Positions 1-46,909 of a stretch of 46,909 nt of DNA are shown here, piece after piece; within the stretch, counting starts at the first letter, position 1; each line of letters begins with the position of its first letter. The notes beneath the pieces are model-generated. The model had not been told where the DNA came from and made no database searches. It saw only the letters and a program-made list of their open reading frames with translations. A program made the position numbers and the translations under genes. Origin of the DNA: an uncultured Rhodospirillaceae bacterium (GTDB lineage: Bacteria > Pseudomonadota > Alphaproteobacteria > UBA8366); assembly GCA_913043025.1 (NCBI GenBank), contig CAJWLM010000023.1:1-46909 (forward strand). Direction: 5' to 3'.

Positions 1-137
1 CTAGTTCAATCGATTGATTAATGTTAGTTGCGGCATTTATCAAGACAATTATTTCAAGCCTCTCTAACATTTTGTTTTCAGCATCACACGGCTAGTCTAT
101 GTTTGCAGGTAGAAAACCAAAAACTAGGAAAACTAAA

Positions 138-812
138 ATGTATTACGATCCGGACGTCAAAGGAGATCACGGTCTGCCCCATGACCCTTTTAAAGCACTC
201 GTGTCTCCACGACCTATTGGATGGATCAGCACTCTAGGTGCAGATGGCGTCGTCAACCTCGCGCCCTACAGCTTCTTTAACGCAGTCTCGTATTTCCCCT
301 GTTATGTGATGTTTTCATCAAGTGGCTTAAAAGACGATCCTATGAAGCATAGCTGGCGCAACGCACAAGAAACTGGCGAATTTGTTTGCAATATCGTCTC
401 GACGGAGTTGGCCGATGCTATGAATTTGACAGCCAAACATGTACCAAAAGATGTAAACGAACTCGAAATGGCCGGACTAACGGCGGAGCCCTCAGAAAAA
501 GTCAAACCACCTCGAGTAAAGGAAGCCCCGGCTCATTTGGAATGTGAGTATTGGAAAACAATCGATTTACCAACCAATAACCCTAAGTTTAAGCATGGTG
601 TTGTTTTTGGTCACGTCGTAGGTATTCATATCAACGATGACATTATCGTAGATGGTCAAGTTGACGTTACGCGCTATAACCCGCTGGCTCGTTTGGGTTA
701 CATGGATTATACATCTGTCGAAAAGACCTTTTCAATGAAACGACCTGATGATCTTGCGTTGGGACGGAAAGTCTTGGGTGACAAACCTTACAAGACCAAA
801 ACATCCACATGA
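138..812 (+). CDS. Flavin reductase-like FMN-binding split-barrel protein
   Basis: A 224-residue protein of the flavin reductase-like (DIM6/NTAB) family, which binds FMN in a split beta-barrel and either reduces flavin with NAD(P)H or acts as the reductase partner of an oxygenase. The N-terminal FMN-binding signature is visible: SPRPIGWIST at about residues 23-32, then NLAPYSFFNAV at 40-50. I chose the ATG at 138 because an AGGA-type ribosome site lies just before it and the family signature starts soon after; an in-frame ATG at 99 would add 13 basic residues. The stop overlaps the next gene's start as ATGA, so the two are translationally coupled. Substrate unknown; coupling to an acyl-CoA synthetase suggests a role in degrading an organic acid. 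Confidence 0.85.
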   Translation: MYYDPDVKGDHGLPHDPFKALVSPRPIGWISTLGADGVVNLAPYSFFNAVSYFPCYVMFSSSGLKDDPMKHSWRNAQETGEFVCNIVSTELADAMNLTAKHVPKDVNELEMAGLTAEPSEKVKPPRVKEAPAHLECEYWKTIDLPTNNPKFKHGVVFGHVVGIHINDDIIVDGQVDVTRYNPLARLGYMDYTSVEKTFSMKRPDDLALGRKVLGDKPYKTKTST

Positions 813-2938
813 ATAAACCTAGAGCCCCAGTAGCAAGTCTGGAGCCTTTATTAAATCCCCGCACAGTCGCAATTATAGGGGCCTCTCAAGACGAGAGCAG
901 AATAGGCGGCATGCCAATTAGGTATATGCAGCATTACGCTTACTCCGGCGAGATTTTCCCTATCAATCCGAAACATAGAAAAATACAAGGCCTTAATGCA
1001 TATGCTAGGATTGGTGATATTGGAAAACAAATAGACGTCGCAATTATGGCTGTACCCGCCAAAATTGCGATCGAAATAGCGGAAGAATGTGCTGCTGCAG
1101 GTGTCAAATCAATATGCGCATTCACATCTGGATTTGCCGAAATGGGCGAACACGGAAAAGACAAACAAAACCGCCTAAGAGCAATTTCTGAAAATTATGG
1201 GATGCGAATTTTAGGGCCCAATTGCTTGGGGTATTTCAATACCAATTCTCGCTATTATGCGACCTTCTCAACATCCATTCTCCATGGCGAACCACAGATT
1301 GGAAATATTGGTTTGGTGAGCCAGTCTGGCGCATTTGGAAGCCATTGTTTTGTTCTGGGTCGCGAACGCGGGTTAGGCTTTACCTACATGATAACTACAG
1401 GCAATGAGGTCGATGTCGACGTAGCCGATTGCATTGCTTACCTTGCCCAGCACCATGAGACTAAAGTTATTGCCGTTTATATGGAGGGCTGTCAGGATGG
1501 CGAGAGACTAAAGGCAGCTTTGGGTATGGCATTTGAAGCATCTAAGCCAGTAGTTATTCAAAAAGTAGGCAGAACCGATTTGGGTGCTAAAGCCGCCCTT
1601 TCTCACACCGCCTCGCTAGCTGGCGTTGATGAAGTTTATGATGCTGTCTTCGCAGAATTCAATGTTCATCGCGTTAACACGGCGGCGGAATTGATTGATG
1701 TTGCCTATCTGCTGAGCTTTGGCACATGGCCGGCGGGAAATAAACTTGCGGTTGCAACAATCTCGGGAGGAGCAGGCGTTTTAATGGCGGATGCTGCTGC
1801 AGATGCAGGTCTTAACATGCCGAAAATGCCGAAGGTCACGCAAGAAAGACTTAAAAAAATTATTCCTTTTGCCGGCCCCCAGAACCCTGTCGATTTTACA
1901 GCTCAGGTGTACAATGAATTTCCAACAATAACAAAATATGTCCGGGCGATTTTTGAAGAGGGTGGATACGACAGTGTGATAGCATTCTTCTCCTCCTTAC
2001 TTTATTCCGACTTATTAACTGCTAAGATTATCGAAGCACTTCTGCCTGTCAGGAGAGAATTTCCTGATCGTCTTTTCATCTTGTGTGCTATGGGCCCAGC
2101 AAAGAACCGAAGAAAAATTGAAGAATGTAACATCCCGGTACTTGAAGACCCTACAAGCGCTGTAAATGCTATTGCTGCCGTAAGCGCTATCGGAAAAGGT
2201 TTTGTCAGCAAAAAAACAAAATCTGCAATTAAGGTAATCGCGACTACGCTGCCCAAGGGCAGAATCAACGAGGTTGCAGCAAAATTAATTTTTGAGCAAC
2301 TGGGAATTGGATCACCAAAAGAGGTCTTGGTAAATACGAAGGCTGGAGCAATTTCCGCTGCTAGAGACATCGACAAACCTGTCGCACTTAAAATTGTATC
2401 AACCGATATTTTGCACAAATCAGATATTGGTGGTGTAGAGCTTGGTGTTTCTGGCGCTGAAATGGTTGGTGATGCTTTTGAAAAAATAATGGATAATTCC
2501 AAAGCTGCAGTGCCTAAAGCAACAATTGACGGAGTTTTAATAAGTGAAATGGTCGATGAAGGTGTTGAAACAATTTTGGGTATTCAGAATGACCCTCTTT
2601 TTGGTCCAGTGGTTATGTTTGGACTGGGTGGTTTGTTCGCAGAAGCCATTGGAGATATAGCATTCAAATTGGCACCTCTCGACGAAGCAACAGCAATGGA
2701 GATGGTTAAGAAAATTAGGGGTTTTCAAGTTTTATCGGGAGCGCGCGGGACAACGCCAGTAGACCTGCAAGCACTTGCTAAAGCAATTGCAAAGCTTTCC
2801 AACTATGCATACGCCCATAAGGATGTCTTACAAACAATAGAAATAAATCCACTTCGGGTTTTGAAAAAGGGCTTATTGGCATTGGACGCTGTAATAATAT
2901 CTCGACATGCAAATAAAGCCTCATCTTCACAGCAATAA
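809..2938 (+). CDS. ADP-forming acetate/acyl-CoA synthetase family protein
   Basis: A 709-residue fused NDP-forming acyl-CoA synthetase, which makes an acyl-CoA from an organic acid, CoA and ATP through a phosphohistidine. The order is that of the fused family: CoA-binding Rossmann domain (about 10-135, VAIIGAS near 20), succinyl-CoA-ligase-like flavodoxin domains (GPNCLG at 136-141, SQSGAFG near 171), and a C-terminal ATP-grasp domain (about 480-700). The likely phosphorylated histidine is H266 in LSHTASLAG. Length matches the family (about 700). The start codon sits in the ATGA overlap with the flavin-reductase gene. The natural acid cannot be told from sequence; members act on acetate, aryl acids and branched acids. 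Confidence 0.9.
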   Translation: MNKPRAPVASLEPLLNPRTVAIIGASQDESRIGGMPIRYMQHYAYSGEIFPINPKHRKIQGLNAYARIGDIGKQIDVAIMAVPAKIAIEIAEECAAAGVKSICAFTSGFAEMGEHGKDKQNRLRAISENYGMRILGPNCLGYFNTNSRYYATFSTSILHGEPQIGNIGLVSQSGAFGSHCFVLGRERGLGFTYMITTGNEVDVDVADCIAYLAQHHETKVIAVYMEGCQDGERLKAALGMAFEASKPVVIQKVGRTDLGAKAALSHTASLAGVDEVYDAVFAEFNVHRVNTAAELIDVAYLLSFGTWPAGNKLAVATISGGAGVLMADAAADAGLNMPKMPKVTQERLKKIIPFAGPQNPVDFTAQVYNEFPTITKYVRAIFEEGGYDSVIAFFSSLLYSDLLTAKIIEALLPVRREFPDRLFILCAMGPAKNRRKIEECNIPVLEDPTSAVNAIAAVSAIGKGFVSKKTKSAIKVIATTLPKGRINEVAAKLIFEQLGIGSPKEVLVNTKAGAISAARDIDKPVALKIVSTDILHKSDIGGVELGVSGAEMVGDAFEKIMDNSKAAVPKATIDGVLISEMVDEGVETILGIQNDPLFGPVVMFGLGGLFAEAIGDIAFKLAPLDEATAMEMVKKIRGFQVLSGARGTTPVDLQALAKAIAKLSNYAYAHKDVLQTIEINPLRVLKKGLLALDAVIISRHANKASSSQQ

Positions 2939-3010
2939 GTTTAAATCTTTAGTTGATGTAGGTGAGTTCACAAATCATCTCATTTTTATGTGATTAACTT
3001 CAGAAACCCG

Positions 3011-3481
3011 ATGAAACGATATCAAAATATTTTTGCCATAATCGCTTTTATAGTGACGATAATCCACAGCACAGCGGACGCGGGAAATCGATGGAAGGGT
3101 AAATGGTATTTTAGTAAAAAGTGCTCTTTTTGTCATTCCGTGAGCCTAAGACAGGAGTCTGAAGAAACCGGCCCACATATTCGCCACGTCATAGGTCGCG
3201 AGGTTGCGGCTCGCACTGATACACAATATTCGTCTCATTTATTGCTCCTGAAGGAGCATGGAGTACGATGGACGCCAGATTTATTGAGACAATTTATAAG
3301 TAAACGCGACGGCTCATGGTTTGATTACTATCGAAAAAAGTTTTTAAAGAATAAATGCGTTTCTTATCAGACAAGCATGCGACACCCAGAATGTGCCCCC
3401 TATACAACACATAATAAGGGAAGACGCGTAAGCACAAGGGACCTAGAGGATATAATTTCTTACCTAAAGGCATTCAAATGA
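3011..3481 (+). CDS. Small periplasmic c-type cytochrome
   Basis: A roughly 156-residue exported protein. An N-terminal basic stretch and hydrophobic segment (KRYQNIFAIIAFIVTIIHS) look like a Sec signal peptide. A single CSFCH haem-binding motif follows, so the haem should be attached covalently in the periplasm. The C-terminal DLEDIISYLKAF is the usual last helix of class I cytochromes c. The methionine in TSMRHPE is a candidate second haem ligand. A basic segment sits between the haem motif and this helix. The upstream GTG at 2990 would add seven residues; I prefer the ATG at 3011 because it directly precedes the signal peptide, though neither has a strong ribosome site. No oxidoreductase partner is adjacent, so the electron donor is unknown. 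Confidence 0.75.
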   Translation: MKRYQNIFAIIAFIVTIIHSTADAGNRWKGKWYFSKKCSFCHSVSLRQESEETGPHIRHVIGREVAARTDTQYSSHLLLLKEHGVRWTPDLLRQFISKRDGSWFDYYRKKFLKNKCVSYQTSMRHPECAPYTTHNKGRRVSTRDLEDIISYLKAFK

Positions 3482-3575
3482 TATTTTTTGACAACAATAG
3501 AAGAGCATATTTCCATATTATTAAATCTCCAATCGCTCTAACATGTGGCAGTTTAAATTATATGGCCGCTGAATA

Positions 3576-4214
3576 ATGAACGTTTCCGAAGTTAACAACA
3601 CCTATAAACTCGACACCGTAGAAAAATTACGCAAGATTTATAAAACTCCTAAAGATACCGCTATCCGCAAGCAAACCGACCACATAACGGAACCAGGACA
3701 AGCCATGATAGAGGCTTCACCAATGATTATGATAGCAACAGCTAATTCTAATGGCGTTGATGTTTCACCAAAAGGTGACCAACCAGGGTTTGTTCATATC
3801 TTAGATGAAAAGACCCTATTAATACCCGACAGGCCTGGCAATAATCGCATTGATGGGATTACCAATCTTATTGAAAATCCAAAGATCGGTATCATCTTTT
3901 TAGTCCCAGGCAACAATTCAACTTACCGGGTTAACGGCACGGCTCATGTTAGTAATGCACCTGAGTTACTTCAACGTTTTCTGGTCAATGATAGGCCGCC
4001 AAAGACTGTCCTTGTCGTAAAAGTGGAGGAAGCGTTTAGCCATTGCCCTAAAGCTTTTATACGCGCCGACCTCTGGTCGGAAGCTGGCCAAGGCCACCCA
4101 GAGAATGTCCCAAACCACGGTACTTTCGCCGCTTTCCGCGATGGAGAGGATGAAGCTTACGCTAAACAATACGTTGAAGATTACAAGGAGCGTCTTCCAA
4201 GAGAACTATACTGA
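3576..4214 (+). CDS. Pyridoxamine 5'-phosphate oxidase-like flavoprotein
   Basis: A 212-residue protein of the PPOX-type split-barrel family, resembling the MSMEG_1061/DR2398 FMN-binding subgroup. Features seen: a helical N-terminus, the core strand MIMIATANSNGVDVSPKGDQPGFV (about residues 49-72), LIPDRPGNNRIDGITNLIENPKIGIIFLVPG, and a terminal segment with HCPKAFIRADLW. These place it with general flavin-dependent oxidoreductases, not true pyridoxine biosynthesis enzymes. The substrate is unknown. The gene converges with the truncated kinase gene, with only 52 bases between the two stops. Confidence 0.8.
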   Translation: MNVSEVNNTYKLDTVEKLRKIYKTPKDTAIRKQTDHITEPGQAMIEASPMIMIATANSNGVDVSPKGDQPGFVHILDEKTLLIPDRPGNNRIDGITNLIENPKIGIIFLVPGNNSTYRVNGTAHVSNAPELLQRFLVNDRPPKTVLVVKVEEAFSHCPKAFIRADLWSEAGQGHPENVPNHGTFAAFRDGEDEAYAKQYVEDYKERLPRELY

Positions 4215-4266
4215 TTTTTGCCGCCAGTTAATCAGCAATCAGATTTTGTGCCGTTTTTATTCAACA

Positions 4267-4758
4267 TCAGACAAAAGCACCTTGTAAACCGAGAGGCCCT
4301 CGAAGGGTTTCGATAAAACCCAGTAATGCAGATAGCGGTGAACGCAATTCATGACTAACATTTGCTACGAAGTCTGCACGCATTTGGGATGCCTTCTTTG
4401 TCTCCGTTATGTCGTGAAGGACCAGCATTGCCCAACATGGGCCAACTGATTTCAAGTCAGGAAGCCTCCAAATATTTAACTCGTAATATCGCCCTATCGG
4501 ATGCGGTAAAAAAACTTCCCTACGACTTCCGGGATTCCCTTCTAATGTCTCATCAATCGCACCGGCTATATGTTCACTATTCAGCAAGTCGTCGAGACTA
4601 GAACTCGACGCATCAGCACCCAACAACTCTTTCGCAGCTCGATTGAAATTAACAACCACATGTTTTGCATCGACCAGAAAAACTGGGCCTGGAAGGCCAT
4701 CTAGAATACTAGCATCCAATGGCGGACCCATATGTTTATTTTGAGATTTTAGGCTCAT
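4267..4758 (-). pseudogene. Truncated PhoR-like sensor histidine kinase (PAS + partial HisKA)
   Basis: A 163-residue reading frame that starts like a PhoR-type kinase. A PAS domain (about residues 16-125; [28 protein letters not shown]) leads into the phosphoacceptor helix [23 protein letters not shown], with the H-box histidine present. It then stops after [10 protein letters not shown]. The second HisKA helix and the whole ATP-binding domain (normally over 150 residues more) are missing. The sequence past the stop is 52 bases of spacer and then the convergent PPOX gene, so no second half lies in another frame. No transmembrane segments, phoB, phoU or pst genes are nearby. Most likely the relic of a deletion; a dominant-negative or PAS-only sensor role is possible but unproven. 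Confidence 0.75.
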
Positions 4759-4858
4759 AATTCAATCAACCTAACAGACCCGTTATGCATTTACATTAAA
4801 TCTAATTGACTATTTTGTTTCTGAGAAAAAACCCACGCGGATTATTTTTTACGGGTAC

Positions 4859-6040
4859 CTATTTTACTACACGCGTCTCAACTGAGGATGCCTCTATTGC
4901 ATCCCAGTCGTACTCTACACCCATTCCAGGAAGGCTCGGCACACCCACTGTTCCATCTGGCTCTATACAGTCTAATTGGTCGTGATAACCATTTTCATAG
5001 TATGGCAAAGACCATGCATTGGACATTTGTGGATGAACCAAGTTTACTTCGTAGAAATTTGAATTGCGGCAGGCGGCCATCAGTTGTCTCATAGCGGGTC
5101 CACAGCTATGCACTTCAGTGTCTATACCCAGCCCCTCTGCCGCATTCGCGAGCTTATAACAAGCGGTTATGCCACCGTCATAATCTGGGTCTGCCCTCGC
5201 GAAATCTGTGGCTCCAGCAACAAGCATGTCAACAGTCGTTTCCAGGTTTCGAATGTGCTCCGTAATTAAGACCGGAGTTTTTACGAAACTTTTTAAAGAT
5301 TGATGGCCTCGAATTGAAATTCCACCATCACCGTAGGGGTCCTCATACCAATACAGACCACATGCATCACACACCCGGCCAATTTCGATAGCATCCGCTA
5401 ATGTTGCCAAATGATTAGAAGCATCATACATAATCTTCATCTTGTCACCGACGCGTTTTGCCACTGTTTCTAGTAACGCGGTTTCCCGAGCGACGTTACC
5501 CTCATGCCAACCATGCATTTTGTAAGCACGATAACCCATTTCATAACATTGTTCGGCAAAGTCAGCGTAAGCCTCTGGACTAGACAGCCCATTCGCCTCT
5601 TCATCACCGCCTAATGTGCTGGCATATGCCGGCAGTCGTTTCCGATAACCACCTAAAATCTGGCTGACGGATGCACCGTATTGCTTTCCTGCAAGATCCC
5701 AAAGCGCGATATCGATAGCACCGATGCCCACTTCGCCTATATGTTTGGTAAGTCGCCGCATGGTGTTGTAATGCTGGGTGCGGGCTAGGGCTGGCTTCCC
5801 CACTAGGCGCGAAGCGAGAGCTTCCGCAGCAGCCATTATGGGCCTGACACGGCTTCGGCCTGGAACATATTCCCCCATTACACCTGTATCAGTATATATA
5901 CGAACCCCAAACCGAAGGTGCGTGCCGGTTTTCCCAGGCGTGTATGACACCCCAAACCCAGCTGGATCAGAAGACATATTCTCGATATTTATTTCGAAGG
6001 CAATAAATTCAATGCGTTCAATGATGGGGCCATCAGTCAT
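4859..6040 (-). CDS. Enolase-superfamily (mandelate racemase group) acid-sugar dehydratase
   Basis: A 393-residue member of the mandelate racemase/muconate lactonizing enzyme group. These enzymes remove a proton alpha to a carboxylate and usually dehydrate sugar acids to 2-keto-3-deoxy acids. Expected catalytic residues are visible: the K-x-H pair K174/H176 (AYKMHG), Mg2+ ligands D206 (YDASNH), E233 (YEDP) and E261 (ITEH), and the Asp-His dyad with D284 or D286 and H311 (EVHSCGP). A capping domain precedes the barrel. The start has an AGGA ribosome site. An adjacent rhodanese and nearby UxaA, IlvD and aldolase genes fit sugar-acid catabolism, but the exact substrate cannot be assigned from sequence. 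Confidence 0.88.
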   Translation of the reverse strand: MTDGPIIERIEFIAFEINIENMSSDPAGFGVSYTPGKTGTHLRFGVRIYTDTGVMGEYVPGRSRVRPIMAAAEALASRLVGKPALARTQHYNTMRRLTKHIGEVGIGAIDIALWDLAGKQYGASVSQILGGYRKRLPAYASTLGGDEEANGLSSPEAYADFAEQCYEMGYRAYKMHGWHEGNVARETALLETVAKRVGDKMKIMYDASNHLATLADAIEIGRVCDACGLYWYEDPYGDGGISIRGHQSLKSFVKTPVLITEHIRNLETTVDMLVAGATDFARADPDYDGGITACYKLANAAEGLGIDTEVHSCGPAMRQLMAACRNSNFYEVNLVHPQMSNAWSLPYYENGYHDQLDCIEPDGTVGVPSLPGMGVEYDWDAIEASSVETRVVK

Positions 6041-6185
6041 ATTATTATCCTATACAGGTCATTTTGAGACGGTGCCTCTTAAAACACACTACCATCTCAC
6101 CCCAAGACGCACAATTTGCTCAGTCTTTCTAAAAACGTTGGAGACTGTTACCCACAGACAATGATACCAAAAACCCCTGTGCGCA

Positions 6186-7775
6186 CTATCCACGTATGAT
6201 GTCATAGCGTTGATCGTCTTCTGTCCTCATTTGTTCTGCCAACTCAATTTCCCAATTCAAATATGCCTTCATGGCCTCTTCTTTATTCACCTCCTCCTCC
6301 CGGGCTTTCAAACGAATATCAAGGGCTTCACTCAACATTCTTTCAGGGCCAGTCTCCACTTTAAAGCCAGCAGATACCCATGCATTGGTTCCACCCGCAA
6401 GCGCCTTCGCAGGTGGGGTAAGTTGCGAGGCGGCCAACCGCGCTAGCTTCCCGTCAGGAGAAGTGAGAACTAGGGTGCCAGAATTACTCAAGTCGCCTAT
6501 GACACTTGGAAACTGACTCCTTAGGACAAACGCGGCGCCCGGAATATGCCCGTTGAGATACTCTTTGCTCATAGCAAGGTCCACTACTTGAACAGCCTCT
6601 GCATCCATTGAGCTCCTCAGTTCAGCTGCTGAAATCATATTAACTCCAGCATCTTCTAACCCAAGTATATTTGGAGACCATATGCCTGTCTCTATTTCGA
6701 TGTCTTTTCCATCTGTTGAAAACGTTGCCACATCCCAGCCCATTTGTTTCATCCAATAAGCCGTAAACGTAGCTCGCACAGATGTATCATCAATGAGCAC
6801 CACTCTTGCGCCCCAAGTTGCACAATGTCGGTCTGTTTCCTGAACAAGTTGCCCGCCCGCTATATGCTTAGCCCCTTTCAGATGCCCTGCTTCAAATTCT
6901 TTCGCGGTCCTTACATCAAATAAGTAGAGTGTTCTTATTTCATTTTCTTTCCGCCAATTCGAAAGAGTTGCCAGATCTATTGCCCTTATACCTGCTCGTT
7001 TTGCGACCCGTTTAGCTGCATCTTTTGCAACTGCCAGACCGTTAGCCGATACTTCCGGAGCTGCTCTATTCGCACCATCGATTATGTCATAGCCAGCGAG
7101 GTGCCATCCCTGCGTTCCATTAGCAAGTGAGACGACATCATTCGGGTAACCTGCGACACGCAAAGCTTCGGCACCTATGATACTTCTCGTACGCCCGCCG
7201 CAGTTGATGACGACCTTGGTTTCTGATGAAGGAACCATGTCCTTAAACCGGTAAACAAGCTCGGCACCCGGAGCACTTATTGCATTTGGGATGCTATTTC
7301 CGTGATACTCCTCAAAGGTACGTGTATCAAAAAGAACCACATCTGACTTATTGTCGAGCATCGCCTTCAATTCATCAGCAGAGATATGCGGTGTCCCAGC
7401 ATCGCATTCAATTAGTTCTGCAAACGCTTTGCTGGGAACATGCATCCCACTGTAAATTCTATGGCCTGCTTTTTCCCATCCCGATAATCCCTCGCTCAGA
7501 ACGTGAATATCTGACCAACCGAGAGATGACATTCGTTCAGCGGCTAATTGTGCGTACCCCTCTCCATCATCACACCAAACCACGCGCACACTTCGTCGTG
7601 GCACCAAAGCATCCACTAAACACTCAAGTCTGCCAATTGGAACACAGGAGGCCATGAATATATGGCGGCTATCAAACGGTACTTCCTCACGTGCATCTAA
7701 CAATGCGACTTCGCCGCCATCATGAAAATATGACTTTAGAGTTTGAGCATCGATCTGTTCAATTTGTTTTCCCAT
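6186..7775 (-). CDS. Four-domain rhodanese-related sulfurtransferase
   Basis: A 529-residue protein with four tandem rhodanese-homology domains, at about residues 5-110, 128-235, 262-365 and 378-475. Domain 1 has a cysteine in the loop position (C68, WCDDGEG) and domain 2 has a clear active-site loop (C192, CGGRTRS). The equivalent loops of domains 3 (LIDDTSVR, about 327-334) and 4 (LTSPDGKLA, about 437-445) lack cysteine, so they are probably catalytically silent. The C-terminus is a charged helix. I chose the ATG at 7775 because AAGGTG precedes it and it begins at the first domain. The longer in-frame form to 7940 would run into the divergent oxygenase gene. Role: persulfide transfer, perhaps handling sulfur released by neighbouring enzymes. 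Confidence 0.85.
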   Translation of the reverse strand: MGKQIEQIDAQTLKSYFHDGGEVALLDAREEVPFDSRHIFMASCVPIGRLECLVDALVPRRSVRVVWCDDGEGYAQLAAERMSSLGWSDIHVLSEGLSGWEKAGHRIYSGMHVPSKAFAELIECDAGTPHISADELKAMLDNKSDVVLFDTRTFEEYHGNSIPNAISAPGAELVYRFKDMVPSSETKVVINCGGRTRSIIGAEALRVAGYPNDVVSLANGTQGWHLAGYDIIDGANRAAPEVSANGLAVAKDAAKRVAKRAGIRAIDLATLSNWRKENEIRTLYLFDVRTAKEFEAGHLKGAKHIAGGQLVQETDRHCATWGARVVLIDDTSVRATFTAYWMKQMGWDVATFSTDGKDIEIETGIWSPNILGLEDAGVNMISAAELRSSMDAEAVQVVDLAMSKEYLNGHIPGAAFVLRSQFPSVIGDLSNSGTLVLTSPDGKLARLAASQLTPPAKALAGGTNAWVSAGFKVETGPERMLSEALDIRLKAREEEVNKEEAMKAYLNWEIELAEQMRTEDDQRYDIIRG

Positions 7776-7913
7776 GGTATTCACCTTCTTCCGAGTGTTA
7801 AGGCAAAAGTCTGCCTCGTCTGAGGGTCGTTTTAGATTGGGCTCTACAACAGCTTGTGGAGTAATGATGATCGAGCAATAATACAAGAGGCTTGATAACT
7901 TGATGGATTTGCT

Positions 7914-8804
7914 ATGTCCGACAATGATGTTTTTACCCACCCTTATAAATTAGGTGACCTTGAGGTTGTGCCATGCTCAACTGTGATCGGCGCTGAAATA
8001 CGAAATATTGATATTTCCAAAGAACTCTCAGCTGAGATAATCGTAAGCCTCATTCAAGCTTGGCATACCCATCTGGTTCTACTATTCCGGCAACAAGACC
8101 TGGCGCCAGAACAGCATATCGCCTTCACCTCATATTTTGGCACACCACAAAGCCCTAATCGGACATCGTTTACCCCCCTTACCGAGAAATATCCTGAGAT
8201 TATAGAGGTGATGAACGTCGATATGGATGACAAACAGCTTGATCACAGTCTCGGAAATTCAGAGGCCATGTGGCACACCGACATGTCCTACAAGCCGGTT
8301 CCACCACTAGGAAGCGCACTTTATTCTCGAGAAATACCACCTAATGGCGGCGATACATGCGTCAGCAACATGTATCTGGCCTATGATGATCTTTCTGAGG
8401 AGATGTTAAGGGAAATCGATGATAAGTGCGCTGTGCATGATGAAAGCCGCAACAGCGCTGGCATTTTACGTCCAGGCTTTCCGGATCAAAAAGATCCTAC
8501 AAAGACGCCTGGGCCACATCACCCGATAATTCGTACTCACCCTGAGACCAAGCGCAAAACTTTATTCCTAGGTCGCCGACCCTACAGTTACGTACCGGGT
8601 CTATCTTATGACAAAAGTGAGTATCTTCTCGACCGTCTCTGGGCACATGCCTCACAAAAGAAATATTCCTGGTGTCATCAATGGGCTGTAGGCGATCTTC
8701 TGCTATGGGATAACAGATGCGTAATGCATCGCCGTGATCCATTTGATAAAAACCAAAGACGTGTCATGCACCGGACGCAAATTGCTGGTAGCCGCCCCTT
8801 TTAG
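7914..8804 (+). CDS. TauD/TfdA-family Fe(II)/2-oxoglutarate dioxygenase
   Basis: A 296-residue member of the taurine/2,4-D dioxygenase family. Members hydroxylate a small acid with O2 and 2-oxoglutarate, often so that a C-S or C-O bond breaks. The iron triad is visible: H121 and D123 in WHTDMSYKP, and H272 in WDNRCVMH. R287 (RVMHRT) is the usual 2-oxoglutarate-binding arginine. Length is typical (about 280-300). It is divergent from the rhodanese gene with 138 bases between starts, so the two could share a control region. The substrate is not predictable; taurine, other sulfonates or aryloxy acids are family precedents. Confidence 0.88.
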   Translation: MSDNDVFTHPYKLGDLEVVPCSTVIGAEIRNIDISKELSAEIIVSLIQAWHTHLVLLFRQQDLAPEQHIAFTSYFGTPQSPNRTSFTPLTEKYPEIIEVMNVDMDDKQLDHSLGNSEAMWHTDMSYKPVPPLGSALYSREIPPNGGDTCVSNMYLAYDDLSEEMLREIDDKCAVHDESRNSAGILRPGFPDQKDPTKTPGPHHPIIRTHPETKRKTLFLGRRPYSYVPGLSYDKSEYLLDRLWAHASQKKYSWCHQWAVGDLLLWDNRCVMHRRDPFDKNQRRVMHRTQIAGSRPF

Positions 8805-9004
8805 CAGACTTTAGAGCGGATATTTACTTTCAATCGGTCCGGATATAACGACAAATTGCTCGGAGTTCGTCGATTTTTAAGCACGAGGGTTTTTGTAGCA
8901 GGAGCAATGGATCATCGATGAAATTTTATTTGACGTTACGTTTTGTTATTGACGAAACTTAGATTTTTCCATTTTCCCGACTGGCACTTTTTAGACCTAC
9001 CCAA

Positions 9005-10177
9005 TCAGAAACTCGCACCAGCTACACCAATAGTCGACTGGCCAGTATCAAATAATTCAGTAAATGTGCGCCTACCATTGGCCACTGACATCAATTCATT
9101 AAAGATTTTCTCTCCGCCCTCCTCAATTGACATCTGCCCTCGCATTATATCGCTAACATCCACATCAAGATCATCAAATCCACGTTCTGCAGTCAAAGGG
9201 TTACCGCTAACTTTTATCGTCGGGGTGAAGGGATGCGATGATGGCTGGCCAAGCCCGGTGTTGAAACCTATGATTTGACACCCTCCTGCGGCGAAGCCGG
9301 TCATCGACTCACAGGCAGGTGCTGGCGTGCTCATGAAGTAGAAGCCTGGGGGATTGGGGACGACCGGATCACAGTAATCGACAACGCCTTGTAGAGTTTT
9401 TGTGCCCGCTTTCTTAACCGCTCCTAGGGCTTTTTCAGCAAGAGTAGTCAGTCCTCCATTGATGTTATCAGCCGAGGGATTAGTCTTGCGTATATCCTCA
9501 ACGCCTCCCATTCTTGACATCTCTTCCATGTCAGCAATTGATTGGACGATTGCAGCTGCAACGCTTTGGTTCACCGAGCGTTCAGCAAGCAGATGCTCAG
9601 CACCCATGATTTCTGCTGTTTCGGAAAGCACCACCGTACCGCCTGCATCCATCAACATATCCGCGGCGTGGCCAAGCGCCGGATTACCGGAAAGTCCGCT
9701 TGAAAAATCTGACCCACCACATTCCGAACCAAAAATTAGCTTAGAAAGAGGTAATTCAACTCGATGCTGTGTTGAATGTTTTCGAACAAGCTTTGCCGCC
9801 GCTACAGTCCCCGCCTCTATTGTGCGAAATGTGCTCCCATATTCCTGAAAAGCGATGCATTCCACATCCTTACCCGCAGCAGCAATTGGGCCGGCAAATG
9901 CGTCGGTGGAAGGCTTGTGTAGACTTACTAGTACCACAGCACAAATATTAGGATTCATTGCCATACCATGAATGGCTTTCATGCGCATTTCATGGTTTCT
10001 GCCTATCATTTTTCTTCCGAAAAGATCTGTAACCAGATCGGTTTCACGGACATTGTTATGGATTTTTAATGCCAGTCCATTGGAATTATCCATCAATGAA
10101 ATTATGCCAACACGATTGCGCACGCCTGCGCTGCCATCATCCCGCTCAAAACCAAAAAAAGACTCTTTTTTACCCAT
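9005..10177 (-). CDS. UxaA-family lyase, large subunit (altronate dehydratase or sulfolactate sulfo-lyase SuyB type)
   Basis: A 390-residue protein matching the large catalytic domain of altronate/galactarate dehydratases and the beta subunit of (R)-sulfolactate sulfo-lyase. Family marks include the N-terminal GFERDDGSAGVRNRVGI, the cysteine-bearing FGSECGGSD, NINGGLTTLAEKALG and the late VDVSDIMRG with ANGRRT. In UxaA the small SAF domain is often fused; here it is a separate gene just upstream, as in SuyAB and split dehydratases. A GGGAGA ribosome site precedes the start. Sugar-acid dehydration to a 2-keto-3-deoxy acid and sulfolactate cleavage to pyruvate and sulfite are both possible; I cannot separate them from motifs. 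Confidence 0.85.
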   Translation of the reverse strand: MGKKESFFGFERDDGSAGVRNRVGIISLMDNSNGLALKIHNNVRETDLVTDLFGRKMIGRNHEMRMKAIHGMAMNPNICAVVLVSLHKPSTDAFAGPIAAAGKDVECIAFQEYGSTFRTIEAGTVAAAKLVRKHSTQHRVELPLSKLIFGSECGGSDFSSGLSGNPALGHAADMLMDAGGTVVLSETAEIMGAEHLLAERSVNQSVAAAIVQSIADMEEMSRMGGVEDIRKTNPSADNINGGLTTLAEKALGAVKKAGTKTLQGVVDYCDPVVPNPPGFYFMSTPAPACESMTGFAAGGCQIIGFNTGLGQPSSHPFTPTIKVSGNPLTAERGFDDLDVDVSDIMRGQMSIEEGGEKIFNELMSVANGRRTFTELFDTGQSTIGVAGASF

Positions 10178-10200
10178 CTATATTCTCCCTTACCGTCTAT

Positions 10201-10500
10201 TCAGTCGGTGACGTTGTGAACGTGGACATGTTGACCTTTTGAAATATCTAACGTGGCTTGCCCAATGACTTCGCCGTATTTAATTATTTTTTCGCCTTTT
10301 GTAATATCCTTCATAGCGATCTTATGGCCTCTCGGGATATCGCCTTTAGAGGAAATGATTATATTGTCTGTGCCAAGTCGAACCGCGGCCTGCGTGCCGT
10401 CTCCCACATCCTGCAAACAAACTGCTACGTTATCTTTTTTATCGACCATCAACGCGTCAAGGTCACCACCGAAATCTTTTTCTGCCATTTGATCTGCCAC
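10201..10500 (-). CDS. UxaA-family small subunit (SAF domain; SuyA-like)
   Basis: About 99 residues forming one SAF domain, the N-terminal module of altronate dehydratase and the alpha subunit of sulfolactate sulfo-lyase. Signatures: DNVAVCLQDVGDGTQAAV, then IPRGHKIAMKDITKGEKIIKYGEVIGQA and a C-terminal GQHVHVHNV with two histidines. I chose GTG at 10500 because AAAGGGGG lies five bases ahead. A TTG at 10527 and an ATG at 10488 are in-frame alternatives. It ends 23 bases before the large-subunit start, so they form one operon and probably one enzyme. Confidence 0.8.
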   Translation of the reverse strand: MADQMAEKDFGGDLDALMVDKKDNVAVCLQDVGDGTQAAVRLGTDNIIISSKGDIPRGHKIAMKDITKGEKIIKYGEVIGQATLDISKGQHVHVHNVTD

Positions 10501-10674
10501 AAGAACCCCCTTTACCTTTATAGGCAAGAAACATTGCCCGTTCTAACCAATATGTCCATATCCCGAAGACAAGTGCAAATAGTCAAAAGCCCAAAAGATC
10601 GAACACTTTGCCGAGGAAAACTTCATTTTCTAAAAATTGGGCGGACCAAGCCATTAACATTTCAACTTGTATTA

Positions 10675-11595
10675 TTATGCAGGATCCCAGCTGAATACCT
10701 CGGCAGAAACTGAAAGGTCGTAAAAGTGTGCGCTAAAAGTAGGAATAGCATGTTGGGAAATAAGCTCAGGGGTCCACCCCTCACTACGCTGGACGGAGCG
10801 AAGTGGTCTATTTTGGCTAAACAAGAAAATTTCATTGTTGCGGACGCCAAAAATTTGACCGGTCACCTTGGCCTCATCAGCATTTTTACTGCATAAATAA
10901 ACTGCCATTGGTGCAATTTTTTCCGGCGTCATTTGCTTTAGCTTTTCGACCCTTTCCGATTGCTCTGGGGTATTAGTCGGGATTGAACCAATCATCCGGC
11001 TCCATGCAAACGGGGAGATACAATTTGACCGCACTTGATATCTGGCCATATCCAGCGCTATGGACTTCGAAAGCCCTAATATACCCATTTTGGCTGCAGA
11101 ATAATTCGCCTGCCCAACATTGCCTATGAGGCCGGAAGTAGAGGTCATATGAACAAAACAGCCAGAACTTTGCTTTCTGAAGTGTGGGGCAGCGGCGCGG
11201 CTCACAAAAAAGGTGCCATTTAAGTGAACGCCGATAACCGAGGACCATTCTTCTTCCGTCATCTTGTGAAAAATAGTATCGCGTAATATGCCCGCGTTAT
11301 TCACAACCGCATCTATTTGACCAAAATTATCCAGTGCCGCCTCGATAATACGTTCACCTCCCTTGGCGCTGTCTACGCTATCGCGACAAACAACTGCCTC
11401 GCCTCCCTTTTCCATAATTAGATTTGCCACTTCATCTGCAGGACTACCGTCAACACCTTCACCATCAACTCCTGCTCCAATATCATTCACCACAACCCGC
11501 GCGCCTTCCGCCGCCATCATCAACGCAAAGCCGCGACCTATTCCCCGCCCCGCTCCTGTTACGACGACAACCTTGTCTTGAACCATACCAGTCAT
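10675..11595 (-). CDS. Short-chain dehydrogenase/reductase
   Basis: A 306-residue classical SDR. Visible parts: the cofactor loop TGAGRGIG (13-20), NNAG (99-102), a catalytic serine in TSTSG (about 152-154) and Y165/K169 in YSAAK. The N-terminal style, with VVNDIGAGVDGEG, resembles SDRs related to the dehydrogenase part of peroxisomal multifunctional enzyme 2; D38 after the second strand suggests NAD+. A C-terminal extension of about 60 residues follows the Rossmann core. AAGGAAA precedes the start. It lies upstream of the UxaA pair on the same strand with 174 bases between, so it may be co-transcribed and oxidise a hydroxyl group of the same substrate. Confidence 0.85.
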   Translation of the reverse strand: MTGMVQDKVVVVTGAGRGIGRGFALMMAAEGARVVVNDIGAGVDGEGVDGSPADEVANLIMEKGGEAVVCRDSVDSAKGGERIIEAALDNFGQIDAVVNNAGILRDTIFHKMTEEEWSSVIGVHLNGTFFVSRAAAPHFRKQSSGCFVHMTSTSGLIGNVGQANYSAAKMGILGLSKSIALDMARYQVRSNCISPFAWSRMIGSIPTNTPEQSERVEKLKQMTPEKIAPMAVYLCSKNADEAKVTGQIFGVRNNEIFLFSQNRPLRSVQRSEGWTPELISQHAIPTFSAHFYDLSVSAEVFSWDPA

Positions 11596-11731
11596 TAAAA
11601 ACGTTTCCTTTTTAAAGTTTCCGTTTGAGTTCCACCCTTGTTAAGCAGACGATACAATGCAATCTCAACCATGAGCCATTGCAATACAAGCCCTTCCCGC
11701 TTACCGTAGGTTCAAACCGGGGAGAAAAATA

Positions 11732-13465
11732 ATGGCAAAAAAACGAATAACGCCCGAACAGTTGCGTTCACAACGGTGGTACAAAGGGATAAGCTTGAGT
11801 TCATTTACTCACCGTTCGCGTTCCAAACAGATGGGTTACAGCGCAGACGAATTTCATGATAAGCCAGCGATTGCGATAATAAACACTTGGTCTGATATCA
11901 ACCAATGCCACCAACACTTTAAGTACCGTATTGACGATGTTAAACGCGGTGTATGGCAAGCAGGAGGCTTCCCGGTTGAGCTGCCAGCGATGAGCTTATC
12001 TGAACCATTTGTTAAACCATCAACCATGCTATATCGAAACATGTTGGCGATGGAAGCAGAAGAACTTCTGCGCTCACACCCAATTGATGGAGCTGTTCTT
12101 ATGGGCGGATGTGATAAAACCACACCGGCTCTTCTCATGGCAGCAGCAAGTATGAATATCCCAGCTATTTATTTACCGGCAGGGCCAATGCTAAGAGGAA
12201 ATTATCGAAGTCAATTCCTAGGCAGTGGAACCGACAGTTGGCGGTTTTGGGATGAACTTAGAGCTGGAACCATTACAGAAGAGGAGTGGTATGAAGCTGA
12301 AGACGGAATAGCCCGATCGCCGGGCCATTGTATGACAATGGGAACCGCTTCAACCATGACCTCAGCTGCAGAAGCTCTTGGCATGACGCTACCTGGCGCG
12401 GCCTCAATACCAGCAGCAGACTCGAATCACGCCAGAATGTCGGCTTCTTGCGGCAAACGTATTGTTGACATGGTGTGGGAAGATATGTGTCCAAAAAATT
12501 TAATTACTGTAAAAAGCTTGGAAAATGCCATAACAACGGTTATGGCGCTCGGCGGGTCAACCAATGCCGCAATACATTTACTTGCGATCGGGCACAGATT
12601 GGGACTCGGTATAGGTCTCGAAAAATTTGATGAACTTTCTCGAATAACACCTGTACTCGCTGATATTCAGCCTTCAGGTAAATTCCTAATGGAGGATTTT
12701 TATTATTCTGGAGGTCTTCGCGGTTTGCTAAATCGGATCAAAGAACTCTTGCATACTGATGCCTTAACGGTAAATGGCAAAACTTTGGGAGAAAATATAG
12801 AAGGAGCCAAAGTTTATAATGATGAAGTTATACGTTGCCGTGAAAATCCTATGTCAAAAGAGGGAGGATTAGTCGTGCTTAAAGGCAACTTATGCCCGGA
12901 CGGAGCTGTAATCAAACATACCGCTGCCGACCCCAAATTTCATCAACATACGGGGCCCGCTGTAGTCTTTGAAAGCCATCCTGACCTGTTAAAACGAATT
13001 GATGACCCAGACCTCAAGGTAACTCCTGAAAGCGTTATAGTTATGAAGAATGCAGGACCAGTCGGTGGTCCAGGCATGCCTGAATGGGGCATGCTGCCAA
13101 TTCCAAAAAAATTATTGCAAGCTGGTGTGCGTGACATAGTCCGCATATCTGACGCACGCATGAGTGGCACTTCATACGGCACTTGTGTTTTACATGTAGC
13201 GCCAGAATCGTTCATAGGAGGAAATCTCGCATTAGTGGAAAATGGAGACTTGATCACATTGGATATTTTTGGTCGGTCTCTAAACATGGAGGTGAGCGAA
13301 AAAGAATTAGCGGACCGCCGCGCTGAGTGGAAGCCGCCAAAGCCTCATTATCTCCGTGGTTATGGTTGGATGTATTCACAACACATCCAACAAGCAGATA
13401 AAGGGTGTGACTTCGACTTTTTGCAATCTACCGATCCAATACCCGAACCCGAATTACATCACTAA
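11732..13465 (+). CDS. IlvD/Edd-family sugar-acid dehydratase (L-arabinonate/D-xylonate dehydratase type)
   Basis: A 577-residue iron-sulfur dehydratase closest in pattern to L-arabinonate and other pentonate dehydratases, not to IlvD. The three cluster cysteines stand at C59 (INQCHQ), C127 (GGCDKTTPA) and C200 (SPGHCMTMG), the positions known for the [2Fe-2S] pentonate enzymes. The catalytic serine is at about S478 in DARMSGTSYG. Length is typical (about 575-580). The product should be a 2-keto-3-deoxy acid. It is followed 19 bases later by an HpcH/HpaI aldolase that could cleave that product, a compact non-phosphorylating route. Confidence 0.92.
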   Translation: MAKKRITPEQLRSQRWYKGISLSSFTHRSRSKQMGYSADEFHDKPAIAIINTWSDINQCHQHFKYRIDDVKRGVWQAGGFPVELPAMSLSEPFVKPSTMLYRNMLAMEAEELLRSHPIDGAVLMGGCDKTTPALLMAAASMNIPAIYLPAGPMLRGNYRSQFLGSGTDSWRFWDELRAGTITEEEWYEAEDGIARSPGHCMTMGTASTMTSAAEALGMTLPGAASIPAADSNHARMSASCGKRIVDMVWEDMCPKNLITVKSLENAITTVMALGGSTNAAIHLLAIGHRLGLGIGLEKFDELSRITPVLADIQPSGKFLMEDFYYSGGLRGLLNRIKELLHTDALTVNGKTLGENIEGAKVYNDEVIRCRENPMSKEGGLVVLKGNLCPDGAVIKHTAADPKFHQHTGPAVVFESHPDLLKRIDDPDLKVTPESVIVMKNAGPVGGPGMPEWGMLPIPKKLLQAGVRDIVRISDARMSGTSYGTCVLHVAPESFIGGNLALVENGDLITLDIFGRSLNMEVSEKELADRRAEWKPPKPHYLRGYGWMYSQHIQQADKGCDFDFLQSTDPIPEPELHH

Positions 13466-13484
13466 GAACAAGGAAGGAAAACAA

Positions 13485-14291
13485 ATGAAGCTTCGGAAAA
13501 ATAAATTTAAGGCTGCCATCCGCCGCGGTGATTTTCAAATCGGGCTATGGTCGGGTCTGCGTTCTACACTGGTAGCTGAGATGCTCACACAGGTTGCGGC
13601 ATTTGACTGGACCGTGATTGATATGGAACATTCTCCTAACGAACTCGGAGATGTTCTTACACAGCTGCAAGTTGCCCAGCAGGGGCACGCTGAGCCAATG
13701 GTGCGCGTACCCTGGAATGAAGCGGTTATAGTTAAACGAGTACTCGACATAGGCGCACAGACTATTCTTTTTCCAATGATCCAGAATGCGGATGAGGCAG
13801 CGCAAGCGGTTGCAGCGACAAGGTATCCGCAAAACGATGGCATTCGAGGTGTCATGAGTCTAGCGCGAATGAATAATTATGGTGCAACGCCTGATTATTA
13901 TCTAAAGGCGCATCAAGAAATTTGCGTGGTAGTTCAATGCGAGACGGTTGAAGCGGTACAAAACATACCAGAAATTTGTAAAGTGAAGGGAGTGGATGGA
14001 ATTTTCGTGGGCCCATCAGACCTCTCTGCCTCAATGGGCCATATTGGTAACCCATACCAAAAAGACGTGCAAAAGATGATAAAAAAGGCTGTCAATGCTT
14101 GTAAAAAAGCAGGCAAACCAGCCGGGTATCTTACTGGGGATGAAACCCAAGCGAAGCAAATGATCGATTGGGGTTTTAGTTTTGTTGCAGTCGGATCCGA
14201 CATGGCCGTGTTAACTAATGCTTCGCGTGCATTAGCCGACCGTTTCCAAGAATATTGTGCTCGAAAGGCAAAGCGTAAAAAGAAAAAATAG
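13485..14291 (+). CDS. HpcH/HpaI-family 2-keto-3-deoxy acid aldolase
   Basis: A 268-residue class II (metal-dependent) aldolase related to 2,4-dihydroxyhept-2-enedioate and 2-keto-3-deoxy-L-rhamnonate aldolases, which split a 2-keto acid into pyruvate and an aldehyde. Expected residues: H49 (DMEHS), R74 (VRVPW), metal ligands E153 (QCETVEA) and D179 (VGPSDLS). The start at 13485 has a strong AAGGAAGGA site; the frame open upstream to 13356 overlaps the dehydratase gene and is ignored. The last residues are a run of lysine and arginine (KAKRKKKK), unusual for the family. It forms an operon with the dehydratase. Confidence 0.9.
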   Translation: MKLRKNKFKAAIRRGDFQIGLWSGLRSTLVAEMLTQVAAFDWTVIDMEHSPNELGDVLTQLQVAQQGHAEPMVRVPWNEAVIVKRVLDIGAQTILFPMIQNADEAAQAVAATRYPQNDGIRGVMSLARMNNYGATPDYYLKAHQEICVVVQCETVEAVQNIPEICKVKGVDGIFVGPSDLSASMGHIGNPYQKDVQKMIKKAVNACKKAGKPAGYLTGDETQAKQMIDWGFSFVAVGSDMAVLTNASRALADRFQEYCARKAKRKKKK

Positions 14292-14329
14292 CGGGCGCAA
14301 AGTCGTCACAGACGCAAACATTCAGTCCA

Positions 14330-15850
14330 TTATTTAAGTAATGGATCCCATGTTGTGTCTTCGTCAATGGGATAACAGGGCCGAGGCAACGCTTTCCAAT
14401 CGAAGCGTGTAAGCACAGGTGTCGTGAGCCCAGGGGCATCGACCTCAAGAATTTCGTCATCGTCAAAAAAAATATCAAATCCAGCGCGAAAATGCCCCCG
14501 TGATTTAAGTGCGACTGTTGAAAATGAGGCAATATCAAGGGCAAACTCTTCGATCAAAGCGGGATCATACATCTGCATCCGCCTGCTTATGACGAGCAAG
14601 GTAATTCCTCCCATCTTCAGGGCTGCACTTAAACCCAATTTCATTGTGCGCCCAGCTCGACAGCCTCGACGACCTGCAACAAGACCATTCGATAAATGCA
14701 AAACCTCGACCTCGCGGGCGAAAGTTTGTGTGAATTCGTAGGCTGGCTTACGGTTGAAAACCGCTTCGAATACAGCACCCACCCCCCTCTCATGCGCTTC
14801 TGCAGCAACATCCGGATCTGAAAACAAACCAAAACACACGTTTTCAGCGCCTGACTCAATCAGGGGTAATAGTATTCCGGTGGTATTACCACAGCCTCCG
14901 CCACCAGGGTTATCAGCAACATCAGCCAAACAAATCTTTTTTGCCCCCCCTGAACGACCGGCGGCTACAGCTTTTTCAATAGCCTCATCGATAGATGTAA
15001 GTTCAACTCGAAAGTCATCCCGCTTTTCCCAAATGTCTCTGGCGAGCTTCTTTGTAATATCATTCGCCGCTTCTTCTTGACCATAAGCGATTATGGTCAT
15101 CCCACACTTTGATAAATCTGCGAATGAGAATGAACCCACAACTGATACGCTCACTAGTCCGTCATTTTCCTGCTCTGCTTTTCGGGCTTCCCTAATAGCA
15201 TCAGCATAAGTACCCTGAGATCCCGTCAAGAGCCTCACTGAAGGTGGCGTAATTGGCAAACGCAGCAGACTTTTCGAGAACTGCTCACCAGCCAACATTC
15301 GACGTAAAATATGCGCTGCTTCGACTGCTCTTTCTGGCTGATCAATGTGCGGATTAGTCTTATAGGAGATAATAATGTCAGCATTATCCATCATGCGTTC
15401 GGAAATATTTGCATGAAGATCCACAGTAACTACTATGGGGATGTCCGGACCGACCACTTGGCGCACCATTTCATATAATTCACCATCCGGGTCCTCGTCA
15501 TGGGTAGCAGCCATGGCACCATGGTTACAAATATAAATACCGTCCAATGGCCCTTCATTTTCCAGCATTGATCGTACCTCCGCAAGATACCGCTTGAAGA
15601 ATCCCTCTTCAATCGGCCCCCATGGTTCGTAGTAAGTGCAAACAGTCGGTACTGGGGTCCAAGCACCACTTTCATTCATCGCCTGAATGAAGGGCTTAAT
15701 TTCCCGGGCTAGAATTGGTGCAGCTTTTGCAGCTTCCTCAAGTATTTCATCGCCAACCAAATAACAGGAATTTCGAAAGTCCTCCTCTTTCGTTACCGGC
15801 GAAAAAGAGTTTACCTCCAACATTATTGAAATTATTGCAATCCTCGGCAT
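14330..15850 (-). CDS. M81-family metallopeptidase (MlrC-like)
   Basis: A 506-residue protein of the M81/MlrC family. The name comes from microcystinase C, but most bacterial members sit in catabolic clusters and have unknown substrates. Visible signatures: NHGAM (109-113), VDLHAN (143-148), TNPHID (165-170), ADNPGGGGCGNTTGIL in the middle, and the C-terminal MlrC domain. The two conserved histidine-bearing motifs are likely zinc sites. A run of eight C on the + strand before the start gives a strong G-rich ribosome site. It converges with the aldolase gene. An amidohydrolase-like action on an acid or amide is plausible but unproven. Confidence 0.85.
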   Translation of the reverse strand: MPRIAIISIMLEVNSFSPVTKEEDFRNSCYLVGDEILEEAAKAAPILAREIKPFIQAMNESGAWTPVPTVCTYYEPWGPIEEGFFKRYLAEVRSMLENEGPLDGIYICNHGAMAATHDEDPDGELYEMVRQVVGPDIPIVVTVDLHANISERMMDNADIIISYKTNPHIDQPERAVEAAHILRRMLAGEQFSKSLLRLPITPPSVRLLTGSQGTYADAIREARKAEQENDGLVSVSVVGSFSFADLSKCGMTIIAYGQEEAANDITKKLARDIWEKRDDFRVELTSIDEAIEKAVAAGRSGGAKKICLADVADNPGGGGCGNTTGILLPLIESGAENVCFGLFSDPDVAAEAHERGVGAVFEAVFNRKPAYEFTQTFAREVEVLHLSNGLVAGRRGCRAGRTMKLGLSAALKMGGITLLVISRRMQMYDPALIEEFALDIASFSTVALKSRGHFRAGFDIFFDDDEILEVDAPGLTTPVLTRFDWKALPRPCYPIDEDTTWDPLLK

Positions 15851-16334
15851 CTAAATCCCCCCCCTTATTATGTATTTTTTCAAGCTCGAGTTCTTTCAAA
15901 ACAGCTTACCATCTCAGGAAACTCGGAAGCCTTATTTTTTTGAAGTTTCTTGAAAACGATGGATATGGATCAAGGTAAGAACCACACATTTGTATTATCA
16001 ATTTTCGGATTTTAAGCGTGCCTCCCTTTGTAGAAAATACAATGATAGGGAATAAGAGGAACCAATAACGATTTTAATTGATTTTTACACAACGGATGCC
16101 CGTATTCATTACAATACATAGAAATCCATTCTTCATGCGCAGAGCATACCAAAGCTACTTTCAAGTAGCTTATTACTATGACTTTTCAATCTTGGATTTT
16201 TGCGCCTATTTTTGGAATAAAAAGTCGGATAAATCACAGCTAATGAATTTTATTGGATCTTTAACAGACCCAGCTGTATTAAACACGAACTCTGCTGAAC
16301 AAAGTGAGTACTATCACAAGTGATATCTATCGAT
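15851..16334. other. Non-coding region between divergent M81 and MmgE/PrpD genes
   Basis: About 480 bases holding the leaders of two divergent genes. It contains the G-rich ribosome site of the M81 gene and the 9-2-9 dyad at 16152. An 81-codon plus-strand open frame inside (16078-16323) has no ribosome site or family resemblance and I do not call it. Confidence 0.6.
16152..16171. promoter_or_regulatory. Perfect 9-2-9 inverted repeat upstream of the MmgE/PrpD gene
   Basis: AAGCTACTT, a two-base spacer, then AAGTAGCTT. The arms are exact complements over nine bases each. It lies about 150-180 bases upstream of the MmgE/PrpD start, in non-coding DNA. The short spacer suits a dimeric regulator-binding site better than a terminator; there is no T run after it. 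The cognate regulator is not in the window. Confidence 0.4.
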
Positions 16335-17672
16335 ATGAATAATGAACTTATCACAGCGGCTCTTGCCGAGTACATCATCGAAGCACGTCTTGAAGATATA
16401 CCCGATGATGTTATCAATGAAGCGCACCGCACACTTTTAAATTGGGTGGCCGTGGCTGTCGGTGGGTGCAAACACCAATCAGTAGAGATAATACTTCAGA
16501 CTATGCCGGCGGCAAATAGAAATGCATCTATTTTCGGCCGAGCTGAGAAAACGGATGCACTGAATGCTGCATTAGCAAATGGTGTATCTAGTCATGTTTT
16601 TGATTTTGATGATACACACCTGGCGACTGCCATTCACCCTGCCGGCCCTGTCCTCTCGGCAATAATGCCACTTGTTGAAAATGGAAATATAGACGGGGGG
16701 GAATTGATACACTCCCTAATTCTAGGGGTTGATATTACATGCCGGCTCGGATTAGCGGTTTCGCCAGATCATTACGATGTTGGTTGGCATATTTCTGGTA
16801 CGACCGGTATTTTTGGCGCAGCGGCAGCAGCCAGTCGCTTACTTCAAAATTCTGAAAAGCAGACACGTTGGGCGTTCGGACTAGCAGCGACACAAAGCTC
16901 TGGAATGCGTGAAATGTTTGGCTCAATGTGCAAGAGCTTTCATATCGGCAATGCGGCAAAAAATGGATTAATGTCGGCAATGCTTGCTAAGAACGGTTTT
17001 ACGAGCTCGGAACAAGGGATAGAAGCAAAACGAGGTTGGGCAAATGTTACTTCGAGCAACCACGACCTTAGCCTTGCAACCAACGGCCTTGGAAAAAAAT
17101 TCTTGATTATGGATAACAGCTACAAGCCCTATGCGTGCGGTGTTGTTGTGCATCCGGGGATAGACGGTTGTGTACAATTAAAAAATGAACACGACCTCTC
17201 ACCAAATGAGATCGAGCGGGTTGATTTAAGAGTAAATCCATTAGTGCTTGAACTTACTGGGAAGAAGAGACCAATGACAGGCTTAGAGGGTAAATTTAGC
17301 ATTTATCACGCTTGTGCAGTTGCTCTTCAACACGGCAAAGGTGGAGAAAAAGAATTTTCCGATACCGCCGTTAACGATCCATTGACGCAGACACTAAGAG
17401 ACAAAGTGCATGCTGAGGTTGATGTTTCCATTGCCGCAAGCGCAATGGCCATTCACATTACAACCAAAGATGGACGCTCTTTATCCAAAGAGATCAAACA
17501 AGTAGTAGGCAGCCTGGAAAACCCGCTTGGAGATAGTGCACTAGATAACAAAACTAGGGATCTCTGTCAGCCGATATTGGGCAAAGAAAAAACAGAAACC
17601 TTAATAGAAACCTGTCGAAATATGACATTTTTGCGAGATTCCTCAAAAGTGGTGAGAACAGCAACGCTATAA
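16335..17672 (+). CDS. MmgE/PrpD-family protein
   Basis: About 445 residues, all-helical N-terminal domain plus alpha/beta C-terminal domain, typical of MmgE/PrpD (2-methylcitrate dehydratase, cis-aconitate decarboxylase and relatives). Hallmarks: TLLNWVAVAVGG near the start, HVFDFDDTHLATAIHPAGPV (about 94-113), and GWHISGTTGIFGAAAAA. Only 2-methylcitrate dehydratase and a few relatives have known activity; no prpC or prpB is nearby, so propionate metabolism is not implied. ATG 16335 and an in-frame GTG at 16320 are both possible starts. A long perfect dyad lies about 160 bases upstream. Confidence 0.88.
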   Translation: MNNELITAALAEYIIEARLEDIPDDVINEAHRTLLNWVAVAVGGCKHQSVEIILQTMPAANRNASIFGRAEKTDALNAALANGVSSHVFDFDDTHLATAIHPAGPVLSAIMPLVENGNIDGGELIHSLILGVDITCRLGLAVSPDHYDVGWHISGTTGIFGAAAAASRLLQNSEKQTRWAFGLAATQSSGMREMFGSMCKSFHIGNAAKNGLMSAMLAKNGFTSSEQGIEAKRGWANVTSSNHDLSLATNGLGKKFLIMDNSYKPYACGVVVHPGIDGCVQLKNEHDLSPNEIERVDLRVNPLVLELTGKKRPMTGLEGKFSIYHACAVALQHGKGGEKEFSDTAVNDPLTQTLRDKVHAEVDVSIAASAMAIHITTKDGRSLSKEIKQVVGSLENPLGDSALDNKTRDLCQPILGKEKTETLIETCRNMTFLRDSSKVVRTATL

Positions 17673-17690
17673 AACTCAAATCTTGGGTTT
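17672..17690. terminator. Possible terminator between convergent MmgE/PrpD and secreted-protein genes
   Basis: AAACTCAA and TTGGGTTT form an eight-base stem with one G-U pair and a three-base loop, spanning the 16 bases between the two stops. AT-rich and weak. Confidence 0.3.
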
Positions 17691-18111
17691 ATCGCCAACC
17701 TCGCCATTGCCCGAGCCGCTTACCATTACAAGTCATGAAAGTCCCCTGAAATCTAGTGTTACTACTATTTACTGCTCCGGATATTAACCCCCAACAGTTC
17801 GTCATTTTTCCATAGGCATTTTTCTGCCGCTCACGGCAGCTGCCTTCAGCTGAAAATAACGGCGCGGGAATCTGATAACGTTTTTTGCTGGTACAAGCTC
17901 TTGCCCAATATCCAGAGTAGTTTCCACTACCCCTATGTTGCATAACTACGATACCTCCCATAGGCTTGTTGTACCTACCCACGAAGGTCGCACCGTCAGC
18001 TTTGACAGTAACAGGTCCCCAATCGCTTCTCCAAACCTCCGCGGCCACGGAGGAAGGCAAAAGCATAAGAGTTAAAGCCAAAAATAAACGCACAACTGAA
18101 TCACTAGCCAT
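17689..18111 (-). CDS. Small secreted protein with four cysteines, unknown function
   Basis: A 140-residue protein I do not recognise. The first 24 residues form a clear signal peptide ending SSVAA/EVW. The mature part of about 116 residues has four cysteines (RACTSK, GSCRER, TNCWG, MTCNG), enough for two disulfides in the periplasm or outside. It is rich in Gly, Trp and aromatic residues, with short repeats of the style WGPVTVKADGATFVGRY and RFQGTFMTCNGKR. That hints at a small beta-sheet barrel, but this is a guess. GAGGAGG precedes the start at an unusually long distance (13 bases). It converges with the MmgE/PrpD gene with 16 bases between the stops. Confidence 0.7.
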   Translation of the reverse strand: MASDSVVRLFLALTLMLLPSSVAAEVWRSDWGPVTVKADGATFVGRYNKPMGGIVVMQHRGSGNYSGYWARACTSKKRYQIPAPLFSAEGSCRERQKNAYGKMTNCWGLISGAVNSSNTRFQGTFMTCNGKRLGQWRGWR

Positions 18112-18428
18112 AGGGTGAATCTAACCTCCTCATATTCTTATAGACATTTTGCTTAGTAGCATCCATGAAGAATGGATTGAATTTCCGTTTGATAATATCC
18201 ACTATTTAATCTTCGTAGTAACAAACTTCAAAGATTTTTGCGGACAGTAACTGTCGATTTCTCATGCCTGTTACTATAGTGTCTGTACTCTAATTCGAAA
18301 ACCAGTTTCATACCAGAATCACACATTTTGTTGTCTATATTCATCAAGTAATTTTGCTTATTTACATCAGATTTTCCATATAAAGAGGCCTAGCGAAAAA
18401 AGTTCAAAAAAATTTTAGGGGACGACCC
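18112..18428. other. Leader region of the otn operon
   Basis: About 317 bases between the divergent secreted-protein gene and otnK. It contains the GACAGT-type dyad at 18243 and AT-rich DNA; no clear -35/-10 pair could be fixed by eye. Confidence 0.6.
18243..18255. promoter_or_regulatory. 13-base dyad upstream of the otn operon
   Basis: GACAGT, one base, ACTGTC: a perfect 6-1-6 dyad about 175 bases upstream of otnK. A related half-site (TGTTACTATAGTGTC) begins about 16 bases downstream. This is a candidate operator for the tetronate-type operon, seen in sequence; regulator unknown. Confidence 0.35.
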
Positions 18429-19694
18429 GTGAGCATTGTTTTGGGATGCATTGCCGATGATTTTACAGGTGCAACGGACCTAGCAAATATGCTGGTGCAG
18501 CAAGGCATGCCCACAATCCAATTGATTGGCACTCCAAAAAACGAGATGGATATCGGCAGAGCGAAGGCTGTAGTGATTGCGCTGAAATCCCGGACTATGA
18601 AAGCAGAAAAGGCAGTTTCCTTATCGATCGATGCATTAAAATGGCTCCGGGCCGCAGGCGCCAAGCAATTTCTGTTTAAATATTGCTCTACTTTTGACTC
18701 CACTGACCAGGGAAATATAGGGCCAGTCGCGGATGCACTGAAAGCAGAGCTTGGCCTGAAGTTTACAATAGTCTGCCCTGCATTTCCAGAAAATGGGCGA
18801 ACGGTATATAACGGCAATCTATTTGTATTCAATGATCTTTTGTCGGAATCTAACATGCGTGATCACCCGTTAACTCCAATGACTGACAGTAATCTCTTAC
18901 GTATTCTTGGCCGCCAAACAACTCAAAAAATTGGCCTGATAGAGCATCAGACTGTTGCTAAAGGACCCGATGCAATAAACAAAGCGTACGATAAACTACA
19001 AAAAAATGGTGTTAGATATGCAATTATAGATGCAATTTATAATGAAGACTTGTTGGCAATTGGGACTGCGTCGAAAGAGCTAGTATTCATCACTGGTGGT
19101 TCTGGCATAGCGCTTGGACTGCCCAGTATTTTTAGGGAAGCCAAATTAATAGAAGATGCAGTTCCGCCTACGTTTCCGATGAAGAATGGAGCTAGAGTTG
19201 TACTTGCGGGAAGCTGCTCCGTCCGAACGATAGAACAAATAGCGAAATGGAAAGAAAAATTTCCTGCACTTCGCATCGAGCCAGAAGCTGTCATGCAAGG
19301 CAAACCAGTTGTCCGTGAAGCTGTTAAATGGGCTTTGAGAAAAATGCCTAACACTCCTATCTTAATATACACATCCGACAGCCCAAATGCCGTGACCAAA
19401 CTTCAAAAACATTACAACAAGTCTGAAGTTGGTAGATCTTTAGAAAAAATATTTGGAGCAATCGCCCAACAGCTGGTCAAAAAAGGCGCCGACCGTGTCA
19501 TAGTGGCAGGCGGCGAGACTTCAGGTGCGGTAGTTAAAGCTCTCGATGTAAGTGCCTTAAAAATAGGGCCCGAGATATCTTATGGAGTACCTTGGACTGA
19601 AACTATCGGCAAAACACAAATCTCTTTAGCGCTTAAGTCAGGGAACTTTGGTGACATAAATTTTTTCAACAAAGCTTTTAAGGTTCTAGGATGA
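18429..19694 (+). CDS. otnK: Four-carbon acid-sugar kinase (3-oxo-tetronate 4-kinase type)
   Basis: A 421-residue kinase of the OtnK/YgbK family, which phosphorylates 3-oxo-tetronate (from threonate or erythronate) at O4. The N-terminal signature ADDFTGATD lies at residues 9-17, followed by FKYCSTFDSTDQGNIGPV (about 83-100). The C-terminal nucleotide-binding domain has VIVAGGETSGAV. The start is GTG with AGGGGAC seven bases ahead. It is the first gene of a four-gene operon whose every junction is an ATGA overlap. Product with the next enzyme: dihydroxyacetone phosphate plus CO2. A 13-base perfect dyad lies about 175 bases upstream. Confidence 0.88.
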   Translation: MSIVLGCIADDFTGATDLANMLVQQGMPTIQLIGTPKNEMDIGRAKAVVIALKSRTMKAEKAVSLSIDALKWLRAAGAKQFLFKYCSTFDSTDQGNIGPVADALKAELGLKFTIVCPAFPENGRTVYNGNLFVFNDLLSESNMRDHPLTPMTDSNLLRILGRQTTQKIGLIEHQTVAKGPDAINKAYDKLQKNGVRYAIIDAIYNEDLLAIGTASKELVFITGGSGIALGLPSIFREAKLIEDAVPPTFPMKNGARVVLAGSCSVRTIEQIAKWKEKFPALRIEPEAVMQGKPVVREAVKWALRKMPNTPILIYTSDSPNAVTKLQKHYNKSEVGRSLEKIFGAIAQQLVKKGADRVIVAGGETSGAVVKALDVSALKIGPEISYGVPWTETIGKTQISLALKSGNFGDINFFNKAFKVLG

Positions 19695-20326
19695 GTTCAG
19701 AGACTAAGTTACGCGATGCAATAGCACGCCTTGCAAAATCTATGTATGATCGTGGTCTCACTGTCGGATCATCAGGAAATATAAGCGTACGCGTTGATAA
19801 TGGGTGGTTGATGACACCCACAGGCTCTACTATGGGATGTTTAGACCCTAGCAGGATTTCAAAACTTGATGATGATGGTGTCTTAATAAACGGTGACCCA
19901 CCTACAAAAGAAACTTTTCTCCATCGTGCCATGTATGAGATGAGACCAGGAACTGGAGCCGTTGTTCACCTTCACTCAACACATTCTGTTGCAGTTAGCT
20001 GTCTTAAAGATATAGACCCAAAAAATGTATTGCCGCCAATTACCGCCTATTATGTAATGAGAATCGGCACCCTTCCCCTAATACCCTATTTTCCGCCGGG
20101 TGACATTAAACTTGCAAATGCCGTGCGCGAGATGGCATCGAAGCACCACGCAGTTTTACTTGCTAATCATGGCCCGGTAGTCGCTGGCACGTCACTAGAG
20201 GACGCCGTATACGCTACTGAAGAATTAGAAGAGACGGCGAAATTATTTTTAATGCTAAAGAATCTTAACACAAGCTTCTTGACCGACGAACAAGTAGAAA
20301 CACTAAAGAATAAATTCCCTACATGA
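19691..20326 (+). CDS. otnC: Class II aldolase-like 3-oxo-tetronate 4-phosphate decarboxylase
   Basis: A 211-residue AraD/FucA-type zinc enzyme matching OtnC, which decarboxylates 3-oxo-tetronate 4-phosphate to dihydroxyacetone phosphate. Visible residues: GSSGNISVR (26-34), catalytic E74 (TKETFLH), zinc ligands H93 and H95 (VHLHST) and H160 (ANHGP). The start overlaps the otnK stop as ATGA. The pairing with OtnK is the strongest support for a tetronate route instead of a fuculose or ribulose phosphate role. The isomerase OtnI, which often joins this pair, is not in the operon. Confidence 0.88.
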   Translation: MSSETKLRDAIARLAKSMYDRGLTVGSSGNISVRVDNGWLMTPTGSTMGCLDPSRISKLDDDGVLINGDPPTKETFLHRAMYEMRPGTGAVVHLHSTHSVAVSCLKDIDPKNVLPPITAYYVMRIGTLPLIPYFPPGDIKLANAVREMASKHHAVLLANHGPVVAGTSLEDAVYATEELEETAKLFLMLKNLNTSFLTDEQVETLKNKFPT

Positions 20327-21582
20327 CTAACTCAATCCGCAGATGGCTGACGATGGGCTGCCTGATGCTTGCAGGTGAGTCTATATTCTTATTGCCCTAT
20401 ATGCGAAAAACATTTCAAACTTCAATTGAAGAAGTTTTCACAATATCAAGTACTGAGCTTGGATTTCTCAGCTCTATGTTCGGCATACTAGCGCTCGCCT
20501 GCTATTTCCCAGGCGGCTGGCTCGCTGACCGTTTTTCAATTCGAACTCTATTAAGCACATCTCTTATCGCTACTGGGATTGGTGGTTTTTATATCCTTAC
20601 CATTCCGAGTTTCACACAATTGCTCCTTTTACATGCCTTTTGGGGTATAACCTCGATCCTCACATTTTGGGCCGCTTTACTGAAGGCAACACGCCTTTGG
20701 GGAACACCGGAGACACAAGGCGCAAGTTTTGGGCTGCTTGAGGGCGGACGTGGAGTTGTCGCCGCCATTATTGTAACAATAGCCACTGCAGCGTTCGCAT
20801 TTTCAGATGGTAATGCGGATCCACATGCTGGGTTAACCTCTGTCGCGATGGTTTATTCGATCACACCAATCTTAGCAGGGCTTGCAGTCTGGCTCATACT
20901 CGCGAAAGATGAAACAAATACAACAAGACCTAAGAGCAGAACCAGAGATACAGCAAATTTAATTAAAAAAACTTCTAAAATTCCAGAAGTGTGGTTGCTA
21001 GCTGTTATTATTTTTTTTGCATACTTCATTTATACGGGCTCATATTATTTCCCGGCATACGTCGAAAGAGGATTGGGAGAAACAAAACTGTTCGGGGCTC
21101 AACTAGGAGTATTTCGCGACTGGTTACGCCCGGCGGCGGCAATAGCAGCAGGAGTAATAGCCGATCGGATCGGAATAAGTCGTGGAATAGCGATCGGATT
21201 TCTTGTGTTAATTGTGCTTTACGGCACGCTGTTTTTCGCACCTTCAAATACTAACACCTATCAATTTCTTTTTTCACAGGTGGCAATCATCTCCATAATG
21301 GTTTTTGCTCTCAGAGCGATATATTTCGCATTAATGGAGGAATGTAAAATACCGGTTATTCTTACCGGTATTACTGTAGGCATTGTGTCGACACTAGCCT
21401 ACACACCCGACATTTTTTCTCATATTATCGCCGGCTTTTTTCTAGATTATTTCAAAGGAATTGATGGGTTTCGCTATTTCTTTGGCTTGCTTTCTGTCAT
21501 GGCGGCAGCAGGCCTGGTGAGTACTCTTGCTTTACGCCACAAGCTCTGCATTTTGGAAACAAAGAAGGCACCCTCCATATGA
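20323..21582 (+). CDS. Major facilitator superfamily transporter
   Basis: A 419-residue inner-membrane carrier with about 12 hydrophobic segments. MFS motif A appears between TM2 and TM3 as GWLADRFSIR, and a second copy-like motif GVIADRIGISRG sits in the C-terminal half. A charged central loop (about residues 190-220, KDETNTTRPKSRTRD) separates the two six-helix bundles. It overlaps otnC and the next gene by ATGA, so it is made in step with the tetronate enzymes and most likely imports their acid substrate. Direction and substrate are inferred from context only. Confidence 0.88.
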   Translation: MTNSIRRWLTMGCLMLAGESIFLLPYMRKTFQTSIEEVFTISSTELGFLSSMFGILALACYFPGGWLADRFSIRTLLSTSLIATGIGGFYILTIPSFTQLLLLHAFWGITSILTFWAALLKATRLWGTPETQGASFGLLEGGRGVVAAIIVTIATAAFAFSDGNADPHAGLTSVAMVYSITPILAGLAVWLILAKDETNTTRPKSRTRDTANLIKKTSKIPEVWLLAVIIFFAYFIYTGSYYFPAYVERGLGETKLFGAQLGVFRDWLRPAAAIAAGVIADRIGISRGIAIGFLVLIVLYGTLFFAPSNTNTYQFLFSQVAIISIMVFALRAIYFALMEECKIPVILTGITVGIVSTLAYTPDIFSHIIAGFFLDYFKGIDGFRYFFGLLSVMAAAGLVSTLALRHKLCILETKKAPSI

Positions 21583-22550
21583 AAAAGGAACTACCTAAAA
21601 CCGTACTCTTGCATAAAAATCCTGAATCACTTGCTCAAAATATCAAAGCACACTTCCCAAATTTACCTCTCATATTAATCGATAATTATTCCGATGTTCC
21701 CCAATCACTTAGAAAGGAAAAACCAGAAGTTTTCTTCGCGTTTAAGACAGGTGAGGAAGATCAGTTTCCCCGTTCAGCAGTTCTCAATTGTGAGAGCATC
21801 AAATGGATACAGGCATCTGGAGCAGGCGTAGATCATTGGACGCCATGGGATCCGACCATCGTAACAGTCACCAATGCATCCGGCATCCATGCCGAAATAA
21901 TGGCCCAGTATACGACTTGGGCAATTTTAAACCAGAAATTAGGTTTTCCAAGAATGGCAGAACGTCAGTCGCAAAAAAAATGGGACAAAAAATTACTTGA
22001 GTCTGTCGTCGGACAAACCCTTGTGATCGTAGGATATGGACGTATTGGAAAAGAGGTGGGCCGTTTAGCAAAAACTATTGGGCTGAAGGTTATTGGGGTA
22101 CGCAAACGCCCGTCCCCATGTCCGTATGCTGACGAAGTAGTTAGCAACTGCGATCTGCGAAACGCTTTGGGGAAAGCAGATTTTATTTTGAACGTGCTGC
22201 CACTGACCGAAGAAACACGCGGATTTTTTAACACAGATATTTTCTATTCCATAAAAAAGGGTGCCTATCTGATTAATACGGGTCGGGGTCATGTTATAGA
22301 CGAATGCGCACTAGTAGAGGCGCTCAGAAGCGGGCAGCTGTCTGGGGCAACTCTTGATGTCTTCGCGGATGAACCGTTGCCTTCCAACAATCCCCTTTGG
22401 ACTACCAATAATGTAATAATCACTCCTCACACAGCTGGTGACGCCGTAGATTGGGAAGATGCAATAACCGATTTATTCTGTGATAATCTGCGGCGGTGGA
22501 AGAATAATGAGAAGCTCGAGAACATTGTTGATCCATCGCGTGGTTATTAA
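21579..22550 (+). CDS. D-isomer-specific 2-hydroxyacid dehydrogenase
   Basis: A 323-residue NAD(P)-dependent dehydrogenase of the glycerate/glyoxylate reductase type. Rossmann motif GYGRIG is at 152-157. The catalytic triad is R236 (NTGRGHV), E265 (ADEPLP) and H284 (TPHTAG). After the second strand comes GVRKRP, with basic residues that favour NADP(H) over NAD(H). It is the last gene of the otn operon, coupled to the transporter by ATGA. In this setting it may oxidise the C2 hydroxyl of a tetronate, or reduce a 2-oxo intermediate. Known threonate pathways use a different dehydrogenase family, so this would be a variant. Confidence 0.88.
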   Translation: MKKELPKTVLLHKNPESLAQNIKAHFPNLPLILIDNYSDVPQSLRKEKPEVFFAFKTGEEDQFPRSAVLNCESIKWIQASGAGVDHWTPWDPTIVTVTNASGIHAEIMAQYTTWAILNQKLGFPRMAERQSQKKWDKKLLESVVGQTLVIVGYGRIGKEVGRLAKTIGLKVIGVRKRPSPCPYADEVVSNCDLRNALGKADFILNVLPLTEETRGFFNTDIFYSIKKGAYLINTGRGHVIDECALVEALRSGQLSGATLDVFADEPLPSNNPLWTTNNVIITPHTAGDAVDWEDAITDLFCDNLRRWKNNEKLENIVDPSRGY

Positions 22551-22647
22551 AACATATCACGGTCAGCCAAAATCACTTAGAGGCCATAATAATAAGGTCA
22601 GATGGAATGATCGTTGAATAAATGAAGCCATCCCGCCGAAAGGCTCG

Positions 22648-23835
22648 CTAATGTGGCGGATATGCCCAATGTGGAGGATTCCAAAATATTTGAGGACCAA
22701 TATCTGAAATGCTGTTCAACCCTAGTTGGGCCATTGTGCGGTCCATTTCCTCATAAAAAATTTCTAGCGCTCGATACGCACCATCCTCGCCTGCCGCTGC
22801 ACAACCATAAAGCGTTGGACGTCCTGACATCACTAAATCTGCTCCACAAGCAACAGCTTTTATTATGTCAGAACCGCGCCTCGGCCCAGAGTCAATGGCA
22901 ATCATGAAGTCCTTGCCAACTGCCGCCCGTGTTTCAGCCGTGATCTGCAAGGGAGATGGCGCATTATCTACGTAACGGCCACCATGATTTGAGAGGATAA
23001 CGCCATGGAGCCCGTGTTTAGCTGCAAGCACCGCATCCTCTGAGCTATAAAGGCCTTTTATCAACAAGTTTCCCGGCCATATGTCTTGAATGCGTTTTAT
23101 GTCATCCCAGCACTGACTATCAGGCTTGGTATGACTCTGACCCTGTTTAACGCTCATATCCGATAGTTTTTTTCCCAGTTCAGCTGGATAATTCTCTTTT
23201 TTGAATGCCCCCCTCCGTAAATACTGCCTCAACAACACTCTAAAAATCCACCCAGGCCTAGCTAAGACGTCACCTGCCATGCGGGAACTGTATCGAAGTG
23301 GCATCGAATATCCATTACGATTATTATGTTCTCGATTAGCACCAACTGGCCCGTCTACCGTAACTACTAAAGTTTTATAACCAACGTCCCTTATACGCTC
23401 AACAAACCTCGATCGAAGTTCTTTGTCATTCCACATGTAGAGTTGAAACCAAAGGTGCTCGCCCCCCGCAGCTTCATATATCTCATCAAGCGGCGTCACA
23501 GCACTGGTAGCCGCAGTACATACAACGCCCATTCGTTGTGCTGCTTTTGCAAGTAATATCTCGCCACCGAACCATGTAATCCCAGCTGACGCAGTTGGTG
23601 AAATACCAAATGGCATTTTTAAGTTAGTACCAAAAATTTTGGTGCTACAAGAACGTTCTGAAACATCAACCAAAACACGGTTCTTTAGTTTAAGTTTCTT
23701 GTAGACCTGACGATTATTTATCAATGCAATATAGTCTTCCGCGCCAAGGTCAATGTACTCGAACAACCCTCGAGGAAGTTTCCGTTTCGCTATCCGACGT
23801 AGATCTTCAATATTATAGGCAACGAAATTGGTCAT
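22648..23835 (-). CDS. FMN-dependent alpha-hydroxyacid dehydrogenase, paralogue 1
   Basis: A 395-residue (beta/alpha)8 flavoprotein of the L-lactate/mandelate/glycolate oxidase family, which oxidises an L-2-hydroxyacid to a 2-oxoacid. Signatures: ISPTASAGITWFGGE, the FMN-lysine in LLIKGL, the active-site LSNHGGRYVD and DSGPRRGSD...MSGRPTLYG. It is the most divergent of three tandem copies: it lacks the AAAE ending of the others, has P where they have A in DSG(A/P)RRG, and N-A-P-S-P instead of CAPAP or CAAAP after the active site. The start is ATG 23835; a TTG directly before it is unlikely. It closes the five-gene operon. Confidence 0.9.
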   Translation of the reverse strand: MTNFVAYNIEDLRRIAKRKLPRGLFEYIDLGAEDYIALINNRQVYKKLKLKNRVLVDVSERSCSTKIFGTNLKMPFGISPTASAGITWFGGEILLAKAAQRMGVVCTAATSAVTPLDEIYEAAGGEHLWFQLYMWNDKELRSRFVERIRDVGYKTLVVTVDGPVGANREHNNRNGYSMPLRYSSRMAGDVLARPGWIFRVLLRQYLRRGAFKKENYPAELGKKLSDMSVKQGQSHTKPDSQCWDDIKRIQDIWPGNLLIKGLYSSEDAVLAAKHGLHGVILSNHGGRYVDNAPSPLQITAETRAAVGKDFMIAIDSGPRRGSDIIKAVACGADLVMSGRPTLYGCAAAGEDGAYRALEIFYEEMDRTMAQLGLNSISDIGPQIFWNPPHWAYPPH

Positions 23836-23952
23836 CAATATTTGCGCTCTTATTGAAAAAGATAGACGTATAATAACTAAGCTAAAACCTGACAGCGATG
23901 CCAGATTATTGTTAGCGAAAATCGATCAAATCGTTGATATTTGGGTGCAATG

Positions 23953-25164
23953 CTATTCTGCTGCTGCCCGAGTTATCTGTTGCCGCTGTGGCACCCAATC
24001 TGGCGGATTCCAGAAAATTTCCGGGCCAATATCGGCTACGGAATTAAGTCCTAGCTGCGCCATAACACGATCCATTTCGTCGTAAAATATTTCAAGTGCT
24101 CGAAAAGAGCCTTCCGCTCCGGCAACTGCAGCGCCCCAAAGCGTTGGTCGGCCAGACATTACAAGATCGGCTCCTAAAGCCATCGCCTTAACAAGATCTG
24201 AGCCACGGCGAGCACCACTGTCTATAATCACAGTAAAGTCATTACCCACCGCAGTCCGCGTCTCCGGTAAAAGTTGAAGAGGTGCCGGCGCACAGTCCAC
24301 ATAACGACCACCATGATTAGAAAGAACTACACCATCGAGCCCCTTTTCTTTGGCGATTAAGGCATCTTCGGCACTGTGAAGCCCTTTTATCAAAAGATTG
24401 CCAGGCCAATTGTCGCGAATTCTCATCACATGATCCCAAGTGAGATTATCAGTCTTTGTATGCATGTGCTTGAGCATCGGATCGGTAATACGACTGATAA
24501 GTTCTTCAGGGTAGTTAACCATAGTTGGTGCACCCCGTTTAACATAGTGCTGTCCAAGTACACGGATTAGCCATCCAGGTCGGGCAAGTAGTTGGGCAAA
24601 TAAGGTTGGCGAATATTTAAGCGGCATTGAGAAACCATTCTTCTTATTATATTCACGATTAGAACCCACGGGCCCATCAACAGTGATGATTAAAGTCTCA
24701 AAGCCTACAGATTTGATGCGATTTATTTGCATCATGCTGAGATCGTTATCTGGCCACATATAAACCTGAAACCAGAGATTCCCATCACCAGCCACATCCC
24801 ATATTTCCTCCATGGCCGTCTGAGCATTTAATGCGATCGTGCACGGAACTCTCATCTTCGTAGCTGCAACGGCAACACCCGCTTCCCCACCAAAAGACAT
24901 AAGGCCAGCAGTGCCGGTAGGAGAAATACCGTAAGGCATGGCGGCCTTTTTTCCGAAAATAGTCGTTTCAATGGAGCGTTTTGAAACATCAACTAAAACA
25001 CGATTTTTAATTTTAAGCTGTTTGTATGCATCACGATTATTTTTTAGAGCTATGCCATCTTCAGCACCACCATCGACATAATCAAAGACGCCTTTCGGAA
25101 CTCGCTGTTTAGCTTTCTGCCGCAAGTCTTCAATATTATAGGCACCAAAATTAGCGTTGGTCAT
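23953..25164 (-). CDS. FMN-dependent alpha-hydroxyacid dehydrogenase, paralogue 2
   Basis: A 403-residue member of the same family. Active-site SNHGGRYVDCAPAPLQ, flavin-binding DSGARRGSDLVKAMALGADLVMSGRPTLWG and LIKGL are intact. The N-terminus begins GAYNIEDLRQKAKQRVPKGVFDYVDGGAEDG, the usual opening of these oxidases. A GGGGA ribosome site precedes the start. The C-terminus ends NPPDWVPQRQQITRAAAE, closely parallel to paralogue 3. No membrane anchor is evident, unlike classical mandelate dehydrogenase where an internal segment binds the membrane, although a variable hydrophobic stretch (TLFAQLLARPGWLIRVLGQHYV) lies in the corresponding place. Confidence 0.92.
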   Translation of the reverse strand: MTNANFGAYNIEDLRQKAKQRVPKGVFDYVDGGAEDGIALKNNRDAYKQLKIKNRVLVDVSKRSIETTIFGKKAAMPYGISPTGTAGLMSFGGEAGVAVAATKMRVPCTIALNAQTAMEEIWDVAGDGNLWFQVYMWPDNDLSMMQINRIKSVGFETLIITVDGPVGSNREYNKKNGFSMPLKYSPTLFAQLLARPGWLIRVLGQHYVKRGAPTMVNYPEELISRITDPMLKHMHTKTDNLTWDHVMRIRDNWPGNLLIKGLHSAEDALIAKEKGLDGVVLSNHGGRYVDCAPAPLQLLPETRTAVGNDFTVIIDSGARRGSDLVKAMALGADLVMSGRPTLWGAAVAGAEGSFRALEIFYDEMDRVMAQLGLNSVADIGPEIFWNPPDWVPQRQQITRAAAE

Positions 25165-25307
25165 AAAAGCATCCCCTTACAAGCAGTACAATTAAACAAC
25201 AGCACCGTTTCAGTAATGACATTTCAATCATGCCAATTGCGCAGTCAGCCATTTAATGAGCTTTAACTCAGCACATTTTAGTTCGATCGCTTAATAGCGC
25301 AATTCAT

Positions 25308-26516
25308 CTATTCCGCGGCAGCTCTGAAGCCAAGCTGGGGTCTGGGTACCCATTCGGGCGGATTCCAGAAAATCTGTGGACCAATCTCCTCAATAGTGTT
25401 GAGACCCAATTGGGCCATTACCCGATCCATCTCATCATAAAAAATTTCGAGAGCACGGTAAGCACCCGCCTCATTGCCTGCAGCCGCTCCAAATAACGTA
25501 GGTCGACCGGACATCACCATATCAGCCCCAAGTGCTATAGCCTTTACTAGGTCTGAGCCACGGCGAGCTCCAGAATCAATGATTATTTTAATTCGATCAC
25601 CAACTGCCGCTTTTGTCTCTGGAAGGACCTGTAATGGTGCCGCCGCACAATCCACATAACGTCCGCCATGATTGGATAATATCACACCCTCAAGCCCTTC
25701 GTCTGCCGCAAGGACAGCATCTTCGGCACTCTGCAGCCCCTTGATTAAAAGATTGCCCTTCCACACATCGCGAATTTTTCTAATGTCTTCCCAAGATTGA
25801 CGGTCGGTTTTTACTACACTCATTTCCTCGGATGCTACAGTCACTCTCCTCTCAATTTCTTCCGGATAGTTCTCTTTTCTAAATGCACCTCGGTTAAGAT
25901 ACTGTTTTAAAAGAACTCGATAACACCACCCGGGCCTTGCAAGAACCTGAGAAATTAGCTTTGGAGTATATTTCAGCGGTGCGTGAAAACCATTCTTCTT
26001 GTTATATTCACGATTGGGACCAACTGGCCCATCAACAGTGACTATGAGTGTTTCGAACCCCGTCGCTTTTACGCGGTCGAGAAATTTCATGCTCATCTCT
26101 TTATCCGCCCACATGTAAAGCTGGAACCAAAGGTTTCCACCGGCCGCCTCAGCGATTTCTTCCATGGGCAGTAATGCATTTGTTGCAACCGTACAGGGTA
26201 CACCCATTCTAGCAGCGGCCTTAGCAAGCCCTATCTCACCGCCATAATATACAAGCCCCCCTGCCCCAGTAGGTGAAATGCCATACGGCATTTTGATTTT
26301 TTTGCCAAAAATTTCAGTTTCAGCAGATCGTTGCGAAACGTCAATCAATACCCGGTTTTTAACCTTAAGGGACGTGTAAGCATCACGGTTGTTCTGCACG
26401 CCGATGCCATCTTCCGCACCACCGTCTATGAATTCAAATATACCGTGTGGAAGACGCCGTTTTGCACCCTGGCGCAAATCTTCAATATTATAAAAACCCA
26501 TGTGATCAGCAGACAT
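25308..26516 (-). CDS. FMN-dependent alpha-hydroxyacid dehydrogenase, paralogue 3
   Basis: A 402-residue L-2-hydroxyacid dehydrogenase/oxidase. K259 (LLIKGL), H283 and R286 (SNHGGRYVD, 281-289) and the late GRPTLFG loop are in place. A hydrophobic-aromatic variable stretch at about 186-207 (KLISQVLARPGWCYRVLLKQY) matches the region that anchors mandelate dehydrogenases to the membrane, but it is not clearly transmembrane. AAAGGAAT precedes the start. It follows the ThDP decarboxylase pair by 63 bases. Electron acceptor (oxygen or the quinone pool) cannot be told from sequence. Confidence 0.92.
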   Translation of the reverse strand: MSADHMGFYNIEDLRQGAKRRLPHGIFEFIDGGAEDGIGVQNNRDAYTSLKVKNRVLIDVSQRSAETEIFGKKIKMPYGISPTGAGGLVYYGGEIGLAKAAARMGVPCTVATNALLPMEEIAEAAGGNLWFQLYMWADKEMSMKFLDRVKATGFETLIVTVDGPVGPNREYNKKNGFHAPLKYTPKLISQVLARPGWCYRVLLKQYLNRGAFRKENYPEEIERRVTVASEEMSVVKTDRQSWEDIRKIRDVWKGNLLIKGLQSAEDAVLAADEGLEGVILSNHGGRYVDCAAAPLQVLPETKAAVGDRIKIIIDSGARRGSDLVKAIALGADMVMSGRPTLFGAAAGNEAGAYRALEIFYDEMDRVMAQLGLNTIEEIGPQIFWNPPEWVPRPQLGFRAAAE

Positions 26517-26579
26517 CCCATATTCCTTTAATATTTTTAATCGTTTTGGTGTACAAAAATAAATATCTGGAGCAACGAA

Positions 26580-27164
26580 TTAGACACCAATCAATTCTCC
26601 CCTTACATCTTGAACTACTTTTACCCTGTCCCGATTATTCCATGGCTTTCGTTGACCAATCGGAGTATTTTCAATTGTTGGCGCTACCTTGAGATGAACA
26701 AATATGGGTCCCTCTTTCGCGAGGATTTCTGGCATCCCAACCTCTAAGTCCGAGAGCTCAGAATACGAATGGGCTTTTGGGTAGCCACACGCTGTCGCTA
26801 TTCCAGAATAATCGACTACTTTAGCATTAGGCACAGGTTGGCCACCCGTAGTGGCATAAATTTCATTATCGAGCATGAAATGGTAAAAATTTGTAGGGGC
26901 TTGTTCCGCGATTGTAGCAAGCATGCCCATTGACATATGAATGTCTCCATCTGAATCAAATAAGACAACTTTTTTCTTCGGCTGTGCGAGAGCAATACCT
27001 AACGCATAGCTAGCGTGCCCACCCATGGCGGGATCTCCCATAGTCGCGTCAAGTTTCTCGTTGTCCGTTATCGGAACCCAATGACGACCACCACGACCCG
27101 ATAATACTACTGCATCATCTCTGTATTTGAGGAAAAGTTTCATAACATCAGCTGTTTCCATCAT
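26580..27164 (-). CDS. ThDP-dependent decarboxylase, C-terminal (beta) subunit, ComE-like
   Basis: A 194-residue pyrophosphate-binding half of a split thiamine diphosphate enzyme, similar to sulfopyruvate decarboxylase beta subunit and phosphonopyruvate decarboxylase. The diphosphate/Mg2+ motif runs from DSDGD (70-74) to N100 in DNEIYATTGGQ; the usual GDG is changed to SDG. MGGHASYALGIALA (47-60) is the typical cofactor-domain helix. I chose ATG 27164, with AGGGG nine bases ahead; an upstream TTG at 27170 is less likely. It lies 15 bases after its alpha subunit, so both should make one enzyme. The 2-oxoacid substrate is not fixed by these motifs. Confidence 0.85.
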   Translation of the reverse strand: MMETADVMKLFLKYRDDAVVLSGRGGRHWVPITDNEKLDATMGDPAMGGHASYALGIALAQPKKKVVLFDSDGDIHMSMGMLATIAEQAPTNFYHFMLDNEIYATTGGQPVPNAKVVDYSGIATACGYPKAHSYSELSDLEVGMPEILAKEGPIFVHLKVAPTIENTPIGQRKPWNNRDRVKVVQDVRGELIGV

Positions 27165-27179
27165 GGTCAAAGACCCCTT

Positions 27180-27695
27180 TTACCTATTAAAACCGTGAAA
27201 TTCATCGGCAACCAGCACAGCAACTGGACCATTAACTTTCTCGCATTCATCAAAGGCCACACTGATGCGATCTGCATCACTATCGCTCTCAACGAGATAA
27301 TATTTTATTTGAAACGCATTTAGAAATGGCTCTGTAAAATCTGCTGCCGTATCGGTGGTAACTCCATGTCGAGTGTAACCACGATAGCCCACCATCATTA
27401 CGCATGGGATTTTTAGGCTCTTCAACCATCCGCGTATCGAGTCACCAGACTCCATAAGGCCAGTATTTTGTATAAGTACTACCGGTTTGGCACCACCGGT
27501 GTAGAGCCCCGCAGCTACTGCAGCTGCATTTCCCTCACGTCCGACACCAACCATGTGCAGATCCGGGTCAGCATTAAGTAATGTAAAAAGAAAATTAGTT
27601 TCGCTGTCTGGCAACCAAATTACATGCGTTACGCCATGTTCCTTAAATTTCTGGTGCACAGTTTCCGGGCTGAGCACATCCGCAGTTTCGGCCAT
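27180..27695 (-). CDS. ThDP-dependent decarboxylase, N-terminal (alpha) subunit, ComD-like
   Basis: A 171-residue pyrimidine-binding half of the same enzyme. The catalytic glutamate that activates the cofactor is E54 in VGREGNAAAVAAGLY. QNTGLMESGDSIRGW (76-90) is the pattern seen in sulfopyruvate and phosphonopyruvate decarboxylases, followed by IPCVMMVGYRG. It heads the five-gene minus-strand operon, with AAAGGGGAG before its start. Known relatives turn 3-sulfopyruvate to sulfoacetaldehyde or 3-phosphonopyruvate to phosphonoacetaldehyde. No phosphoenolpyruvate mutase is nearby, which argues against the phosphonate version. Confidence 0.85.
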   Translation of the reverse strand: MAETADVLSPETVHQKFKEHGVTHVIWLPDSETNFLFTLLNADPDLHMVGVGREGNAAAVAAGLYTGGAKPVVLIQNTGLMESGDSIRGWLKSLKIPCVMMVGYRGYTRHGVTTDTAADFTEPFLNAFQIKYYLVESDSDADRISVAFDECEKVNGPVAVLVADEFHGFNR

Positions 27696-27830
27696 GGGTC
27701 TCCCCTTTATAATTCTCAGTTCAAACTCAAATGTCTCCCTGGAGAATGTATATCACTGTGGGTGCATTCTTTCATTTTTTTTTATAAACTCCTTCTATTT
27801 TCTCTAACAGCTGATTGAATATATAAATCT

Positions 27831-28454
27831 ATGAATTGCCCCAGCACGCCTGCCGGAGAACGAAATAAAAAACCTATTACAGAGGCTCTGCACCCAGTCT
27901 TTTCGAGCTCCACTGGCGATGTTTTGGAAATTGGTGCAGGTTTGGGCCAGCATGCGGCAGCTTTTGCGATAGCCTTTCCCGAGTTAAATTTTTGGCCAAC
28001 AGATCCCAGTTCATACCATCGTGCAAGTATTGATAGTTGGCAACAGACACTTGCCCTCCCGAACTTACAACCTGCCCGATCACTTGATCTCCGATCCGCT
28101 AATTGGCACACAAAAATCGCTAAAGCCGTCCATGGCAAAAAATTTTCGGCTATAATTTGTATAAATGTATTACACATTTCCCCATTTGCGGCCACGGAAG
28201 GGCTTTTATTTCATGCCGGCGCACTACTGAAGCCAGGAGGCCTCCTTTACGTGTATGGCCCATTTAAATTGAATGGCACGCATACAGCACCGAGTAATAA
28301 CGATTTTGATATTTACCTACGAAAACGAAATCCTGAATGGGGTTTGAGGGATATTTCCTCACTAAAGAAAATAGCTGGTTCCGGTGGCTTTTGTCTTACT
28401 CAGGTTAAGCATATGCCTGCGAATAATCTGTCTCTTTTTTTTACCGTAATTTAG
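27831..28454 (+). CDS. DUF938 SAM-dependent methyltransferase-like protein
   Basis: A 207-residue class I methyltransferase fold of the DUF938 family. The SAM-binding motif I is DVLEIGAGLGQHAAAFA (30-46). Other family marks are ERNKKPI at the N-terminus, INVLHISPF, YGPFKLNGTHTAPSN, LRKRNPEWGLRD and the C-terminal MPANNLSLFF. No biochemical function is established for this family. It is divergent from the ThDP operon with about 135 bases between, and converges with the next small gene. Confidence 0.88.
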   Translation: MNCPSTPAGERNKKPITEALHPVFSSSTGDVLEIGAGLGQHAAAFAIAFPELNFWPTDPSSYHRASIDSWQQTLALPNLQPARSLDLRSANWHTKIAKAVHGKKFSAIICINVLHISPFAATEGLLFHAGALLKPGGLLYVYGPFKLNGTHTAPSNNDFDIYLRKRNPEWGLRDISSLKKIAGSGGFCLTQVKHMPANNLSLFFTVI

Positions 28455-28509
28455 ATCAAAAAATGAACGAATTTTTTCAACCCATTTTACAACTAGGTCA
28501 ATTGATCAG

Positions 28510-28893
28510 TTAAGCAGAGCATGTGTCCTCCTCCGATTCACAACAGCCGCAACTTCGCATGGGCGAATTTAGCTTATCACCTAACCCCGTATCGTAATTC
28601 AGACCTGTTGCCGTGACTACAATTCTCAGAGATGAATCGAATCGGATGATACCCTTACGTTCAAGTGCTTTCCAGACTGCTGGGTTGCTGAGGCCGCTAG
28701 CATCCCTTGCAGAAACAGCAATGCTACCAATCTGAACCGTGCCACCTGCCGGACTGGGCAACGTCGATACAGTCACTTCACCATCACCAGGATTAGTTTC
28801 TGAAAATTCTTTATCATTGGCCATTAACTGTGTAAGCGCGAGAGTACGCAATTGTAATTTGTTCAGGCGTAATGGATTTTTTCTTATTGGCAT
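28510..28893 (-). CDS. Conserved-looking small protein with C-terminal CGCC motif
   Basis: A 127-residue soluble protein I cannot name. Residues 4-24 are basic and leucine-rich (KNPLRLNKLQLRTLALTQL). A middle part with GGTVQIGSIAVSARDASGLSNPAVWKALERKGIIR (51-84) reads like a compact winged-helix or beta fold. The C-terminus is a short cysteine tail, C115, C117, C118 and C125 (SCGCCESEEDTC), which could bind a metal or form disulfides. A GGAAA site precedes the ATG. I have the impression that similar proteins are widespread in alphaproteobacteria, but I cannot check that here. Confidence 0.7.
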   Translation of the reverse strand: MPIRKNPLRLNKLQLRTLALTQLMANDKEFSETNPGDGEVTVSTLPSPAGGTVQIGSIAVSARDASGLSNPAVWKALERKGIIRFDSSLRIVVTATGLNYDTGLGDKLNSPMRSCGCCESEEDTCSA

Positions 28894-29256
28894 ATCAATT
28901 TCCAGAAAGTTTATTTGCTAGTAGGCCGTTCCATGGACAGTAATCTTTTAAAAAGATACACAGATATTTCACGTATCTCATCTTAGATAGCCCATGTTCT
29001 TATGACAGTGAGAGTGGTGCACACATCTGTTGGCAAAGCATACAAAAAATTAATTCTCTATAAACACTCGCGTTTCTCTTTTTGACAATGGAAAACTGTT
29101 TGGGTCGCTACGTTGGCACAGGCGAAATCCATTGCTATTCTAATTGTATATAGTTTCTAAAATATAAACCACTCTCAAGGGATATTAGTTCTGTGGGACT
29201 GTTACCGATAAAACTGCGTCAGGCTAATATAAATCCTGAAAGGAAATTATTTTCCA
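28894..29256. other. Non-coding region upstream of the CoA-transferase
   Basis: 363 bases between divergent genes. A TTGACA hexamer at 29082 has no good -10 at the right distance. I see no RNA gene or strong repeat. Confidence 0.6.
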
Positions 29257-30468
29257 ATGCCTTATGACCAAAAAGACACGAGCAAGCCCGGTCCACTTGA
29301 TGGTGTGCGTGTAGTGGACATAACCACGTTCCTTTTAGGTCCATTTACAGGGCAATTTTTAGGTGATATGGGCGCGGATGTAATCAAAATCGAGACTGAA
29401 AACGGCGATGCTAGCCGAAACGCTGGTATTCAAAATCATATCAATATGGCTGCCTATTTCATGGTTTTTAACCGAAATAAGCGGAGTATTTCACTTAATC
29501 TTAAAAGGCCGCAAGCCTTTGATGCGCTGATGAAACTTTTGGAGACAGCAGATGTCTTACTTCACAACATGCGGCCAGCAGCCGCAAAGAGACTTGGTAT
29601 TGATTATGTTTCCCTCAAAGGCCGCTTCCCACGGTTAATCCACGCTTCATCTTGTGGTTATCACAAAGATGGTCCTAACGGACATCTAGCCGCCTTCGAT
29701 GATACCGCACAAGCAGGAAGCGGGGTGGCTTATTTGCTAGAACAGTACAATGGCAAGCCTGGTTACTTGCCGTCAGCTATTGGTGATAAAACTGCCGGTC
29801 TAACTTTAGCCGCGGCAATAGGGATGGCTTTGTACCAGCGTGAGAAGTTCGGCAAGGGTCAAGAGGTTCATGTTCCTATGCTGGAGACTATGGTATGGTA
29901 CGGAATTCCAGAACATCTTTGCCACGGCGTTTTTGATCAACCTGAAAAGGGCATGAACGGACATGAACAGATACTAACGCCATTCCGCCGCCCCTACGCC
30001 TGTAAGACTGGCCACATTACCATTCATGCGGCAACTGACAGCCAGTGGCACCGTTTATTCGGCCTCATTGGGAGAGATGATTTGATAGGCAATCAAAAAT
30101 TTAATTCTCGGCAATCTCGATCTACCAACATAAGTGAGCTCTATTCAATAGTCGAGGGTAGCTTAGACGGTAGAACTGCCGACGAATGGCTTAAGCTGCT
30201 TGAAAAAAATGACGTGCCTGCTGGCCCCTACAGAACTTTAGAGGATGTTTTCTGGGATCCCTATTTCAATGAAAGTGGTTTTTTCGATTCATTCGATCAC
30301 CCGACGGAGGGAAAAATTAAGATGATGGCAAATCCCGTAACATTTTCGAATGCCTCAACTGCAGTTCGCTACTTGCCGCCAAACTTGGGTGAGCACACTC
30401 ATGAGATTTTGAAGGAACTTGGCTACCACGACGATCAGATTGAAGACATAATGAAATTTAACGTTTGA
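29257..30468 (+). CDS. Family III CoA-transferase (CaiB/BaiF)
   Basis: A 403-residue CoA-transferase of the formyl-CoA/carnitine-CoA type, which moves CoA between carboxylic acids. The N-terminal VRVVDITTFLLGPFTGQFLGDMGADVIKIE is diagnostic. The catalytic aspartate is D148 (or D149) in FDDTAQAGSG. The C-terminal half has the expected AGPYRTLEDVFWDPY and GEHTHEILKELGY. AAAGGAAA precedes the start. It stands alone with 363 bases of non-coding DNA upstream. Donor and acceptor cannot be predicted. Confidence 0.92.
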   Translation: MPYDQKDTSKPGPLDGVRVVDITTFLLGPFTGQFLGDMGADVIKIETENGDASRNAGIQNHINMAAYFMVFNRNKRSISLNLKRPQAFDALMKLLETADVLLHNMRPAAAKRLGIDYVSLKGRFPRLIHASSCGYHKDGPNGHLAAFDDTAQAGSGVAYLLEQYNGKPGYLPSAIGDKTAGLTLAAAIGMALYQREKFGKGQEVHVPMLETMVWYGIPEHLCHGVFDQPEKGMNGHEQILTPFRRPYACKTGHITIHAATDSQWHRLFGLIGRDDLIGNQKFNSRQSRSTNISELYSIVEGSLDGRTADEWLKLLEKNDVPAGPYRTLEDVFWDPYFNESGFFDSFDHPTEGKIKMMANPVTFSNASTAVRYLPPNLGEHTHEILKELGYHDDQIEDIMKFNV

Positions 30469-30557
30469 TACAGACAATTCTCGCGCTTTGGTAAGCATAT
30501 TGATCTTCTCATGTTCCATTTTTAAGAAGTTTTGTGCATACTGTTTCTAAATTTTTA

Positions 30558-30572
30558 CGCGCAACATGCGCG
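30558..30572. promoter_or_regulatory. GC-rich dyad next to the gamma-glutamyltransferase ribosome site
   Basis: CGCGCA, three bases, TGCGCG: a perfect GC-rich dyad in otherwise AT-rich leader DNA, ending four bases before the TAAGGGG ribosome site at 30576. It could be an operator or an mRNA hairpin limiting translation of the GGT-like gene. Confidence 0.35.
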
Positions 30573-30586
30573 AGTAAGGGGAACAA

Positions 30587-32299
30587 ATGGTTTCTTTCCA
30601 ACCCACGCAACTCGGCAATCGGCACATGTGCTCGGCCGGTCATTATTTAGCCGCAAGATCAGGATATGAAATACTGGAAGCTGGCGGTAACGCGATCGAT
30701 GCCGGTGTAGCGGCTGGTATGGCACTCGCCGTTTTGCAAAGCGATATAGTGAATGTCGGTGGAGTGGCCCCCATGATTTTTTATCTTGCTGATACGGATG
30801 AAGTGAAGTCAATCAGTGGACTAGGTTGGTGGCCAAAAGCTACGAATATAAACATGTTTATCTCTGATAATGGCGGAGCGATTCCTCACGGAGTACTAAG
30901 GAGCGTAATACCTGCGGCCCCAGCTGCTTGGATTGCAGCACTCAAAGAATATGGCACGATGAGCCTCGCTGAAGTTTCAGAGTCGCCAATCAAGTACGCT
31001 CGCGAAGGCTTCGCGATGCATCCCACGATGCATAGCACTTTAGTGAATACTCAAGATAATTTGCGTCGTTGGCCGCAAAGCGCCGCTATATATTTGCCAA
31101 ATGACAAAGTCCCAGAGATTGGAGATAACTTCGTACAGGCAGACCTTGCGAGAACTCTCCAGTATCTGGCAGATGAGGAAAATGCAGCACAAGGCAGCCG
31201 AGAGGAACGGCTTCTAGCTGCTCACAAAGCTTTTTATGAGGGAGACCCAGCGCAGGCGATTGTTAAGTACCATAAAGAAAATGATGGCTTAATGACTGCG
31301 GAGGATTTGAAAGAATTCTACGTGGAGATCGAGGATCCTATTTCGCGTAACTACTTTGATTTTGAGATTTACACATGTCAGCCATGGTGTCAGGGACCCG
31401 TGCTCCTGCAGATCATGTCCCTGCTAGATGGCTTTGATTTGAAAGGGATGGGTCACAACACGGCAGACTACATTCACACAATTGCAGAATGCACAAAACT
31501 CTCATTCGCTGATCGAGAACGTTACTATGGAGACCCTCGATTTGTTGATGTGCCCATAGAATACCTGCTCTCTGAAGAGTATGTCTCCGCAAGGCGCAAA
31601 TTGATTGATATGGCAAATGCTTTTCCTGGTCTGCCGCCTTTCGGTAATGTTCCTGGTTATGAAGGACAAGGAAGTGGCCCAACACCAGCAACAGTGCACG
31701 GTCCTGTGGAACATTCATACGATACGTCCTATGCCTGTGCCATCGACAAGAAGGGAAATGCTTTTTCAATAACACCTAGTGACAATTCTAGTCAGACTCC
31801 TGTAATCCCCGGTATTGGTTGCGTGGCCTCTGGTCGTGGCTCACAAAACTGGGCCGTGCCAGAACATGCTTCATGTATAGCCCCAGGGAAACGACCTCGA
31901 CTAACACCCAATCCGGCGTTAGCAATCAAGAAAGGGGCAGTCACTATGCCGTTTGGCACGCCAGGTGGCGATGTGCAATGTCAAGCCATGACCCAGGCCT
32001 TCCTTAACATCAATCTGTTTCGCATGGACATGCAGGAAGCAATTGAGGCACCTCGCTTTGCTACTTACAGCCACCCCAATTCATTTGAGCCACATGAGTC
32101 AGACCCTGGGAAAATAAAGATTGAAAGTCGAGTGGCTTCGACAGTTCGCAACGAACTTGCAAATCGCGGCCATATCGTGGAGGACTTTCCAGCACTTACG
32201 CGTGCAGCAGGAGCAGTCTGCGCCATATACCGGGACGAAAAATCTAGGCTATTTGGCGCCGCTGATCCTCGTCGTCAATCAGGTATGTTAGGTTGGTAA
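30587..32299 (+). CDS. Gamma-glutamyltransferase-family protein
   Basis: A 570-residue Ntn-hydrolase precursor, normally self-cleaved into two subunits. The nucleophile is T380 in SYDTSYACAIDKKGNAFSITPSDN, equivalent to the DTTH segment of GGT; cleavage would give chains of about 379 and 191 residues. NAIDAGVAAGMALAV (35-49) and TPNPALAIKKGAVTMPFGTPGGDVQCQ are family marks. I see no signal peptide, so it is probably cytoplasmic, unlike periplasmic GGT. This fits the many GGT-like acylases and hydrolases in catabolic clusters. TAAGGGG precedes the start, and a GC-rich dyad lies just before that. Confidence 0.88.
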   Translation: MVSFQPTQLGNRHMCSAGHYLAARSGYEILEAGGNAIDAGVAAGMALAVLQSDIVNVGGVAPMIFYLADTDEVKSISGLGWWPKATNINMFISDNGGAIPHGVLRSVIPAAPAAWIAALKEYGTMSLAEVSESPIKYAREGFAMHPTMHSTLVNTQDNLRRWPQSAAIYLPNDKVPEIGDNFVQADLARTLQYLADEENAAQGSREERLLAAHKAFYEGDPAQAIVKYHKENDGLMTAEDLKEFYVEIEDPISRNYFDFEIYTCQPWCQGPVLLQIMSLLDGFDLKGMGHNTADYIHTIAECTKLSFADRERYYGDPRFVDVPIEYLLSEEYVSARRKLIDMANAFPGLPPFGNVPGYEGQGSGPTPATVHGPVEHSYDTSYACAIDKKGNAFSITPSDNSSQTPVIPGIGCVASGRGSQNWAVPEHASCIAPGKRPRLTPNPALAIKKGAVTMPFGTPGGDVQCQAMTQAFLNINLFRMDMQEAIEAPRFATYSHPNSFEPHESDPGKIKIESRVASTVRNELANRGHIVEDFPALTRAAGAVCAIYRDEKSRLFGAADPRRQSGMLGW

Positions 32300-32412
32300 C
32301 ACTCTTTTTAAGGGTAAAAACCTGACAGTCAGACTTACCACGGACATATGCATGGCCCCATCAGTGGGGGCGCCTGTCGTTCCACTTCCTGCTTAATAAA
32401 TGCTTTTAACCA

Positions 32413-32429
32413 AACCCGTAGGTTTTTTT
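32413..32429 (+). terminator. Short terminator-like hairpin after the GGT-like gene
   Basis: AAACC, four bases, GGTTT followed by more T. The stem is only five pairs. A second hairpin (CCCCA, TCAG, TGGGG at 32356-32369) precedes it but has no T run. Position, about 115 bases after the stop, fits a terminator. Confidence 0.3.
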
Positions 32430-32448
32430 ATCCAAACACCAATTTCTA

Positions 32449-33564
32449 TCAATGATTTTCCAAGCATTTTTCATTTTTTTTACTGTATCCGTAGACTGCC
32501 TGGAAAGCAGCCACAGCCCTTTCCAAACGATACTCAGCAATGATCCGCTCTCGTCCTAAATGACCCATACTCCGCGCTAATTTCTCATCGTGTTGTAGAC
32601 GTGCGATTGCTTCTGCAAGTAACAGAGGTGAAGACGGAGGCACGATTATGCCTGCGCTGCCTACAAGGCTATCAGCATCACCAACATTGGTTGCAATCAC
32701 AGCACGCTGACAGGCCATGGCCTCTCCAATGACATTTGAAAATCCTTCGCCGAAAGCTGAAGCAGACACGAGGACATCAATCGCTGACAATAAGTCCGGG
32801 ATGTCATCGCGTTCCCCTAGAACTATTAACCCTTGCGTAACTGGAAGTGTCTCTGTTCCTTTGCCAATCGCAAGTGCAGTAACCCCCTCAATTTCCTCCA
32901 GTGCTGATAAGAAATTTGGATAATCCTTCATAGCGTCAACTCGAGCAACCGCAGCTATAACAAAGTCATTCTCATCGAGCCCTAATTCCCTACGAATACG
33001 ACTACGTGCGGACTCTCTGAAGCAATAACGCTCGGTGTCGAAGAAGTTAGGAATTACAGCTGTACGCTTCGGCCTATAACCAAGCACTTCAGTGTGAAAT
33101 TTGAGCCCTGAATGTGAATTTGCGATTATCCCATCGGGATATTTGGATAGCCAAGAACAAACGCCTCTTAAGTAACGATACCGGCTACCATCCATATCTG
33201 AGCATCGTATACCCCAAAAAAGTTTTGTACACGAACGCCGTCCAGACAAGTACACCGCAAGTAACGCCGCTATATCAGCATGATACATCCAGCTTTGTAT
33301 CACCAGAGGTTTTTCACATTTTATTATACGTACCAAACGCATTAACGCTTTAAAACTGGGCTGACCTCGCCGCATACCCAAACCAATCACACGGCAACCA
33401 GCAGTCCGAAGTTTATCAAATTGCGATCCACCATCGACCAAGCTCACTACCAAAGGGTGCTCGCCAACGCGAATTTTTTCTAGCGCTAATGAGGCAAGCA
33501 CATGCTCCGCACCACCTGTCTCTAACCCTGTTATAACATGAACGATTGAGGTTTTTTGATTCAC
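32449..33564 (-). CDS. GT4-type glycosyltransferase
   Basis: A 371-residue GT-B fold glycosyltransferase. The N-terminal HVITGLETGGAEHVLASLAL is the acceptor-domain opening of family 4 enzymes. VIPNFFDTERY leads into the donor domain, which has VARVDAMKDYPNFLSAL and the E-x7-E-type EGFSNVIGEAMACQ. Start is GTG with AAGG about eight bases ahead. It is the only envelope-polysaccharide gene in the window and has no glycan neighbours, so the acceptor is unknown; a stray surface-sugar gene is likely. Confidence 0.88.
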   Translation of the reverse strand: MNQKTSIVHVITGLETGGAEHVLASLALEKIRVGEHPLVVSLVDGGSQFDKLRTAGCRVIGLGMRRGQPSFKALMRLVRIIKCEKPLVIQSWMYHADIAALLAVYLSGRRSCTKLFWGIRCSDMDGSRYRYLRGVCSWLSKYPDGIIANSHSGLKFHTEVLGYRPKRTAVIPNFFDTERYCFRESARSRIRRELGLDENDFVIAAVARVDAMKDYPNFLSALEEIEGVTALAIGKGTETLPVTQGLIVLGERDDIPDLLSAIDVLVSASAFGEGFSNVIGEAMACQRAVIATNVGDADSLVGSAGIIVPPSSPLLLAEAIARLQHDEKLARSMGHLGRERIIAEYRLERAVAAFQAVYGYSKKNEKCLENH

Positions 33565-33918
33565 CGGTCAGCCTTACAAAGTTTCCATTAAAAACCAATA
33601 ACTTTGAAATGAATTACCTTTTTATTGAGTGAACGCATTTGGTTTTTTTTGGTCGAAATAAACTACGCTCATTTATCTTCTTCGGTCATACTAAAGTTTT
33701 GATCGTTTGATACAAAAAAATAATACCACAGCATAGCTCTTGAAAAATTCTACAGGATTGCAAAGTTATCTAAGGGTTGTTTCATCAGTGGTGCGGCATA
33801 TTTGCATAGTATCTTTTAGAAGCACGTGAAATAGTGTATTCGCTAAATTATGTTATGACCATCAACAAAGTGCCCTGTGTTTGTAGCGATCCCTGACGGG
33901 TTAAATTTTGGAGGAAAT
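33565..33918. other. Non-coding region upstream of the TcuA-like gene
   Basis: 354 AT-rich bases between the divergent glycosyltransferase and flavoprotein genes. Apart from the two ribosome sites I see nothing definite. Confidence 0.6.
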
Positions 33919-35400
33919 ATGACTGATAAAGAATATGATGTGGTTATTATCGGTGCTGGAAACGCTGCCATGTGTGCGGCCTTCTCCGCTCACGAACATG
34001 GCGCTAGCGTTATTATGCTCGAGAGTGCGACCGAAGACGAAGCTGGTGGAAATAGTCGCTATACAGCAGGGGCGGTCCGTTTCGCACACAACGGGTTACA
34101 GGACGTAGCCGCACTGGTGGATCTTACTGACGAAGAAAAAGAAAAAAATGACTTTGGCACCTACACTACAGATCAGTATTTCGATGATATGTTCCGCGTT
34201 ACACAATATCGTACAGACCCAGAGCTTTGTGAAACGCTCGTAACAAGGTCAAATGAGACCATGCATTGGCTTCGTGATAATGGAATGAGATTCATGCCGA
34301 TGTATAAGCGTCAAGCATTTGAGGTTGATGGCAAAATGAAATTCTGGGGGGGGCTAGTCCTCGAATTTTGGGGTGGAGGCCATGGCATTTGGGAGATGCA
34401 ATATAAAGAGTCTCAGAAGAAGGGCATTCCCGTCTTGTTTGAGCACAGAGCGATAGAGCTTTTATACGATAACGAAAAAGTTTTCGGCGTTAAAGTGAAG
34501 CATGACGGAAAGGTTGCTGAAATCAGAGCAAAGTCGGTTGTGCTGGCGTGCGGTGGATTTGAAGCTAATTCGGATTGGCGCACTCGTTACATGGGGCCAG
34601 GTTGGGATCTCGTTAAAGTTCGTGGCACTCGTCATAATATGGGAGCCGGGATTAAGATGGCTTTAGATATTGGCGCAATGCCCTATGGTAACTGGTCTGG
34701 CGGTCATGCCGTCGGGTGGGATCTTAACGCTCCTGAATTCGGTGACCTGGCAGTTGGAGATAATTTTCAAAAGCATTCCTACCCTCTTGGGATAATGGTG
34801 AATGCGACTGGAAAACGTTTCGTAGATGAGGGGGCAGACTTTCGCAATTATACCTACGCGAAATATGGGAAAGAAATACTCAATCAACCAGCCCAATTTG
34901 CTTGGCAAATATTTGATCAAAAGGTAACTGAGCTTTTGAGAGATGAATACCGAATTCGACAAATGACCAAAGTTCAATCTGACACTCTTGAAGGTTTGGT
35001 CGAGCAACTAGAAGGCGTGGATGCCACACAATGCCTTAAGACTATAAATGAATTTAATGAATCGGTGATGGAGGACGTTCGGTTTAACCCCGCAGTTCTT
35101 GATGGACGCGGAACAAAGGGGCTTGATGTTCCAAAAACTAATTGGGCTAACAAACTCGATAAGCCTCCCTATGAAGCTTACGCTATTACATGTGGTATTA
35201 CATTTACCTTCGGCGGGCTTCGCATTAATAGTCAGGGGCAAGTTCTTGATAGCGACCTGCGGCCAATCGATGGTCTACATGCTGCTGGAGAACTCGTAGG
35301 CGGTTTGTTTTATTTCAATTATGCGGGCGGTACAGGTCTTATGAATGGGTCTGTATTCGGCCGCATAGCAGGTGCAAAAGCTGCAGGCGTAGACATATAA
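33919..35400 (+). CDS. FAD-dependent tricarballylate dehydrogenase-like / fumarate reductase-type flavoprotein
   Basis: A 493-residue flavoprotein of the succinate dehydrogenase/fumarate reductase superfamily, resembling TcuA, which oxidises tricarballylate to cis-aconitate. The FAD-binding VVIIGAGNAAMCAA (8-21) is followed by ESATEDEAGGNSRYTAGAVRF. The C-terminal FTFGGLRINSQGQVLDSDLRPIDGLHAAGE and NYAGGTGLMNGSVFGRIAG are typical. I chose ATG 33919 because GGAGGAAAT precedes it; GTG 33877 would add 14 residues. No tcuB or tcuC lies next to it, so the electron partner is missing locally and another substrate is possible. Confidence 0.87.
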   Translation: MTDKEYDVVIIGAGNAAMCAAFSAHEHGASVIMLESATEDEAGGNSRYTAGAVRFAHNGLQDVAALVDLTDEEKEKNDFGTYTTDQYFDDMFRVTQYRTDPELCETLVTRSNETMHWLRDNGMRFMPMYKRQAFEVDGKMKFWGGLVLEFWGGGHGIWEMQYKESQKKGIPVLFEHRAIELLYDNEKVFGVKVKHDGKVAEIRAKSVVLACGGFEANSDWRTRYMGPGWDLVKVRGTRHNMGAGIKMALDIGAMPYGNWSGGHAVGWDLNAPEFGDLAVGDNFQKHSYPLGIMVNATGKRFVDEGADFRNYTYAKYGKEILNQPAQFAWQIFDQKVTELLRDEYRIRQMTKVQSDTLEGLVEQLEGVDATQCLKTINEFNESVMEDVRFNPAVLDGRGTKGLDVPKTNWANKLDKPPYEAYAITCGITFTFGGLRINSQGQVLDSDLRPIDGLHAAGELVGGLFYFNYAGGTGLMNGSVFGRIAGAKAAGVDI

Positions 35401-35421
35401 AAATTTCACGATCGCAATAAA

Positions 35422-35448
35422 ACGGCGCAGCTTTTGAGCCTGCGTCGT
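35422..35448. terminator. Hairpin between convergent TcuA-like and DUF1932 genes
   Basis: ACGGCGCAG pairs with CTGCGTCGT across a nine-base loop (one G-U pair). On the minus strand the stem is followed by TTTTATT, so it should end the DUF1932 transcript; it may also work for the plus-strand gene, which lacks a T run. Confidence 0.5.
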
Positions 35449-35474
35449 CTTGTTGCTGACCCTGAGAAATTTTT

Positions 35475-36371
35475 TTACAGTTTTTTGTCCCGCGCTTCGG
35501 CTATGAGGTCCAAAACCTCTGTGTATCCGGAAGCGAGACGGTGTTTGCACTTTTCACGCAGCCCAAGTGACGCACACCAACGAAGGGTTTCCGCAGTTGC
35601 TTTAGCCATACGAGGCGCATGCCCTATTTCATTGAGTGTCTCTGCGACGTTTTCCATTTCATCCGAACGTCGCTGGGCATGAACTATGGTGCGTGGCATA
35701 TTAAAATTACATTTCTCGCGCCAATTCATACCTTTCATTGATTCTATAATTGATTCAAGAACCTCATCCTCGATATTGAAATGTCGAGCAGCCTGCATAC
35801 ACTCAAGATAAATCGCCTCTATGCCTTTCATAGTAATAGAGCGTACCATTTTACAAGCAGATGCCTGCCCTACTTCTTCCTGAATAAATTTTACATCCAT
35901 ACCATAAGGCTGAACCATTTTAACAAAAGCCTCGCCACCATCTCCACCGATGAACATGGGTACCGTGTGTCGCTTTCCCGGCACGTTTGACATAACTGAT
36001 CCCTCGACAAAGCGCGCCCCGCTGGTTTTAATTAGATCTCGAACCTTCCGTTTTTTTCCTGGAGAAATCGAATTGAAATCAAGATAGTATTGCTGAGGAT
36101 GGAGATGTTTGGCTGCCTCTTCCGCTACATCCAGACATGCAGAGCAAGTTACTGTAGAGAATACAATATCGACATCAGACACAGCTTCAGCGATTGAATC
36201 GCAAGGCTCCACACCAATCTTAATCGCTAATTTGTGCAAACGGACCCTCTCTATTTCCTTATCGAATAAGATGTCGTACGTCTTTATCCGCTCAACTCCA
36301 GCCTCTAAAAGCCCCTCTGAAACATTAGAACCAGCCTCACCAAAACCGATAAACGCGAAACTTATTGTCAT
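35475..36371 (-). CDS. NAD(P)-dependent beta-hydroxyacid dehydrogenase-like protein (DUF1932)
   Basis: A 298-residue protein with an N-terminal 6-phosphogluconate/3-hydroxyisobutyrate dehydrogenase-type Rossmann domain (FIGFGEAGSN, 7-16; FSTVTCSACLDVAEEAA) and a C-terminal DUF1932 domain with PRTIVHAQRRSDEMENVAETLNEIG. K at about 180 in SACKMVRSITMKG is in the place of the catalytic lysine. AAGGGGAT precedes the start. It converges with the TcuA-like gene across a good hairpin, and an 18-base perfect palindrome lies about 40 bases upstream of its start. Substrate unknown. Confidence 0.85.
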   Translation of the reverse strand: MTISFAFIGFGEAGSNVSEGLLEAGVERIKTYDILFDKEIERVRLHKLAIKIGVEPCDSIAEAVSDVDIVFSTVTCSACLDVAEEAAKHLHPQQYYLDFNSISPGKKRKVRDLIKTSGARFVEGSVMSNVPGKRHTVPMFIGGDGGEAFVKMVQPYGMDVKFIQEEVGQASACKMVRSITMKGIEAIYLECMQAARHFNIEDEVLESIIESMKGMNWREKCNFNMPRTIVHAQRRSDEMENVAETLNEIGHAPRMAKATAETLRWCASLGLREKCKHRLASGYTEVLDLIAEARDKKL

Positions 36372-36763
36372 TTTGAAATCCCCTTAAATTTTATTTTATT
36401 TCCAACCTAGGTTTAAAATTTTAAACCCCACGCATGATCCCGAAATAATCTCAAAAATCGTGGCGTATAGGGGCTAAGGTCAAACAAGTATTTTTATTCC
36501 AACGGCTTTGATGCAAAAAGGTTCGGGCCACCTTTACTCAACCGGTTCGCCAATTCCCTTTCGGGTCTTGGTAACAAACAAATAGATGCTGATGCGATAC
36601 TATTTTTCGAAGTTTAAAAAGATATATAGTAAAAAGGTAGTATCTTATCACGTTTAAAAATACTCGAGTTAATGTGCCCTGTCACTATCACGGCCTATTT
36701 CGCTTAGGTAATCGTGGATGGTGTTGTACATAGCTGCGGTGAATGCTGTTACAAGGTTTTAAT
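36372..36763. other. Non-coding region between DUF1932 and molybdenum hydroxylase genes
   Basis: 392 bases with the leaders of two divergent genes and the 18-base palindrome at 36410. There is no sign of a small FeS or FAD subunit gene here. Confidence 0.6.
36410..36427. promoter_or_regulatory. 18-base perfect palindrome upstream of the DUF1932 dehydrogenase
   Basis: GGTTTAAAATTTTAAACC reads the same on both strands with no spacer. It starts 39 bases upstream of the minus-strand DUF1932 gene start, a normal place for a repressor or activator site. A second overlapping short palindrome (AACCTAGGTT) abuts it on the gene side. Confidence 0.45.
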
Positions 36764-39064
36764 ATGACGAATGAAAATGAAAAATACGGCCGCTCTGAAG
36801 CACCCGGAAGGAGTGAGGACGCAAGGCTACTGACAGGAAAAGGCCAATTCACCGCCGATCTTACTTTTCCTAATATGGCTCATGCAGTTTTTGTTCGCTC
36901 ACCTCATGGGCATGCAGAAATTGCGTGTATTGATAGTTCTTTAGCGTTAGCCAAGCCGGGGGTAATTGCTGTTTATGCCGCTGATGACCTCCAAAACATT
37001 CACCCCATTCCATGCACCCGTATAGCGCAAGGGCGCAACGGAGAAAAACCCGTTTGTCCTGATCGCTGGCCTCTGGCAAAAGAACGAGTTAGGCATGTGG
37101 GAGAAGCTGTAGCTGTCGTCATTGCAGAGACAAGGACGCAGGCGGAGGATGCTGCCGAGCTTGTGAACGTTGATTATTTGCCTCTCGAGTCAATAGTCCG
37201 CCCCGAAAAAGCGATTTTAGACGGGGCTCCACAAATCTGGCCAAATATTGCTAATAATTTGATATTAGACTGGGACGACGGAGACAAACCAGCAACCGAT
37301 AGGGCATTTCAAACAGCTGCTCACACCGTGAAGCTGGTTACACGGAATAACCGTCTTGTTGTTTCTGCAATGGAGCCTAGAGCAGCCATCGGTCGTGTGG
37401 AAGACGGAAGGCTTACGCTTTATGCATGCAGTCAAGGAGTTAAGACACTGCACTCACAGCTAGCTTCGCTGGCACTAAGACTCAATAACCCAGATGATCT
37501 TCGCATTGTAACAGGAGATGTTGGTGGCGGGTTTGGTATGAAAACACAATGCTATCCCGAGTACCCTGTTATCCTTCGTGCAGCTGAGCGTCTAGGCCGG
37601 GCCGTTAAATGGGTTGCTAACCGGGCAGAAAGCTTTGCAAGCGATAACTCTGCACGCGATAGCCAACTCACTGCTGAAATTGCATTGGACAATAATGGGG
37701 TTATACAAGCACTTCGATATCACTCAATACAGGGAATGGGAGCATATCTATCTGCCAGCGGTCCCAGTAGCCCTACACGCAATACTGCAATGTGCCTCTC
37801 CGGCTGTTACCGCATACCATCAATTTACATACAGGTGGAATGTGTATTTACAAATACTGCCCCAATCGGCCCTTATCGAGGGGCAGGAAGACCAGAGGCC
37901 GCTTATGTTATCGAACGACTTATGGATATGGCATCTGAAACGACCGGTATCGGACGTACAGAAATCCGAAGACGCAATTTTATTCCTTCTGAAGATATGC
38001 CCTACTCCACACCTCTTAAAGTCACCTATGACTCCGGCGAATTCAATGAAATATTAGAGAAAGCTCTCCCTCTCGCTGATTGGGATGGTTTCGAGATGCG
38101 GCGTGCGGTTTCAGAAAATTTGGGATTGCTGCGTGGTTTAGGTATCGCCTGTTTTCTCGAACATGCGGGAGCAAATACTTCGGAGTCCGCACGAATTGGC
38201 TTCGATGAGGATAATCGTCTAGTGTTATTCAGCGGAGCCCAATCCCAGGGTCAAGGACACATTGATGCATTCCGGAAACTGATATCTGAGACGCTTGGAG
38301 TAAGCCCAGAACGTGTCACGATGGTTCAAGGTGATAGTGATATTTCTCCCTCAGCGGGATCAACGACGGGATCACGTACGATGGCAGTCGGCGGCGGTGC
38401 ATTTCACAAGGCCGGGCTCGCATTAATTGAAAAAGCCCGTCTTCTGGCCGCTAATCAATTCGAATGTGCGCCTGCCGACGTGGAATTTAAAAAGGGGTTT
38501 TTCTTGGTTGCCGGCACAGATCGAACAGTAACACTTGAAAAGATTATTGATATGGCCCCTCCTGGTGCTCTTGATACAGAGGTGAATTATGAAGCAGATG
38601 CTCCTACCTATCCAAATGGTTGTCACATTGCTGAGATTGAGATAGATCCAAAAACGGGGGCACTCACCCTAGACCGTTACACTGGGGTTGATGATTCTGG
38701 CAGGATAATCAATCATATGATAGTCGACGGCCAACTTCATGGAGGCATAGCACAAGGCGCAGGGCAAGTGCTTATGGAGGACTTAATCTATGATGATGAT
38801 GGCCAACTGATCAGCGGATCTTACATGGATTATGCTATGCCACGCGCAGATAATATGCCCAATTTCAAATTGGATTTTCATCCTGTTCCGTGTCGCACCA
38901 ATGCAATCGGGGTCAAAGGAGCTGGAGAATCTGGCACAATTGCCGCGTTGCCTACTATTATGAATGCAATTGCTAACGCGCTTAAGTCTGCTGGTGTCTC
39001 TAATGCCAATATGATAGACATGCCGGCTACACCCGAAAAAATTTGGCGGGCACTGAACGGGTAA
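36764..39064 (+). CDS. Molybdenum hydroxylase large subunit (xanthine dehydrogenase/CoxL-like form II)
   Basis: A 766-residue molybdopterin-cytosine-dinucleotide-type subunit. The catalytic glutamate is E722 in GVKGAGESGT. VTGDVGGGFGMK and PIGPYRGAGRPEAAY are present; PYRGAGR is the form II pattern, so it is not a true CO dehydrogenase (AYxCSFR). The start at 36764 has AAGG eight bases ahead; ATG 36743 would add seven residues. The usual partners, a 2Fe-2S small subunit and an FAD subunit, are not on either side, so either they are elsewhere or this copy works alone or with borrowed partners. Probable hydroxylation of an N-heterocycle or aldehyde. Confidence 0.9.
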   Translation: MTNENEKYGRSEAPGRSEDARLLTGKGQFTADLTFPNMAHAVFVRSPHGHAEIACIDSSLALAKPGVIAVYAADDLQNIHPIPCTRIAQGRNGEKPVCPDRWPLAKERVRHVGEAVAVVIAETRTQAEDAAELVNVDYLPLESIVRPEKAILDGAPQIWPNIANNLILDWDDGDKPATDRAFQTAAHTVKLVTRNNRLVVSAMEPRAAIGRVEDGRLTLYACSQGVKTLHSQLASLALRLNNPDDLRIVTGDVGGGFGMKTQCYPEYPVILRAAERLGRAVKWVANRAESFASDNSARDSQLTAEIALDNNGVIQALRYHSIQGMGAYLSASGPSSPTRNTAMCLSGCYRIPSIYIQVECVFTNTAPIGPYRGAGRPEAAYVIERLMDMASETTGIGRTEIRRRNFIPSEDMPYSTPLKVTYDSGEFNEILEKALPLADWDGFEMRRAVSENLGLLRGLGIACFLEHAGANTSESARIGFDEDNRLVLFSGAQSQGQGHIDAFRKLISETLGVSPERVTMVQGDSDISPSAGSTTGSRTMAVGGGAFHKAGLALIEKARLLAANQFECAPADVEFKKGFFLVAGTDRTVTLEKIIDMAPPGALDTEVNYEADAPTYPNGCHIAEIEIDPKTGALTLDRYTGVDDSGRIINHMIVDGQLHGGIAQGAGQVLMEDLIYDDDGQLISGSYMDYAMPRADNMPNFKLDFHPVPCRTNAIGVKGAGESGTIAALPTIMNAIANALKSAGVSNANMIDMPATPEKIWRALNG

Positions 39065-39478
39065 TTCCCATTATCCGCCCTATTAGCAAAAAATTTTATC
39101 CAACATGACGCTTTGAGCCGCTTGTCGAGAGTTATCAATCATTAAATTAAGGCATTTAGTGCCCAAAAACGGCCACAAAAGCCTAATATGTTAATTTTGG
39201 ATATGTAAAGTACATCGTGTGGTTTTTAAGTACTTAGCACTGATCAAAGTTCGAGATCTGGTGTGAGATTATATTTGGCCTACGAAATATCGTATCCATC
39301 TGAAAAAGAACAATTTATCCGATTAAAAAATATTGTATTCAATAAATATTTACTTGATTTAAATTATTTATTGTAATCTTATTACAATTATAATAAATAA
39401 AGATGTAATGAAACAAAAATTAAATGATTTTTAGTTAAGTATTGATCAAGTGTCTTTATGAAATCTTTGGTGGGATTT
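39065..39478. other. Strongly AT-rich non-coding region before the Sel1/SPOR gene
   Basis: 414 bases, with the stretch from about 39300 to 39440 almost entirely A and T. It holds the dyad and TATAAT box described separately; no gene is seen. Confidence 0.6.
39370..39394 (+). promoter_or_regulatory. TATAAT box preceded by an 8-3-8 dyad, upstream of the Sel1/SPOR gene
   Basis: A perfect dyad ATTGTAAT, three bases, ATTACAAT (39370-39388) is followed at once by a consensus -10 box TATAAT (39389-39394), about 85 bases before the gene. No good -35 is seen; the dyad occupies the spacer, as expected for a site whose protein would block or assist polymerase. AT-rich surroundings raise the chance of coincidence. 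Confidence 0.35.
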
Positions 39479-40582
39479 ATGAAAAAAGTAGCGTTATTGT
39501 TCGTTATACCGAGCATGTTAGCTAGTGTGGCAGGTGCTGCAGACTTCGCGGCAGGGCGCAACGCATATATACGTGGCGATTTTCAGGTCGCCTATAAAGA
39601 GTTTTTGCCGTTAGCCCACGAGGGAGATGCCAAATCACGTGTCGGCGTTGGGTTACTCTATGCAAAAGGGCAAGGAGTAAAACAAAATGACGTTGAAGCA
39701 CATCGTTGGTTTACATTAGCAGCCCAGCAGAAACCAATACCGGACGTTTTTGTTAGAACCGTTGCAGTTGAAAACCGGAAGGTATTGGCAAGACGCATGA
39801 ACGAGGAGCAGCTAGCTGAAGCGAAGCGTCTAGTCGATGCTAATAAAGAAAATAAGCAAACAGCATACGCAGAGAATGCCGTAACCAAAGCAACGGCAAA
39901 CGAGCGTGAGTTAAGCCTTCATACTGATACGCCGGAAATTCTGTCCACTGATAAAAAATCACCGCACACGAGGGGAGCGCCGCAACATAATTTGAATTTT
40001 TCGGAGAGTGTAGTAAATCAAAATCCAATGAATTTAAGTCTGATTGAGAAAAGATCTGCTCAAAGAACACCAAAGAGCATTTTAGGTAATGTAGCGCCTA
40101 AAGAGCTCGCTGGTATTGACCAACAGCCGTTTGTTGCGCAAACGATACTACCTGGCAGCCGAAATGGCCGGCCAACAACCATCGCTGTGATCCCGCCTAA
40201 ATTTGCAAAAACTAAAAATGACTCAGTTAGTTTTTCTAAAAAAAGACCATCTGCTCGAGCAAAGCAAGGTCGTGTTTTGAAAACAGCGGCATTAAATGAA
40301 GAACTGAAAAAAAATGACAGGCCCGCGATATTAATACAATTAGGCGCTTTTAAAGACTCCCCGCGCAAAATAGCATCCCGGGCGTGGGATGATATTTTTC
40401 AACTGCATGGCGATATTATCGGTCGAAAAGAAGCAATAATTGTAAAGGCAAACTTAGGTACAAAGGGTGTTTTCCAAAGGTTACGCACGGGCCCTTATCC
40501 AACGTTTTCTCAAGCAGTTGATATTTGCAAACAACTTCGAACTCGAAACCAAAGCTGCTTTGTGATTAAAAGTCGTTTGTAA
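39479..40582 (+). CDS. Exported Sel1-repeat and SPOR-domain protein
   Basis: About 367 residues. A signal peptide (KKVALLFVIPSMLASVAGA) is followed by a Sel1/TPR-like segment with GDAKSRVGVGLLYAKGQGV and EAHRWFTLAAQQ (about 45-85). A long low-complexity linker rich in N, K, T and P runs to about 290. The C-terminus is a SPOR-like domain (AILIQLGAFKDSPRK to RTGPYPTFSQAVDICKQLR), which in family members binds glycan strands lacking stem peptides, at division sites. It is therefore likely periplasmic and tied to cell-wall remodelling, an outlier among the metabolic genes. ATG 39458 would add seven residues. A TATAAT box with a dyad lies upstream. Confidence 0.82.
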   Translation: MKKVALLFVIPSMLASVAGAADFAAGRNAYIRGDFQVAYKEFLPLAHEGDAKSRVGVGLLYAKGQGVKQNDVEAHRWFTLAAQQKPIPDVFVRTVAVENRKVLARRMNEEQLAEAKRLVDANKENKQTAYAENAVTKATANERELSLHTDTPEILSTDKKSPHTRGAPQHNLNFSESVVNQNPMNLSLIEKRSAQRTPKSILGNVAPKELAGIDQQPFVAQTILPGSRNGRPTTIAVIPPKFAKTKNDSVSFSKKRPSARAKQGRVLKTAALNEELKKNDRPAILIQLGAFKDSPRKIASRAWDDIFQLHGDIIGRKEAIIVKANLGTKGVFQRLRTGPYPTFSQAVDICKQLRTRNQSCFVIKSRL

Positions 40583-40791
40583 TTTTACTGCTAATCTGTG
40601 CCTATAGTTTAGTCTAACGTATATGTTGGGTGTGGGTTGCGATTTGCCGGTGGCTAGTCTTCATAGTTTGCTGCAAATCAAGCCAAATAGTTGTCCAAAT
40701 TTGTTTAACAGTGTTTTTACCCAAGAGGAATATCCTATCGCTAATAGCGAAGTGAATTGACCGTCGCAATTCCTTTTGCGACTATAGAGAC

Positions 40792-41637
40792 ATGGTTGAG
40801 TCCTTAAACATAACACCTATTTCAGGAGCGCTGGGAGCACGTGTCAACGGTTTGGACCTGGCAAGTAGGTTGGACCCGCGGATAACGCATTTATTGAAAG
40901 ACGCGCTACTCAAATATCTGGTATTGGTTTTCCCAAACCAAGAGCTTACGCCAAAAGATCAACTTAAAATTGCACGAAAGTTTGGCAGGCCAGACATCTA
41001 CCCGTTCCTAGATGGAATAGATGGACACCCTGAGATCATCGAAATATTAAAGACAGAAAAAGATAAAATTAATTTTGGAGTTCATTGGCATTCTGACACT
41101 ACTTATATGGCAAGACCAAACATGGGTACGATTCTCTACGCCATCGAAGTCCCGAGATATGGCGGAGATACCCTGTTCGCTAATATGTACAAAGCATATG
41201 ATTCACTTTCACCGGGCCTAAAGTCCATGCTTCACAATGTAAGGGGACACTACAGCTCTGCTCAGAAAAACATTGGTGGTCGTGATGCCAAAATGAAAAA
41301 CTTAACCGGCATGAAGAAGGCATATACCGAAACTCGGGCTATAGAGGCGATTCATCCGATCATACGCACACATCCGGAAACTGGTCGAAAAGCCCTATAT
41401 GTAAATTTCTCTCATACAACTCATTTTGAAGGCATGACACCAGAAGAAACGCTGCCGATATTACGTTATCTTACCAATCATGCCGTGCGCCCGGAACTCA
41501 CCTGCAGGCTCAGGTGGAAACAAGGTGATTTAGTAATATGGGACAACAGATGCACCCAACATAAAGCACTTAATGATTACCAGGGTCAACGCCGTCAAAT
41601 GCATAGAATAACTCTAAAAGGTGGGCGGCCTAAATAA
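40792..41637 (+). CDS. TauD/TfdA-family dioxygenase
   Basis: A 281-residue Fe(II)/2-oxoglutarate oxygenase. Iron ligands are H100 and D102 (HWHSDTTYM) and H257 (WDNRCTQH); R272 (MHRITLKGG) binds 2-oxoglutarate. NGLDLASRLDPRI and IHPIIRTHPETGRKALYVN are family signatures. It differs from the copy at 7914 in the substrate-facing segments, so they are not recent duplicates. It stands 391 bases ahead of malate synthase G on the same strand. Substrate unknown. Confidence 0.88.
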   Translation: MVESLNITPISGALGARVNGLDLASRLDPRITHLLKDALLKYLVLVFPNQELTPKDQLKIARKFGRPDIYPFLDGIDGHPEIIEILKTEKDKINFGVHWHSDTTYMARPNMGTILYAIEVPRYGGDTLFANMYKAYDSLSPGLKSMLHNVRGHYSSAQKNIGGRDAKMKNLTGMKKAYTETRAIEAIHPIIRTHPETGRKALYVNFSHTTHFEGMTPEETLPILRYLTNHAVRPELTCRLRWKQGDLVIWDNRCTQHKALNDYQGQRRQMHRITLKGGRPK

Positions 41638-42028
41638 ATTTTTTGGGTGCAACTCCTCGAAGTTAGCAATTTCTAAAAATGCAATGGACTACTCTGGCAA
41701 AGGGCAAATTCTCAGGCCACCTTGGCACGCCGCAAAATAATCATTAGCAAAAAAGGGTCTGCACATTATTTTTTGTTCTTCAATTCTGTTTTTTATAAGC
41801 TCAAGATATCCAATAATTACAAAATTTAAGCTGAATTGATTACCCTAATACGGGATTAGTTTATGAAAAAAATCAGATTTTGTGTGCTAATTCAATGAAC
41901 AAAGGCCACGTGCACTAAAAAAACTGCTTCTGAAAATTAAAAACATCGTAATACTCATTCCCGCAATTTAAGTTGACTCGACCCAACCTTGACGATATCG
42001 CAACATACTACCGATTAGGAAAACTATT
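41638..42028. other. Non-coding region upstream of malate synthase G
   Basis: 391 AT-rich bases. A weak dyad CTAAT, five bases, ATTAG lies near 41844-41858. No RNA gene or clear promoter pair could be assigned. Confidence 0.5.
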
Positions 42029-44197
42029 ATGACAGAACGCATAGCTGTAGCTGGATTGAAAGTCGCAACCGAACTTTATTCTTTCATCGATCAAGAAGTT
42101 GTTCCGGGAACTGATTTAAAAACCGAGCACTTCTGGGAGCAACTTTCATGCATTCTTAGAGAAATGACACCTCGTAATCGCGAGCTTTTAGAGAAACGCG
42201 ATATCTTGCAATCAAAAATTAGCGATTGGCATGGGAAACATGGGCACGAAGACCTTAATCATAAAGATTACACCGAATTCCTTAAAAACATCGGATACCT
42301 GGTAAAGGATGGTGGAGAATTCCGAGTTAGTACAAAAAATGTAGATACCGAAATTGCTAGTATTGCCGGACCGCAGTTAGTGGTACCCGTCAATAATGCA
42401 CGCTACGCACTCAACGCAGCAAATGCGCGCTGGGGATCACTTTACGATGCTCTATATGGCACTGACGCAATCGCTAAAAATAACGACGATGCCCCAAACG
42501 GCTATGATCCGGCGCGCGGCCATAAGGTTATACAATATGTCCGTAAATTCTTAGATCAAACTGCACCTCTTGCCAAAGGAAGTCATTCGGATGTTTCATC
42601 ATATATAGTTGCTAATGGCGCACTTATCGCCTTAATCGATAATGTGGAAGTTGGGCTGCTAACTCCTCTTCAATTCGCCGGTTATAAGGGAAAAGCAGAA
42701 AATCCCAGTGCAATATTGCTACAAAATCATGGTCTTCACATTGAAATAAAGGTAGACAGCAATCATCCCATTGGCTGCAACGATAAAGCAAACATATCCG
42801 ACGTGATCCTCGAAGCTGCCATAACAACAATTCAGGACTTCGAGGACTCCGTAGCAGCCGTTGATGCGGAAGACAAAGTCATGGCTTACCGTAATTGGCT
42901 TGGGCTTATGACAGGTAATTTATCCACATCCTTCCAAAAGAACGGCCAAGAAATCACCCGTACACTCAATCGTGATCGTGCTTATACGACACCGAACGGT
43001 GATGAACTTGTCCTTCACGGACGCAGTGTAATGTTAAATCGTAATGTTGGAATTCACATGTGGTCCGATGCTGTGCTCGATACAGATGGTGAAGAAGTGC
43101 CAGAGGGTATACTGGATGCAATGATTACATCGGCTATCGCCATACACGATCTAAATAATTCAGGGCCAATAAAAAATAGTCGCGAAGGCTCTGTCTACAT
43201 AGTTAAACCGAAACAACATGGACCAGAAGAAGTGGCTTTTACTAATGACCTTTTCGGCCTGGTCGAGGACGCGCTCGGCTTAAAGCGGTTCAGTTTGAAA
43301 ATGGGTATAATGGATGAAGAAAGGCGCACAACACTAAACCTAAGGGAGTCAATTCGTGCAGCTCGAGACCGGGTAGTTTTTATAAATACCGGATTCTTGG
43401 ATAGAACAGGTGACGAGATACACACCTCCATGGATGCGGGTGCCATGATTCGCAAAAGCGATATGAAAGGAGCACCCTGGATCAGTGCCTATGAGGACTG
43501 GAATGTTGATGTAGGGCTTGCAGCGGGTTTACAAGGATGTGCACAGATTGGTAAGGGCATGTGGGCAATGCCTGATATGATGAATGATATGCTCGAACAG
43601 AAAAAAAACCACCCTTTGGCTGGAGCTAATACCGCTTGGGTCCCTTCACCCACCGCTGCAGTCCTGCACGCAATGCATTATCATGAGGTTGATGTTTTGT
43701 CCCGCCAAGAAGAAATCAAATCCCGCGACCAAGCATCGATTGCCGATATAATGACTATTCCAATCACTGAACGGCCCAACTGGTCTGAAGATGATATACA
43801 AGCAGAGCTCGATAATAATGCGCAAGGGATACTAGGATACGTGGTTCGTTGGATTGACCAGGGAATTGGATGCTCAAAGGTACCAGATATAAATGATGTG
43901 GGTTTAATGGAAGACCGTGCGACCCTTCGAATATCATCTCAGCATATGGCTAATTGGTTACGCCATGGCATTTGTAGCGCAGATCAGGTTCAAAGAACCT
44001 TGGAAAAGATGGCAGCTGTAGTAGATCAACAAAACGCCAAAGACCCCCTTTACAAGCCAATGACGCCAGATTTGAAAAATTCTATCGCTTTTAAAGCAGC
44101 TCATGATCTCGTTTTTAAAGGAGCGGAACAACCCAATGGATATACTGAGTATATCCTCCATATGCGGCGCAAAGAGTTTAAAGCAGTAGCCAAATAG
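42029..44197 (+). CDS. glcB: Malate synthase G
   Basis: A 722-residue monomeric malate synthase that condenses glyoxylate with acetyl-CoA. The full-length family pattern is visible: [28 protein letters not shown], the [24 protein letters not shown] catalytic segment, [22 protein letters not shown], and the C-terminal [19 protein letters not shown] and [29 protein letters not shown] precedes the start. No isocitrate lyase is present in the window, so here it would more likely serve glyoxylate from glycolate or another source than the glyoxylate shunt. Confidence 0.95.
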
Positions 44198-44211
44198 AAT
44201 GGCTTCTACAT

Positions 44212-44240
44212 TATGCATTGACCAGGTTTATAAATGCATA
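44212..44240. terminator. Inverted repeat between malate synthase and the convergent TauD gene
   Basis: TATGCATT and AATGCATA, eight-base exact arms 13 bases apart, in the short gap between two converging genes. No T run follows, so a terminator role is only suggested by position. Confidence 0.25.
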
Positions 44241-44251
44241 CGTGAAAAATA

Positions 44252-45160
44252 TCATGGCGACAGCGGTTTCGCGCCACGTAACACGGTACGATGCAGAACA
44301 CGAGGGTGTAAGTCTTGAGCAAAATCACCAGTAGCACGGTGCATTAGAGATCGGTTGTCCCACATTACCAATTCATTTGTTTTCCACTCATGTGTGTATA
44401 CAAACCGAGGTTGGGTTACCATATCTGTCAAGCGGTATATTATTTCTCGCCCCTCATGCCAATTCATCCCTGCTATATGTGAGGCGTGAATGCCAAGGTA
44501 AATACTTTTACGATTTGTTTCGGGGTGAATCCGAACAATAGGATGAGTAACTGGCGGGCTCTCTTTTTCTTGTTCTGGGGTTGCTGGCGCATTACATGAA
44601 TTACGCCTGCTTTGTGCCCAGTGATGCACCACCTCTAAACCATCTATCATTTGTTTCATCTCTGGATACAATTCATCATAAGCCATTTGCATATTTGCAA
44701 ATTGCGTAGCACCGCCATTAGGAGGTATTTCCTTAGCGTAAAGGATAGTAGCAAGCGAGGGCGTCGCGTGATACGACTTATCCGAATGCCAGAAATAATT
44801 TCCATGGCTTCGCGGCTTCGCAGTTGGCTGCCCGTCTGGGTCTAAATTTGATACTATGTGTACTGCCGGGAAAGGTTTACCGTTATGGTCAAGCGCTACG
44901 TGTCCCTCTAATTCACCAAATTGTTTAGTAAACAAAACTTGTTGATCCTTTGTAAGATCCTGATCTGGGAATGACAGCACGTGATATTTGGCTAATGCCT
45001 TCAGAATAAAATCGATGGTTTCTTCAGTTAGAGGCGAACGAAGGTCTAAACCCGGAAGTTCTGCGCCCGCCACACGACCTATTGGGCGCACAACTAAATT
45101 ATTAGGAAATGGTCCTGAAGCATTATCAAAGTTAATATCTAATTCCCCTCCAAGGTCCAT
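44252..45160 (-). CDS. TauD/TfdA-family dioxygenase
   Basis: A 302-residue Fe(II)/2-oxoglutarate oxygenase. Ligands: H125 and D127 (FWHSDKSYH), H274 (WDNRSLMH), and R291 (LHRTVLRG) for 2-oxoglutarate. I chose ATG 45160 because AAAAGGGGA precedes it by seven bases; ATG 45199 lacks such a site. Family marks include LPGLDLRSPLTEE and VTHPIVRIHPETNRKSIYLG. It converges with malate synthase and is divergent from the cupin gene. It is longer at the N-terminus than the copy at 40792. Confidence 0.88.
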   Translation of the reverse strand: MDLGGELDINFDNASGPFPNNLVVRPIGRVAGAELPGLDLRSPLTEETIDFILKALAKYHVLSFPDQDLTKDQQVLFTKQFGELEGHVALDHNGKPFPAVHIVSNLDPDGQPTAKPRSHGNYFWHSDKSYHATPSLATILYAKEIPPNGGATQFANMQMAYDELYPEMKQMIDGLEVVHHWAQSRRNSCNAPATPEQEKESPPVTHPIVRIHPETNRKSIYLGIHASHIAGMNWHEGREIIYRLTDMVTQPRFVYTHEWKTNELVMWDNRSLMHRATGDFAQDLHPRVLHRTVLRGAKPLSP

Positions 45161-45338
45161 CGGATATCCCCTTTTTACCTTTTTTACCATAATATGCACA
45201 GATCGTTATCATCGGAATTATAATGATGATCCGTAACCGGTGTAGCACAAAATATTCTTTGGAAATACCTCATTGCTGAATACAAGAGTTATATTGATTC
45301 CATGAAAATTAGAGGAAACTTTATAGTGGGGAAAACTG

Positions 45339-45758
45339 ATGCTGATACATAATTTAAAAGACGAAGAAGAATACAATACTGATCATCACGTCCATAAAAT
45401 TCTCGCCAAAATCGAAGGCGGTGATGCAACCATTGCGTGTTGGGAGCCAGGACAAACTAGCCCTAACCACTGCCACCCCAATGCAAGTGAAATTTATTTT
45501 TGCTTTGAAGGTGGCGGAGTTATGCGAACATCAGAGGCATCAGTTGAGATAAAACCAGGTTCTTTCACATTTCACCCCCCGGGCGAAATCCATGAATTTT
45601 TAAATGGTAACACGAGAACTATATTATTCCGCATACGGTACGGCGGTGATAAAATTTCACGTCATAAAAGCTGGAACGACAATTCGAAGTGGGAGCAAAG
45701 TCTTGCTGACAAAGCTTTTTTTTCATGCTCAGCGAGCACAAAAAACAGCAACAGATGA
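45339..45758 (+). CDS. Single-domain cupin protein
   Basis: A 139-residue small beta-barrel (cupin_2). Metal-ligand pattern: H44 and H46 (NHCHPNASE), E51 in ASEIYF, and H85 (PPGEIHEF); motif 2 is PGSFTFHPPGEIHEF. GTGGGG precedes the start. Such stand-alone cupins range from dioxygenases and isomerases to sensors. It sits between two oxygenase genes and may act on the same type of substrate, but nothing specific can be said. Confidence 0.82.
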   Translation: MLIHNLKDEEEYNTDHHVHKILAKIEGGDATIACWEPGQTSPNHCHPNASEIYFCFEGGGVMRTSEASVEIKPGSFTFHPPGEIHEFLNGNTRTILFRIRYGGDKISRHKSWNDNSKWEQSLADKAFFSCSASTKNSNR

Positions 45759-45862
45759 CTGCGCCCCCTATCAAATCAATATCCGCTGTAAACTTAGGTG
45801 CTAGACCCTAGAAAAAATGAAACGATGATATCTGATATGAAGCCGGAAGGGGCGCGCGAGCC

Positions 45863-46372
45863 TCAGGCTGTCACGTGATTTGTATCTTGATTTAAAGTAA
45901 GCCTCCACATCTCACGGTCAAATCTTTGATACTCAAAACCGGTGGCAGCGTGGATAGTAGAACGATTATCCCAGACAACGATATCGCCTGGTTGCCATTG
46001 CCATTTTACTGTGAAATCTGGCCCTGTAAGGTAAGGCAAAAGATCGCGCAAAATACCTACGCTCTTATCCTCAACACCCTCCAAATCCCAAATGTCTAAA
46101 TCTTCATCTGAAACATCCTTGCCCGCCGGAACAATAGCGCACGTGGAACTATTTAATCCATAAAGGGCTACCTCCCTGGTCAAAGGGTGCTGAAGTACCA
46201 ACGGCACCCTGTTAGGCGGATTCGCTTCACGCTGCTCAGGGGATAAAACCGGGTATTCTGGAGAATAAGCATTAATTTTCTTATCGTGATGAGCCAACGA
46301 ACACACTGCTTCCAATTTTCTTAATTCAATTTTCTTAATCAAATACGTACGGTAATTAGTTCGTTCGGACAT
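45863..46372 (-). pseudogene. TauD-family dioxygenase fragment (C-terminal half only)
   Basis: A 169-residue frame matching only the C-terminal part of TauD-like oxygenases: LQHPLTREVALYGL (equivalent to HPIVRTHPETGRKALYV), GDIVVWDNRSTIHAATGF with the distal iron histidine, and MWRLTLNQ near the end. The N-terminal 120 or so residues, including the HxD iron motif, are missing. The next bases upstream (46373 to the window end) show no matching sequence in any minus-strand frame, and no ribosome site precedes the apparent ATG. The residual protein cannot bind iron in the family way, so it is most likely a decayed gene. Confidence 0.65.
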
Positions 46373-46909
46373 TCAACGTGAAAAAAGTGTCCATAACGTT
46401 TTTTCATAGAAGAGATTTACATTTTTGGCATAACGTGATCAATTTTGGAAAATTCGCGCACTGTCACATTGATAATCTCAGCACATGAATTAAAACACCC
46501 TCAAAGACTTTTCAAAACAAGCTGCACAAACATACTTCTACCGGCAAAGACACAACAATGGTGCTTGGTAGGCATGCACTGCGCTTTGGACATCGAAAAA
46601 ACGGCTGAGAAAGAATGATACAACTAAAATTGTGTGACTGTCATAACTGCTAAATACAATTATGTTCAATTGTGATTTCGGCTTCCAATCATGACAAATC
46701 ATGTGCATGTCTCATTCTGAAATGAGAGTTGTCAATCTAAATTCACATGCGTCCAACCTAAACATCTTTACGATGAAACTCAAAAGATTGATTTGATGTT
46801 ATCATGTTCTACCAAACAGGGTAAATGATTGAAGCATATGTCGTAGCATTCGAAAACTTTCGATGTGGTGAACCGCTAGTTAACGAAAACTTCAAAATTA
46901 TACAACTCC
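46373..46909. other. Right-edge non-coding region
   Basis: 537 bases without a credible gene. It lacks the missing N-terminal half of the adjacent oxygenase fragment. Nested inverted repeats lie at 46692-46734 and a short dyad TCGAAA, AC, TTTCGA near 46849. It may be the leader of a gene outside the window. Confidence 0.5.
46692..46734. other. Nested inverted repeats in the right-hand non-coding region
   Basis: An inner perfect hairpin TCTCATT, CTGA, AATGAGA (46710-46727) lies inside a second pair TGACAA (46692-46697) and TTGTCA (46729-46734). No T run follows. It could be a control element for a gene beyond the window edge or a structured RNA; I cannot assign it. Confidence 0.35.

Follow-up and report, generated by a model that had tools for sequence, protein, structure and literature searches.

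A recurrent five-gene set of a split ThDP enzyme and three FMN-dependent dehydrogenase paralogues in Rhodospirillales: a putative oxidative-decarboxylation module for 2-hydroxyacids

Closest described systems and layout of the locus

The mandelate pathway comprises the FMN-dependent (S)-mandelate dehydrogenase MdlB, a membrane-bound and quinone-linked enzyme, and the ThDP-dependent benzoylformate decarboxylase MdlC. A second point of comparison is offered by split ThDP enzymes such as ComDE and RhiEF, the latter described in the accessible part of PMC12141560 as a two-subunit phosphonopyruvate decarboxylase. Within the 46,909-nucleotide stretch analyzed here (hereafter, the window), which originates from an uncultured Rhodospirillaceae bacterium, the five-gene set ThD–ThE–FMN1–FMN2–FMN3 spans positions 22648–27695, entirely on the minus strand (Table 1). 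The gap between ThD and ThE is 15 nt when ThE is read from its ATG at 27164 (a longer alternative frame begins with TTG at 27170), and the following gaps are 63, 143 and 114 nt. The original prediction had the coordinates and order right, placing five same-strand genes here with the ThDP halves 15 bases apart. A scan for promoters and terminators returned fewer sites than shuffled sequences did.

Table 1. Genes of the five-gene set and its neighbours, in window coordinates
Feature	Coordinates	Strand	Description
ThD	27180..27695	-	N-terminal (PYR) half of split ThDP enzyme, 171 aa, ComD/RhiE-like
ThE	26580..27164	-	C-terminal (PP) half of ThDP enzyme, 194 aa from ATG, ComE/RhiF-like
FMN1	25308..26516	-	FMN-dependent 2-hydroxyacid dehydrogenase paralogue; Phe/Gly at Tyr26(MdlB)/Gly81 positions
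FMN2	23953..25164	-	FMN-dependent 2-hydroxyacid dehydrogenase paralogue; Tyr/Gly at Tyr26(MdlB)/Gly81 positions
FMN3	22648..23838	-	FMN-dependent 2-hydroxyacid dehydrogenase paralogue; Tyr/Ala at Tyr26(MdlB)/Gly81 positions
D-isomer 2-hydroxyacid dehydrogenase (NAD type)	21579..22550	+	PF02826, 174 bits; convergent neighbour
MFS transporter	20323..21582	+	PF07690, 87 bits; adjoins cluster in 5/5 cluster genomes
OtnC, 3-oxo-tetronate 4-phosphate decarboxylase	19691..20326	+	NF043034, 328 bits (cut-off 250); variable neighbour, beside 4/5 clusters
OtnK, 3-oxo-tetronate kinase	18429..19694	+	NF043035, 588 bits (cut-off 350); variable neighbour, beside 3/5 clusters

As in the mandelate pathway, an FMN dehydrogenase would be followed by a ThDP decarboxylase. 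In contrast to that pathway, the candidate decarboxylase is split in the manner of ComDE/RhiEF, whereas MdlC is single-chain; three FMN paralogues take the place of one, and the cluster contains no mandelate racemase. An MR_MLE-family gene is present at 4859–6040, 17 kb from the cluster. FMN1–3 align with MdlB from end to end, and the alignment takes in its membrane-association segment, which is described in the accessible part of PMC3344892. With LldD and the L-2-hydroxyacid oxidases (PF01070) they share the fold family and, apart from Phe at the Tyr site of FMN1, the catalytic residues, but they score below the LldD cut-off (207–237 versus 550 bits). ThD and ThE resemble ComDE/RhiEF in being encoded by adjacent genes as the N- and C-terminal halves of a predicted two-subunit ThDP enzyme, but differ in their scores below curated cut-offs, in an altered metal-site motif, in their separate branch and in their partner genes.

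The neighbourhood also recalls C4 acid-sugar catabolism, as OtnK and OtnC, both over their cut-offs, lie beside the window cluster. However, the compound that OtnC decarboxylates is a 3-oxo one, and its family match is to the class II aldolases rather than to ThDP enzymes; the incomplete presence of the two genes beside the clusters led us to reject them as obligate partners. The original prediction knew of no described pathway with this arrangement. This stands for the gene set, for which the literature searched gave no precedent, but not for the reaction logic, which would be that of the mandelate pathway.

The ThDP pair and the FMN paralogues

ThD was assigned to TPP_enzyme_N (PF02776, 30.6 bits against a Pfam cut-off of 26.8) and ThE to TPP_enzyme_C (PF02775, 60.5 against 21.9). 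In profile searches the closest solved structures were RhiE for ThD (PDB 9iz3_A, E=1e-14) and RhiF for ThE (9iz3_B, E=5e-19). After RhiEF, the ThE ranking continued with an unnamed TPP pair (9u8q) and acetolactate synthase, both above benzoylformate decarboxylase; as acetolactate synthase is a carboligase, its rank would count against a decarboxylase reading. The catalytic-Glu position of ThD is retained in 74 of 75 aligned rows. In ThE, the motif S[D/E]GD replaces GDG in 78 of 78 rows (the window and 77 of 80 related loci; three loci had no picked ThE frame), with Glu at the GDG Asp position in 72 of the 78 and the later DN retained. Because the GDG site is altered, binding of ThDP/Mg by the pair is only putative. 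The conserved ES-DS and TRHG stretches are likewise unlike RhiE/RhiF.

ThD adjoins ThE in 73 of the 80 related loci, and relatives of the pair occur in MAGs whose titles assign them to the Alpha- and Betaproteobacteria or to the Chloroflexi (Dehalococcoidia, SAR202). No general partner was found within 4 kb among the 80 named loci; besides ThD, the commonest neighbour clusters over this distance were TctC receptors (19 loci), metallo-beta-lactamase-fold proteins (17) and DinB (13). Genes for CoA-transferase III, amidohydrolase and class III aminotransferase were also observed near the pair elsewhere. On a Bradyrhizobium plasmid, a related pair (50% identity) lies after two genes for DAO-family flavoenzymes and one for an amidase, and has a 4-nt overlap with an aldehyde dehydrogenase gene, an arrangement that fits flavin oxidation, decarboxylation and aldehyde oxidation in sequence. 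Aldehyde dehydrogenase was nevertheless rejected as a general partner, since it adjoins the pair only at this inspected locus and the 80 loci gave one weak match (28% identity), 7 kb off.

The three FMN proteins match FMN_dh (PF01070) with 396, 382 and 373 bits against a cut-off of 24.9, covering profile positions 1–349 of 350. MdlB (6bfg) is their nearest single-domain structure (E=6e-83, 4e-78 and 7e-75 for FMN1, FMN2 and FMN3), outscored only by 7f22 and 7f20, which are tandem constructs of L-lactate oxidase. The NCBIfam cut-offs for L-lactate oxidase (193–214 versus 645.5 bits) and MftD (205–243 versus 470.85) were not reached. By glycolate oxidase (GOX) numbering we take the catalytic and binding residues to be Tyr24, Tyr129, Asp157, Arg164, Lys230, His254 and Arg257, with spinach GOX Tyr24 presumably equivalent to MdlB Tyr26. 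All seven are present in FMN2 and FMN3 and six in FMN1, where Phe occupies the Tyr24/Tyr26 position in all five cluster genomes; the other six are invariant in all three paralogues. The active sites had been predicted to be intact, which holds for FMN2 and FMN3 but fails at one position in FMN1. This Tyr belongs to the substrate carboxylate site, and its replacement counts against a 2-hydroxyacid oxidation module; the same Tyr-to-Phe change is also known in LCHAO, according to the accessible part of PMC10153336.

Each paralogue carries its own conserved pair of pocket residues. In the FMN tree, from which one relative with stops and a broken frame (L156) was left out, a gene of genome G423 and relatives belonging to another family of the order fall together with FMN3 (support 0.995), a gene from a third genus joins FMN1 (0.951), and FMN2 forms a separate clade (1.000); the node dividing FMN2 from FMN1/FMN3 has a support of 0.858. 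On this tree a recent triplication is not favoured; transfer between lineages could also account for the pattern. FMN1–3 look like old paralogues and, given this apparent age and their differing pockets, each probably takes a different hydroxyacid.

Conservation across the order and neighbour genes

The complete set was detected in 5 of 43 genomes of the order, of which just two reach 90% completeness while staying within 5% contamination. These genomes represent two genera and two gene orders, ThD–ThE–FMN1–FMN2–FMN3 in the first and ThD–ThE–FMN2–FMN3–FMN1–aminotransferase in the second, where the FMN genes follow ThE at gaps of 64, 4 and 12 nt (L041). The three paralogues show 1:1 orthology among the cluster genomes, with identities to the window proteins of 84–98% (FMN1), 82–96% (FMN2) and 75–94% (FMN3). 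Across the five genes dN/dS is 0.016–0.068, calculated between the window genome and genome G042, as dS against the second genus is saturated. All five genes are under strong purifying selection, and the set, given its recurrence and these ratios, is more than a chance grouping.

A third order is seen in a sixth genome, G423, in which the pair accompanies at least two FMN genes located on its opposite side and the set is cut by contig ends. One contig opens with the end of an FMN gene, followed by an FMN3-like gene, ThD and ThE; a second breaks off within an FMN2 orthologue (81%), and this could be, but need not be, the gene to which the end piece belongs. In three genomes (G020, G021, G035), the pair and FMN relatives lie on separate contigs. 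Among the related ThDP-pair loci, 76 of 80 had no FMN relative in the sequence around the locus, although many contigs are short, and ThD/ThE were absent from all 12 stretches around FMN relatives outside the cluster. These occurrences of either part alone weaken a strict pathway link.

The gene for the convergent NAD-type D-2-hydroxyacid dehydrogenase (E<=1e-60) was found in exactly the five complete-cluster genomes and in none of the six others (11 tested). As for the stereo-variants that the original prediction suggested might feed the decarboxylase, this D-type gene is separate from the three FMN genes. The adjoining MFS transporter is a possible uptake system. L-arabinonate dehydratase was observed among the sugar-acid neighbours. 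In the window's genus, the operon contains no aldehyde-consuming gene; the closest candidate, which resembles molybdenum aldehyde oxidoreductases, lies 9 kb off and scores below its model's cut-off. Class III aminotransferase was rejected as a core part: it is confined to the second genus, and the five other genomes of this family that were searched gave no match at E<=1e-80. It serves as a clue to the fate of the proposed aldehyde.

Proposed function and alternative readings

We consider it reasonably probable that the cluster forms a module for the oxidative decarboxylation of 2-hydroxyacids. Of its three MdlB/LldD-type FMN dehydrogenases, at least one would convert a 2-hydroxyacid to a 2-oxoacid, passing electrons by way of the MdlB-like internal segment to the membrane, probably to quinone. 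ThD and ThE would assemble into one ThDP enzyme that converts the 2-oxoacid to an aldehyde and CO2, with each paralogue probably feeding this decarboxylase from a different hydroxyacid. The convergent D-2-hydroxyacid dehydrogenase and the MFS transporter probably cooperate with the module. Hydroxyacid oxidation followed by ThDP decarboxylation, as originally proposed, is the best reading of a set that is complete in two gene orders and partial in a third, and whose ThDP pair has RhiEF as its nearest structure.

A sulfopyruvate role was not supported. In such a route the FMN enzymes would turn sulfolactate into sulfopyruvate and a divergent ComDE pair would release sulfoacetaldehyde for Xsc, in keeping with the likeness of ThD/ThE to ComD/ComE and with an Xsc in the genome (924 bits, cut-off 676). 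However, the window subunits fall far below the curated cut-offs (ThD 83.9 versus 147.95 for TIGR03845; ThE 99.1 versus 221.5 for TIGR03846), whereas another pair in the genome exceeds both (149.4, only just, and 228.3) and adjoins a gene that scores best with the L-sulfolactate dehydrogenase model (359.5, below the cut-off of 500). The ThE tree sets the window pair on a branch apart from this over-cut-off ComE with a support of 1.000, and we regard the sulfolactate route as very unlikely. A phosphonopyruvate decarboxylase supplying phosphonate metabolism is scarcely credible: TIGR03297 is the best NCBIfam model of ThE and RhiEF the nearest structure, but ThE (109 bits) and ThD (45.9) stay well short of 312.5, another locus of the genome carries a fused protein above that cut-off (424 bits) next to a PEP mutase (393.5 against 319.55), and the ORFs classified around the window pair included no recognisable phosphonate gene. 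With curated cut-offs unmet and better candidates for both elsewhere in the genome, the two roles were rejected.

The frequent separation of the pair from FMN genes and its mixed neighbours elsewhere would also suit FMN enzymes and a ThDP pair that act on unrelated substrates and share only regulation within a catabolic island. We consider this unlikely in view of the two gene orders that hold all five genes together, the third in which at least two FMN genes accompany the pair, and the short gaps in L041. ThDP decarboxylases often carboligate too, and the pair might be mainly a carboligase, or act on another donor, with the FMN enzymes providing its 2-oxoacid donor; acetolactate synthase among the more distant structure matches of ThE and the motif and stretches unlike RhiE/RhiF point that way, but RhiEF, by far the nearest relative of known function, is a decarboxylase, which makes this quite improbable. 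It is most implausible that FMN1–3 modify a peptide or cofactor, as MftD does in mycofactocin synthesis: the MftD model ranks second among NCBIfam models for FMN1 and FMN2 (243 and 228 bits), but these scores are far below its cut-off, the classified neighbours included no recognisable precursor-peptide or radical-SAM gene, and at least six of the seven hydroxyacid-site residues are retained.

Returning to oxidative decarboxylation, the substrate may be a short polyhydroxy acid, matching the sugar-acid neighbours OtnK/OtnC and L-arabinonate dehydratase, a guess that we regard as rather doubtful. A broader possibility, which we advance tentatively, is that ThDE is the first member of a hitherto undescribed 2-oxoacid decarboxylase family with two subunits, marked by the S-[E/D]-G-D metal-site motif and represented in MAGs labelled as Alpha- and Betaproteobacteria and Chloroflexi. 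It would have been combined, in some marine Rhodospirillales, with three FMN dehydrogenases that diverged long ago and differ in pocket chemistry, perhaps in one mixed complex, as a funnel removing CO2 from several 2-hydroxyacids of dissolved organic matter.

The better-scoring pair elsewhere in the same genome calls for caution in annotating such pairs as sulfopyruvate decarboxylase. If the proposed function is correct, uncultured marine bacteria would possess a counterpart of the mandelate route that is assembled from different components and probably serves other substrates, and a widespread ThDP family that falls below the cut-off of every NCBIfam model it matched would gain a testable function.

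The five-gene cluster and its distribution

The original prediction described five same-strand genes at 22648-27695, comprising the halves of a split ThDP enzyme and three FMN dehydrogenases; coordinates and Pfam matches bear this out, in a genome of 3.08 Mb and 65 contigs. When the window was compared with genome G042, dN/dS was 0.016 for ThD, 0.019 for ThE, 0.020 for FMN1, 0.058 for FMN2 and 0.068 for FMN3, with 0.124 and 0.119 for the neighboring D-2-hydroxyacid dehydrogenase and MFS transporter genes, respectively. By this measure, FMN1, FMN2 and FMN3 are all maintained.

Features of the cluster and its immediate neighbors in the window
Feature	Coordinates	Strand	Basis	Remark
ThD, ThDP enzyme half (PF02776/PF02775 pair)	27695-27180	minus	Pfam	
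ThE, other ThDP enzyme half (PF02776/PF02775 pair)	27164-26580	minus	Pfam	
FMN1, full-length FMN_dh	26516-25308	minus	Pfam	
FMN2, full-length FMN_dh	25164-23953	minus	Pfam	
FMN3, full-length FMN_dh	23838-22648	minus	Pfam	
D-2-hydroxyacid dehydrogenase	21579-22550			Convergent to cluster; accompanies it in 5/5 genomes
MFS transporter	20323-21582			Accompanies cluster in 5/5 genomes

A survey of 43 genomes of the order revealed ThE orthologues (58-99% identity) in nine, and neighborhoods were inspected around ThE in eight genomes besides the window's. Conserved co-occurrence of the ThDP pair with multiple FMN genes, by which the prediction was to be checked, was indeed observed: the complete five-gene set is present in 5 of the 43 genomes, namely every genome of the window's genus (three) and of a second genus (two); two of the five reach 90% completeness with contamination of no more than 5%. 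The FMN paralogues are 1:1 orthologous between the two genera. Both second-genus loci, L041 and L042, have the order ThD-ThE-FMN2-FMN3-FMN1; at L041 the genes from ThE onward are spaced by 64, 4 and 12 nt, and FMN1 is followed 37 nt later by a class III aminotransferase gene. No FMN gene was found beside the pair in the DNA fetched from the four order genomes that carry the pair outside both genera, one contig being just 4.6 kb.

A scan of named genomes yielded 130 ThE matches, from which 80 loci were kept, some belonging to the 43 order genomes. FMN relatives lay near ThE at four of these loci; three are cluster genomes already counted, and the fourth is L050, in a MAG titled Rhodospirillales (G423), where an FMN3-like gene stands immediately ahead of ThD-ThE. 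The L050 contig opens within another FMN gene, whose final 99 codons are closest to FMN1 in identity and to FMN2 in score, and an FMN2 orthologue (81% over 275 aa) is cut off by the end of a second G423 contig. As these two pieces may be the same gene, two FMN genes are certain in G423 and a third is uncertain. With FMN genes upstream of the ThDP pair, L050 presents a third gene order, and this recurrent association of pair and FMN genes across three orders is the chief support for a joint function of the parts.

Among the matches listed for 385 sampled class genomes, ThE (E ≤ 1e-45) and the FMN subfamily (E ≤ 1e-130) each occurred in three genomes, and both in the window's genome only. FMN relatives of at least 560 bits were also found in ten order genomes without the complete cluster. 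No ThD or ThE was detected near FMN relatives in 12 fetched stretches (11 from the order and one from the class, with 14 FMN genes and several short contigs), and three genomes (G020, G021 and G035) carry the pair and FMN relatives on separate contigs. Given this scarce co-occurrence outside the cluster, the ThDP pair and the FMN genes represent two families found together in a few lineages.

Identity of the split ThDP pair

ThD scored 83.9 bits against TIGR03845 (cut-off 147.95), and ThE scored 109 against TIGR03297 (312.5), 99 against TIGR03846 (221.5) and 91 against NF004813 (240); by these scores the halves are related to these families and belong to none. The ComDE kinship originally proposed holds as relatedness in NCBIfam scores, and the pair is related to RhiEF as well, yet it falls below their curated cut-offs, including TIGR03845 and TIGR03846, and a better ComDE pair lies on contig C2 of the same genome. 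Those C2 subunits exceed both cut-offs (149.4, barely, and 228.3), which led us to reject a sulfopyruvate role for the window pair. The gene adjoining them has L-sulfolactate dehydrogenase as its best model (359.5 against a cut-off of 500), and Xsc is found above cut-off on contig C1. A phosphonopyruvate role was rejected on account of a fused protein on contig C31 that is above the phosphonopyruvate decarboxylase cut-off (424) and adjoins PEP mutase. The substrate of the window pair is thus probably neither compound.

On C31 (L190 3096-6518), PEP mutase with a leading domain, the fused decarboxylase and a third gene are consecutive, likely forming a phosphonate biosynthesis cluster. Contig C17 carries another ComDE-like pair (L189 5248-7811; 128 and 123 bits, below cut-offs), followed by a 455-aa gene with no NCBIfam match at E ≤ 1e-25.

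RhiEF was the top structure match of the ThD and ThE profiles (E = 1e-14 and 5e-19). Next came a DXP synthase (3e-6) and the unnamed TPP pair 9u8q for ThD; for ThE, 9u8q (4e-8) was followed by acetolactate synthase (3e-6) and then by benzoylformate decarboxylases (about 1e-5). In ThE, all 78 rows have S-[E/D]-G-D in place of the GDG motif (72 with Glu, 6 with Asp) and retain the later DN; the catalytic Glu position of ThD is retained in 74 of 75. Glu at the ThDP metal site is unusual, and an Asp-to-Glu mutant of a bacterial pyruvate decarboxylase reportedly has some function left. A tree of 31 ThE sequences separated the S[E/D]GD group from the genome's ComE, phosphonopyruvate decarboxylase and other paralogues with a split support of 1.000.

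A plasmid of Bradyrhizobium guangxiense carries a related pair (50% identity; seven Bradyrhizobium records matched with equal score, and the locus is described from one). Upstream lie an amidase gene and two genes for DAO-family flavoenzymes, and ThE shares a 4-nt overlap with a gene for an aldehyde dehydrogenase; this context fits conversion of a flavoenzyme-made 2-oxoacid to an aldehyde. The same ThDP pair occurs in MAGs titled Dehalococcoidia or SAR202 (L105, L115, L117, L123 and L126), in a common neighborhood with an alpha/beta hydrolase gene, CoA-transferase III genes and, in four of the five, a thiolase-like gene.

The FMN paralogues

FMN1-3 are members of PF01070, with scores well above the Pfam cut-off and well below those for LldD, lactate oxidase and MftD. 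Among single-domain structures, (S)-mandelate dehydrogenase (MdlB) is the closest to them; the tandem L-lactate oxidase chains 7f22 and 7f20 reach a higher summed score. A segment similar to or longer than the MdlB stretch implicated in membrane association is aligned in FMN2 and FMN3, and by alignment FMN1 has it too. The three are accordingly predicted to be membrane-bound dehydrogenases; PMC3344892 describes an insertion of this kind as accompanying membrane attachment in both MdlB and LldD.

FMN1-3 show no variation at six of seven catalytic positions; at the remaining one, Tyr24/Tyr26, FMN1 carries Phe in every one of the five cluster genomes, and so do 9 of 25 non-cluster relatives (L128, L136, L147-L150 and L157-L159). 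Long-chain hydroxyacid oxidase also has Phe there, according to PMC10153336, so FMN1 may still be active. The active sites predicted to be intact are so at six positions, but not at this one in FMN1. Gly81 of MdlB influences substrate choice and oxygen reactivity; the alignment position that we take to be its counterpart carries Gly in both FMN1 and FMN2 but Ala in FMN3, constant in the five cluster genomes, so that each paralogue has its own conserved residue pair (F/G, Y/G and Y/A, respectively). The tree suggests that the paralogues separated earlier than the families of the order.

Genomic surroundings and proposed function

The D-2-hydroxyacid dehydrogenase is present in the five cluster genomes and in none of six others tested, including G423. 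OtnK and OtnC, both above cut-off, adjoin three and four of the five clusters, respectively. The window also encodes an L-arabinonate dehydratase that scores 980 bits against a cut-off of 882, and HpaI-family aldolase and altronate/galactarate-dehydratase-type genes, both below the cut-offs of their matched NCBIfam models. These neighbors suggest sugar-acid catabolism and weakly suggest a short polyhydroxy acid, e.g., tetronate, as the cluster's substrate.

At the window-equivalent place, OtnK and OtnC are absent from L039 (2716-2958, a gap of ~240 bases) and OtnK alone from L040 (1684-2214, ~530 bases); with such short gaps, the genes look deleted in these sibling genomes. At window 11732-14291, the L-arabinonate dehydratase is followed by the aldolase, of HpaI/GarL type, whose frame as called overlaps the end of the dehydratase gene; the actual start of the aldolase therefore probably lies deeper within the frame. 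Elsewhere in the window, a 163-aa frame (4267-4758) resembles by eye a truncated PAS/histidine kinase start, and 6186-7940 encodes a protein with four rhodanese-domain stretches. Three or four frames appear TauD dioxygenase-like by eye (7914-8804, 40792-41637, 44252-45199 and 45863-46372, the last apparently incomplete).

Among the papers listed by searches of the open-licence PMC library, no title or abstract opening described the combination of ThDP pair and FMN genes. To that extent the claim that no such pathway had been described stands, but the logic is that of MdlB and MdlC (benzoylformate decarboxylase). The ThDP pair could instead be mainly a carboligase, which we consider quite improbable; in its favor, acetolactate synthase ranks above benzoylformate decarboxylase in the ThE profile search. 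This ranking and the partly seen G423 set make the hydroxyacid-to-aldehyde reading slightly less probable and carboligation slightly more so. Together, gene company and homology make it reasonably probable that the FMN enzymes oxidize a 2-hydroxyacid to a 2-oxoacid, from which the ThDP pair would then release an aldehyde and CO2, the cluster working like the corresponding pair of steps in the mandelate pathway.
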